Positions 1 through 35,373 of a stretch of 35,373 nucleotides of DNA are shown piece after piece; within the stretch, counting starts at the first letter, position 1, and every line of letters begins with the position of its first letter. The notes below the pieces were generated by a model, which saw nothing but the letters and a program-made list of their open reading frames with translations, was not told where the DNA came from and did not search any database. Location of the stretch: contig JAFVAT010000016.1 of NCBI GenBank assembly GCA_017480385.1, positions 1-35,373 of the forward strand. Direction: 5' to 3'. The translations under genes and the position numbers were made by a program. Source of the stretch: Alphaproteobacteria bacterium (GTDB lineage Bacteria; Pseudomonadota; Alphaproteobacteria; CAAGCB01; CAG-977).

Positions 1-175
1 AACCTAACGCCTTAAACTCGTTGATTAAATCGACCAGTTGAGAATAACGGCACTTTGACGCGCTTTCCTTGCCCGTAACGCGGCGTAAAATATCGCGGTA
101 TTGGTCATCGTCCAGTCCCAGCTGAGCTTTGGCGATATGAACTTTTGCTAAAAGCGGATTCTTATTCGCGGTCAT
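1..175 (-). CDS. GemA/Mu gp16-like phage regulatory protein, partial (3' end beyond window)
   Basis: Reading the minus strand from an ATG at 175-173 gives about 58 codons that run off the window edge. The peptide begins MTANKNPLLAKVHIAKAQLG and continues with an LDDDQYRDIL-type stretch and a RRVTGKESA segment. This is the N-terminal signature of the DUF1018/GemA family (phage Mu gp16), which is known to modulate host gyrase-related gene expression. A strong AGGAGG ribosome site (complement of 181-186) sits just before the ATG. It is the last visible gene of a minus-strand Mu-like early operon and follows the 60-residue small ORF closely. The family call is by recognition of the sequence pattern; the C-terminal half cannot be seen. 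Confidence 0.75.
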   Translation of the reverse strand, partial: MTANKNPLLAKVHIAKAQLGLDDDQYRDILRRVTGKESASKCRYSQLVDLINEFKALG

Positions 176-184
176 CGCGTCCTC

Positions 185-367
185 CTAAAAAAAGGTGGGT
201 TCCGATTTTTCGTTGAGCGTTTTTAAAACGGCTTCCATCGCCGCCAGTTCCGCATCGGCTTCCTGTTGCGTCATTTTGCCGTTCTTGACAAATCGCGGAT
301 AAACACGCTTTCTCATCGCGATTTCACGCTCTACACACTTGATCTGCGCCGTCATTGAAACTGTCAT
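185..367 (-). CDS. Small Mu-like phage protein (60 aa), function unknown
   Basis: This 60-residue protein contains a VEREIAMRKRVYPRFVKNGK segment followed by MTQQEADAELAAMEAVLKTL. Helical proteins with this KREIAMR-VYPRWV-type core are common between the transposition genes and gemA in Mu-like prophages, but I know no assigned function. The ATG at 367 overlaps the TGA of the upstream reading frame by four bases (ATGA), which suggests translational coupling. An internal Met at residue 5 is an alternative start. It lies nine bases upstream of the gemA-like gene, so the two are probably co-transcribed. It appears intact, unlike its upstream neighbours. Confidence 0.6.
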   Translation of the reverse strand: MTVSMTAQIKCVEREIAMRKRVYPRFVKNGKMTQQEADAELAAMEAVLKTLNEKSEPTFF

Positions 368-675
368 TTCGCGCCGCCTTTCAAGGCCTTGTAGTAATCT
401 TCCGCCGTTTTATAAACGCCGTATAAAGGCTTTTGTTTCTGCTCGCCGCTGATGTTGAATAATTCCATCAAAGCCGATAAAAAGCCTTCTAATTTCGGAG
501 CTCTGTAAATCGTGTCAACAAACGTGTGCGCTTTAGGACTGTAATGATAATAATTCTTCCGCAAGTGTTCTTTGGCATCGCTTTCCGTCAGGAAAAGACC
601 GCGCTAGAAACCTCTTGCTTGCATAAAGCCGTAAACAATGTCCGGCAGACTTAAAAATTCTTCCAAAGTTAATCT
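364..675 (-). pseudogene. Decayed Mu-like phage gene with an in-frame TAG
   Basis: One minus-strand frame reads LEEFLSLPDIVYGFMQARGF, then TAG (606-604), then continues without a frame change into RGLFLTESDAKEHLRKNYYH and on to a TGA at 366-364. The two parts read as one conserved protein: sequence with protein-like character continues smoothly on both sides of the stop, and the downstream part alone has no good ATG. Just upstream (around 681-676) the same frame is closed by another TAG and has no start codon, so the 5' end is lost. Downstream genes remain coupled by the ATGA overlap at 364-367. I do not know the function. A TTG start near 564 could still yield a 66-residue remnant. Confidence 0.55.
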
Positions 676-734
676 GCTCTATGTTCAGCGCTGTAAAAAC
701 GCGCTTGATATAATCGGCAATATAATCTTTACCG

Positions 735-878
735 TTATTTTTTCCCGCCACCACGTCCTTCGCAATCGCGACATTTCCAGCTTTCTTTATCAGATTTTTT
801 TATTAAGCCCATTTTTATTGATGGAATATCCGGTAATTTTAAATCCGCCAATTCTTGAGCAGAAAACCATTCTTTCAT
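735..878 (-). pseudogene. MuA transposase N-terminal DNA-binding domain stump (47 aa)
   Basis: An ATG at 878, overlapping the stop of the preceding frame by ATGA, opens MKEWFSAQELADL and ends EGRGGGKK before a TAA at 737-735. The combination of an initial KEWF-A-ELA-L, a tryptophan (ESWKCR) and a Gly-rich GRGGG turn is the pattern of the HTH_Tnp_Mu domain at the start of MuA transposases and Mu-type repressors, which are about 600 and 200 residues long. Here the frame closes at a run of six A's, after which another frame (GKNNGKDYIADYIKRVF) continues, suggesting a frameshift. No DDE catalytic domain or MuB is present between this stump and gemA, so the transposition module is deleted. Confidence 0.6.
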
Positions 879-1339
879 TTGCGCCTCCGTATCTTCACGG
901 GCGAGGCTTCCATCAGCTCTTTTTGATACTTTTTCAATTCTTCAATTTGCTGGGCGACACGACCGCGTTCCGCCAATAAAGCCTCTTCGCCGAATAAAAC
1001 GGTAAAACCTTCATCTTTTAAAAGTTCGTCTCACGCCCACGCGGCATCTGCCACGCGGACGAGGACGATAAAGCGATATAAAGGAATTTGATGGAGTTCG
1101 TTCGCCTCGCTTGAATAATTATCAAGCATCGCTTTACTGAAACTCGGACAGTCCATTGCCTCCGCCATTTCAGCGGCGAGCTGTTCTCTGGTTTTCGGAC
1201 TCTCTTTCAAAATCAAAGACACCAGCCGTTTGATCTTGCCGCTCAGATCAACCGTTTGGGAGATAACCGGCGGTCGGCGGACGGGATATACCCGTTCAAA
1301 CAAATTAAGCGTCCGTGTGTCTTTGAATTTCTTTGACAT
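875..1339 (-). pseudogene. Mu-like phage conserved protein interrupted by in-frame TGA
   Basis: The ATG at 1339 opens MSKKFKDTRTLNLFE; the body has MDCPSFSKAMLDNYSSEANE, HQIPLYRFIVLVRV and DAAWA, then TGA at 1033-1031. The same frame continues as DELLKDEGFTVLFGEEALLA and ERGRVAQQIEELKKYQKELM to a TGA at 877-875. Homologues in alphaproteobacterial Mu-like prophages share the KDTRTxDLF start, the VSKAMLDQYASEA core and, as I recall, an AWD tryptophan where the TGA sits (TGG to TGA). TGA clearly terminates other genes here (for example 18548-18550), so this is a nonsense mutation rather than recoding. The truncated 102-residue N-terminal part could still be made. Confidence 0.6.
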
Positions 1340-1428
1340 CGCTTTAACTCTTAACCGTGCAAATTGATTTCGTTTTGAACAAACGCTTTCATTTCCTTGT
1401 AACATGAAAAGAAATGCTGTTTTGTTTT

Positions 1429-1605
1429 TCAATGTTTTGGGAAACCTTTAAAAACCGGAATTAAACAAACGTCGTATTCCGTGATGCCGATATCGGCGTT
1501 AAATCCGATGTCAATCTGCAAATTGTCTAATTTTATGGACTGATATTCGGCAACCTTCGCCAGTTCTTTCAGTTTCTTTGCGCTAATAATTTCTATGTCG
1601 GTCAT
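1429..1605 (-). CDS. Small hypothetical protein of the prophage early region (58 aa)
   Basis: The ATG at 1605 is preferred over upstream alternatives because an AAGGAT ribosome site lies about eight bases before it. The product starts MTDIEIISAKKLKELAKVAE and ends VCLIPVFKGFPKH. I do not recognise it. It occupies the first position of the minus-strand early operon, where Ner-type regulators often sit in Mu-like phages, but it shows no clear helix-turn-helix. The Lys-rich amphipathic N-terminal half could form a helix. It is followed by a gap of about 90 bases before the interrupted gene. Confidence 0.4.
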   Translation of the reverse strand: MTDIEIISAKKLKELAKVAEYQSIKLDNLQIDIGFNADIGITEYDVCLIPVFKGFPKH

Positions 1606-1730
1606 AGCAAATATCCTTTTGTTTATGCGGCATCGCGTTTTAAACATTGCCGAGGACGGCGACTTTCGATATATTTATTGGGGGAGGGGGAGGTGTTAAA
1701 TTCAACTTATGGAATTAATAATAGTATAAA

Positions 1731-1891
1731 AATTTACACTAAAGGCAATTTTTTTTGTTTACGGTAAATTTTTACATCTTGTCAATTCAAAAACAAAATT
1801 TGCATGTTTTTCAAATGGATATGGAAAGTGTAAACAAAGATAAGAAAGATGGCGAAAAGTTTACAGTTTCATCGTCAAACCGTAAACTTTT
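1731..1891. promoter_or_regulatory. Putative repressor operators (GTTTAC/GTAAAC palindromes)
   Basis: The region between the divergent prophage operons contains TTTAC-G-GTAAA, a perfect palindrome with a one-base centre, at 1758-1768. A related half site (ATTTACACT) lies at 1732-1740, GTGTAAAC at 1829-1836, and a perfect 10-bp inverted repeat AAAAGTTTAC / GTAAACTTTT at 1855-1864 and 1882-1891 inside the 5' end of the repressor gene. Repeated copies of one short palindrome around a phage-type repressor gene are what autoregulating operators look like. Binding is inferred. A further ATTTACACT copy occurs inside the gene near 2207. Confidence 0.45.
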
Positions 1892-2303
1892 CGGAGAACG
1901 TCTAAAGTCTTTTTTAAAAGAAAAAGGCGTTAGTCAGGATAAGTTTGCAGAAGCGATTGGCATTTCTCTTTCAACCGCAAAAAAGTGGTGTGCCGGTTCG
2001 TATGTTCCCGATGTCGATGAACTACAAAAAATCTATCAAAGATTCAATATTTCTCTTGATTGGTTGGTTTTAGGGATAGAATCATCAGATGAGTTTATCA
2101 ATCCTTATCTATCGATTGATTCTATTATCCTTGAGGCTGTTATTTCTGCTGTTAATAGCGCAAACGAAACATACCACCTTTCTCTTTCAGATGAAAAAAG
2201 AGCGAAAATTTACACTATTCTATATGAAGAGGCATCCTCTGATAATAAAACGAATCTAACAAAAAGAGCGCTTCAGTTGTTAAGCCTGATACAAACTAAA
2301 TAA
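1815..2303 (+). CDS. XRE-family helix-turn-helix repressor (prophage)
   Basis: This gene of 162 residues starts at ATG 1815; a longer version from a TTG at 1755 is possible but would run through an operator palindrome. The N-terminal third holds an XRE/Cro-CI helix-turn-helix: FGERLKSFLKEKGVSQDKFA, then EAIGISLSTAKKWCAG and YVPDVDELQKIYQRFNISLD. The C-terminal half (about residues 80-162) is helical and unrecognised; there is no S24 protease domain. It faces the minus-strand Mu-like early genes, the position of the lysogeny repressor. GTTTAC/GTAAAC palindromes before and inside the gene suggest autoregulation. The gene is notably AT-rich relative to its surroundings. Confidence 0.75.
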   Translation: MDMESVNKDKKDGEKFTVSSSNRKLFGERLKSFLKEKGVSQDKFAEAIGISLSTAKKWCAGSYVPDVDELQKIYQRFNISLDWLVLGIESSDEFINPYLSIDSIILEAVISAVNSANETYHLSLSDEKRAKIYTILYEEASSDNKTNLTKRALQLLSLIQTK

Positions 2304-2339
2304 TTTTATAAAAAAAACGACCGTTTAAACCGCTGTTTA

Positions 2340-2572
2340 ATGCTTACTGCTCTTTTGTTGCTGTTAGGATTGGCGGCATTTTTTATCGCACGAACAAATC
2401 AAAGCCCGGTCGATCAGATTCCTTGCCGGATTTCAGAGGCGCAAAAGGATTTTTTTTGATTATGCGGGTGGGAGCTATCGCATCGTGCGGCAGAACGTCA
2501 AAAATAACGGTTTATAAGGCGTTGAAGGCTCATTTTAAATATGAAACCATCGGAAAAATGCCTTGTCATTAA
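2340..2572 (+). pseudogene. Frameshifted remnant of a small membrane or exported protein
   Basis: From ATG 2340 the frame reads MLTALLLLLGLAAFFIARTN, a single hydrophobic segment, then QSPVDQIPCRISEAQKDFF and a TGA right after a run of eight T's. Shifting frame there continues FDYAGGSYRIVRQNVKNNGL, which stops. A second shift at the following TTTATAAG gives YKALKAHFKYETIGKMPCH before TAA at 2570-2572. The three pieces look like one short anchored protein broken by two small indels. An upstream in-frame extension (KNDRLNRCL) would begin at an ATA codon, possibly a lost ATG. Function is unknown. It lies just downstream of the prophage repressor. Confidence 0.4.
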
Positions 2573-2587
2573 TTCGGCGAAGCCGAA
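2573..2587 (+). terminator. Short hairpin with A/T tail after the broken ORF
   Basis: TTCGGC-GAA-GCCGAA is a perfect 6-bp stem with a three-base loop, followed by AAAAATTT. It begins directly after the stop codon of the frameshifted ORF and may act as a weak bidirectional terminator. Confidence 0.35.
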
Positions 2588-2629
2588 AAAATTTAGATGA
2601 TATGAAACGGCGTTTTTGCCCTTAAATCA

Positions 2630-2649
2630 GGTCGGGGGAATCCCCGACC
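2630..2649 (+). terminator. GC-rich hairpin, probable terminator
   Basis: GGTCGGGG-GAAT-CCCCGACC forms a perfect 8-bp GC-rich stem with a four-base loop followed by GTTTAAAG. The T-tract is poor, so termination efficiency is uncertain. It marks the end of the prophage-side region. Confidence 0.4.
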
Positions 2650-2760
2650 GTTTAAAGTTAAAATTATCCCGCGTTTTTTTACAGAAAATTTAAAACTATC
2701 CTGCGCCGAAAAAAATAAAAGCGGCAATCGCGCCGCTAAAATTTTAAGGATTTCCGCCCT

Positions 2761-2800
2761 TTTTATCCCGTTATATCCCGTTTAATCCCACTTTATCCCG
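2761..2800. repeat. Four exact-length 10-bp tandem repeats
   Basis: Four consecutive decamers, TTTTATCCCG, TTATATCCCG, TTTAATCCCA and CTTTATCCCG, share an (A/T)5-ATCCC-(G/A) pattern in perfect 10-base register, close to one helical turn. They lie about 150 bases beyond the 3' end of tRNA-Glu. The surrounding 2650-2948 stretch holds no gene that I can support. Protein binding or a role as a recombination accessory site is inference. Confidence 0.6.
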
Positions 2801-2931
2801 TCAAAGCAAAATATATAAAACTATTTTCGTCTTACAGATTTGTCTTCGCTGCGCCTGCACAGCGGTCTTTGTCCGCTGCTTGTCGTGAACCCTACGGGGC
2901 CAAATCCGGGAGGTTTCAAACAAAAAACTCC

Positions 2932-2952
2932 GCCAAAGCGAAATTTTTTGGC
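2932..2952 (-). terminator. tRNA-Glu transcription terminator
   Basis: On the minus strand GCCAAA (2952-2947) pairs with TTTGGC (2937-2932), followed by GGAG and a run of six T's (2927-2922). The stem starts within the CCA end of tRNA-Glu, so the terminator overlaps the mature 3' end. Confidence 0.55.
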
Positions 2953-3023
2953 GACCCCAACGGGATTCGAACCCGTATTGTCGCCGTGAGAGGGCGGTGT
3001 CCTAACCGTTAGACGATGGGGTC
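2949..3023 (-). tRNA. tRNA-Glu, anticodon CUC
   Basis: The minus strand from 3023 to 2949 folds as a 75-nt tRNA with an encoded CCA end (2951-2949). The acceptor stem GACCCCA/TGGGGTC is perfect. The T arm is ACGGG-TTCGAAT-CCCGT with a standard TTCGA loop. The anticodon loop CTCTCAC carries CUC, and the CCGCC/GGCGA anticodon stem has one C-A mismatch at its outer pair. The D arm holds TCGTCTAACGGTTAGGACA. The overall sequence closely resembles known bacterial tRNA-Glu (CCGCCCTxTCACGGCG core). A close-to-consensus promoter lies upstream and a terminator overlaps the 3' end. Confidence 0.93.
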
Positions 3024-3037
3024 TTATTTGTACTTTC

Positions 3038-3066
3038 TGTATAATTCGTTCCCTGAATAACGTCAA
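3038..3066 (-). promoter_or_regulatory. Promoter of tRNA-Glu
   Basis: On the minus strand TTGACG (3066-3061) and TATACA (3043-3038) are separated by 17 bases, and the tRNA 5' end at 3023 is about 15 bases further. This is a close match to a sigma-70-type promoter. Confidence 0.65.
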
Positions 3067-3184
3067 CAGATTTTCGATCATATAGCTGTTTTTATGTTTG
3101 TTTTAGCCATTTCGACAGGCTTACAGCTGAAAACAGGCCGCTTATAATCAATCTTCGTTCTATTATTTCTTTTAGGAGGTTGTA

Positions 3185-3994
3185 ATGCGTTCTTGTTCTC
3201 TTAAAACCTGTTCAATGTCGCTTCTTTTCCGTTCTTTTTATGATAAATTATTAGCGGAAAATTATATTCGCTCCGGGCATGGAATCGGGTTTTCTCCCTT
3301 ATTTATTTTAGCCGTTTTGTCAGCTTTGGTTTATGCGGTTTATTCTATATTTATTCTGAATACTTTCGTTCCTGAGATGATTACTGAAAAAATAGTGGAT
3401 TTGCCTACAATTGAGATCCGTGACGGGAAAATCGTGCAGCCGGAAAACTTTTTTCAGCGCTTTGCTTTAGGAAACGGTGTCCATTTAACTTTAGATACAA
3501 CCGAAGATTCTGAGATGATCAAAGATCCGTCGCCGAATGAAATTTATATTTCTAAAAGCGGCGTTCAATTCGTTAAAGGGCAGCGTGTCGAATTGATGCC
3601 ATTGAGCAAATTATTAGGAACGGACAATATTACGATCACGGCAGAAAACATAACGGACTTTGTTACTCAGGCTGCAAGAGAAATGACAGTTATTCTGCCG
3701 TCATTGGTCTTTTTGATCGCCGTGCCTTTTTTGTTTTTAAAGTATGTTATTTTGGTTTATTTGCTGGCGTTGTTTTCTTATATCATGACGCTGTTTTCAA
3801 AAACATCTTTGCCCTTTGAGGCCAGAATGCGGCTGTCTGCAGTTTCTGCAATTCCTGTTTTTGTCTTCAACTTTTTCTTTGGAACGCTTTTCGAGCTGTT
3901 TACTTTAGGCGTTGTGGCCGGGATGATTTTGACATTGATTTATCTGTATTTTTATATCAGTCAACTTCCTCAGGCAAAAGAGGAAGAGGCCTGA
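3185..3994 (+). CDS. DUF1189-like integral membrane protein, copy 1
   Basis: This 269-residue protein has an AGGAGG ribosome site six bases before its ATG. The N-terminal part has SLLFRSFYDKLLAENYI and a first membrane segment (about residues 37-60, LFILAVLSALVYAVYSIFIL). A middle non-membrane domain (about 65-160) contains DLPTIEIRDGKIVQPENFF, and the C-terminal half has a cluster of about four membrane segments (about 165-260). The order FYxxxF/Y, one TM, an 'xPxIxIxxGxI' domain and a C-terminal TM bundle is that of DUF1189 proteins, whose function is unknown. The next gene is a clear paralogue in the same order. A TATAAT at 3143-3148 could be its promoter. Stop is TGA. Confidence 0.6.
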   Translation: MRSCSLKTCSMSLLFRSFYDKLLAENYIRSGHGIGFSPLFILAVLSALVYAVYSIFILNTFVPEMITEKIVDLPTIEIRDGKIVQPENFFQRFALGNGVHLTLDTTEDSEMIKDPSPNEIYISKSGVQFVKGQRVELMPLSKLLGTDNITITAENITDFVTQAAREMTVILPSLVFLIAVPFLFLKYVILVYLLALFSYIMTLFSKTSLPFEARMRLSAVSAIPVFVFNFFFGTLFELFTLGVVAGMILTLIYLYFYISQLPQAKEEEA

Positions 3995-4072
3995 TTCAGG
4001 TTTTTCCGTTGCGAAAAGGAAACATTTGCGTGTAAACTTTAAAAAGATATTTTTATCAAAGGCGATGCGCAG

Positions 4073-4867
4073 ATGTTTTCTTTTCTTTATCGTGTTTTTT
4101 ATGACAGAACGCTGTTTTCCCTTTATATCGAAAAAGGCAAAGGATACGGCATTAAGCTCCTGTTTATTTTGACGTTATTTACAGCTTTTTGTTTTGCGTT
4201 GAGGTTGTTTTGGCTGTTTTCTTTGGTCCCGTCTCGGCTGATTGATGAGTTTGCGGCTCAAATACCCGAAATTAAAATGGAAAAAGGAGAGATTACAGCT
4301 CCTGAAAATCATCATTATACGTATATTTCCGAAAATGGCCGTGTCTTTTTTGTTTTTGATACGTCGGGAGAGCCGATCAATTTAAAAGATTTGCCGTCCG
4401 CCGGTATTTATATTACGGCAGACGCGATTGTGACGGCGCGATACGGTGAACTGCGGCGGGTTCCTTTTGTAAAGGTGTTAAGCAAACCGGACTTTTATTT
4501 AAGTCAAAATAATATCCGATCTGTTATCAAAGAAGCACTGTCGTTGTCCAAAATATTCGTGCCTCCGGTAATGTTTGTTTTTTGTATTCCCGGTATTTTC
4601 AGTGCTTATTTCTTTATGGCGATTTTTGGTTTAGCCGTTTCTTTTATTATGGTTCGGTTTGTTAAAATCGATTTGACGTGGGAGCAGCGGGCGCGTTTGG
4701 CCGTTTTGTCCATTATGCCTGCCAGCGTGCTGAATGCGTTGAGCATAACTTTTAATATTGGAGCTCCGCTTGAACTGTTCAGTATTGCGATTATTTTGAT
4801 TTACATGTTCTGCTTTTTAACAGACGGACAAAAGGCCATCCATAAAGCGACAGTAATCGAACGTTAG
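4073..4867 (+). CDS. DUF1189-like integral membrane protein, copy 2
   Basis: This 264-residue protein is paralogous to the preceding gene. It has FLYRVFYDRTLFSLYIEKGK, a first membrane segment near residues 25-47, a non-membrane domain with AAQIPEIKMEKGEITAPENH, and a C-terminal cluster of membrane segments (about 160-250). Both copies share the FYD motif and the 'PEIKxxxGxIxxPEN' element, so they arose by duplication and may form a heteromer; that is inference. The spacing of 78 bases suggests a bicistronic unit. Its TAG stop at 4865-4867 overlaps the TAA of the converging SUKH gene (4866-4864), so no intergenic terminator separates them. Confidence 0.6.
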   Translation: MFSFLYRVFYDRTLFSLYIEKGKGYGIKLLFILTLFTAFCFALRLFWLFSLVPSRLIDEFAAQIPEIKMEKGEITAPENHHYTYISENGRVFFVFDTSGEPINLKDLPSAGIYITADAIVTARYGELRRVPFVKVLSKPDFYLSQNNIRSVIKEALSLSKIFVPPVMFVFCIPGIFSAYFFMAIFGLAVSFIMVRFVKIDLTWEQRARLAVLSIMPASVLNALSITFNIGAPLELFSIAIILIYMFCFLTDGQKAIHKATVIER

Positions 4868-5298
4868 AAAAGTTCATCGACAAATAAATAAAGTGCTTCA
4901 GAGAAAGTCGGAAAGCTGCAGCTGTCAGAAAAATCCAATCGATTAATAATGTGATATTTTTGGTCCAAGCTGTCGTAAATAAATAATTCTTCTGCCGCTC
5001 GTCCCAACAGCAGTTTGCCGCGCATAGGCGTTGCCTGGGCAAAATCCAAATTCGCTTCGATTAATCCCGGCAAAGTATATCCCAACATCTCCCGGTCATT
5101 CGCGCGCGTGCCGTAAAGCTCCACCCCATTCCAGCTTAAGCCATCCGTCTGTTTCAGAAGAGCAATATAATCCACCGGTACGGGCGGGAAGTGGTGAGAC
5201 GACAAAAGGGAGCTGATAAAACGCAGTGACCGTTCATCTACGGGCGGAAAAAAAGTGCCGTTGTCCTTTTTCAAAGTATTTAAAATCCGTGTCAGCAT
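4864..5298 (-). CDS. SUKH-superfamily (SMI1/KNR4, YrhA-like) putative immunity protein
   Basis: This 144-residue protein has no signal peptide. Its core VPVDYIALLKQTDGLSWNGV, followed by ELYGT (residues about 40-64), matches the SUKH hallmark 'LPxDYxxFLxxxNGxxxxGxxLYG'. Later it has YTLPGLIEANLDF and AEELFIYDSLDQKYHI, as in YrhA-like members. SUKH proteins are best known as cytoplasmic immunity proteins that bind and neutralise nuclease and other toxins in polymorphic toxin systems. The gene begins only nine bases after the stop of the HNH-like repeat protein and is presumably its partner. An AGGAAA site precedes the ATG. A non-immunity role is possible, since SUKH domains also occur alone. 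Confidence 0.65.
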   Translation of the reverse strand: MLTRILNTLKKDNGTFFPPVDERSLRFISSLLSSHHFPPVPVDYIALLKQTDGLSWNGVELYGTRANDREMLGYTLPGLIEANLDFAQATPMRGKLLLGRAAEELFIYDSLDQKYHIINRLDFSDSCSFPTFSEALYLFVDELF

Positions 5299-5307
5299 GT
5301 TTTTCCT

Positions 5308-6483
5308 CTAACGCCCGAAAACAGACCTTTGCGCGATCATTTCAAAAGTGCTTTCCAAAAAGCCGGCGTAAACGCTGCGATCATGACGGCTTGTTCCGCC
5401 GGAAGAAATTTCAATTTCTCCTGAAAAATAAACTTTCCCTTTAGGGGCAGGCAAAAACAACTTGCGCGGTTTGAAATTGGGCTGTGTTAATGTCTGCATG
5501 TCAATAAAACGATGAATTTCGGTATGGAACGGATGTGTCTGAATTAATACCAAATTGGAAAAGCTGTTCGTTCCACCGTAATCAAACGGCACGCGAATAT
5601 GAATATTAAAGTTTTCCGGCGCTTTTCCTTTTTTGACCAGCTTGATCGCTTCTTCACTCATGCCGGCAGCCAACAGTTCATTTACATGATGATAGCCGAC
5701 ATACTTTAAAAAATCGCGGCGGGTACGCTTAAACGCTTTGCGCAGTTCTGCCAGCCAGTTCGGATCCAAGGGAACATAATCCACTTCAATTAAATCCATG
5801 TTGATCAGGCCGGTCTGTTGAAACTGCCATTCCCATAGGGCCTTGTCTTCCTGAGAAGGAACCGATGCTTGCTGTGCCTGAGGCGCATAGGACGATTGCG
5901 GCGCATAAGGCTGGGCTGGTTGTTGATACGCAGGCGTATAAGGTTGCGGTGCCTGAGGAGCGTAAGGTTGCGGCGCATAAGGCTGGGCCGGTTGTTGATA
6001 CGCAGGCGTATAAGGTTGCGGCGCCTGAGGAGCGTAAGGTTGCGGCGCATAAGGCTGGGCCGGTTGTTGATACGCAGGCGTATAAGGTTGTGGTGCCTGA
6101 GGAGTATAAGGTTGCGGCGCGTAAGGCTGGGCCGGTTGTTGATACGCAGGAGTATACTGTGGTGCCTGAGGTGCATAAGGCTGAGGCGCATAGGGCTGAG
6201 GAGCCTGCGGCGGGGCTGCAGAACGCTGATAAGCGGGAGGAATTCTTTGAGGATATAGTGTTGAGGCCGCAACGGAAGAATCCTGCCCCTCTAACGTATC
6301 CGAATATGCCGATGCAGGGGCTGTTGGCGGCAGAGTTCTGAAGGAGCGGGCATCTTTGTAAATGGGTACAGGCCGAATATCACGGCGAACCGGCGTTACG
6401 CCCTGATTTTGAGCATCTTCAGCTGCCTCCCCTCTTGAACGAGCGGGCGGCGGCGGCATTTTAGATCCTGACCAATCCCACAT
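5308..6483 (-). CDS. Pro/Tyr/Gln-repeat protein with C-terminal HNH-like nuclease domain; candidate T4SS effector
   Basis: This 391-residue protein starts MWDWSGSKMPPPPARSRGEA and has an AAGGAAGG ribosome site. Residues about 1-90 are disordered and residues about 95-205 are Pro-Tyr-Ala-Gln repeats of about 24 residues. A folded domain follows from about 215. It contains FNIHIRVPFDYGGTNSFSNL followed by VLIQTHPFHTEIH, placing H295, N310, H320 and H324 in colicin-HNH spacing. Compared with the colicin E9 core HHDKP...GG, H295 matches the metal ligand but the second histidine (general base) is Ile296. It lies 33 bases downstream of the VirD4-like gene and just upstream of the SUKH gene, which suggests a secreted toxin with immunity. 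A catalytically inactive structural role is the alternative. Confidence 0.55.
   Translation of the reverse strand: MWDWSGSKMPPPPARSRGEAAEDAQNQGVTPVRRDIRPVPIYKDARSFRTLPPTAPASAYSDTLEGQDSSVAASTLYPQRIPPAYQRSAAPPQAPQPYAPQPYAPQAPQYTPAYQQPAQPYAPQPYTPQAPQPYTPAYQQPAQPYAPQPYAPQAPQPYTPAYQQPAQPYAPQPYAPQAPQPYTPAYQQPAQPYAPQSSYAPQAQQASVPSQEDKALWEWQFQQTGLINMDLIEVDYVPLDPNWLAELRKAFKRTRRDFLKYVGYHHVNELLAAGMSEEAIKLVKKGKAPENFNIHIRVPFDYGGTNSFSNLVLIQTHPFHTEIHRFIDMQTLTQPNFKPRKLFLPAPKGKVYFSGEIEISSGGTSRHDRSVYAGFLESTFEMIAQRSVFGR
5890..6200. repeat. 72-bp tandem repeats encoding a Pro/Tyr/Gln linker
   Basis: About four copies of a 72-bp unit encode TPAYQQPAQPYAPQPYAPQA-type 24-residue repeats. Copies are nearly identical at the DNA level, with small length variants at the ends, which indicates recent expansion. 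Open frames on the opposite strand here are by-products of the repeat. Confidence 0.85.
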
Positions 6484-6516
6484 TTCCTTCCTTTAACCCC
6501 TTTATTTTAAAAAGGA

Positions 6517-8886
6517 CTAAAACTTTTCATCAATAAAGTCGTCGTAGTTTTCGTTATCAAAAGCTCCCTCATCCTCTTCATCATCGTAATCTTCATCGTC
6601 GTCATCGTAATCTTCATCGTCGTCGTAGTCTTCGTCATCATCGTAGTCTTCGTCATCATCGTCAAAGTCGTCCGCCTCGTATTCTTCATAATCTTTCATG
6701 AATTCATCGGCGGCATCATCTTCCTCATCCTCTTCTTCGGCGATGTCGATCAATCCCTGCAATGCGCTAACGTCTGTATCTTCACGTTGGGCTACAACCC
6801 AATATGGAACAAAAGGCGATGGCGGAATATTGCACTTGGCTGTCATTTCTTTATCTAAGAACCAACGTGGGGCATCCGCCATAATCGGTCTGTTCATAAA
6901 CCCTTGCATTAGGACAATTTGCTGTGTTGACGGCAATGACAACATTTGAGACGCCCCGATCACAGCAGTTCCCTGCAAAGAACGCGACACGTTGGCCGAG
7001 AACGGCGTCGCCTGTTTTGACCAGCCTTCGGTTCTGGATTTGGAAGCGACTTCAACAGTCTTTGTCCCGATCATTTTTTCAAAACGTTGTGCCGTCTGTT
7101 CATTGTTCTGAGACAAAATAATTTTAGCCGCTGTTGTGGAAATAATTGTTTCCAAGTCGTCTTTTCCGTATTGTCCGGAAATTTGGCCTAAATCTTGTCC
7201 GATCAGCAAATAAGACACCTTTTGACCACGACCGACCGCAGGTCCGTCTTTCACAGCACCTAATTTAGGCATTTGCGGGAATTCGTCGAGCACGAACAAT
7301 GTTGGGAACGGTCCCGTCATCGAGCCGTCACCTTGTTTGAAATTGGGCGGATTCGCAATCAGGAAGTTACTCATCAATTCAACGAAGGTACCCGTAATAA
7401 TATTCAGCGCGCGGGCGTCAACTTGGTTCACTGACAAATAAATCGCAATGGATTTCATTTCTCCGGTGATAGGGTCCTTCATGCCGCGCAGGTCTTTGAA
7501 AATAAAGTCGCTCATTTTTGTCCTGGAGCGAACGGCCGAGTTCTTGAAAATACCGATACCGGTTAAAGCGGTGGATAAAATAGATCCGCGTTCTTTATCC
7601 GGCGTACCGGACAGCTGGTTCAGTTCCACAACGGCACGGTGAGCATAGCCATAGCGCTTACATTCTGCTACGGCCTGATCCAACATGTCGCGCATCGGAT
7701 CGGCCAACGCAGCCATTTGGTCGCCTTCCTCTGTTTTGCGTTTTATTTCCGCCGCCATTTGCATTTGCGCTTCGGTTAACCAGTCCAAAATCATGGCAAT
7801 GCACGGTTCCGCGCCAACCCATGATTCCGGCAGCATTTCCCACGTGCCGATCGGGACGTAGTTATTTAAGTCCAGTGTGCCGTTGCGCAGATGATCCAAG
7901 GCTTCCGCCGCATCTGCGTCGGTCATGTCCATATAATAGCCTTCCAGAACTTCACGGTCCTTGTCGTCCAGCTTCCCTTCATATAAGCGTCCGATAAAAT
8001 AGTCATTAGCGCGGGCATGTTCACATTTGCCAACAACAAAGTGGATAAAGCCGGTTAATGCGTTACGGCCTGTTTTAGCCCAGTGCGGGTCCGCGCCGCC
8101 CTTTGGTTCTTCCACCAAAACGTTAACCATAGAATCGACATACATGTCTCGTGCCGGTCCGAACGGCGGTAGGCAGGTGTTGGAAAGCATGTTCCAGCTG
8201 GGATAGTAAATGCCTTTTTCAGGTTCATCTTCAGCCCCCCAGTTGATAACAAAAACAGGACCGATTGTTTGTCGATAACCGCTGGTTTTAAAGCACAGTT
8301 CCGGTTTAGGGTCGTTCACAATAATACTGATGTTGTTTGATTCAAAAATTGTCGGCATAACGACCCCTACCGTTTTACCGGTACCAGGAGGCGCCAAGAC
8401 CAAAACTGACAATGTTTCGGGAAGACGCAGCAGCTTGCCGTGCCAACGGCCCAAGACCACAATAAATCCTCTGAACAGCCCCATTTTTTCAATGTCAGCT
8501 TTTGTCGCGATGCGACCGGAGCCGTGAATCGTTGATAACCATGAATGAGGGTTGGTCATAATCCCCGTCATTAAAATACCAAAAAAAGAAAAGAAAGGAA
8601 TTGCGGGCAACCAATAATAATAAGGCAGGTTTCCTCCCGTATCGAAAATTTTAACGGCCCATTTCCAATAGACCTTTATAAGGGCCATCGGCTGAACGGA
8701 CACCCTTTTGGTAAATTTCCAAATATACAGCATTGTGTTCTGACTGATTCCTCTGGGAATCAAATTTGTCATAGCAAAAGAGAGAATTGCAAGCAAATAT
8801 GAGACCATAAAAGCAATGAAGACTGTCCAGATAACCCATTGGATAGCAGCTTCTCTTTCTGCCCATTCTTCTCCGGTTCTTGCCAT
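6517..8886 (-). CDS. VirD4/TraG-type T4SS coupling ATPase with acidic C-terminal tail
   Basis: This 789-residue protein recruits substrates to the T4SS at the inner membrane. There are membrane segments at about 17-41 and 90-110. STIHGSGRIATKADIEKMGL (about 118-137) is the coupling-protein 'GSARWA' region. Walker A is APPGTGKT (165-172); Walker B is LFVLDEFPQMPKL near residue 535. The ATPase core with IGQDLGQISGQYG and a NNEQTAQRFEKMIGTKTVE stretch is typical of TraG/VirD4. The last 60 or so residues are a repeated Asp/Glu/Tyr stretch (DDDEDYDDDEDYDDD type) not usual in this family. A GGAG site precedes the ATG. The HNH-like gene follows after 33 bases. The N-terminal arrangement supports the conjugation/effector class rather than FtsK. 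Confidence 0.9.
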   Translation of the reverse strand: MARTGEEWAEREAAIQWVIWTVFIAFMVSYLLAILSFAMTNLIPRGISQNTMLYIWKFTKRVSVQPMALIKVYWKWAVKIFDTGGNLPYYYWLPAIPFFSFFGILMTGIMTNPHSWLSTIHGSGRIATKADIEKMGLFRGFIVVLGRWHGKLLRLPETLSVLVLAPPGTGKTVGVVMPTIFESNNISIIVNDPKPELCFKTSGYRQTIGPVFVINWGAEDEPEKGIYYPSWNMLSNTCLPPFGPARDMYVDSMVNVLVEEPKGGADPHWAKTGRNALTGFIHFVVGKCEHARANDYFIGRLYEGKLDDKDREVLEGYYMDMTDADAAEALDHLRNGTLDLNNYVPIGTWEMLPESWVGAEPCIAMILDWLTEAQMQMAAEIKRKTEEGDQMAALADPMRDMLDQAVAECKRYGYAHRAVVELNQLSGTPDKERGSILSTALTGIGIFKNSAVRSRTKMSDFIFKDLRGMKDPITGEMKSIAIYLSVNQVDARALNIITGTFVELMSNFLIANPPNFKQGDGSMTGPFPTLFVLDEFPQMPKLGAVKDGPAVGRGQKVSYLLIGQDLGQISGQYGKDDLETIISTTAAKIILSQNNEQTAQRFEKMIGTKTVEVASKSRTEGWSKQATPFSANVSRSLQGTAVIGASQMLSLPSTQQIVLMQGFMNRPIMADAPRWFLDKEMTAKCNIPPSPFVPYWVVAQREDTDVSALQGLIDIAEEEDEEDDAADEFMKDYEEYEADDFDDDDEDYDDDEDYDDDEDYDDDDEDYDDEEDEGAFDNENYDDFIDEKF

Positions 8887-9019
8887 TTTGGAAAATACTC
8901 CTTTAAATCAAAGTCATAAAATAACCCGTTTATTATAAAAGAAACGATAACAAAAATCTACAGCCCTCATTATATTTTTAATGAGAATAGCACATAAAAA
9001 CGAAAAAAAAGATGAAGAA

Positions 9020-10054
9020 TTATCCCAATACTCCGGAAACGCTGTGATATATTCCATCGTCCGGAGAAGTGACGGATGAAACGGTGTTCTGTAACGTTGC
9101 AATTTCGTCAGGACCGCCTTCTTCAAAACGGCAGACCGTGACATTCAGTCCGTTCCAGACTTCAAACATGTCTTCCGCATTAATGATCGTTCCTTGACGG
9201 ATTACGACCATTGTTTTAACTTCCATACCTCTTGCCGAACCTGTCAAAAGCGGCAGAAGCGAATCACGGGCATTTAAAACAACACGTACGGGAGAAATAC
9301 GATGGTTGCTTTCGGAGAACCACAACGGTTCTTCATCGTTGAACCGTTCTTCATCGGCCAACCAATCGCCGCTTTCAGAGTCAATCAGGCATAACAAAAT
9401 ATGGTCGGCAGCAATGGCTGCAAAATCGATCTTTTTGCCGGCTATTTTAGCATCTGAAATCAGCCTGTATCCGGCTGAACGTAAAATATCCATAACTGAG
9501 CCGCCCGAAACGGAAGAAGATGTTTGCCGCACCGGTGCTTCCTGACGCTGAGATCCTGTTGCCGGAGCCGGAGCCGGCGAAGCCGTTGCTGTCGGATTTT
9601 CCTCTTTTCCCGGTGCCTTGTCCACATGTTTGATTTTGCCGGACCCGGCTCTGATTGCGGGCGGGCGCGTCTGTTTATATGATTTTTTCTTTGTTACTTT
9701 TGGACGGGCCGTATTCTTTTCCTTTTTGCGTTCTTTGATTTTGCTGCGGATTAAGCGAATGGGGAATAACAGAATAATTTTGAACCACTTAATCCACGGA
9801 ACAGTACAAAGAGCAGCGGCTCCGGTCAGCCAAATAGGGATCATAGCAAAAAGGGCAAAGACAAATAGCCATTCACGAGCAGCCTGAATGACCCAACCGT
9901 TTTGCCATTCATTCCATATGTACAGCCAATGCTGCCTGGACATGGGGTTGAACCCCCACATGGCAATCATCAGCCTTTGGAACCAAAAGAAATATCCGAT
10001 TGTCCAAATAAATAAGATGAAAAAGATTCGTGAAATGGCAAAAATTATTTTCAC
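9020..10054 (-). CDS. T4SS-associated membrane protein, paralogue A
   Basis: This 344-residue protein has a GTG start preceded by GGGGGA. Two membrane segments (about 5-35 and 60-95) flank a SRQHWLYIWNEWQNGWVIQA loop. A Lys-rich linker (about 105-140), a Pro/Ala linker and a soluble C-terminal domain (about 185-330) follow. The soluble domain contains AGKKIDFAAIAADHILLCLI and VVIRQGTIINAEDMFEVWNG, a pattern loosely like restriction-endonuclease-fold (NERD-type) domains, but I see no complete catalytic motif. The adjacent upstream gene has the same architecture. Both precede the coupling ATPase in one operon, so a role with substrate recruitment is inferred. I do not recognise a named family. 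Confidence 0.55.
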   Translation of the reverse strand: MKIIFAISRIFFILFIWTIGYFFWFQRLMIAMWGFNPMSRQHWLYIWNEWQNGWVIQAAREWLFVFALFAMIPIWLTGAAALCTVPWIKWFKIILLFPIRLIRSKIKERKKEKNTARPKVTKKKSYKQTRPPAIRAGSGKIKHVDKAPGKEENPTATASPAPAPATGSQRQEAPVRQTSSSVSGGSVMDILRSAGYRLISDAKIAGKKIDFAAIAADHILLCLIDSESGDWLADEERFNDEEPLWFSESNHRISPVRVVLNARDSLLPLLTGSARGMEVKTMVVIRQGTIINAEDMFEVWNGLNVTVCRFEEGGPDEIATLQNTVSSVTSPDDGIYHSVSGVLG

Positions 10055-10075
10055 TAAAAAAATCCCCCGAAAAAC

Positions 10076-11146
10076 TTATTCGCCATTTTCTATTTCCATT
10101 AAATCTAAGATAGCGACAGCTATTGCATCGTTTAACTCCTGTGAAGAAGCCGGCTGAGACTTAATATATTCTATTAAGGCGTTCGTATCCGGCAAGGCCG
10201 ATGTTTTGCATGTCCCCATTCTTAAAACGGAAATATCCCACTTGTCTAAGAATGTCAACATCTTATCTGTGTTTGAAATGTCACCATGGTCTAAAATCAT
10301 ACAACAGTTTATACCCAATTTGGCATGCTGGGGTATTTTATCTTTGATGTATTTTTGCATCACGCTCCGTGCATTAACCATGTCTTGAAGCGGGGAAGAG
10401 ATTTTTTCTCCGGTTTCTGTTTTCCATACGGCGGGGGAAGCTTCGTCTTCTGTTTCCCAAACATTTCCTTGTTCGGGGCCTTCACATAACAAAAACAGAC
10501 TGTCTTGAGTAATGGCAAACAAATTGACAGGAAAAGAACGTATTTTCATTTGACGTAAAGTAAAAATCTTTTCTGCTTCCAACCCTTTTGCCAGGTTTTC
10601 CCATAAAGTAAAACGATCAAGTCCCGCATTCGCAGGAGTCGCCTGCCCTTGAACGGCATTTCCGGTATGGGAAGAATGTGACGCTGAAGATCCTTTGCCG
10701 CGCAGCTGATCAATATGATGCAGCTTTTGAGATGAAATTTTGATGACCTTTTCGGGCTCTTTTTTCGTTAATAAAGCTTCCTGTCGATTCGCCGGCCCCA
10801 GAGCTGCGGCTAAAGACTGCGCTTGAAGTTTAGCCTTTTTCTTATTATCCAAATATATTTTCGGGAAAAATAAAACTTTCTTCCAAGGAAAAACATGAAC
10901 AAGCCACCATGTGCCCAAATAGCCGGGAATAATAGCAAGGAGAGCGATAAAAAAGAAAACTTCTTTCGGTTTTCGCAGAACCCAGCCGTCTTTCCATTTT
11001 GTTATAATGTGCTGCCAGTGCCGTTCAGAGAGCAGATCAAAATGCCAGAAAAACGAGAAAAGTTCTCTGGCAAGGAAATAAAAAAGAACCGCTGCCACCG
11101 CAGCAGAAAAAAGAAGAGGAAGAAGATGTATTTTTCCTTTTTTCAT
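10076..11146 (-). CDS. T4SS-associated membrane protein, paralogue B
   Basis: This 356-residue protein is paralogous to its downstream neighbour. It has two membrane segments (about 7-32 and 63-85) with the loop LSERHWQHIITKWKDGWVLR between them, matching the SRQHW...W..GWV loop of paralogue A. A basic stretch (DNKKKAKLQA), a flexible linker and a soluble C-terminal domain (about 195-345) with RSFPVNLFAITQDSLFLLCE and NCCMILDHGDISNTDKMLTF follow. A GGAAT site precedes ATG 11146. It is the first gene after a strong minus-strand promoter (11203-11174). A duplicated pair flanking a VirD4-type ATPase could form a hetero-oligomeric adaptor; that is inference. No named family is recognised. Confidence 0.55.
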   Translation of the reverse strand: MKKGKIHLLPLLFSAAVAAVLFYFLARELFSFFWHFDLLSERHWQHIITKWKDGWVLRKPKEVFFFIALLAIIPGYLGTWWLVHVFPWKKVLFFPKIYLDNKKKAKLQAQSLAAALGPANRQEALLTKKEPEKVIKISSQKLHHIDQLRGKGSSASHSSHTGNAVQGQATPANAGLDRFTLWENLAKGLEAEKIFTLRQMKIRSFPVNLFAITQDSLFLLCEGPEQGNVWETEDEASPAVWKTETGEKISSPLQDMVNARSVMQKYIKDKIPQHAKLGINCCMILDHGDISNTDKMLTFLDKWDISVLRMGTCKTSALPDTNALIEYIKSQPASSQELNDAIAVAILDLMEIENGE

Positions 11147-11173
11147 AAAGCATTCCTATTCTGTTATAACAAC

Positions 11174-11203
11174 ATAATATAAAACGATTTCGGCAAATGT
11201 CAA
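11174..11203 (-). promoter_or_regulatory. Promoter for the minus-strand T4SS operon
   Basis: On the minus strand TTGACA (11203-11198) and TATTAT (11179-11174) are 18 bases apart, with ATG 11146 about 30 bases downstream. It probably drives the genes from 11146 to 4864, all on the same strand. Confidence 0.65.
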
Positions 11204-11209
11204 AAAGAA

Positions 11210-11228
11210 AGGGAGCTGAAGGCTCCCT
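11210..11228 (-). terminator. Terminator of the Lys/Arg-rich protein gene
   Basis: On the minus strand AGGGAGC-CTTCA-GCTCCCT is a perfect 7-bp stem followed by TTCTTTTTG. It ends transcription of the 11248-12219 gene and abuts the promoter of the next operon. Confidence 0.7.
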
Positions 11229-11247
11229 GTCTTTGAACGGAATGCTT

Positions 11248-12219
11248 TTATCTGCTTCCGTTCCTTCCTCCTTGACGCACATTTGTACGATTCCGAGCTC
11301 TGTTCTGTCCTCTGCTTGCCCGCTTGATGGCTTTTTGCATAGAAGACATGTTTTTAATGTTCTGTTTATGCTTAGCTCTCTTCTGACTAACCTGCTGTCC
11401 TGCTCTGGCCCGATTGGCTTTTGCTTTAGTTCTGTTCTGTGAGCCCTTCCCGTGCTGCTGAGCAGTTTGTTTTCCAGCTTTATTTTTACCTTTACTCTTG
11501 TTTTTAGCTTTATTCTTTTTCTTATCTTTATTCTTCTTCTTTGTTTTCTTTTTACTTTTCTTTTTCTTAGGCTGCTCGCTGCTTCGCTGATTACTATCAT
11601 TAGTACGCGTCTGAGGCTGCTGCTGCTCCTGAGGCGACTGATTCGTCTGCGGATTTGCTGGAGACGGCGAAGGCTGATCTTGCGTCCGTGGCGTTGGCGG
11701 TGGGGCAGGAGGCTCATTCGAAGTCTGCTGCGAATTCGGAGACGGCTGATTGGGAGAGGGCGCATTTGAGGGCGGCTGATTTGACGACGGTTGATTCGAA
11801 CGCTTGTTCTCAACATCGCTCCGTGTTAATGAGCCTTTGTTCTTCTCGGTATCGTTGCCGTTTTTGTCCTTATCTTTATCCTTATCCTTATTTCTGACAA
11901 AGAGCTTATTTAGCCCGTAGTCAATAAGATTTACCTTATCGATAACCTGTTGCAGAAGCTGATCAAAGAAAGCTCCCGACATAACTTCAGTGACCAAAAA
12001 ATCCGCTATGTTATCCGATTGTATCTGAAGCATACCCTGCCTTGGGAATCCCTTTTTTTCCACCTCTTCCTTTTGTTTTCCCGTAAAAGTCCCGACTTTT
12101 CCTTCCTTTTCAGGTGAGGGAGCTGAGCCTTCAAGGTTTCCTTCACCGGCGGTATCCCTTCCTTCTGCCTCCATTTGAGGGACAGATTGTTCAGTTTCAG
12201 AAGCGGTCATTTCAGTCAT
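11248..12219 (-). CDS. Low-complexity protein with highly basic C-terminus, T4SS locus
   Basis: This 323-residue protein starts MTEMTASETEQSVPQMEAEG with AAGGAGA before the ATG. Residues 1-60 are acidic and disordered. About 62-108 is the only ordered-looking part (QIQSDNIADFLVTEVMSGAF, then FDQLLQQVIDKVNLIDYGLN). About 125-215 is Pro/Ser/Asn/Gln-rich. From about 216 to the end it is almost pure Lys/Arg/Asn/Gln/Gly (KKKKSKKKTKKKNKDKKKNK and onward). I do not recognise a family. The tail would bind nucleic acid or acidic partners such as the Asp/Glu tail of the coupling protein; this is inference. It is transcribed separately, with its own terminator at 11210-11228. Confidence 0.55.
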   Translation of the reverse strand: MTEMTASETEQSVPQMEAEGRDTAGEGNLEGSAPSPEKEGKVGTFTGKQKEEVEKKGFPRQGMLQIQSDNIADFLVTEVMSGAFFDQLLQQVIDKVNLIDYGLNKLFVRNKDKDKDKDKNGNDTEKNKGSLTRSDVENKRSNQPSSNQPPSNAPSPNQPSPNSQQTSNEPPAPPPTPRTQDQPSPSPANPQTNQSPQEQQQPQTRTNDSNQRSSEQPKKKKSKKKTKKKNKDKKKNKAKNKSKGKNKAGKQTAQQHGKGSQNRTKAKANRARAGQQVSQKRAKHKQNIKNMSSMQKAIKRASRGQNRARNRTNVRQGGRNGSR

Positions 12220-12327
12220 CGGTATTCTCCTTAAACATGAGGAAACTCTTATACACTTAAAATTTAGTATATTTCAAAAGAGCTTTTTTGTCTATCACCG
12301 TCATTAAAAGTTCATAAAAAGGGGCAA

Positions 12328-13344
12328 CTATACTTTTAAGTGCTTGAAAAAAGAGGCTAATTGCTTGTTAACTGCGATAGCGTCTTTTGCGGACGGTTTG
12401 ACTAATCCGAAAAACTTTTTGGGCATGCGTTCCATTTGAATGGGAGAGAAAAACAATGGATTTGTAATTAATGTTTCATAAGCTTTGTCCGGATCTTTTT
12501 TGGCCAAGTTGAAATAATTATTGACTAATTTTGTGGCATCGACAGGAAAATGTTTGCGGTTTATTGCATCAATGAATAACTTTTTAGTGTCTTTTTCCTC
12601 TTCATCTATTTCTTTAATATCATTGATGATGTTATTCATTTCTTTTTCTGTTTTTAGCAGTTCCAGTTTTTCACGCACTTTTGCCATATCAAGCAGTAAG
12701 TTTAAAAAAGCAAGAATAATTTGATCTGCGGTCGTCAGGTCTTTGTCTTGAATACGTTGAAGCTCTGATTGAACAATTTTTTCCAAGGGCGCTGTTGTCT
12801 TCACAATTTCTTCCATTCCGTCGATAAAGGGGGATAGTTCCGCTAAATCGCTTAAAATGGCGTCGAAAAAATTTTCGCTGTCAGCATCGTTGATAAAATC
12901 TTCGACTTCCGAAATGTCTCTCGGTAATTCTATCAACATGGGCGGAAAATCATATCCTTCTTCTTCCGCGACCTGTTCGGCATATGTCCGCGCATATATA
13001 TAAAGTAAAAAAGCCTTTTTGGGGATCTTCCTTTGCCGTTCAACAGCGCCAAGAATATCATCAGGGAGCTTAAAAAGAGGCGGCTTTTTTTCTGGTACGG
13101 CAGGAGTTTGTTGAAAAGATGAAGCGCCGGACGCTGGCGCGGAGGGAATAGGAGTCGTTTGTGTAAAAGCCGGTGTTGTCGGCATGATTCTGTTTTGGGT
13201 GGGCGCTTTAACGGGGAAAGAAGGTTGCGGCGCGGGAGCTGCTGCTGTCGGTGCTGCGACGGGACGTTTAACCAGAACCTTTACACGTTTGACAAGAACC
13301 TTTTTGACCATGGGCTGAGGGGCGGATGATTGTTGTGAATCCAT
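12328..13344 (-). CDS. Unknown soluble protein with Lys/Val/Pro N-terminus, T4SS locus
   Basis: This 338-residue protein starts at ATG 13344 (AGGAAAAG upstream) rather than the TTG at 13365. The N-terminus MDSQQSSAPQPMVKKVLVKR is followed by VKVLVKRPVAAP and a Pro/Ala/Thr linker to about residue 90. The remainder is helical and charged, including LFKLPDDILGAVERQRKIPK, FLLYIYARTYAEQVAEEEGY and a coiled-coil-like stretch KVREKLELLKTEKEMNNIIN (about 235-255). No signal peptide or membrane segment is seen. The VKRPV element recurs at the C-terminus of the 25993-26976 protein of the same locus. Function is unknown. The gene is divergent from the first VirB6-like gene. Confidence 0.55.
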   Translation of the reverse strand: MDSQQSSAPQPMVKKVLVKRVKVLVKRPVAAPTAAAPAPQPSFPVKAPTQNRIMPTTPAFTQTTPIPSAPASGASSFQQTPAVPEKKPPLFKLPDDILGAVERQRKIPKKAFLLYIYARTYAEQVAEEEGYDFPPMLIELPRDISEVEDFINDADSENFFDAILSDLAELSPFIDGMEEIVKTTAPLEKIVQSELQRIQDKDLTTADQIILAFLNLLLDMAKVREKLELLKTEKEMNNIINDIKEIDEEEKDTKKLFIDAINRKHFPVDATKLVNNYFNLAKKDPDKAYETLITNPLFFSPIQMERMPKKFFGLVKPSAKDAIAVNKQLASFFKHLKV

Positions 13345-13429
13345 AGCTTTATTCTTTTCCTGCAAATTTTTTTAAAACTGTTTTAAGCTTAAAGGAATAA
13401 AAGGACGAAGTCAAAAACTTATGCGGTTA

Positions 13430-13463
13430 TTTTGATTTTTTGATGTATGATTAAAAATCAAAA
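13430..13463. promoter_or_regulatory. Inverted repeat in the divergent T4SS intergenic region
   Basis: TTTTGATTTTT (13430-13440) and AAAAATCAAAA (13453-13463) are perfect 11-bp inverted repeats separated by 12 bases. They lie midway between divergent genes starting at 13344 and 13571, a position suited to a shared operator. It could also be a simple AT-rich terminator-like hairpin. I see no gene in 13345-13570. Confidence 0.4.
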
Positions 13464-13570
13464 AACTGTCATATTCAGAATAACGATTTTGTATTATCCT
13501 AAAAGAATAGAATTTTTATCGGCTTTCCATATCTGGGGCATTTTAAGGCTTGGCCTGAAAGGATATTAAC

Positions 13571-15940
13571 ATGAAAAAGTATGGGCACAGAGTTCAATTA
13601 TCTCTTTTATGGCTGCTTTTGGCGGTATGCATTTTTTCGGTCTTGCCTCGGTCTGCTTCGGCAGCAATGTTGGAAACCATAACGTATGCCGGTCAAGGGG
13701 AAGAAGAAGACATTAATTGCGAGTATGATGTTGGCAAGTACCGGGCAAAGCAATGGTGGAAAAAGCCTTTAGATGCGGTTTTGGATACTTCTGTCCAAGT
13801 CGGAGACTCGGTCTTTGACAGTATAGGTTCCAGTGTTGTGGGGCTGGTCTGTGTGGGCGGTGGTTTGTGGCTCGCCGTTTTTTCGATAAAAGTTCTGGGA
13901 GGTATGGTAGAATCCGATCCGCTGGAAAATCTGACAAAAGTCGGCGGGTTAATGCTTCGAATAGGGATTGCTGCGGCCTTGCTGAAAAACAGATCGTTTT
14001 TCTTTGGGTATTTCCTTTCGCCGATCATTGAGGCGGGCGCCGGATTTGTGGACAGCGGCAATGCTGTGAGTGTGGCTGGCGGTCTTAGCGGAGCGGCTAG
14101 CACGCTAAAGGGAATGGCTATTGATATTCATGATACGATAGTGCCGATACAAGCCGGCGGTGATTATTTGCAGTGTTTGTCTCAAATCCATGAGCTTAGT
14201 GTGCCTATAATAGGTAAATATTTATTGACTTTCCAGGATCCCGGGGCTTGGTCTGCCGGTTGCGCCTTTTTGGTTGTCGGCTGGCTTTTGATAATAGCTT
14301 TTCCTATTTTGCTCATGGATGCGGGGTTCCGTTTGGGAATTACGGCGGCTTTATGCCCTCTGTTTATCGCGGCTTGGGTGTTTCAGTCAACCCGCGATTA
14401 TACAAAAAAAGGCGTGAACGCAGTTTTAAATATTGCATTTGTTTTTATGATGATAAAACTTTCATCAAAATTTGCGGTTGAATTAGTGAAAGGAGCTACG
14501 GGACTTGATCAGTTGAATAATGGACAACCGGATGATCCGACGCATTTTGTTTGTACTTTCCGTTCTTATCACTTCGGTGGGTCTGATGATTCGTGCAGTC
14601 CGGCTGATAAGGAACACGGGGGTATAACGCTTATATTTATCTGTGCTGTTTGTACTGCATATGGTATTTATTTGATGCGTGAAGCGGCTAATACATTGGC
14701 GAACTATTTCTCGGACACCTCGTTTAGCAATGATACGGCGTTCCAGGCGGCTAAAGGCGGTATGACAGCTCCGATCAACTTCGCGAATACGGGCATCAAT
14801 ATGGCTCATGACACGAAAAGCGCTTTAGGCAAAACAATGGTCGGAAAAGCGGTTGGTAAGGCGGCCAATAAAGTAGGGGCTATTGCTGCCAAGCCATTTC
14901 AGGCTGCTGGCCGTGCGATTGCCCGTCCCTTTAAAAAAGCGGGCAATAGAATAAAAGGCCGTGCTCAACAGTTGCAGAATAAAGCGAAAAGCGATGTTAA
15001 GCAATTCAGCAATAATGTAAAACAAAGATTTAAAGATCGTTTTAGTAGCAATAATAGTAATTCGGCTTCTTCTCAGCCTCCTACGCCGAATGCTAAAAGA
15101 GATCCGAAAACCAATGATTGGGTTTCCACGCATACGAACAAAGATGGCAGCTCTGTGGAGACCCGTATGAATGATCAGGGGCAACGGACCAGCGTGACTA
15201 AACGAAATGCCGCAGGACAAGTAACTTCACGTGATCAATTCGATTCAAAAGGCAATCAGTCCGGTCATTATGAAGCAACGTATGATTCCAAGGGGCAGAA
15301 AACGAGTGAATATCAGTTTGATAAAAGCGGGTCTACTCAAAGGACGTTTAAAGATGGTCAGATGACGCGTGAGAAAGTCAAAGACCATGCAAAAGGAACG
15401 GAGACTGATACAAGCTATAATAAAGACGGTAAAAAGATACGCCAGTCTATTTCCGCCGGCGGAAAAAAGACAACCATGGACTTTGATGAAAAAGAACAGG
15501 TGTCGCGTAAAGAAACGGTAGATCGTGATGGAACCAAAACAACGGATACCTTTACGCGTGGGAATAATGGTAAGCTGGTCGAAAGTACTACTGTAAAAGA
15601 AAATCCGGATGGTTCGTCTGAGCGGACGGATTGGCAGCATGATGCTGATGGCAAGAGAGCGGCCGGGTTGAAAACGGTTACCAACTCAAAAGGAGAGGAA
15701 GGGGCAACGCTGATGGTTGATGGAAATGGCAACAGACCTAAAGGAATGCCTGCCTCTGCGGTATACAATCCAAAAGATCAAACTTGGGCGACCTCTTATA
15801 CGGATAAGAAAACGGGAGAAAATACCAGGACTGTAATGGATCGCAATGGTCAGAGACAAAGTGTTACAAAGACTAGTAAAGATGGCAGAATAACTTCTCA
15901 GACACAATTTAAAGACGGAAATCCGATAATAACTCCGTAA
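13571..15940 (+). CDS. TrbL/VirB6-like T4SS membrane protein with RHS-like C-terminal tail
   Basis: This 789-residue protein has a Sec signal peptide (MKKYGHRVQLSLLWLLLAVC..., predicted cut after ASA31). A polytopic core (about 80-400) includes GSSVVGLVCVGGGLWLAVFS and DPLENLTKVGGLMLRIGIAA, as in its two downstream paralogues, followed by MDAGFRLGITAALCPLFIAA. This is the TrbL/VirB6 inner-membrane channel fold. A Lys/Ala-rich region (about 420-500) leads to a hydrophilic tail (about 515-789). The tail is built from repeats such as DGSSVETRMNDQGQRTSVTK, resembling YD/RHS repeats with the 'DxxGxxT' rhythm. Such tails are not typical of VirB6, although Rickettsiales VirB6-like proteins are also extended. 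Unlike the other two it lacks the CWxC motif. Confidence 0.75.
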   Translation: MKKYGHRVQLSLLWLLLAVCIFSVLPRSASAAMLETITYAGQGEEEDINCEYDVGKYRAKQWWKKPLDAVLDTSVQVGDSVFDSIGSSVVGLVCVGGGLWLAVFSIKVLGGMVESDPLENLTKVGGLMLRIGIAAALLKNRSFFFGYFLSPIIEAGAGFVDSGNAVSVAGGLSGAASTLKGMAIDIHDTIVPIQAGGDYLQCLSQIHELSVPIIGKYLLTFQDPGAWSAGCAFLVVGWLLIIAFPILLMDAGFRLGITAALCPLFIAAWVFQSTRDYTKKGVNAVLNIAFVFMMIKLSSKFAVELVKGATGLDQLNNGQPDDPTHFVCTFRSYHFGGSDDSCSPADKEHGGITLIFICAVCTAYGIYLMREAANTLANYFSDTSFSNDTAFQAAKGGMTAPINFANTGINMAHDTKSALGKTMVGKAVGKAANKVGAIAAKPFQAAGRAIARPFKKAGNRIKGRAQQLQNKAKSDVKQFSNNVKQRFKDRFSSNNSNSASSQPPTPNAKRDPKTNDWVSTHTNKDGSSVETRMNDQGQRTSVTKRNAAGQVTSRDQFDSKGNQSGHYEATYDSKGQKTSEYQFDKSGSTQRTFKDGQMTREKVKDHAKGTETDTSYNKDGKKIRQSISAGGKKTTMDFDEKEQVSRKETVDRDGTKTTDTFTRGNNGKLVESTTVKENPDGSSERTDWQHDADGKRAAGLKTVTNSKGEEGATLMVDGNGNRPKGMPASAVYNPKDQTWATSYTDKKTGENTRTVMDRNGQRQSVTKTSKDGRITSQTQFKDGNPIITP

Positions 15941-16029
15941 TGTGATGAGTTAAAACTGTATTCTTTATCTGAACTGATTAAGAAAAGGGCAAAAGATATA
16001 TAGAAAGCAAAGAAACGCTAAAAATCATA

Positions 16030-16056
16030 AAGAACGTTTTTTATTGAAACGTTCTT
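16030..16056 (+). promoter_or_regulatory. Perfect hairpin between the first and second VirB6-like genes
   Basis: AAGAACGTTT (16030-16039) and AAACGTTCTT (16047-16056) form a 10-bp perfect stem with a seven-base loop, 56 bases before the next ATG. There is no T-tract on the plus strand, so an mRNA processing/stability element or attenuator is as likely as a terminator. Confidence 0.45.
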
Positions 16057-16111
16057 CGGGAAAGATGAAGAAAGTTGAAAAAGATATAACAAATAACTTG
16101 GGAATACGAAG

Positions 16112-18313
16112 ATGGTAAAAGCATACATCTCATTTTTAAAACGATTTAAGATCACACGAATTGTGTGTATGCTTTTGCTCGTGTTTTCTGTCGCGGCTTT
16201 GACCGGGTGCCATAATGAAGATGTGGAAATAGATGGTGATGGTTCTGAAGCTGCAGCGGCGGAACAGTCCTTAAAGGGGTGCTGGACATGTTCTATGTTC
16301 CAGACAGCTTTTGAGGCGGCCAATAATATGACTCGGACGATTGTTCCCACTGTAGCCAGAAGTGCTGTGTCTTTGGTGGCTGTCGGATATGGATTGTGGT
16401 TGGCAATTTTTATTTTAAAGCAGATCAGTTCTATGCAGGAACCTGATGCAGGGGAGTTTTGGAAAGCTCTGGCTGTGCAATCATTTTGGGCGGCGATGGG
16501 GGCGGCTTTGCTGCGGGATTTGGCCGGCGGTGGATTAGGATCTGCTTTAACTTCTTTTGCGGAACCGGTTTTTACAGGGTTTGTTGATGCCGGGTTAACG
16601 GTTGTATCGTCTTCCGGTACGAATATTCCTTGCGGACCGACGGGAAATGCTGAAACCAGTATGCTTTGTTTGGTTCGGGCACTGCAGGAAAAATTGAATT
16701 TTGGCACAGGAATTTCTTTGTTGGCGATAATGTCCCCTACCGGTTTTATTGCGATTTTTGTTGCATTGATCGTTTTTATCGTTTCAACGATTATGATGGT
16801 TTGGTTCCCGATTTTACTTTTGGACTGCGTTTTCAGATATGGAATGGCTGTCAGTATGCTGCCTTTGGCGGTTACGGCATACGTTTTTAAACCGACACGG
16901 AATTTTACCGGAAAAGTTGCTACAGCGTTTATGGAAATAGGCTTTGCCGTAATGGGAATGTGTGCTTTCTCTGCATGCTCTGTTCAAATTATGGGGGCAT
17001 ACATTGATCGTTTCCTTCCATTCGTTCAAAATCCTCTGTTCTTTTTAACGAATCTGGAAGCTTTAGAACAGGTTTTATGCGGTCCGGGCATTACGGGACT
17101 GTTGTTCCTCTCCTTTTTCTTGATTTTATTTGCTGAGGTTATTTTTGATTTCATGAACGCCCTTTCGGGAGGAGTTGGAGGAATAGGCGGTGGAGTCCGA
17201 GGAGCAGTAGCCGGCCTTAAGGCCACAAAGAACGGTGCTAAGAAAATTGCGAATTTTGGCATTAATAGAGTCCAACGCATGAAAGACCGTCGCGCTGCTA
17301 GAGATATGGCCAAACATCAGGCGGCATATAATGCTGATGTCGCAAAGCATAATGGCGGTGGTAATACGAATAGCGGTACTCTACAGAATGCCAGTGGCAA
17401 TGGTTCCGGCAACAGCAATAACAGCAATGCTTCCGGCGGCAATTCCGGCAACAGCAATAACAGCAATGCTTCCGGCGGTAATTCCGGAAACAACACCAAT
17501 AACAGCAATAATTCCGGCAACAGCAATAACAGCAATGCTTCCGGCGGCAATTCCGGCAACAGCAATAACAGCAATGCTTCCGGCGGCAATTCCGGCAACA
17601 GCAATAACAGCAATAATTCCGGCGGTAATTCCGGCAACAGCAATAACAGCAATAATTCCGGCGGTAATTCCGGCAACAGCAATAACAGTAATAGTTCCGA
17701 CGGTAATTCCGGTGGTGCATCCAACTCTGCCGAAGCGGCGGCAGGGCGCTTACAGGATCGTGGTTATTTAAATCAGGACGCTAATGGTTCCGGTGATAAT
17801 TCCGGCAACAGCAATAACAGTAACAATTCCGGCGGCAACAATGGTGGCAATAACTCTTCCGGGGCTGACTCGAACAACGGAAATGATTCATCAAATAATG
17901 CTGGAAGCAACAACAGTAATGGAAACAGTAATCCTCCCAGTTATCATGAATTAAGCGATGAAGGCAAGAAGTATATGCGTGCGGCAGAACGCTTGCAGGA
18001 TCGTGGTTACTTGGCTCAGGGCGCTGATGGCAAAATGCATGCAACTCAGGCTTATGATCAGTTGATGAGACGCCCGACAGGACCGTTTAAGGGCATTAAA
18101 CGGTTGGCCATGGGATTGGAAAACTTGAAACAAGATTACTCTGAATCCGCGATGGAGCAAAGCGCTGCCCGCCATAGACATGGAATTGATGATGGAGGTA
18201 ATCCCGAAAATGTTTTGAGTTCACGTGATGCTGCTTACGACGCAGACAATCCCAATAAGAATGTTTTGAAGGAAGGGGATTTTAATCCTGATGTCGTTTT
18301 GCCGGAGAAGTAA
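16112..18313 (+). CDS. TrbL/VirB6-like T4SS lipoprotein with Asn/Ser/Gly repeat tail
   Basis: This 733-residue protein has a lipoprotein signal ending in a clear lipobox, VAALTGC, with C33 as the lipidation site. A C57-W-T-C60 motif (GCWTCSMFQTAFEAANNMTR) is followed by a polytopic TrbL/VirB6 core to about residue 350: AVSLVAVGYGLWLAIFILKQ and LLDCVFRYGMAVSMLPLAVT. The linker after about 400 is NSGNSNNSNASGG-type repeats (about 430-610). The segment RLQDRGYL occurs twice, near 548 and 630, suggesting a duplicated short module. The C-terminus is soluble. A lipidated VirB6-like protein is unusual and would be tethered at the periplasmic face or outer membrane. The CWxC pair is shared with the 18547 paralogue. 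Confidence 0.72.
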   Translation: MVKAYISFLKRFKITRIVCMLLLVFSVAALTGCHNEDVEIDGDGSEAAAAEQSLKGCWTCSMFQTAFEAANNMTRTIVPTVARSAVSLVAVGYGLWLAIFILKQISSMQEPDAGEFWKALAVQSFWAAMGAALLRDLAGGGLGSALTSFAEPVFTGFVDAGLTVVSSSGTNIPCGPTGNAETSMLCLVRALQEKLNFGTGISLLAIMSPTGFIAIFVALIVFIVSTIMMVWFPILLLDCVFRYGMAVSMLPLAVTAYVFKPTRNFTGKVATAFMEIGFAVMGMCAFSACSVQIMGAYIDRFLPFVQNPLFFLTNLEALEQVLCGPGITGLLFLSFFLILFAEVIFDFMNALSGGVGGIGGGVRGAVAGLKATKNGAKKIANFGINRVQRMKDRRAARDMAKHQAAYNADVAKHNGGGNTNSGTLQNASGNGSGNSNNSNASGGNSGNSNNSNASGGNSGNNTNNSNNSGNSNNSNASGGNSGNSNNSNASGGNSGNSNNSNNSGGNSGNSNNSNNSGGNSGNSNNSNSSDGNSGGASNSAEAAAGRLQDRGYLNQDANGSGDNSGNSNNSNNSGGNNGGNNSSGADSNNGNDSSNNAGSNNSNGNSNPPSYHELSDEGKKYMRAAERLQDRGYLAQGADGKMHATQAYDQLMRRPTGPFKGIKRLAMGLENLKQDYSESAMEQSAARHRHGIDDGGNPENVLSSRDAAYDADNPNKNVLKEGDFNPDVVLPEK
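17398..17850. repeat. 39-bp tandem repeats encoding NSGNSNNSNASGG units
   Basis: About eight to ten copies of a 39-bp unit (AATTCCGGCAACAGCAATAA...) encode 13-residue Asn/Ser/Gly repeats within the second VirB6-like gene; some units are shortened in whole codons. The near-identity of copies indicates slippage or recombination. A Cys/Tyr-rich frame on the opposite strand is a by-product. Confidence 0.85.
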
Positions 18314-18331
18314 TGGGCGGAGGTAAATGAA

Positions 18332-18550
18332 ATGTCGAGGCTGCAGCAATATCTTCTGTTCGGTGTCATCGTTTTTTTGGTCCAATTTACATCACTCGGA
18401 CATTTGTTGCAGTCGGCTTCCTTTTTAAACGTTATGTTGGGAATAATCGGGTGTTTATTGGTGATCGCAGTATTGATAACTGTACGGACAACAAAAAAAA
18501 GAAAAAGAGGATATAAGGATCCTGTAAATAAAAGAGGAGCTGACGCATGA
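18332..18550 (+). CDS. Small two-span membrane protein between VirB6-like genes
   Basis: This 72-residue protein starts MSRLQQYLLFGVIVFLVQFT with GGAGG about 11 bases before the ATG. There are two hydrophobic segments (about 6-22 and 33-52, MLGIIGCLLVIAVLITVRT) and a very basic C-terminus (KKRKRGYKDPVNKRGADA). The size and two-span topology recall small T4SS subunits such as VirB3 or VirB2-like pilins, but there is no signal peptide and no sequence match I can claim. The stop overlaps the start of the next VirB6-like gene (ATGA at 18547-18550), so translation is coupled. Confidence 0.65.
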   Translation: MSRLQQYLLFGVIVFLVQFTSLGHLLQSASFLNVMLGIIGCLLVIAVLITVRTTKKRKRGYKDPVNKRGADA

Positions 18551-20109
18551 AGAAGCTATTTTCAAAACAACTATATATACGACTGTTGCTTGTTGTCGGC
18601 CTTTTCTTTGTTTCCTCTTCATCCGTTTTTGCTTCAGCTCAGCAAGACGCAATAGATAAATATTGTGATACATGGGATGTTAATATTGAGGATTATTCGG
18701 GGCAGGAACATTGTTGGTCCTGTGAAATATTCGTTTTGTTGTTTGATTCGGCGAATATGGTTGCGGGCTTGACGAACAGTGCTTTAGGTGATGGTGCTAA
18801 AGGTATTGTTGCGGTAGGGGGAGGATTATGGTTTGCATTTTATACCTTGATGTTCTTCAGTAATGTCGGCGGTCTTTCGGATCCAATGGAATATTTAACG
18901 AAGATCGGTTCTATTATGCTTCGCATTGGCATTGCCGGCGTATTTTTATCCGGCGGGGCTTCTATGGCCTTTGATTATATTATCAGCCCTGTTTTAACCA
19001 GTGGAGCAAAATTGGCAAATATAGCTTTAAATGCCAGCGGTCACCTGCCTGTTACATTGCCTAATGATGTGGCAAGTCCGGCAACGGATATGTACAATAA
19101 AATGAAAGAGTGGAAAGAAAAGGACGCGGATTCTATCGCGGCCAAATTTGCGGCTGCGGCAACGGCGCCGATTTTTGGAAACGCTCCCTCCGCGGCAATT
19201 TCCGGACCTATGGGGGACGGGGTCAGAAGCGCATTGAAACAAATGATTGCCGCAATGGCTTCCGGCATGGCTCAAGCACAGGCAATTGCTCAGGGATTGC
19301 GGTGTGGCGCGGCTTTTTATTGGCACGTGGATCTGTATTTTATTGAATGGTTTTTTCCTAATCCGTTAATGGCTTTCGTTGGAATGTGGCTGGGGTGTGT
19401 GTTTTGGGGTATCTCCGTAATGTTCTGTTTCGCAATGCTGGACGTTATTTTCCGTATCGGATTATTGGTCAGTATGCTGCCGATTTTCATTGCGGCATGG
19501 GTGTTCCCGATAACGTCTCAATTCGCTCAATCGGCATGGAAAATGTTTTTAAACACTGTTATGGTGTTTTTTGTGACGGGACTGACGGCATCATTCATTG
19601 TTGTTTTGGTGGAAAATGCGTGGGATATTAATCCCGGCGAAACGTCATCTTTTATGGCAGAGATGAAGGCGAGTCATTATACTGATGCGTGGGAACAGTT
19701 ATTTGAGCAGGGTTTTGTAGCGGGACTGGGAACACTATTGTTGGTAAGTGCTGTCGCATGGTGGGGGTGGCTTATGGCTCCTAAATCAGATGAAACAGCC
19801 AAAAAATTTGTTGGCGGGTCGTTTTCTTCCAGTGTTGCGATAAAAGCGATTAAGAAGTTGATTAATTTTATTATAGACGCTGTTATGTTTGTTTTAACGA
19901 TTGTTACCATGGGAATGGGCGCCTGTATGTATTTCTTCAAGGTTGCCAGAACAATGGCGGATGCCTTGGATAAAGTTCAAAAGCTTAGGGAAATAGAGCA
20001 AAAGATTAAAGAAACGCGTAAAAAGTTGCAAAAGATGCGGAAAATACAGGATAAAATGAAAAAAGTGCAAAAGGGAGTACATGATGCTACTGATAAGATT
20101 GGCGGGTAA
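18547..20109 (+). CDS. TrbL/VirB6-like T4SS membrane protein
   Basis: This 520-residue protein has a Sec signal peptide (hydrophobic 11-28, cut after ASA31). A C56-W-S-C59 motif (HCWSCEIFVLLFDSANMVAG) precedes GIVAVGGGLWFAFYTLMFFS and DPMEYLTKIGSIMLRIGIAG. The later polytopic part has FCFAMLDVIFRIGLLVSMLP and FIAAWVFPITSQFAQSAWKM. The C-terminus (about 475-520) is a Lys-rich coiled coil (LDKVQKLREIEQKIKETRKK). This is the most compact and probably the archetypal member of the trio; the others add long tails. A terminator follows at 20134-20164, closing the plus-strand VirB6 operon. The CWxC cysteines could form a periplasmic disulfide or metal site. Confidence 0.75.
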   Translation: MKKLFSKQLYIRLLLVVGLFFVSSSSVFASAQQDAIDKYCDTWDVNIEDYSGQEHCWSCEIFVLLFDSANMVAGLTNSALGDGAKGIVAVGGGLWFAFYTLMFFSNVGGLSDPMEYLTKIGSIMLRIGIAGVFLSGGASMAFDYIISPVLTSGAKLANIALNASGHLPVTLPNDVASPATDMYNKMKEWKEKDADSIAAKFAAAATAPIFGNAPSAAISGPMGDGVRSALKQMIAAMASGMAQAQAIAQGLRCGAAFYWHVDLYFIEWFFPNPLMAFVGMWLGCVFWGISVMFCFAMLDVIFRIGLLVSMLPIFIAAWVFPITSQFAQSAWKMFLNTVMVFFVTGLTASFIVVLVENAWDINPGETSSFMAEMKASHYTDAWEQLFEQGFVAGLGTLLLVSAVAWWGWLMAPKSDETAKKFVGGSFSSSVAIKAIKKLINFIIDAVMFVLTIVTMGMGACMYFFKVARTMADALDKVQKLREIEQKIKETRKKLQKMRKIQDKMKKVQKGVHDATDKIGG

Positions 20110-20133
20110 ATGTTGTTTCCGTTTACTGATGAT

Positions 20134-20164
20134 AAAAAACTCCGTCTTAGGGCGGAGTTTTTTT
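20134..20164 (+). terminator. Rho-independent terminator of the VirB6 operon
   Basis: AAAAAACTCCG (20134-20144) pairs with CGGAGTTTTTT (20153-20163) around a short loop, and the run of seven T's continues to 20164. It lies 25 bases after the third VirB6-like gene and is symmetrical enough to work in both directions. Confidence 0.85.
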
Positions 20165-20275
20165 ATTGGTTTTTATTTTTGCATGCCGGGTGTTGTAATT
20201 TTTTTTGAAAACAGCTATAAAAAGAAAGGCTGGTGATTTTCTCGGCTTGTTGTTGACAGTTAAAGGATAATGTGA

Positions 20276-21271
20276 ATGGAAGAGATTATCTTTCCGAATC
20301 AGATTCGTATGTATCGTCGCGTGCGCGGTCGCTCTATGCAGGAATTGGCTGATTTTTTAGGGGTCAGTCTTTCTGCTGTCAGTAAAATCGAAAAGGGCTA
20401 CAGGCGCATAGATCAGGAACAGTTGGTTCGTATTGCTGAATTTTTGGATTGTCCTTTGCAGGAAATTTTTGTGAACGAAGCCAGCTCTCAGCCCGATGTT
20501 GTTCAGGCTTGGCGTCGGGAACAGGAACGCCGTAACCGTGTGAATGAGCGCTGTGGTTTAAAAATGCTGGGGGCAGGGCTGCGTTATATTCGCGGTCAGA
20601 AAAATCTGACTTTGGCAGATGTGGCCGACGGGTCCGATTTGACCCTTTCTGTGTATCATCGGATTGAAATGGGACAGCGCGAGGTTTCCGAAGATGAAAT
20701 TTCCAGAATAGCCCGTGCTTTGGGATATACAAATGATGAGCTGCAGAAGCAGATTTATGATTTGGATAAGGCCGGCGCGCTGGAAGAATTTATTCAGAGA
20801 AACGATGCGCGTTATCGTACGGTTGCCGGTGTCAAAACGGGGTATCCGGAATTGCCAGTGTCCAAAGCTGCCGGATTGAAGCAAGAGCGGCAGGACGTTG
20901 TTTTGCAGGTCTATGGTCAGGCGGGTGAGAATGGTTCTGTTATTATTGACCGTCAGACGCCGTTAGGAACGGTTAATTGTTCTGCCGGAGCGGTAAATCC
21001 GATGTCGTCTTATGCTGTATCGCTTTGTACGCGTCGTTTGGGAAATTTATTGCCGGCACGCTCCATTCTTATAGTTGATCCGACAAAAATGGTTGGATTG
21101 GGAGATATTGCCGTTATGTATATGAATGATACAGAAGCCCGTTTAATCAGCGTCCGTGAAGACATTGACGGCAAGCTGTTCGGTGTTTTGTGGAATCCGG
21201 AAGAAAAAATCGAAATTTCCGAAGATAAGGCGTCGGCCCTGCATCGTGTCGTTCAAATTCAACTGCCGTAA
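20276..21271 (+). CDS. Double helix-turn-helix regulator with S24-like C-terminal domain
   Basis: This 331-residue protein has two XRE-type HTH domains: residues about 8-62 (GRSMQELADFLGVSLSAVSK, then IEKGYRRIDQEQLVRIAEFL) and about 100-155 (KNLTLADVADGSDLTLSVYH, then RIEMGQREVSEDEISRIARA). The C-terminal part (about 200-330) has ARSILIVDPTKMVGLGDIAV and LFGVLWNPEEKIEIS, resembling the S24/LexA sensor fold, but no Ser-Met dyad is visible, so no self-cleavage is expected. It sits between the VirB6 operon and the 1510-residue protein, so it probably regulates the T4SS locus. The ATG at 20276 follows AAAGGA. Two tandem HTH units in one chain are uncommon and suggest recognition of long or asymmetric operators. 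Confidence 0.75.
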   Translation: MEEIIFPNQIRMYRRVRGRSMQELADFLGVSLSAVSKIEKGYRRIDQEQLVRIAEFLDCPLQEIFVNEASSQPDVVQAWRREQERRNRVNERCGLKMLGAGLRYIRGQKNLTLADVADGSDLTLSVYHRIEMGQREVSEDEISRIARALGYTNDELQKQIYDLDKAGALEEFIQRNDARYRTVAGVKTGYPELPVSKAAGLKQERQDVVLQVYGQAGENGSVIIDRQTPLGTVNCSAGAVNPMSSYAVSLCTRRLGNLLPARSILIVDPTKMVGLGDIAVMYMNDTEARLISVREDIDGKLFGVLWNPEEKIEISEDKASALHRVVQIQLP

Positions 21272-21291
21272 ACAGAAATTCAAAAATAAAA

Positions 21292-21326
21292 ATACCGCAG
21301 ATTAAAGATATATTAATCTGCGGTAT
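21292..21326. terminator. 13-bp perfect hairpin downstream of the regulator
   Basis: ATACCGCAGATTA (21292-21304) and TAATCTGCGGTAT (21314-21326) form a perfect stem with a nine-base loop, 20 bases after the regulator stop and 68 before the next ATG. No T-tract follows, so it may be a weak terminator, an mRNA stabiliser or an operator for the adjacent regulator. Confidence 0.45.
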
Positions 21327-21394
21327 CGTAGTATCATGCTGAGTATCCTTGTATGCCGTAAGGATATGTATGCTTTTGCCTGCGTGGAGAAGAA

Positions 21395-24300
21395 ATGAGC
21401 CCGCCAAAAAAGGACACTAAAAAGTGGAAACCGAAATTTCCCGGTGCAGCCGCCGACGGGGAAGAGGATCCGTATGTTACAGCGCAGCGCTTTGTTAATG
21501 TTTATCGTCAATTGCATGTTTTGCGCGAGGATTTAGTTTCCCGATATAATGAAATGCTGCTGGATATTGATGCGGACGCGCGTTCGACTTTAGTGGATAT
21601 TCCGGGCGGCAGAGACGTACGGGATTATCTGACGTATTTGGAACAGCAGAAATACGGTGACGATTATGTTTCGGAAGAAGACGATGACGAGTTTGTTTCT
21701 CGTGAAGAAAAGGCAAAAGCGAAAGCAATTGCCGATGCTTTGTCTTCTGCTCAGGAAAAAATGAATCAAAACCAAATGGCGGTTATGCAGCAGGCTCAGG
21801 AAGAAGCGCGGCGTAATATGGAAATGCTGGCAAAAACTTTGTCCGAGGCCAAACAGGATCCTTCCCGAAAAGCGGAAGCGGTTCAGCTGTCCCAAGCCTT
21901 GCAGTCGGCACAGCAGGAATATTCCACTTATTCGCATCAAATAGGTGATGAGACCGCCGGAGAAATAGAAAGCGTTCAATCGAAATTAAGAGCGCAGTAT
22001 GCAGCTCAGGCTATGCAGTCGCAGCAGCAGCTGATGCCAATGCCGATGAATTACGGTATACAAAGCGGCTTGGAAAATCTGTCGCAGGCGGGATCGCAGG
22101 GGTTGGATGCTTTAGTGAATGCCTTGACGGAGGCGCAGGTAAAATCGGCCGAGCTGCAGGCAAAAGCGCAATCAGAAACAATGGCGAAGATTTTTTCTCA
22201 AAGTCAGGAAATGACAGCGCGCGCTATGGCCGAAGCCTTTTCCAAATCGCAGCAGAATGCGGCTGAGGTTCAAGGAAATTTAATTGCAAAGGCGATTGCA
22301 GATTCTCAAAGAAACGCTAATGAAACTTTAGCGGCTTTATTTTCCTCCATTCAAAAAGGGGGGACGCTGCCGCAGGCGCAAACGCCGCAGATTGTCATTG
22401 AAAATAATAATTCGGCGGCTTCTGTTGCTCAAAGTGCTTCCTATGCCGAACAAATCAAGATGATGGTTCAGGCGCAGGTTGAAGCGCAAAAAGAAATTCT
22501 GGAAATGCAGAAACAAGCCATGGCGTTTAATGTTGGCAATGGCGGCGGCAGCGGCGGTGGAGGCGGCGGCGGAATGTCCGCTGCGGAACAGGCAAAGATG
22601 ATTGCCGATGTCGTTGCGCAAACACAAAGCGCTGTTTTGACGGAAACAATGGGTCAAATGATGCATCGGCAGGAAGAATCCCAACGTTTCCAGGCAACAT
22701 TAATGGCCGAGGCTTTTTCTAAACAAACGCAGGAAATAGCGTTGGCCTTATCCAATGCTCAAAAAGCGGTTCGAAATGATACGTTGGCGACGCAGGCTCA
22801 GGCTGTTGCTCAGGCCATGATCAGGGCTCAGTCGGCCACACAGTCGGAAACGATTACGGCGCAGGCCAAAGCTATTGCAACGGCAATGTCGGAGTCTCAA
22901 AATGCGCTGCAGGCCGAGGCATTGGCGACACAGGCGCGTGTTGTGGCCGAGGCTGTTGCAGAGTCTCAATCTAGTGTTCAGCGCGATGTTTTGGCAGAGC
23001 AGGCGCGTGTTGTGGCCGAGGCTATGTCAGCTTCTCAAGCAAGTGTTCAAGCGGAAGCATTGGCGACACAAGCACGTGTCGTTGCGGCGGCGGTCGCCGA
23101 GTCTCAGGGCGCAGTGCAGAAAGAAGTTTTGGCAGAGCAGGCGCGCGTTATTGCGGAAACGCAGCAGTCAATTCAGCGGGACGCTTTAGCGGAACAAGCG
23201 CGCGTCATAGCGGAAACACAGACGTCGATCCAGCGGGACGCTTTAGCAGAGCAGGCGCGCGTCATAGCGGAAACACAGACGTCGATCCAGCGCGACGCTT
23301 TGGCCGAACAGGCTCGTGTTATTGCAGAGACGCAGCAGTCAATCCAGCGGGACGCTTTGGCAGAGCAAGCGCGTGTTGTCGCGGAAGCCATGTCAGAGTC
23401 TCAGGCAAGTATGCAGACAGACGCTTTGGCCGAACAGGCGCGTGTTGTGGCTGAGGCTATGGCACAGCAGCAGAATGCTTCTTTGTCGGAAACGGTGGAA
23501 TTGATCAGCCAAAAGCAAATGGATCAAACCTCGGCTTTGGCTTCAGCTTTGGCCAAGCAGCAAGCCAAAACACAGGAAGTGATTCACACCTGGTCGCAGG
23601 ACGGCATGCCTTCGGGCGGCATTCAGCCCGTCCAGCCGGCGCATGATTATTACGATACGCCATATACTTCCGGTTATGAGGAAGAAAGCGTTGAAACTGT
23701 TCAGCAGCAGCTTGAACCGGAAGAAGAACAGTCGAAAAAGAAGACGCGTGAGCTGCCAAAAATGGATTTGTCCGATTGGAATGCCAATCTTGACGAAGCG
23801 ATCTCTTTGTCTCAGCAGGCGGCAGCTGAAGCCGGGTACGATTTAGATGATAATTGGGGATACGGTTATGCCGATGCTTCCAGTGAAGCAATTGATTATT
23901 CCAATCTTGATGAAACGGAAGAGTATAATTACCAAGATGCGGAAGGTTATGAAGGCGATCAGGCGTATTACGATTATCCTCAGGAGGATCAGGGCCTTTA
24001 CGGATACGTTGCTGCAGGTAATTACGGGGCATATTATTATACAGATGAAGACGGCAATCCATATTATCTGGATACAAACGGGAATCCGTATTATGTCGAT
24101 GAAAATGGCCAGGCTTACTATGTTGATGAAAACGGTCAGGCCGTTTATTTTGACCCGAATGCGATCAGCGAAGATCAGACTCAGGCGGCAGCTTCGTATT
24201 ATACAGACGAGAACGGGAACCCATATTATTTAGATGCAAATGGGAATCCGTATTATGTCGATGAAAACGGCCAAGCTTACTACGTAGATGAAAACGGTCA

Positions 24301-25927
24301 GGCGGTTTACTTTGACCCGAATGCGATCAGCGAAGATCAGACTCAGACAGCGGCCCCATATTATACGGATGAAAACGGAAACCCATATTATTTAGATGCG
24401 AATGGAACGCCGTATTACTTGGACGAGAACGGAAATCCGTATTATGTCGATGAGAATGGTCAGGCTTACTACGTAGATGAAAACGGTCAGGCCGTTTACT
24501 TTGACTCCAATGCCGCTTTTGAAGAAAACGCTCCGGAAACGACAGCCGCGGCAGAGGAAACTCCGACAGATGAGCCGCAGGAACCTGTTGCTGAGGCAGC
24601 GGAGACAGAGCCGGAAGAACCGGCATATTATACGGACGAAAACGGGACACCATATTACTTAGACGCGAACGGAACGCCGTATTATTTGGACGGGAACGGA
24701 AATCCATATTATGTCGATGAGAATGGTCAGGCTTACTACGTAGATGAAAACGGTCAGGCTGTTTACTTTGACTCCAATGCCGCTTTTGAAGAAAACGCTC
24801 CGGAAACGGCAGCCGCGGCAGAGGAGGTTCCGACTGATGAGCCGCAGGAACCTGTTGCTGAAGCGGCGGAGACAGAGCAGGAAGAACCGGCATATTATAC
24901 AGATGAAAACGGGACTCCATATTACTTAGACGAAAACGGGAATCCGTATTATGTCGATGAAAACGGACAGGCCTACTACGTAGATGAAAACGGACAGGCC
25001 GTTTACTTTGACTCAAATTCTGCTTTTGAAGAAAACACTCCGGAAACGGTAACCGCGGCAGAGGAGGTTCTGCCTGATGAGACGCCGGAACCTGTTGCTG
25101 AGGCAGCGGAGACAGAGCAGGAAGAACCGGCATATTATACAGATGAAAACGGGACTCCATATTACTTAGACGAAAACGGGAATCCGTATTATGTCGATGC
25201 AGAAGGAAAAACGTATTATTCGGACGGGTTAGGCAATGCTTATTATGTTAGTGAAGACGGAGAGCCTTATTATATAACTCCGGAAGGTGAACAGGTCTTT
25301 TATACAAGACAGACCGAAGAAAATGCTGAACTTCCAATAAAAGAGGAGCCTCCTCTGGAAGCTGAGCCCGAACTGCCTGCAGAAGAGGAGGAGCCGCCTC
25401 TGGAAACTGAGACTGAACTGCCTGCAGAAGAGGAGGAGCCGCCTCTGGAAGCTGAGACTGAACTGCCTGCAGAAGAGGAGGAGCCGCCTCTGGAAACTGA
25501 GACTGAACTGCCTACGGAAGAGGAGGAGCCTCCTCTGGAAGCTGAGCCCGAACTGCCTGCAGAAGAGGAGGAGCCGCCTCTGGAAACTGAGACTGAACTG
25601 CCTGCAGAAGAGGAGGAGCCGCCTCTGGAAGCTGAGCCCGAACTTCTTGCGGAAGAGGAGGAGCAGGAATCAATAGCGCCGCTGATACAAGCGCAGGATA
25701 GTTCTGTTTTAAAGCAGGATAGTTCAGATATTCGTTCTTTGTTGCGTTTCGAAGGTTCCGCAGCGGAAAAACCGTACAAGGAAATTTTGATTTCAACTGT
25801 TCCGTTTGTTTTTGGTCCGGCGGTTCATTTCCGCCCGAATATTGCTGAAAAAGAACCGTCGGCGCCATTGGATAATGTGGTGGTTTCATTAATTAAAGAA
25901 AATGAAGATCCTTATTTCAAAGGATAA
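21395..25927 (+). CDS. Giant repeat protein (1510 aa): coiled-coil, Tyr-nonapeptide and Glu/Pro repeats
   Basis: There is no signal peptide or membrane segment, so the protein is cytoplasmic or exported without Sec. Residues 1-120 are a unique N-terminal domain (PYVTAQRFVNVYRQLHVLRE). About 120-720 is Ala/Gln-rich coiled coil, including a Gly-rich hinge near 385 and DALAEQARVIAETQQSIQR repeats (about 580-690). About 876-1308 is roughly 30-35 nonapeptides of the form NPYYVDENG / QAYYVDENG, grouped in blocks separated by Glu/Ala/Pro spacers. About 1315-1428 is EEEPPLETETELPAE repeats. A short C-terminal domain (LLRFEGSAAEKPYKEILIST) ends it. It starts at ATG 21395 after GTGGAG. It could be a T4SS substrate or scaffold; no function is known. 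Cell-wall-binding repeats share 'YY.D.NG' but have Trp. Confidence 0.7.
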   Translation: MSPPKKDTKKWKPKFPGAAADGEEDPYVTAQRFVNVYRQLHVLREDLVSRYNEMLLDIDADARSTLVDIPGGRDVRDYLTYLEQQKYGDDYVSEEDDDEFVSREEKAKAKAIADALSSAQEKMNQNQMAVMQQAQEEARRNMEMLAKTLSEAKQDPSRKAEAVQLSQALQSAQQEYSTYSHQIGDETAGEIESVQSKLRAQYAAQAMQSQQQLMPMPMNYGIQSGLENLSQAGSQGLDALVNALTEAQVKSAELQAKAQSETMAKIFSQSQEMTARAMAEAFSKSQQNAAEVQGNLIAKAIADSQRNANETLAALFSSIQKGGTLPQAQTPQIVIENNNSAASVAQSASYAEQIKMMVQAQVEAQKEILEMQKQAMAFNVGNGGGSGGGGGGGMSAAEQAKMIADVVAQTQSAVLTETMGQMMHRQEESQRFQATLMAEAFSKQTQEIALALSNAQKAVRNDTLATQAQAVAQAMIRAQSATQSETITAQAKAIATAMSESQNALQAEALATQARVVAEAVAESQSSVQRDVLAEQARVVAEAMSASQASVQAEALATQARVVAAAVAESQGAVQKEVLAEQARVIAETQQSIQRDALAEQARVIAETQTSIQRDALAEQARVIAETQTSIQRDALAEQARVIAETQQSIQRDALAEQARVVAEAMSESQASMQTDALAEQARVVAEAMAQQQNASLSETVELISQKQMDQTSALASALAKQQAKTQEVIHTWSQDGMPSGGIQPVQPAHDYYDTPYTSGYEEESVETVQQQLEPEEEQSKKKTRELPKMDLSDWNANLDEAISLSQQAAAEAGYDLDDNWGYGYADASSEAIDYSNLDETEEYNYQDAEGYEGDQAYYDYPQEDQGLYGYVAAGNYGAYYYTDEDGNPYYLDTNGNPYYVDENGQAYYVDENGQAVYFDPNAISEDQTQAAASYYTDENGNPYYLDANGNPYYVDENGQAYYVDENGQAVYFDPNAISEDQTQTAAPYYTDENGNPYYLDANGTPYYLDENGNPYYVDENGQAYYVDENGQAVYFDSNAAFEENAPETTAAAEETPTDEPQEPVAEAAETEPEEPAYYTDENGTPYYLDANGTPYYLDGNGNPYYVDENGQAYYVDENGQAVYFDSNAAFEENAPETAAAAEEVPTDEPQEPVAEAAETEQEEPAYYTDENGTPYYLDENGNPYYVDENGQAYYVDENGQAVYFDSNSAFEENTPETVTAAEEVLPDETPEPVAEAAETEQEEPAYYTDENGTPYYLDENGNPYYVDAEGKTYYSDGLGNAYYVSEDGEPYYITPEGEQVFYTRQTEENAELPIKEEPPLEAEPELPAEEEEPPLETETELPAEEEEPPLEAETELPAEEEEPPLETETELPTEEEEPPLEAEPELPAEEEEPPLETETELPAEEEEPPLEAEPELLAEEEEQESIAPLIQAQDSSVLKQDSSDIRSLLRFEGSAAEKPYKEILISTVPFVFGPAVHFRPNIAEKEPSAPLDNVVVSLIKENEDPYFKG
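23115..23395. repeat. 57-bp tandem repeats (19-residue coiled-coil units)
   Basis: Near-identical 57-bp copies encode DALAEQARVIAETQQSIQR. Longer 69-bp relatives (23 residues, with VVAEAMSESQ) flank them on both sides from about 22890. Unit length in whole codons keeps the coiled-coil frame. Confidence 0.8.
24022..25320. repeat. 27-bp tandem repeats (Tyr-Asp-Asn-Gly nonapeptides) in higher-order blocks
   Basis: Each 27-bp unit encodes xxYY[VL]DENG. Five to seven units form a block, and six blocks occur. Later blocks are separated by a recurring spacer containing FEENAPET and PVAEAAETEQEEPAYY, so the block plus spacer (roughly 250-300 bp) is itself repeated. Copies are very similar, which is consistent with recent amplification. 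Confidence 0.85.
25339..25670. repeat. 45-bp tandem repeats (EEEPPLETETELPAE)
   Basis: About seven copies of a 45-bp unit alternate between a GAGACTGAACTG and a GAGCCCGAACTG version, encoding acidic 15-residue repeats. The alternation suggests expansion by a 90-bp double unit. Confidence 0.85.
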
Positions 25928-25992
25928 TGTTGCTTTTTTAGACTAAAACATAATATATAATAAAATAAAGACTCTAAGACGCGGAAAAGGAA

Positions 25993-26976
25993 ATGGCTGA
26001 AAAAGAAATACCGGAGGCTCTGTCATCACTGTTTGAAGCTGTTCTGGCGTATCAGGATACGCAGGAAGGCTTGGGGCGTGTTCGTTCAGTGGCGCAGTCC
26101 ATGTTCGGAGAAAGTTGGCGTGCGCAGTTGCCGGGTATTATAGCGGATTGTCCGGACGATCTTCAGCAACAAGTAAAAACAAATATAGATCGGGCTTTGA
26201 CATATGAAAAGGCGGCCTCCATATGGACAGAGGTTTCCCGCATGCTTGATCCCAGACGGCAGATTGATGCTGCTCAGGTCAAGGCTCAGATTCCTGAAAT
26301 GCAACGGTGGCTGTCCATTTTTGGAAAGGCCGGTCAGGACTTGCTGGCTAAACTGCAGGATAAAATCGCACAAACCGAAGCGAATCCGTCGATGGGCAGT
26401 TCCGTCACAGCGAACACATACGGGTTGACGGTTGAACAATTATGGAATTTTGATCATTTTATGCGCTTGAAAACGTATTACGATCAAACGATATCGCGTA
26501 CCAGCGCCAGATGCGTTCATTTGGGCGGATTGGAACTGAGCCAGTATCCCTATTTCGGGTATATCCTTGATTTATTAGATGAGATTCTGACCTTTGGCAT
26601 GGAAATCATTACGCCGCCGTATGCGCAGATTGTTCGGGAACGCTACAAAGGTGGGGAAGCCGCATTGAAAAAGGTTTTAATGGAATATAAAGCGGAATTT
26701 GACAGCAATGCGCCTCCGGAAATGTTGGAAGATGAAGAAACGATGGACGATATTAAAAATCGTTTGGGATCTTTGGCAGATAAGAACGAAGTGGAAGAAG
26801 ATATCGGACCGGCGCCCGATGGCTTTGAGGCACCTGAAGAGACCGCTGTTCATCAGCAGGCTCAGCCCGCCGGCGGTGCTGTCAAGCAGCCAATGGTGAA
26901 AGCACCGCAAAAAATGCCGGTGAAAGCGCCGGTACAGGCTAAGATGCCGGTGAAACGTCCGGTTCCGGCAGGCTAA
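25993..26976 (+). CDS. Unknown helical protein with Lys/Pro/Val C-terminus, T4SS locus
   Basis: This 327-residue protein starts MAEKEIPEALSSLFEAVLAY with AAAAGGAA close to the ATG. The helical N-terminal domain (1-130) is followed by YGLTVEQLWNFDHFMRLKTY and PYFGYILDLLDEILTFGMEI (about 145-210), then an acidic region (EMLEDEETMDDIKNRL). The basic tail is KMPVKAPVQAKMPVKRPVPA. No signal peptide, membrane segment or known family is recognised. The VKRPV tail echoes the N-terminus of the 12328-13344 protein. The gene lies 20 bases upstream of the secretin-like lipoprotein, so the two are probably co-transcribed. A scaffold or chaperone for the secretin-like protein is conceivable but not shown by the sequence. 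Confidence 0.6.
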   Translation: MAEKEIPEALSSLFEAVLAYQDTQEGLGRVRSVAQSMFGESWRAQLPGIIADCPDDLQQQVKTNIDRALTYEKAASIWTEVSRMLDPRRQIDAAQVKAQIPEMQRWLSIFGKAGQDLLAKLQDKIAQTEANPSMGSSVTANTYGLTVEQLWNFDHFMRLKTYYDQTISRTSARCVHLGGLELSQYPYFGYILDLLDEILTFGMEIITPPYAQIVRERYKGGEAALKKVLMEYKAEFDSNAPPEMLEDEETMDDIKNRLGSLADKNEVEEDIGPAPDGFEAPEETAVHQQAQPAGGAVKQPMVKAPQKMPVKAPVQAKMPVKRPVPAG

Positions 26977-26996
26977 AAATTGAGGATAACAGACGA

Positions 26997-28232
26997 ATGT
27001 TTTTTCAATACATCAAAAAATATGTTTTATCCGCAGTGATACTGGGCAGCGGGTGTCTTTTGATTTCCTGTGGCAGTGATATCCGTGCAGGGCGGCCAAT
27101 GGTTCAAATGGTGCGTCCGACATCTTTGCCGACAGAACCGAAAACGACTCGATCTGCGGAAATGGTCAGTCTGGAATCGCCCATGCGTTGTACCGTGCAG
27201 GAAACGCAGCAGAATATTATGACTGTTATTCCCTTTAAACAGGAAGCTTTTAAATTGGAGCGTGCGCAGAAAAGCGATCCTTTGCCGCGTTATGAGGTCA
27301 CGGGATTTTCTTTTGACGGTCAATCGGCGGAACGTGTTTTTTATAAACTTTTAAGTGAAGCCAAAATTAAAGTTGTCGGCGAGGGCGGTCCTTTTCCCGA
27401 ATTGGCGGCGGAAAATATTACGGGCGAACTGTCCGAAGTTATGGATATGATCGCTAATGCCGCTGATGTTTATTATCGTTACAACGATCAGCAAAAGGTT
27501 TTGATTGTTAGCCGCGAGGTCAGTTGGAATTTGTACGTTCCCGATAAACGAGAGGTCATGATTGCGGTTTTGGATTCTTTGCGCGGATCCGGTATGCATG
27601 ATTTGATCGTGAACTGGGAAGAAAGCGTTATTTCTTTTATCGGGGATAAAAAAATCGAGGATAAAGTCAAAAAGCTGATCGAGCTGTTTGATACGGAACC
27701 GAAACTGATCGTCTTTAATGCACAGGTTTTGCGTGTTAAGCCGTACGGCGCGGCAAAAGAAATCGTTTGGCAGGAATTGGTTGATATTTTTGGCGCGGAT
27801 CGGATTAAATTCATGCTGAAAGGCGTTATGGGACGGGCTTTGGTTACGGACTATGACATTAATCCGAAAAGCCTGCGGAATTTCTTAAACGCTCGCGGTT
27901 CCGTTACGCAGGTGTCTGAAGGCATGTTCATTGCGGCGAATAAGTGGCGGGCACGTTTTGATGTCGGGCGATGCGGCTATATGTCCATGCCGGAAGCTCA
28001 ACTATCAATTATGGCTCAAACGGAGTTGTATGGCGAACGGCGCATGAACACGGATATTACATTAGATTCCGATCAGGGGGAAGTTACGGCCTTTTCTGCG
28101 AAGAGCCGCTTGGGTGACAATATTGTTTTGATCGGGATTCCGTCTGCTTCTTTCAGTGATTCTCTGAACGGGTATGAGACGGTTGTTATTTTAACGCCCA
28201 GTGTGATCAAGTTGGTTAAAGAATTCAATTAA
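26997..28232 (+). CDS. Secretin-like lipoprotein (PilN/BfpB-type N-domains)
   Basis: This 411-residue protein has a lipoprotein signal with lipobox LISC, C25 lipidated. After a linker, about residues 98-165 look like a secretin STN/N0 domain (GFSFDGQSAERVFYKLLSEA, ending YYRYNDQQKVLIVSR). About 170-250 resemble N1-type domains (KKIEDKVKKLIELFDTEPKL, IVFNAQVLRVKP). The C-terminus (LGDNIVLIGIPSASFSDSLN, then GYETVVILTPSVIKLVK) resembles the end of secretin barrels. The length is short for a full secretin (about 500-650), so the pore region may be reduced. Outer-membrane secretin-like lipoproteins occur in type IVb pili and IncI thin pili. Here it would be the outer-membrane partner of the T4SS (inference). 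Confidence 0.65.
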   Translation: MFFQYIKKYVLSAVILGSGCLLISCGSDIRAGRPMVQMVRPTSLPTEPKTTRSAEMVSLESPMRCTVQETQQNIMTVIPFKQEAFKLERAQKSDPLPRYEVTGFSFDGQSAERVFYKLLSEAKIKVVGEGGPFPELAAENITGELSEVMDMIANAADVYYRYNDQQKVLIVSREVSWNLYVPDKREVMIAVLDSLRGSGMHDLIVNWEESVISFIGDKKIEDKVKKLIELFDTEPKLIVFNAQVLRVKPYGAAKEIVWQELVDIFGADRIKFMLKGVMGRALVTDYDINPKSLRNFLNARGSVTQVSEGMFIAANKWRARFDVGRCGYMSMPEAQLSIMAQTELYGERRMNTDITLDSDQGEVTAFSAKSRLGDNIVLIGIPSASFSDSLNGYETVVILTPSVIKLVKEFN

Positions 28233-28243
28233 AGGAGGCATAG

Positions 28244-29077
28244 ATGTCAGATCAGCAGCAGCGTCCGCCTTATCCGCCGGCTCCGCCTTATCCGCAGCAG
28301 GGAGGTGTTCCTCAGCCGCCGCGTCCGACCGGCGTTCCGCCGTATCCGCCCGGTATTAAAATGCCTGCCGGCGTTAAAATGCCGCCGCGTCCAATGGGAT
28401 ATCCCATGCCTGCCGGTGTTAAAATGCCGCCGCGTCCGGTCGGTGTTCCGCCCATGGGTATGCCGCCGCCCGGTCCTGTCGCTGTTCCCCAGTCTCCTCT
28501 TTCCGAAACACAGCTTCCGGTGCCTGCAGATACGGAGATTGATGAAGAATGGGGCGAAATTGACAGCGTTTCGGAACCCGATGTTGACGAAAATGGCTTC
28601 ATAGATGATTTAGAGGACGATTCTCCTGAACCCGAATCGGAAGAAGAAGATAGTGAACCGGCGGGAACAGGCCTTTATGAGGATAATATGGCAGCTGATT
28701 TCGGACTGCCTCCGGTTTTTGTCAAAACAAAACTTTTATTGCCGTTATTCCTTTTCTTTATTGTTTTCGGTGCTGCGCTGGGATACATGGGCAGCATGCT
28801 ACAGCAAAAAGGAGGCGGCGAAATGCCCGGTGTTGTCCGTAATATGGAAATTCCCAAAGGGCGCCCGCGCTGTGGGATTGCACAGAAAGGACAGGGGTGC
28901 GTTTTATACATTATGAATTCGCAGCGCCGCGAAGTAGAAGGGCGTGACTTTTTTACAATGGCGGCGGATATTTTAAATATACCGAAGTTCCAGATTGAAA
29001 CGGCAAATATTCGTTATGCAACGATGCGGATTCCTCCGGGATATATTGCGCTGCTGAATATTCCTCCGGTGCAGTAG
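28244..29077 (+). CDS. Pro-rich bitopic inner-membrane protein, T4SS locus
   Basis: This 277-residue protein follows an AGGAGG site. Residues 1-90 are cytoplasmic and proline-rich (PPYPPGIKMPAGVKMPPRP type) and about 95-145 are acidic. A single membrane segment lies near 163-184 (LLLPLFLFFIVFGAALGYMG). The periplasmic domain (about 185-277) has two Cys (CGIAQKGQGC), DFFTMAADILNIPKFQIETA and RYATMRIPPGYIALLNIPPV. The topology (long Pro-rich cytoplasmic part, one TM, small periplasmic domain) recalls VirB10/DotG- or DotF-like bridging proteins, but I see no family-defining motif. It follows the secretin-like gene by 11 bases and ends the block, with a hairpin at 29125-29152. Confidence 0.6.
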   Translation: MSDQQQRPPYPPAPPYPQQGGVPQPPRPTGVPPYPPGIKMPAGVKMPPRPMGYPMPAGVKMPPRPVGVPPMGMPPPGPVAVPQSPLSETQLPVPADTEIDEEWGEIDSVSEPDVDENGFIDDLEDDSPEPESEEEDSEPAGTGLYEDNMAADFGLPPVFVKTKLLLPLFLFFIVFGAALGYMGSMLQQKGGGEMPGVVRNMEIPKGRPRCGIAQKGQGCVLYIMNSQRREVEGRDFFTMAADILNIPKFQIETANIRYATMRIPPGYIALLNIPPVQ

Positions 29078-29124
29078 GTTTTCAGGCTTTAATATTAAAT
29101 ATTTGCGAAAAAGGATAAGATTTT

Positions 29125-29152
29125 GGGGGTTGAACAGGCTTGTTGAACCCCC
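29125..29152 (+). terminator. Hairpin ending the T4SS block
   Basis: GGGGGTTGAACA and TGTTGAACCCCC pair with one central G-G mismatch around a four-base GGCT loop. Only a weak A/T tail follows. It lies 48 bases after the last T4SS-locus gene and before the iscX promoter. Confidence 0.6.
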
Positions 29153-29241
29153 ATAATCATACGGGAATAAAACGGTTTTCAAGGCTTTTGAAAATTTTTT
29201 GTTTTTTGTCAAAAAAAATTGAAAAATTGTCGAAAAAGTAT

Positions 29242-29271
29242 TTGCAAAAGGTAAAAAAATAGGTGTAATAT
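29242..29271 (+). promoter_or_regulatory. Promoter of the iscX-RNase J unit
   Basis: TTGCAA (29242-29247) and TAATAT (29266-29271) are 18 bases apart, with AAAGGAG and ATG 29322 about 50 bases downstream. The surrounding 29160-29260 is very A/T-rich. Confidence 0.5.
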
Positions 29272-29321
29272 GTGTTTAAACAGACTTGGGAAACAAAGTC
29301 TTAGATAAAGGAGAATAAGTT

Positions 29322-29528
29322 ATGGCGTTACTTTGGAAGGATTATTGCGATATCGCAGATGCTTTGAACGAGGCTTATCCTGATAAGGCTTTGACCGATA
29401 TGAAAGATGAGGAATTGATTCGCTTGGTGAAAACGCTGCCGGATTTTGATGATGCCGGCGAACCGGACGAAACGGTTCTGAGCGCGATTTGGAATCGCTG
29501 GGTTTATGTCGCGTATCCCGAAGACTAA
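29322..29528 (+). CDS. iscX: IscX-family iron-sulfur cluster assembly protein
   Basis: This 68-residue protein starts MALLWKDYCDIADALNEAYP and has LPDFDD near residue 45 and ETVLSAIWNRWVYVAYPED at the end. It has the size and pattern of IscX/YfhJ: an LxWxDxxxIAxAL-xxxYPD start, a central 'LxDFDD' and a final AIxxxW. IscX is a small acidic protein that binds IscS and iron and tunes Fe-S assembly. In Enterobacteria it ends the isc operon; here no isc gene is adjacent. An AAAGGAG site precedes the ATG. The gene is followed after 30 bases by RNase J, so the two are probably co-transcribed. This pairing has no obvious functional explanation. Confidence 0.8.
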   Translation: MALLWKDYCDIADALNEAYPDKALTDMKDEELIRLVKTLPDFDDAGEPDETVLSAIWNRWVYVAYPED

Positions 29529-29558
29529 CAAAATTTTTTGATAAGGAAAGGTATAGTT

Positions 29559-31241
29559 ATGGCTGAAAAAAGAACAGAGTTCGAGTCCCTCGGCGGTAAT
29601 AACTTGGACGGTATCGGCGGAAACGCCAAGAAAATCACATATACTGCCGAAGACGGAAGCAAAAAGTCGATTCAAATCGACTGCGGTATGAAGTTTTCTG
29701 ATAAAGCTCTTACAGGCGTGGATAACTATATCGCTCCTTTAGAATGTGATGATCTGCTGATCACTCATGCTCATGCTGACCACATTGCCGGCATTATCCA
29801 CCATATCCAGATGAATCCGGAACGCCCGCTGAATATTTATGCAGATAAGTTCACGCATCAGTTCATGTTGGCCGAAATGACCAAGCAGGGACTTCCGTTG
29901 GACAATATGCCGAAATTCCATGATGTCAAAGACGGCGAAAAATTCATGGTAAACGGTTTTGAGGTCGAACCTGTTCCTGTAACGCACTCCGCGCCGGGCG
30001 CCATTGCCTTTGTCGTTGAATCTCCGGACGGTACCCGTTTAATGGATATGGGCGATTTTAAAACAACACCGGTTGAATTGGGCAAAGGTTGGGAAGATGC
30101 CCGTATGGCAGAAGTCTTCGCCAAAGGAATTGACGTTTGTTTCTGTGATTCAACGTCTACGACTTCTAAGGAAGTCACGCCGCCTTATGAGGCTGTTACA
30201 AAAGGCTTCAAGAAGATTCTGTATGACAATCCCGATGCGCAGATGATGGTTGGCACGATTGCCCGCTCTGCTCAGCAGATGATGGCTGACGTGATCGCTG
30301 TTGCCGAATATGCCAAGGAAACCGGCACAAAGCCCCGTACGTTTATTTTGGACGGCGCCTCTTTGGTTCAGGTCAACAACGCGCTGAACAAATCCGATAT
30401 GAGCATGGAAAAAGCATGCTATGAACGCACGGGCGTCCGTGTGAAAATTATTGACGCGAAGTCTCCGGAAGCGCGTACAATTCCGCCTCAGGAACGTATT
30501 TATATGGTAACGGGGACCCAGGGTGAAGAATTGGCTTCTATGGCGCGCGTTTCCCGTGGTGAAAACAGAAATATCCGTCCGTCCAGAACCTGCCCGAATT
30601 TGTGCGTCAACCAGCAGGCGGTCATTCCGTCAGGCGACAATCAGGCCATTGTTGATGAAATGATGGAAGCTTTGCGCCGTCAAGGTTGGAAGACGATGAT
30701 TCCGGAACGCGGTGCTCCGTTCGTAGAGGGCGAAACCTACTATGTTTCCGGTCATGGCCGTGCCGGTGATATGGAAAAGGTTGCTGATATTGCCGCGCAT
30801 AACCAGCCGGCGGGCCGTGCCTGCACCTTTATCGGCATTCATGGCGATGAGGTACAGACAAAGGCTACGGAAGAAATCTTTAAGGACAAAGGGCAGAAAG
30901 TGGAACATATCACGAATGCTCAGAAAGTTGTCGTTTCCAAAGGTGAAGTTCAGGTTTCTCCGACGATTGGCAAAGCCAGCCGTATCGCTGTTATTGATGA
31001 CAACGATAACTTTATGGATCCGGATTTCCGCTATATCAAGCAGGCTTTCAACCCCGTTTCCAAAAAATGGGAAGATGTCAAACAGATTGATTACGAAAAG
31101 ATTTTGGTATCCAAAAATGATCGTAAGAAAGACGGTAAGGGCGGCAAAGGCGGTAAAGGCCATGGCGGCAAGAAAAAAGGCAATAAGGGACATCGCGATA
31201 TGTCTCCGATGCTGATGCAGAAAATGCAGAGAACTCACTAA
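29559..31241 (+). CDS. rnj: RNase J family metallo-beta-lactamase/beta-CASP ribonuclease
   Basis: This 560-residue protein starts at ATG 29559 (AAGGAAAG upstream), not at the upstream TTG. The metal site H70-A-H72-A-D74-H75 lies in LLITHAHADHIAGIIHH. VPVTHSAPGAIAFVVESPDG supplies the next metal-binding histidine and MDMGDFKTTP the aspartate. The beta-CASP part has CDSTSTTSKEVTPPYEAV and MMVGTIARSAQQMMADVIAV, then IYMVTGTQGEELASMARVSR. YYVSGHGRAGDMEKVADIAA is the late His motif. The protein performs 5'-3' exo/endonucleolytic RNA maturation in the cytoplasm. The last 40 residues are a Lys/Gly/His-rich tail (KGGKGGKGHGGKKKGNKGHR), unusual and perhaps RNA-binding. A strong terminator follows. Confidence 0.85.
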   Translation: MAEKRTEFESLGGNNLDGIGGNAKKITYTAEDGSKKSIQIDCGMKFSDKALTGVDNYIAPLECDDLLITHAHADHIAGIIHHIQMNPERPLNIYADKFTHQFMLAEMTKQGLPLDNMPKFHDVKDGEKFMVNGFEVEPVPVTHSAPGAIAFVVESPDGTRLMDMGDFKTTPVELGKGWEDARMAEVFAKGIDVCFCDSTSTTSKEVTPPYEAVTKGFKKILYDNPDAQMMVGTIARSAQQMMADVIAVAEYAKETGTKPRTFILDGASLVQVNNALNKSDMSMEKACYERTGVRVKIIDAKSPEARTIPPQERIYMVTGTQGEELASMARVSRGENRNIRPSRTCPNLCVNQQAVIPSGDNQAIVDEMMEALRRQGWKTMIPERGAPFVEGETYYVSGHGRAGDMEKVADIAAHNQPAGRACTFIGIHGDEVQTKATEEIFKDKGQKVEHITNAQKVVVSKGEVQVSPTIGKASRIAVIDDNDNFMDPDFRYIKQAFNPVSKKWEDVKQIDYEKILVSKNDRKKDGKGGKGGKGHGGKKKGNKGHRDMSPMLMQKMQRTH

Positions 31242-31257
31242 TCTGCAGGTTAAACAG

Positions 31258-31284
31258 AAAGAGCGCCGCAAGGCGCTCTTTTTA
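31258..31284 (+). terminator. Rho-independent terminator of RNase J gene
   Basis: AAAGAGCGCC-GCAA-GGCGCTCTTT is a perfect 10-bp stem with a GCAA tetraloop and a continuing T run, 16 bases after the stop codon. Confidence 0.9.
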
Positions 31285-31603
31285 TATTCTAATCTTTACG
31301 CGATTAAAAAAGGAATCCGTTTTGTGATCTTTTTCTTAGTCAAAAAATTTTCCCTGTTTTTTATAAGAGGCTGTCGGAATTTTTTGATGAGAACATTTTT
31401 TGAATAAAAAAATAGGCTGGTCGCTATAACAGATACGTTTTTTTAAGACAAATTTCATCAATTTCAGGGGGGGGGGCTGATTTAAAACGCTCCCGAAAAT
31501 AAAGGCCGGCAGTTGCTGTCGGCGCATGGAGAGGGGGTAAATTGTCTCAATCGGACTATTCTTATGCCTTCTTTTTTAGGGGGTGCTGCGATACGACACT
31601 CCT
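31285..31603. other. Gene-free interval with a ten-G run
   Basis: No credible gene is seen in these 320 bases. They contain a homopolymer of ten G's at 31467-31476 and the terminator-like hairpin listed separately. A 63-codon minus-strand frame has no ribosome site or recognisable sequence and is rejected. Confidence 0.6.
31505..31523 (-). terminator. Probable terminator of mnmA
   Basis: On the minus strand GCCGACAG-CAA-CTGCCGGC forms an 8-bp stem with one mismatch, followed by CTTTATTTT. It lies about 80 bases after the mnmA stop. Confidence 0.5.
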
Positions 31604-32680
31604 TTATGATTGACAGCGGATAATGCCGCCGCCGAGGATTAAATCGTTATCGTATAAGACAACGGACTGACCGGGAGCCGCGCCGCGCTGATTAAGCTCG
31701 AAGTCAATTTTGATTTCATCTGCGGACACAGGCGTAACCAAAACAGGGGTGGGAGGCTGGGACGATCGAATCTTTGCATAGGCGGCAAAAGGGGCTGTCG
31801 GCGGTTCAATGGCGGACCAGCATAAATTGGAAACAATTAAACCATGACAGACGTTTTCGCCTTCAAACCCGACAATGACATTGTTTTTGTCTTTATCAAA
31901 GCCAATAACGTAAAGAGGAGCTGCCGCGCTGATCCCTAATCCTTTGCGCTGGCCGATTGTGTAATTCCAAAAACCGTTATGTGTTCCCATAATTTTGCCG
32001 TCTTTTGTGATAAAGAGACCGGGTTTGGGGTCGGTCTGCAAAATATCATTGATGTCTCCGGAATAAAAGTCCTGACTATCAGGCTTGTCGCTGACCGGCA
32101 GGCCGGCACAACGGGCTATATTACGGATTTCGGCTTTGGTTTTGTCGCCCAGAGGCAGCAAAATATGCGCCAGCTGTTCCTGATTTAAACGGTAGAGGAA
32201 ATAAGATTGATCCTTTTTAGGATCGACACCGCGATATAAGCGATATCGGTTTGTTTCCGTATCAAAAAGAATGCGGGCATAATGTCCGGTAACAAATTTA
32301 TCAAAAGCAATTCCGGCCTGACGGGCGGCGTCAGGCAGGGCTTGAAATTTGATTTTTGCATTGCACCATACGCAGGGATTAGGCGTCCGTCCTAAGAGAT
32401 ATTCCTGTTTAAAATTGACCAGAACAGTTTGTTTATAAATTGCGGTACAGTCAATAGTATAGTAAGGGATTTCCAATATTTTGCAGATTTCACGCGCGGC
32501 CTCGATATCCTGTTCTTCATGAGGAGAAAAACAAGCATCTGTTGTTGTTTTGCCGGAAAAAGGGCGTCCTTTTTCCCAAATAGACATTGTTGCCCCAATG
32601 ACATCATGTCCGGCTTGTTTCATCAAATAAGCCGCTGCGGCAGAATCGACTCCGCCGCTGAGACCGACAAGAACCTTCAT
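31604..32680 (-). CDS. mnmA: tRNA 2-thiouridylase MnmA, variant lacking the second catalytic cysteine
   Basis: This 358-residue protein forms 2-thiouridine at position 34 of tRNA-Lys, -Glu and -Gln. The PP-loop is SGGVDS (8-13). TPNPCVWCNAKIKF carries the first catalytic cysteine in a CxxC. VTGHYAR, KDQSYFLYRL and YTIGQRKGLGI are family motifs. The usual DSxGICF (E. coli Cys199) is replaced by DSQDFYSGD, with Tyr instead of Cys, and an extra cysteine is present in TTDACFSPHEEQDIEAA. These features recall a divergent MnmA subclass seen in Deltaproteobacteria/Clostridia-like sequences that may use an Fe-S cluster instead of the two-Cys persulfide chemistry (inference). It is co-oriented with csoR 13 bases upstream. 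A tRNA-Glu substrate gene is in the same window. Confidence 0.85.
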   Translation of the reverse strand: MKVLVGLSGGVDSAAAAYLMKQAGHDVIGATMSIWEKGRPFSGKTTTDACFSPHEEQDIEAAREICKILEIPYYTIDCTAIYKQTVLVNFKQEYLLGRTPNPCVWCNAKIKFQALPDAARQAGIAFDKFVTGHYARILFDTETNRYRLYRGVDPKKDQSYFLYRLNQEQLAHILLPLGDKTKAEIRNIARCAGLPVSDKPDSQDFYSGDINDILQTDPKPGLFITKDGKIMGTHNGFWNYTIGQRKGLGISAAAPLYVIGFDKDKNNVIVGFEGENVCHGLIVSNLCWSAIEPPTAPFAAYAKIRSSQPPTPVLVTPVSADEIKIDFELNQRGAAPGQSVVLYDNDLILGGGIIRCQS

Positions 32681-32693
32681 TTAAAAAGCCTCT

Positions 32694-32987
32694 TTATTCA
32701 TGATAGTTGTTGAACAATTCGCGCAATTCATCAATTTTCTGCTGACGTTCCTGTTCGGAATTAAAACTTTGAACGACGCAATGCTGAAGATGCGTTTTTA
32801 AAACATTGGCTTCCACGGCGCGGATCGCAGAACGGGCAGCACGCAGCTGTGACATAATATCGGCGCAGTCCCGATGCTCAATGATCATTTTTTTTATTCC
32901 TTCAATTTGCCCTAGGATTCGGTTTAACCGCCCCAGTTCTTTCGTATGGTCGGGTTCATTGAAAAGATCAAGCGTTTCTGTGTTCAT
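32694..32987 (-). CDS. CsoR/FrmR-family metal-sensing repressor
   Basis: This 97-residue protein has GRLNRILGQIEGIKKMIIEH (19-38), R-D-C41-ADIMSQLRAARSAI and LKTHLQHC. C41, H66 and C70 have the spacing of the Cu(I)-binding Cys-His-Cys triad of CsoR (Cys36-His61-Cys65 in M. tuberculosis). FrmR and RcnR lack this exact set. The family are all-helical DNA-binding repressors released by ligand. No copper exporter or chaperone is adjacent; the only co-oriented partner is mnmA, 13 bases downstream. A GGAGAC site precedes the ATG. A persulfide-sensing role (CstR-like) is possible, but CstR lacks the His, so copper is favoured. Confidence 0.85.
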   Translation of the reverse strand: MNTETLDLFNEPDHTKELGRLNRILGQIEGIKKMIIEHRDCADIMSQLRAARSAIRAVEANVLKTHLQHCVVQSFNSEQERQQKIDELRELFNNYHE

Positions 32988-33091
32988 AGAAAGTCTCCTG
33001 CCGGTATTTCTTTTAATGTAATCTGTTTGCTTTGATAAAGGAAGAGAGATTTTGAGAAATGTGACGATCCATTAAATTTCGTGCAGGGAAG

Positions 33092-33160
33092 ATCCATTTA
33101 AATTTGGACAGTTAAACTGTTCCCAAAACAAGAGGAACGGCCATGAACAACAAAGATTAG
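33092..33160 (+). mobile_element. Possible truncated IS3-type left end with five-codon orfA stump
   Basis: TTTAAATTTGGACAGTTAAACTGT includes the palindrome ACAGTT-A-AACTGT (33108-33120). It is followed by GTTCCC...GGAAC, AGAGG and ATG AAC AAC AAA GAT TAG (33143-33160). Spacing and sequence resemble the left end and orfA start of IS3-family elements, broken at the fifth codon where the 85-bp repeats begin. No transposase body or right end is present. This is pattern memory only. Confidence 0.3.
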
Positions 33161-33382
33161 GTCCTGCCAGTTGGCACGATATAAAAAAACTGGCGCCCGT
33201 ACGGCTAGTACCGCCACGGGTAAAACGTTCTCCGGACAAAGATTAGGTCCTGTCAGTTGGCACGATATAAAAAACTGGCGCCCGTACGGCTAGTACCGCC
33301 ACGGGCAAAACGTTCTCCGGACAAAGATTAGGTCCTGCCAGTTGGCACGATATAAAAAACTGGCGCCCGTGCGGCTAGTACC
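33150..33382. repeat. Three tandem 85-86-bp structured repeats
   Basis: Units start at 33150, 33236 and 33321 (ACAAAGATTAGGTCCTGCCA...). The first two are complete, and the third stops after GGCTAGTACC near 33382. The copies differ by only a few bases. Each contains GCCAGTT...AACTGGC and, in complete units, CCCGT...ACGGG inverted repeats, so each could fold as two hairpins in RNA or ssDNA. The unit carries no coding frame. The following 33383-33465 has no feature that I recognise. Confidence 0.85.
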
Positions 33383-33465
33383 CGGACAGGGGTGGGTGGC
33401 GCTATAAGTATAATCTTTTTTATCTGGACTGATGACAAGGCGAAGAGAGGCTGTTGCAAAAACAA

Positions 33466-33493
33466 CAAAGGCGGAGAAAGATCTCCGCCTTTG
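33466..33493. terminator. Strong terminator downstream of flagellin
   Basis: CAAAGGCGGAGA-AAGA-TCTCCGCCTTTG is a perfect 12-bp stem with a tetraloop. T-rich sequence follows on both strands (TTGTTTTTG on the minus, CTTTTTTG on the plus), so it can stop the minus-strand flagellin gene, whose stop is 27 bases away, and also act bidirectionally. Confidence 0.9.
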
Positions 33494-33519
33494 CTTTTTT
33501 GAATAAGCTCTGTAAGCAA

Positions 33520-35337
33520 TTAGAACAACTGCAGCACGCTCTGAGACGCCTGCGAAGCCAACGACAAGGAATTGATCCCCAGCTGCTGACGTGTCTGAAG
33601 AGCCAGCATGTTCGCCGCTTCTTCGTTCATGTCGGCCAGCGTCAGTTTGTCGGCGCCGGATTGCAGGTTGTTGATCATGTTCTGCGTGAAGTCTTCACGG
33701 ATCTGAACCGTGGACAGGTTCTGACCGAATTCGGAAGCCTGTGCACGCAGCATCGAGGTCGCTTTCGTGATTTGGTTCAAAGCTTTGTCAATGCTGTCAT
33801 TGTCGATCCAGTCATTGACTGCGGCTGTAAAGCCTAAGCCGACTGAGTCAAACGTGACGCCTTTCAGTTCCAGTGTGCTGGTACGGCTTTCGTTGAAGTT
33901 CACCGTCAGGCTGTCACCGTTGAGCAGGTTGATGCCCTTATAGGACGTGTCATTCACCAGCTCGTCAATCTGCGTCAGAATGCCATTGAACTGAGAAGCA
34001 TACGCAGCGCGTTCGTTGCTGCCGTTTGTAGCAGCACCGGTAACGCCCAGTTTGTCAGCCAATTCGCCGGAAATGACCAAGTCATCGCCTTCGGCAGATT
34101 TGACGACCATATGACCGGTCTTGTCAAATTCGGCGGTGACGCCGTCAATGCCCGCAATCTTTTGACGCAGGGATTCAGCTGTATCCGTCGCGTCCAAAGT
34201 GATCGTCGTGCCGACATCCAAACCGAACGCCGTCGCAAAAGTGGCGTTGGTCGCACCGGTCGCATCGGTCACTTCAACGGAGGTTGTATCCAACGTTTTA
34301 ATTTGCAGATTGCTGTCTTCAACGTAAACGCTGACCTTCGTATTGCCGATCATGTTCTGGATTGTATCAGCCATGTCGCCAACGGTCCCTTGGTTGTTGA
34401 CGAAAATAACCGGACCACTCGTATAATCTAAAGAACCAGTCGCCGCCGTCGCTGTGGAGTCGTCCGCTACGGCCGCACCGGCAGTATAAACGGTTTTACC
34501 GTCGGAAGTGACCGTCTGCGTGATCGTAAACGCCCCGCTTGTCGTCGCATAACCGTTCTGCGTCACACCGGTAGCCGCAGTTATGTCAACGTTCTTATAC
34601 ACATTACCATCCGCATCCGTGAAAGTCGCCATTGCAGGCGTACCGGTTGCCGCATTGGCCGCAGTGTAATCCGTAATCTCGAATGTTACACCTGTTGCAT
34701 AAGACGTGGTGACATCCATTTGTTCAGTTGTGCCGGACGCGTCAATGATGTATTCAACACCGTCAATGCTGATTGATCCGACACCGCCCGCATTCCATAC
34801 GCCCGTGGCGCTGAAGGCGGCTGCCGTCGTATCTAAGTTCAGTCCGTTCGCGCCGATTTCCGTTGTGTCGCGAACGTTCGTTGTTCCCGTCAATGACGTC
34901 GAATCACCAACACGGATCGTCATGGAAGACGTACCTGCCGTTAATCCGTTGACAACGTCTGTGACCAATTCGGAACGCAGCGCGTCCAAATCAAATTTGA
35001 TGTTGGAAGATACACTCGCCGATACATTCGACGTATCACGCGCGGAATTCGCTACTGACTTCGCCTGTTCCACAAATTCCTGCAGTGTCGTAATGCCTTG
35101 ATCTGCCGTTTCCAATGTCGAAATCGCCTGACCGATGCTGTCCAACAATGTGGACAAATCATCTGCGCGGGAATTCAAAGCTTGTGCCGTAAAATAAGAC
35201 GACGGATTGTCCATCGCGCTGTTCACCTTGTATCCGGTGGACAGACGATCCTGTGTCTTGTCGAGCAGGCTTTGTGTATTCTTCAGGCTCAACAGGTTGG
35301 AACGCATTGATGCTGTAAGAGCTATTTTGTTTGTCAT
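33520..35337 (-). CDS. Flagellin with large variable central domain
   Basis: This 605-residue filament subunit has no signal peptide, as expected for flagellar export. The conserved D0/D1 N-terminus (about 1-130) includes ALTASMRSNLLSLKNTQSLL, DRLSTGYKVNSAMDNPSSYF and DQGITTLQEFVEQAKSVANS. The C-terminal D1/D0 (about 510-605) includes NGINSLSLASQASQSVLQLF-type ends (actual: QQLGINSLSLASQASQSVLQ). About 300-330 central residues are Thr/Ala/Asp/Gly-rich and variable, with DATDTAESLRQKIAGIDGVT. The region equivalent to the Salmonella TLR5 site (QRVRELAVQ) reads QEFVEQAKS, so weak TLR5 recognition is likely, as in other Alphaproteobacteria. A GGAG site (complement of 35347-35350) lies about nine bases before the ATG. 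No other flagellar gene is in the window. Confidence 0.92.
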   Translation of the reverse strand: MTNKIALTASMRSNLLSLKNTQSLLDKTQDRLSTGYKVNSAMDNPSSYFTAQALNSRADDLSTLLDSIGQAISTLETADQGITTLQEFVEQAKSVANSARDTSNVSASVSSNIKFDLDALRSELVTDVVNGLTAGTSSMTIRVGDSTSLTGTTNVRDTTEIGANGLNLDTTAAAFSATGVWNAGGVGSISIDGVEYIIDASGTTEQMDVTTSYATGVTFEITDYTAANAATGTPAMATFTDADGNVYKNVDITAATGVTQNGYATTSGAFTITQTVTSDGKTVYTAGAAVADDSTATAATGSLDYTSGPVIFVNNQGTVGDMADTIQNMIGNTKVSVYVEDSNLQIKTLDTTSVEVTDATGATNATFATAFGLDVGTTITLDATDTAESLRQKIAGIDGVTAEFDKTGHMVVKSAEGDDLVISGELADKLGVTGAATNGSNERAAYASQFNGILTQIDELVNDTSYKGINLLNGDSLTVNFNESRTSTLELKGVTFDSVGLGFTAAVNDWIDNDSIDKALNQITKATSMLRAQASEFGQNLSTVQIREDFTQNMINNLQSGADKLTLADMNEEAANMLALQTRQQLGINSLSLASQASQSVLQLF

Positions 35338-35373
35338 AATAAAAATCTCCTTTTCTAGGTTCTGTACAGACCC

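What the first reader, a model, noticed from the sequence alone, without database searches (positions are those of the whole stretch)
13571..20109. Three tandem VirB6/TrbL-like proteins with signal peptides and different tails
Three paralogues share the 'VAVGGGLW' and 'LTKIGxIMLRIGIA' core, but one has an RHS-like repeat tail, one is a predicted lipoprotein with Asn/Ser/Gly repeats and one ends in a coiled coil. Multiple VirB6-like proteins with long extensions are known from Rickettsiales T4SSs; signal peptides and a lipobox are not standard for VirB6. This suggests a hetero-oligomeric channel with tails exposed outside the inner membrane.
Basis: partly seen in the sequence, partly recalled or inferred. 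Interest (0 to 1): 0.75.

Follow-up and report, generated by a model that had tools for sequence, protein, structure and literature searches.

The report
Tandem VirB6 trio, one copy lipidated
Three neighbouring genes in a gut bacterium encode related core parts (VirB6) of a type IV secretion machine, one of which is predicted to be lipid-anchored; this resembles what is known from the Rickettsiales, but here it appears in gut Alphaproteobacteria, with one lipid-anchored copy per gene cluster.

Summary
The three genes are real, tandem and paralogous. All three are VirB6 family: P1 passes Pfam TrbL/VirB6; models of P2 and P3 match R388 VirB6 (TrwI) first in the PDB. P1 and P3 have Sec-type signal peptides; P2 has a lipobox (LTGC, Cys33). 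They belong to a chromosomal, scattered P-type T4SS without a detected relaxase, conserved through gut Alphaproteobacteria. The claim that signal peptides and lipoboxes are unusual for VirB6 is wrong for extended VirB6s: Anaplasma, Ehrlichia and Wolbachia copies are published as SP-bearing or lipoproteins. New here: outside Rickettsiales, arrays of 2-5 copies hold exactly one member of one lipoprotein lineage (74 of 74 distinct loci that have it, none with two; lipobox Cys invariant in 49 of 49 aligned), compatible with a single origin, while non-lipidated copies multiplied separately at least in part. The long tails are not conserved: the Asn/Ser/Gly tail of P2 was seen only in the window's species, and RHS similarity of the P1 tail is below threshold. 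Which side of the inner membrane the tails face is unresolved. Best reading: a mixed VirB6 stalk base with one kind of lipid-anchored subunit. New variant of a known kind.

The parts
13571..15940 (+). P1: extended VirB6 paralogue, 789 aa, Sec-type signal peptide, VirB6 core about residues 90-390, repetitive basic tail
   Evidence: PF04610 39.6 bits, cut-off 25.9; orthologues in family f1
13571..13666 (+). P1 predicted signal peptide (about residues 1-32, ends SASA/A)
   Evidence: hydropathy; by eye, no SignalP
14981..15937 (+). P1 tail, residues 471-789, internally repetitive, not conserved among orthologues
   Evidence: self-repeat score against shuffles; RHS below threshold; alignment
16112..18313 (+). 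P2: lipoprotein VirB6 paralogue, 733 aa, VirB6 core about residues 58-350
   Evidence: AF2 model pLDDT 80.5; PDB top 8 hits all R388 VirB6/TrwI, best E=6.2e-5; profile to TrwI sequence E=1.4e-4
16208..16210 (+). P2 lipobox cysteine codon (Cys33, LTGC)
   Evidence: invariant in 49 of 49 aligned orthologues; strict lipobox in 66 of 72 P2-clade proteins against 23 of 212 other VirB6-like copies
17291..18091 (+). P2 Asn/Ser/Gly-rich repeat tail (residues 394-660), absent from the other P2 orthologues aligned
   Evidence: composition; orthologue lengths 479-509 aa in family f1, 565-codon frame in G007
18547..20109 (+). P3: VirB6 paralogue, 520 aa, signal peptide, extra hydrophobic helix 431-466, basic helical end
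   Evidence: AF2 pLDDT 77.0; PDB top 8 hits all R388 VirB6, best E=1.3e-3, prob 1.00
20134..20163 (+). intrinsic-terminator-like hairpin after P3 (13 pairs, T run)
   Evidence: consensus scan
20276..21271 (+). double-HTH XRE-type regulator linked to VirB6 arrays
   Evidence: PF01381; used as anchor: 158 relatives, best 80 kept
6517..8886 (-). VirD4 coupling protein of the same T4SS
   Evidence: PF02534 192.8 bits
12328..13365 (-). divergently transcribed neighbour co-conserved with the trio, function unknown
   Evidence: orthologues at the same place in f1 loci and in G032
9020..10054 (-). membrane-anchored protein, paralogue of 10076-11146, co-conserved with VirD4
10076..11146 (-). paralogue of 9020-10054, co-conserved

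Best explanation
P1, P2 and P3 are three VirB6 subunits of one chromosomal P-type T4SS. Signal peptides put each N-terminus into the periplasm; the conserved seven-helix core then builds the VirB6 stalk base on the inner membrane, as in R388. P2 is the one copy whose N-terminus is processed as a lipoprotein, so that its first core helix (the counterpart of the helix that recruits the pilin VirB2 in R388) sits beside a lipid anchor. The three are used together as a mixed ring, not as interchangeable spares. The tails are fast-changing additions whose side of the membrane is not settled. With no relaxase found, the machine probably exports proteins. Shown: family, fold, signals and conservation. 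Inferred: lipidation itself, mixed ring, role of the lipid, cargo.
For: Family and fold. Rest of a T4SS in the same genome: VirD4, VirB4, VirB10, two VirB8, VirB9, VirB11, VirB2. Lipobox: invariant Cys33 in 49 of 49; strict pattern in 66 of 72 P2-clade proteins, 23 of 212 other copies, 7 of 25 weakly P2-like; LspA gene present. Exactly one P2-clade member in each of 74 distinct loci that have one, never two. Lipoprotein copies lie on one side of a branch (25 of 25; 24 of 25 in the wider tree, where one clade of all 25 is not rejected, p-AU 0.544). Same-strand tandem order; on the + strand a terminator-like hairpin after P3 but none in the two gaps between the genes. No PF03432 or PF03389 relaxase. 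Literature: VirB6 is a pentamer in R388 with VirB2 recruitment proposed at helix 1 (PMC9259494, passages); disruption of VirB6 paralogues attenuates Anaplasma growth (title of PMC7648143).
Against: No interaction or expression data; a mixed ring is not shown. Two relaxase families only were searched, so DNA transfer is not excluded. VirB5 was not found over cut-off. The profile led by P3 did not reach TrwI by sequence, nor did that of P1. Lipidation is a pattern call, not a measurement. 23 of 212 non-P2 copies also match the lipobox pattern; a few of these, and some weakly P2-like ones, look like real lipoproteins (for example in L111, L103, L105), so one lipoprotein per array may not hold everywhere.
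Confidence: 0.6

Rival explanations
1. The copies form separate homo-oligomeric VirB6 rings (alternative machines or conditional variants), each with its own tail, sharing the rest of the T4SS.
For: Only one copy each of VirB4, VirB9 and VirB10 was found, so variants would have to share them; tails differ strongly; non-lipidated copies duplicate freely, as in G007 with two P1-like copies.
Against: Exactly one P2-clade copy is kept in each of 74 distinct loci, next to the others on one strand; spare or alternative rings would be expected to be lost or multiplied in some lineages.
Confidence: 0.2
2. P2 is not part of the ring but a lipid-anchored assembly or pilotin-like factor derived from VirB6, and only P1 and P3 type copies form the ring.
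For: P2-type copies usually lack the long extensions (about 407-509 aa in most loci) and have Tyr or Phe where P1 and P3 have Trp (Trp 10 of 10 in P1, 12 of 12 in P3, 4 of 49 in P2).
Against: P2 keeps the whole seven-helix core and is the copy that matches TrwI best.
Confidence: 0.15
3. Conjugation machine of an integrated element rather than an effector exporter.
For: P-type T4SS parts are also those of conjugation; only two relaxase families were searched.
Against: Parts are scattered on three contigs, kept in the same neighbourhood across species, with no plasmid match for P1 or P2.
Confidence: 0.1

Closest known systems
Extended VirB6 sets of Rickettsiales (rvhB6 / VirB6-1 to -4 of Anaplasmataceae)
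   Same: Several tandem VirB6 paralogues with long variable extensions; predicted SPs on some copies and lipobox on others (PMC7648143, passages); scattered chromosomal T4SS, duplicated VirB8 (PMC2653234, passages).
   Different: Here VirB4 and VirB9 were found once, the VirB6 array is not beside virB3-virB4 but in a locus with virD4 and an XRE regulator, and VirB10 is a 2348 aa protein with repeats. Orthology of P2 with VirB6-3 was not tested: no Rickettsiales sequence was obtained.
VirB6/TrwI of the R388 conjugation system
   Same: Predicted core fold; best PDB match for P2 and P3.
   Different: 342 residues in the PDB entry, forming a pentamer of one protein; here three copies with signal peptides, lipobox and tails.
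VirB6 of Agrobacterium tumefaciens
   Same: TrbL/VirB6 domain (PF04610).
   Different: [quoted passage not shown] a single gene (recalled).

Membership tests
VirB6/TrbL (PF04610) | Profile match over the curated cut-off | tested here: inconclusive
   Met by P1: 39.6 bits, cut-off 25.9. Not met by P2 and P3: 13.5 and 16 bits.
VirB6/TrbL (PF04610) | VirB6 fold | tested here: met
   P2 and P3 models: eight best PDB hits are all TrwI chains, prob 1.00. P1 was not modelled.
VirB6/TrbL (PF04610) | Encoded in a genome with a T4SS | tested here: met
Extended VirB6 of Rickettsiales type | Several VirB6 copies with hydrophilic extensions, SP or lipobox | tested here: met
   literature
rvh T4SS (Rickettsiales vir homologue) | Duplicated VirB8 | tested here: met
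   two adjacent PF04335 proteins; hallmark list from PMC11077975 (passage)
rvh T4SS (Rickettsiales vir homologue) | Duplicated VirB4 | tested here: not met
   one PF03135 match in the genome
rvh T4SS (Rickettsiales vir homologue) | Duplicated VirB9 | tested here: not met
   one PF03524 match
rvh T4SS (Rickettsiales vir homologue) | No VirB5 analogue | tested here: inconclusive
   no PF07996 match over cut-off, but two small helical proteins with signal peptides follow virB4
Lipoprotein (P2) | Lipobox at the end of a signal peptide | tested here: met
   pattern only
Lipoprotein (P2) | Lipid attached to the Cys | not testable with these tools
   needs labelling or mass spectrometry
RHS repeat (P1 tail) | PF05593 over cut-off | tested here: not met
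   E=0.97, 10.4 bits, cut-off 22

The most novel reading that the evidence does not exclude
The VirB6 ring of this T4SS is built asymmetrically: each machine carries one obligate class of lipid-anchored VirB6 subunit, of single ancient origin, beside a lineage-specific set of non-lipidated subunits. The lipid sits at the pilin-recruiting helix and breaks the five-fold symmetry of the stalk base, marking a position for pilin-lipid extraction or for channel opening.
Probability: 0.2. Interest if true: 0.75.

Novelty: new variant of a known kind. Interest (0 to 1): 0.45.

Why it matters
A 2025 review says that how the domains of extended VirB6s contribute to T4SS structure or function is not yet known (PMC12857230, passage). 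Small, mostly tail-less lipoprotein VirB6 copies, kept one per array in gut Alphaproteobacteria, would make the role of VirB6 lipidation and of mixed VirB6 rings testable away from obligate intracellular Rickettsiales. The searches that named gut or rumen Alphaproteobacteria, RF32 or CAG-239, or a VirB6 lipoprotein with paralogues or hetero-oligomers listed no paper that I could recognise, by title and start of abstract, as being on this system; the library holds open-licence PMC papers only.

Tried and rejected
Rickettsiales sequences: I wanted to test orthology of P2 with VirB6-3. A PF01617 search of 385 class genomes was meant to flag Anaplasmataceae (specificity recalled), but it matched widely (128 of 385) and did not identify them. 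The phylum sample gave 2 of 398 genomes with P2-profile matches, one being the window's own. The orthology question stays open.

RHS filing of the P1 tail: rejected, below threshold. Essential-Trp idea: P1 and P3 have Trp where P2 mostly has Tyr, but in the HMMER alignment the Trp of TrwI lines up two residues further on, so I do not claim that P2 lacks the functional Trp. A looser regex for this site over all copies left most undecided (178 of 232 'other' unmatched) and was not used.

Independent duplication of the non-lipidated copies: supported for P3 (one clade with the last copies of four-copy loci rejected, p-AU 0.0017), not shown for P1 (p-AU 0.116).

My ORF caller chose antisense frames in part of L037 and in L042/L063; G007 was read again and has four VirB6 frames, the third with a lipobox LSGC. 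It also counted two non-VirB6 ORFs (L037, L038) as a fourth copy; the one of L038 was in the first tree and removed for the second. For the second tree I also dropped six loci (L096, L103, L047, L055, L074, L086) to limit its size. Trees are 'quick' trees with SH-aLRT support only.
Full report
What is there. The window is contig C9 of a 2.03 Mb assembly, 40 contigs, 95% complete, whose relatives are recorded as Alphaproteobacteria. Three + strand genes, P1 (13571-15940), P2 (16112-18313) and P3 (18547-20109), follow each other. A strong terminator-like hairpin stands at 20134-20163, after P3; none is listed on the + strand in the two gaps between the genes. P1 reaches the Pfam TrbL/VirB6 family over cut-off; P2 and P3 only weakly (13.5 and 16 bits). 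AlphaFold models of the P2 core (pLDDT 80.5, pTM 0.73) and of P3 (77.0, 0.65) give as best eight PDB matches only TrwI/VirB6 chains of R388, best E 6.2e-5 and 1.3e-3. A P2 profile also finds the TrwI sequence as best PDB hit, E 1.4e-4; profiles led by P3 and P1 do not. So all three are VirB6 proteins; the call is firmest for P1 and P2.

Core and signals. The VxVGxGLW stretch is in all three; the LTKxG stretch is in P1 and P3 only. Each starts with a basic region and a hydrophobic stretch. P2 ends it in LTGC. In 49 P2-type proteins this Cys, Cys57, Cys174 and Cys186 are invariant. A strict lipobox pattern is met by 66 of 72 distinct P2-clade proteins whose start lies inside the locus, 7 of 25 weakly P2-like ones and 23 of 212 other VirB6-like copies. 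Of the six P2 misses, five have the Cys at the site with a residue outside the pattern before it, and one has a start that looks wrongly called. P3 has invariant Cys40, Cys56, Cys59 and Cys253 in 12 of 12. An LspA signal peptidase gene is present.

System. The same genome holds VirD4 in the window, VirB4, VirB2 and a VirB3-like ORF on C6, and two VirB8, VirB9 with a SPOR domain, VirB10 and VirB11 on C28. VirB3 is assigned by size, place and a match to an ORF beside another VirB4, not by Pfam. No relaxase of PF03432 or PF03389 was found; VirB4 and VirB9 were found once each.

Distribution. Of 11 same-family relatives searched (G001-G011), eight show the trio, one (G007) four copies, one (G006) ends with its contig after P2, one (G010) has no match. 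The neighbouring XRE regulator served as anchor in a genome scan: 158 relatives, 80 kept, most of them titled as Alphaproteobacteria or proteobacteria, many from rumen, colon, caecum or faeces by their names; one is Azospirillum sp. CAG:239. Of 112 loci with VirB6-like copies, 82 have exactly one P2-clade member and 30 none by this classifier, some of these cut by contig ends, some from distant families, some by frames that my ORF caller missed. Without repeats, 74 distinct loci have one and none has two; copies seen per locus: two in 3, three in 15, four in 52, five in 4 (two of the fours are threes, see Tried and rejected). The P2 profile matches 35 of 385 genomes of the class (some matches are non-lipoprotein copies) and 2 of 398 of a phylum sample. 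No plasmid record matched P1 or P2.

Evolution. In a tree of 91 rows all 25 lipoprotein rows lie on one side of a branch (SH-aLRT 96). In a wider tree of 87 rows 24 of 25 do (98), L048_7100 standing with its own genome's copies; one clade of all 25 is not rejected (p-AU 0.544, likelihood slightly higher). P3 of the window's family is not one clade with the last copies of four-copy loci (p-AU 0.0017); for P1 and the first copies this is not rejected (0.116). So the data fit one old lipoprotein lineage, and at least part of the other copies arose separately. The root is not known.

Tails. P1 orthologues of the family run from 510 to 828 aa; a repeat tail with similar letters is seen in the window and in L041, two of ten aligned. 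The other P2 orthologues of the family are 479-509 aa or a 565-codon frame (G007), so the Asn/Ser/Gly stretch is an addition in the window's species. The tails are therefore not the conserved function.

Which side the tails face. The stretch after the last core helix is net positive in 10 of 10 P1 and 47 of 49 P2, and the loop before that helix net negative in 10 of 10 and 45 of 49: by the positive-inside rule the tails are cytoplasmic, as described for A. tumefaciens (passage). But in R388 only helices 1 and 2 enter the membrane and the rest of VirB6 stands in the periplasm (PMC9259494, passages; PMC12857230, passages), and trypsin data suggest surface-exposed C-termini of Anaplasma VirB6-3 and -4 (PMC7648143, passages). 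P3 has a further hydrophobic helix before a basic end. I leave this open.

What is known. Several VirB6 copies with extensions, SPs and lipoboxes are described for Rickettsiales (passages of PMC7648143, PMC4197220 and PMC2653234). The window's system shares this but lacks the rvh hallmarks of VirB4 and VirB9 duplication (hallmarks: PMC11077975, passage). It is filed as an extended-VirB6, P-type T4SS, not as rvh.

Mechanism. Most likely the three form one mixed VirB6 stalk base, with P2 the lipid-anchored subunit at the pilin-recruiting helix. The ring, the lipid and the cargo are inferred. Interest is moderate: the surprise named in the finding (SP and lipobox) is known; the one-lipoprotein rule in gut Alphaproteobacteria is, as far as my searches show, not described.

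Noticed in passing
L054:3970-11016 (G000:C28): VirB10-like protein of 2348 aa: TrbI domain near the C-terminus, 23 Bflower_2 stretches and RHS_repeat matches before it.
   Followed up: partly
L053:16347-18606 (G000:C6): A TcpQ lipoprotein and a secretin lipoprotein lie beside virB2-virB3-virB4, divergently transcribed; a type IVb pilus or an outer-membrane part of the T4SS.
   Followed up: no
window 21395-25927: 1510 aa protein with repeated YYVDENGQAYYVDENG-like units and Glu/Pro repeats after the regulator; related proteins stand next to the trio in relatives.
   Followed up: no
window 20276-21271: Double-HTH regulator 93-94% identical across the genus and 59% in G032, far more conserved than the VirB6 copies beside it.
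   Followed up: partly
window 9020-11146: Two membrane-anchored paralogues between VirD4 and the trio; distant relatives include three copies in L048.
   Followed up: no
window 26997-28232: Lipoprotein-like ORF of 411 aa without Pfam match; related protein in G378 at 27% identity beside a VirB6 array.
   Followed up: no
L042 (G007:C57:24086-27383): Two P1-like VirB6 copies with near-identical upstream stretches: a recent duplication of a non-lipidated copy.
   Followed up: partly
L135 (JAISVX010000001.1) and L098 (CANQZO010000049.1): Records titled Lactobacillaceae and Candidatus Gastranaerophilales carry this alphaproteobacterial regulator locus; probably misnamed assemblies.
   Followed up: no
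window P2 residue 257: P2-type copies have mostly Tyr or Phe (43 of 49) where P1 (10 of 10) and P3 (12 of 12) have Trp.
   Followed up: partly
L174:2406-10791: A genome of family f119 has VirB3-VirB4 with a single VirB6 of 740 aa close by, and an XRE-like gene between.
   Followed up: no

Follow-up and report, generated by a model that had tools for sequence, protein, structure and literature searches.

The nine-residue tyrosine unit

The window, meaning the whole stretch of 35,373 nucleotides analyzed here, encodes a 1510-residue protein in which a short tyrosine-rich unit is repeated in tandem. The questions are what structure such a unit builds and what role the protein carrying it plays.

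The unit is xxYY[VLT]DENG, with the consensus xPYYVDENG and one glycine per unit. When strict units are defined by the pattern xx[YF][YF]x[DST]xxG, 28 are found in six blocks of 4, 4, 5, 5, 4, and 6, starting at residues 879, 933, 987, 1076, 1165, and 1245. Each block is closed by a degenerate unit (QAVYFDPNA, QAVYFDSNA, or EQVFYTRQT), which brings the total to 34 units over nucleotides 24029–25315, as assembled in a draft genome of 40 contigs where the repeat number may be mistaken. This count agrees with the first-pass annotation, which had put roughly 30–35 copies in six blocks. Contigs of several relatives break in the same gene.

Among the strict units Y3, Y4, and G9 are invariant (28/28), while D6 is kept in 26 and N8 in 23. 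Identity at lag 9 is 0.427, as compared with 0.095 on average and never more than 0.155 in 10,000 shuffles, which contain at most three strict units, and autocorrelation of the array peaks at 9 and its multiples. The array (residues 879–1306) contains 63 tyrosines, no tryptophan, and 23% Asp/Glu, with Lys and Arg nearly absent. Position 5 follows the order T-L-(L)-V-V-F in blocks 1–5. Glu/Ala/Pro spacers had been described between all blocks; they are present at 3/4, 4/5, and 5/6, but 1/2 and 2/3 have only 9-residue spacers. A reverse-strand open reading frame (24327–25160) is a by-product of the repeat without support as a gene.

Between units, pS is 0.64 and pN is 0.23, with pN/pS of 0.36. 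Because silent sites are strongly diverged, the units are old and constrained at the protein level. Duplicates of block plus spacer have 240–267 bp periods and are 90% alike; whole blocks with their spacers have been duplicated recently. For block 1, pN/pS is about 0.07–0.2 in three of four close ortholog pairs and 0.45 in the fourth, which points to purifying selection in the three pairs and less clearly in the fourth.

The array could also be a low-complexity expansion without specific function, as its copy number spreads widely among orthologs (7–30 units by regular expression, some arrays being shortened by contig ends) and the block duplications are recent. Against such an expansion, three genera share the unit period and the Y-Y-D-N-G pattern, and pN/pS is low both between units and between close orthologs. 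We regard a functionless array as improbable.

Translation and hydropathy confirm the earlier statement that the 1510-residue protein lacks a signal peptide. Hydropathy reveals no transmembrane segment either, the best 19-residue value being −0.11 near the N-terminus. Ala/Gln-rich helical segments lie between the N-terminal core and the rod, and an acidic linker connects the rod to the six blocks (Table 1).

Table 1 Features of the 1510-residue protein and of its neighborhood in the window
Feature	Position	Strand	Basis or remark
VirD4/TraG-type coupling protein	6517–8886	−	T4SS-DNA_transf 1.4e-56
TrbL/VirB6-like protein 1	13571–15940	+	TrbL 6.6e-10
VirB6-like protein 2	16112–18313	+	Position and similarity; without Pfam match
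VirB6-like protein 3	18547–20109	+	Weak TrbL match
Double HTH (XRE-type) regulator, upstream neighbor	20276–21271	+	Conserved in outgroup locus L028
Putative scaffold protein, 1510 aa	21395–25927	+	Translation; without signal peptide or TM segment; homologs found
Conserved N-terminal core, aa 1–95	21395–21679	+	Alignment, class search, hmmsearch; common to several Alphaproteobacterial families
Ala/Gln/Glu helical rod, 19/23-residue repeats (LAEQARVIAETQQSIQRDA), aa 446–700	22730–23494	+	Helix/coiled coil inferred from sequence
YY block 1, 5 units	24029–24163	+	Unit pattern and AlphaFold2
YY block 2, 5 units	24191–24325	+	Unit pattern and AlphaFold2
YY block 3, 6 units	24353–24514	+	Unit pattern and AlphaFold2
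YY block 4, 6 units	24620–24781	+	Unit pattern and AlphaFold2
YY block 5, 5 units	24887–25021	+	Unit pattern and AlphaFold2
YY block 6, 7 units, more diverged	25127–25315	+	Unit pattern and AlphaFold2
Acidic/proline 15-aa repeats (EEPPLEAEPELPAEE x7)	25343–25664	+	Repeat analysis
C-terminal tail ...NVVVSLIKENEDPYFKG, ending DPYFKG	25856–25924	+	Conserved among orthologs; similar [DN]PY end in some outgroups
327-aa conserved partner, KMPVKRP-type C-terminus	25993–26976	+	Locus comparison
411-aa lipoprotein-like partner	26997–28232	+	G032 homolog: weak, sub-threshold Secretin_N match
277-aa single-TM protein, Pro-rich N-terminal tail	28244–29077	+	KMPPRP motifs encoded at 28376–28392 and 28421–28437

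Predicted fold of the blocks

In an AlphaFold2 model of block 6, made with seven block sequences, PYYL or PYYV strands recur every nine residues at a mean pLDDT of 70.6 (77–81 in the middle), and the block is predicted as a meander rather than a disordered chain. In a model of residues 860–1312, six antiparallel β-meanders appear with pLDDT of about 57–85, lowest in block 6 (~60), and the spacers stay at ~30. Both models were obtained from shallow alignments, of 7 and 3 sequences, and carry moderate confidence. Each unit is modeled as a strand of four residues with a DENG turn.

The blocks thus probably fold as antiparallel β-meanders. The β nature and the DxNG turns proposed at first are reproduced as strand-turn units in the models, but the proposed β-roll or β-solenoid is not, since meanders joined by low-confidence spacers suggest small sheets, each on its own along a flexible chain, rather than a continuous solenoid. 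By strand alternation, tyrosines would lie on both faces of each sheet.

In VIA look-ups, block 6 best matches the polo-box 3 (PB3) of PLK4 with Z of 4.5, and the TCP10 domain of CPAP with Z of 3.9. With the whole region TCP10 comes first at Z of 3.2, and OspA comes next. TCP entries are among the top look-ups of both models, weak at Z of 3–4 and TMq of 0.44 (Foldseek, VIA). These matches indicate similarity of arrangement, not kinship.

A T4SS locus

The first-pass annotation missed that the gene lies in a T4SS context. The order of the genes for the 1510-, 327-, 411-, and 277-residue proteins is the same wherever it was checked in families f1, f3, f22, f48, and f90, and VirB4 and VirB10 genes are present in all nine genomes tested. 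VirB6 and VirD4 genes are in the window; VirB4, VirB8, VirB9, VirB10, and VirB11 genes are elsewhere in the same genome. The recurrent gene order and the VirB/VirD4 genes identify the locus as a chromosomal T4SS common to related lineages, of which the 1510-residue protein would most simply be a scaffold. We consider a scaffold role in a VirB-type T4SS fairly likely. Such an operon in host-associated Alphaproteobacteria has apparently not been described before.

Alternatively, the protein could be a substrate of the T4SS intended for a eukaryotic partner such as a rumen ciliate, with the arrays as targets of host kinases or SH2-type domains, comparable to EPIYA effectors and TarP. The T4SS linkage, the absence of a signal peptide, and the many tyrosines with hydrophobic and acidic residues after them would suit an effector. 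On the other hand, the gene is inside a conserved apparatus operon and its version in outgroup family f90 encodes only 175–265 residues without any repeat, so the protein has a core function other than that of an effector. Moreover, the tyrosines are modeled in strands, not in disordered segments. The chance that the protein is an effector appears small.

Several other features were observed in the window and elsewhere in the genome. On another contig of the genome (L074:9267–16334, contig C28) a giant VirB10/TrbI-like protein of 2355 residues has in its middle GRVLPDGTVVDENGNVI units of ~17 residues, arrayed at length and matching Pfam Bflower_2/DUF3659; TrbI-domain frames are about 2160–2840 residues in most relatives checked and 1280 in G013. 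TrbL/VirB6-like protein 1 (13571–15940, +) is extended at its C-terminus by strand-turn repeats of RHS/YD-like type (DGSSVETRMNDQGQ, YDSKGQKTSEYQFDKSG), and VirB6-like protein 2 has a low-complexity SGNSNNSN repeat of 39-bp period (17397–17712, +). At its end, the coupling protein carries a long tail of DDDEDYDDDEDYDD repeats rich in Asp/Glu (6575–6693, −). A 391-residue protein (5308–6483, −) contains proline-tyrosine repeats (PYAPQPYAPQAPQ) and a C-terminal domain of HNH-like look without Pfam match (FDYGG...NLVLIQTHPFHTEIH). The T4SS genes adjoin a gene for a metallo-β-lactamase-fold protein with weak RNase J β-CASP similarity (29538–31241, +). Downstream of a flagellin gene (33520–35373, −), close to its 3′ end, is an 85-bp tandem repeat of 2.7 copies that are 96% alike (33150–33382).

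Distribution of the array and the N-terminal core

Scaffold orthologs occur across the window's genus and family; the named close relatives are gut- or rumen-type MAGs, one from water-buffalo rumen. The YY repeat is present in 9 of the 12 family genomes, with several contigs ending inside repeats. When the repeat was used as a query, 4 of 289 Alphaproteobacterial genomes matched, all from the same genus, and in a draw of 398 genomes from the phylum the window's own genome alone matched. No YY array was seen outside family f1 in the sampled genomes. The repeat was not found in the plasmids, phages, and viral contigs searched, and a mobile or phage origin was rejected on that ground.

Of 385 Alphaproteobacterial genomes sampled, 19 from several families contain the N-terminal core. 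Outgroup scaffold homologs are without the YY array and differ in their C-termini, which are E/P-rich in G032 and contain [DE]NPYLS motifs in G013. In family f48 (L111, L112, and L113) the corresponding C-terminal part carries another aromatic-acidic tandem motif, GQDWEWEYEEE. The YY array is a family-specific insertion into a scaffold that is presumably not exported. A DWGF motif occurs in some of the f48 scaffolds, its counterpart in the window protein being DNWGYGY.

The arrays might cluster secretion machines by self-association, through edge-to-edge stacking of sheets or as tyrosine-driven condensate stickers, without any proline-rich ligand. The modeled meanders are expected to have free sheet edges and aromatic faces, the layout is multivalent with disordered acidic spacers, and the different aromatic-acidic repeat of the f48 outgroup in the same part of the protein is in keeping with this idea. 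However, a highly acidic array with hardly any basic residues disfavors homotypic stacking, and the TCP domain, a close fold analog, is monomeric. We regard self-association as rather unlikely.

A possible docking role and a candidate ligand

The reading that we prefer, held with somewhat less than even confidence, is that the YY arrays are multivalent docking modules on a cytoplasmic T4SS scaffold for a proline-rich tail. The 1510-residue protein would sit in the cytoplasm as a scaffold of a VirB-type T4SS encoded on the chromosome, with its N-terminal core docking to the apparatus and its long helical rod spacing or oligomerizing the scaffold. Its C-terminal half would have gained the six YY[VL]DENG arrays in one bacterial family. 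Each array, predicted as a free-standing antiparallel β-meander, acidic and hung on disordered acidic spacers, may work in the manner of OCRE domains or of the TCP/G-box of CPAP. As a partner, the proline-rich, Lys/Arg-containing tail of the 277-residue protein, presumably cytoplasmic, would be the likeliest; an example of a candidate ligand peptide is GVKMPPRPMGYPMPAG.

KMP/PRP-type motifs (GVKMPPRPMGYPMP type) number 1–3 per tail of the 277-residue protein in 8 of 8 f1 genomes, as compared with 0 of 10 outgroup homologs. Proline makes up 23–38% of the first 100 residues of the protein in f1 and 9–22% in outgroups. Genome-wide in six genomes, 12 of 13 KMPPRP-coding sites are inside the gene of this protein. 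From this co-occurrence we tentatively put forward the KMPPRPMGYPMP-type tail as the ligand of the YY meanders, which is doubtful in two respects. The contrast of 8/8 with 0/10 sets one clade against the rest, so that motif and array may have come together in a single evolutionary event, and other proline-rich proteins exist in f1. Docking as a whole is also disfavored by the outgroup scaffolds, which manage without the array. The f48 homologs of the 277-residue protein (L111–L113) have a basic tail of KKVKRPIRRI type.

Comparison with known repeats and folds

Choline/cell-wall and glucan-binding repeats (PF01473 and relatives) share the YYxDxNG strand-turn core with the YY unit, which raises the alternative of a degenerate CW_binding/YG-type module working outside the cell. 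Summed partial matches to Choline_bind_1/CW_binding_1 (PF01473) reach 25.3, above the Pfam cut-off of 20.5, and PDB profile matches include glucansucrase and choline-binding chains, those to glucansucrases covering the YYxDxNG core only. Single Choline_bind_1 matches, however, cover just part of the 19-position model at 9–15 bits. As PAS_9 and DUF1410, which are unrelated models, likewise exceed their cut-offs on the array, the Choline_bind_1 match was taken as low complexity. PF01473-type repeats form secreted solenoids of ~20-residue units with GW/aromatic elements, whereas the YY array has a strict period of 9 without Trp or signal peptide. CW_binding_1 membership was rejected since the ~19–20-residue period, the GW tryptophan, and the secreted location are all absent, and an extracellular cell-wall or glucan-binding module is very improbable. 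The top-ranked PDB sequence match, 8zxl, arises artefactually from the Glu/Pro repeat.

RTX repeats, the main subject of the nonapeptide repeat literature, share the nine-residue period and Asp and Gly in the turn, but their GGxGxDxUx motif is absent from the YY unit, and the YY blocks are predicted as meanders. Profile searches of the 1510-residue protein gave no RTX match, and an RTX-like β-roll was rejected for lack of the sequence motif. The first-pass annotation had suggested calcium or cell-wall ligand binding, which finds no support in a protein without the GGxGxD motif, Trp in the array, or a signal peptide. It had also noted that the sequence matches neither RTX nor classical cell-wall repeats, as the missing features attest. 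Its broader statement that no described family has this unit agrees with the absence of RTX, OCRE, and Tcp10_C matches. It has to be qualified by Choline_bind_1, which passes its cut-off when summed, although the features that define that family, a period of ~20 residues and an aromatic GW element, are missing here. In the parts of the literature available, no bacterial description of such a nine-residue tyrosine unit was found; the two papers met on tyrosine-rich repeats were reviews, one chlamydial and one on galectins.

The single-layer β-sheet of Borrelia OspA, which appears in the VIA look-ups, resembles the modeled meander in exposing both faces. It differs in being capped by globular domains and belonging to a surface lipoprotein without a short sequence repeat of YY type.

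Two eukaryotic domains are also comparable in arrangement. The OCRE domain consists of tyrosine-rich octamers forming six consecutive antiparallel strands and binds arginine-flanked proline-rich Sm tails through aromatic residues (PMC5127646). The OCRE of RBM5 (PF17780) and the YY array both have tandem tyrosine-rich short repeats, 4-residue antiparallel strands (modeled for YY), tyrosines on both faces (for YY, by the alternation above), and an acidic surface; the OCRE feature of tandem aromatic strand-turn units arranged as a meander is also found in the predicted YY blocks. OCRE is spaced by eight residues instead of nine and forms one small globular domain, in which an N-terminal extension packs against the sheet. 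Its profile gave no match in the 1510-residue protein at E ≤ 10.

In CPAP, the TCP domain forms a free-standing meander whose aromatic residues bind a proline-rich STIL motif (PMC3776556). The TCP10/G-box of CPAP/SAS-4 (Tcp10_C, PF07202) is a free-standing single-layer antiparallel β-meander of consecutive strands and turns, which the YY models may resemble, given the low look-up scores. It belongs to a eukaryotic centriole protein, often has PDG turns, and forms one sheet of ~20 strands instead of several of 5–7. The Tcp10_C profile likewise gave no match in the 1510-residue protein. Membership in OCRE or Tcp10_C was thus rejected for want of a sequence match, although the YY array may work like both.

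If the predicted fold is right, the kind of fold is already known, and the repeat and its setting would be what is undescribed. Speculatively, bacteria might have evolved a TCP/OCRE-like proline-recognition module independently from a nine-residue tyrosine unit, repeating it in six blocks on the T4SS scaffold, where it would co-evolve with a repeated KMPPRPMGYPMP ligand on an inner-membrane protein of that T4SS as a tunable multivalent tether. If true, this would define a scaffold family for the T4SS operon, and the idealized YY repeat would be a convenient model for free-standing β-sheets. The YY array would then stand beside CPAP TCP and RBM5 OCRE, two proline-recognition meanders of eukaryotes, as their counterpart in bacteria, and its nine-residue unit would be close to the minimum.
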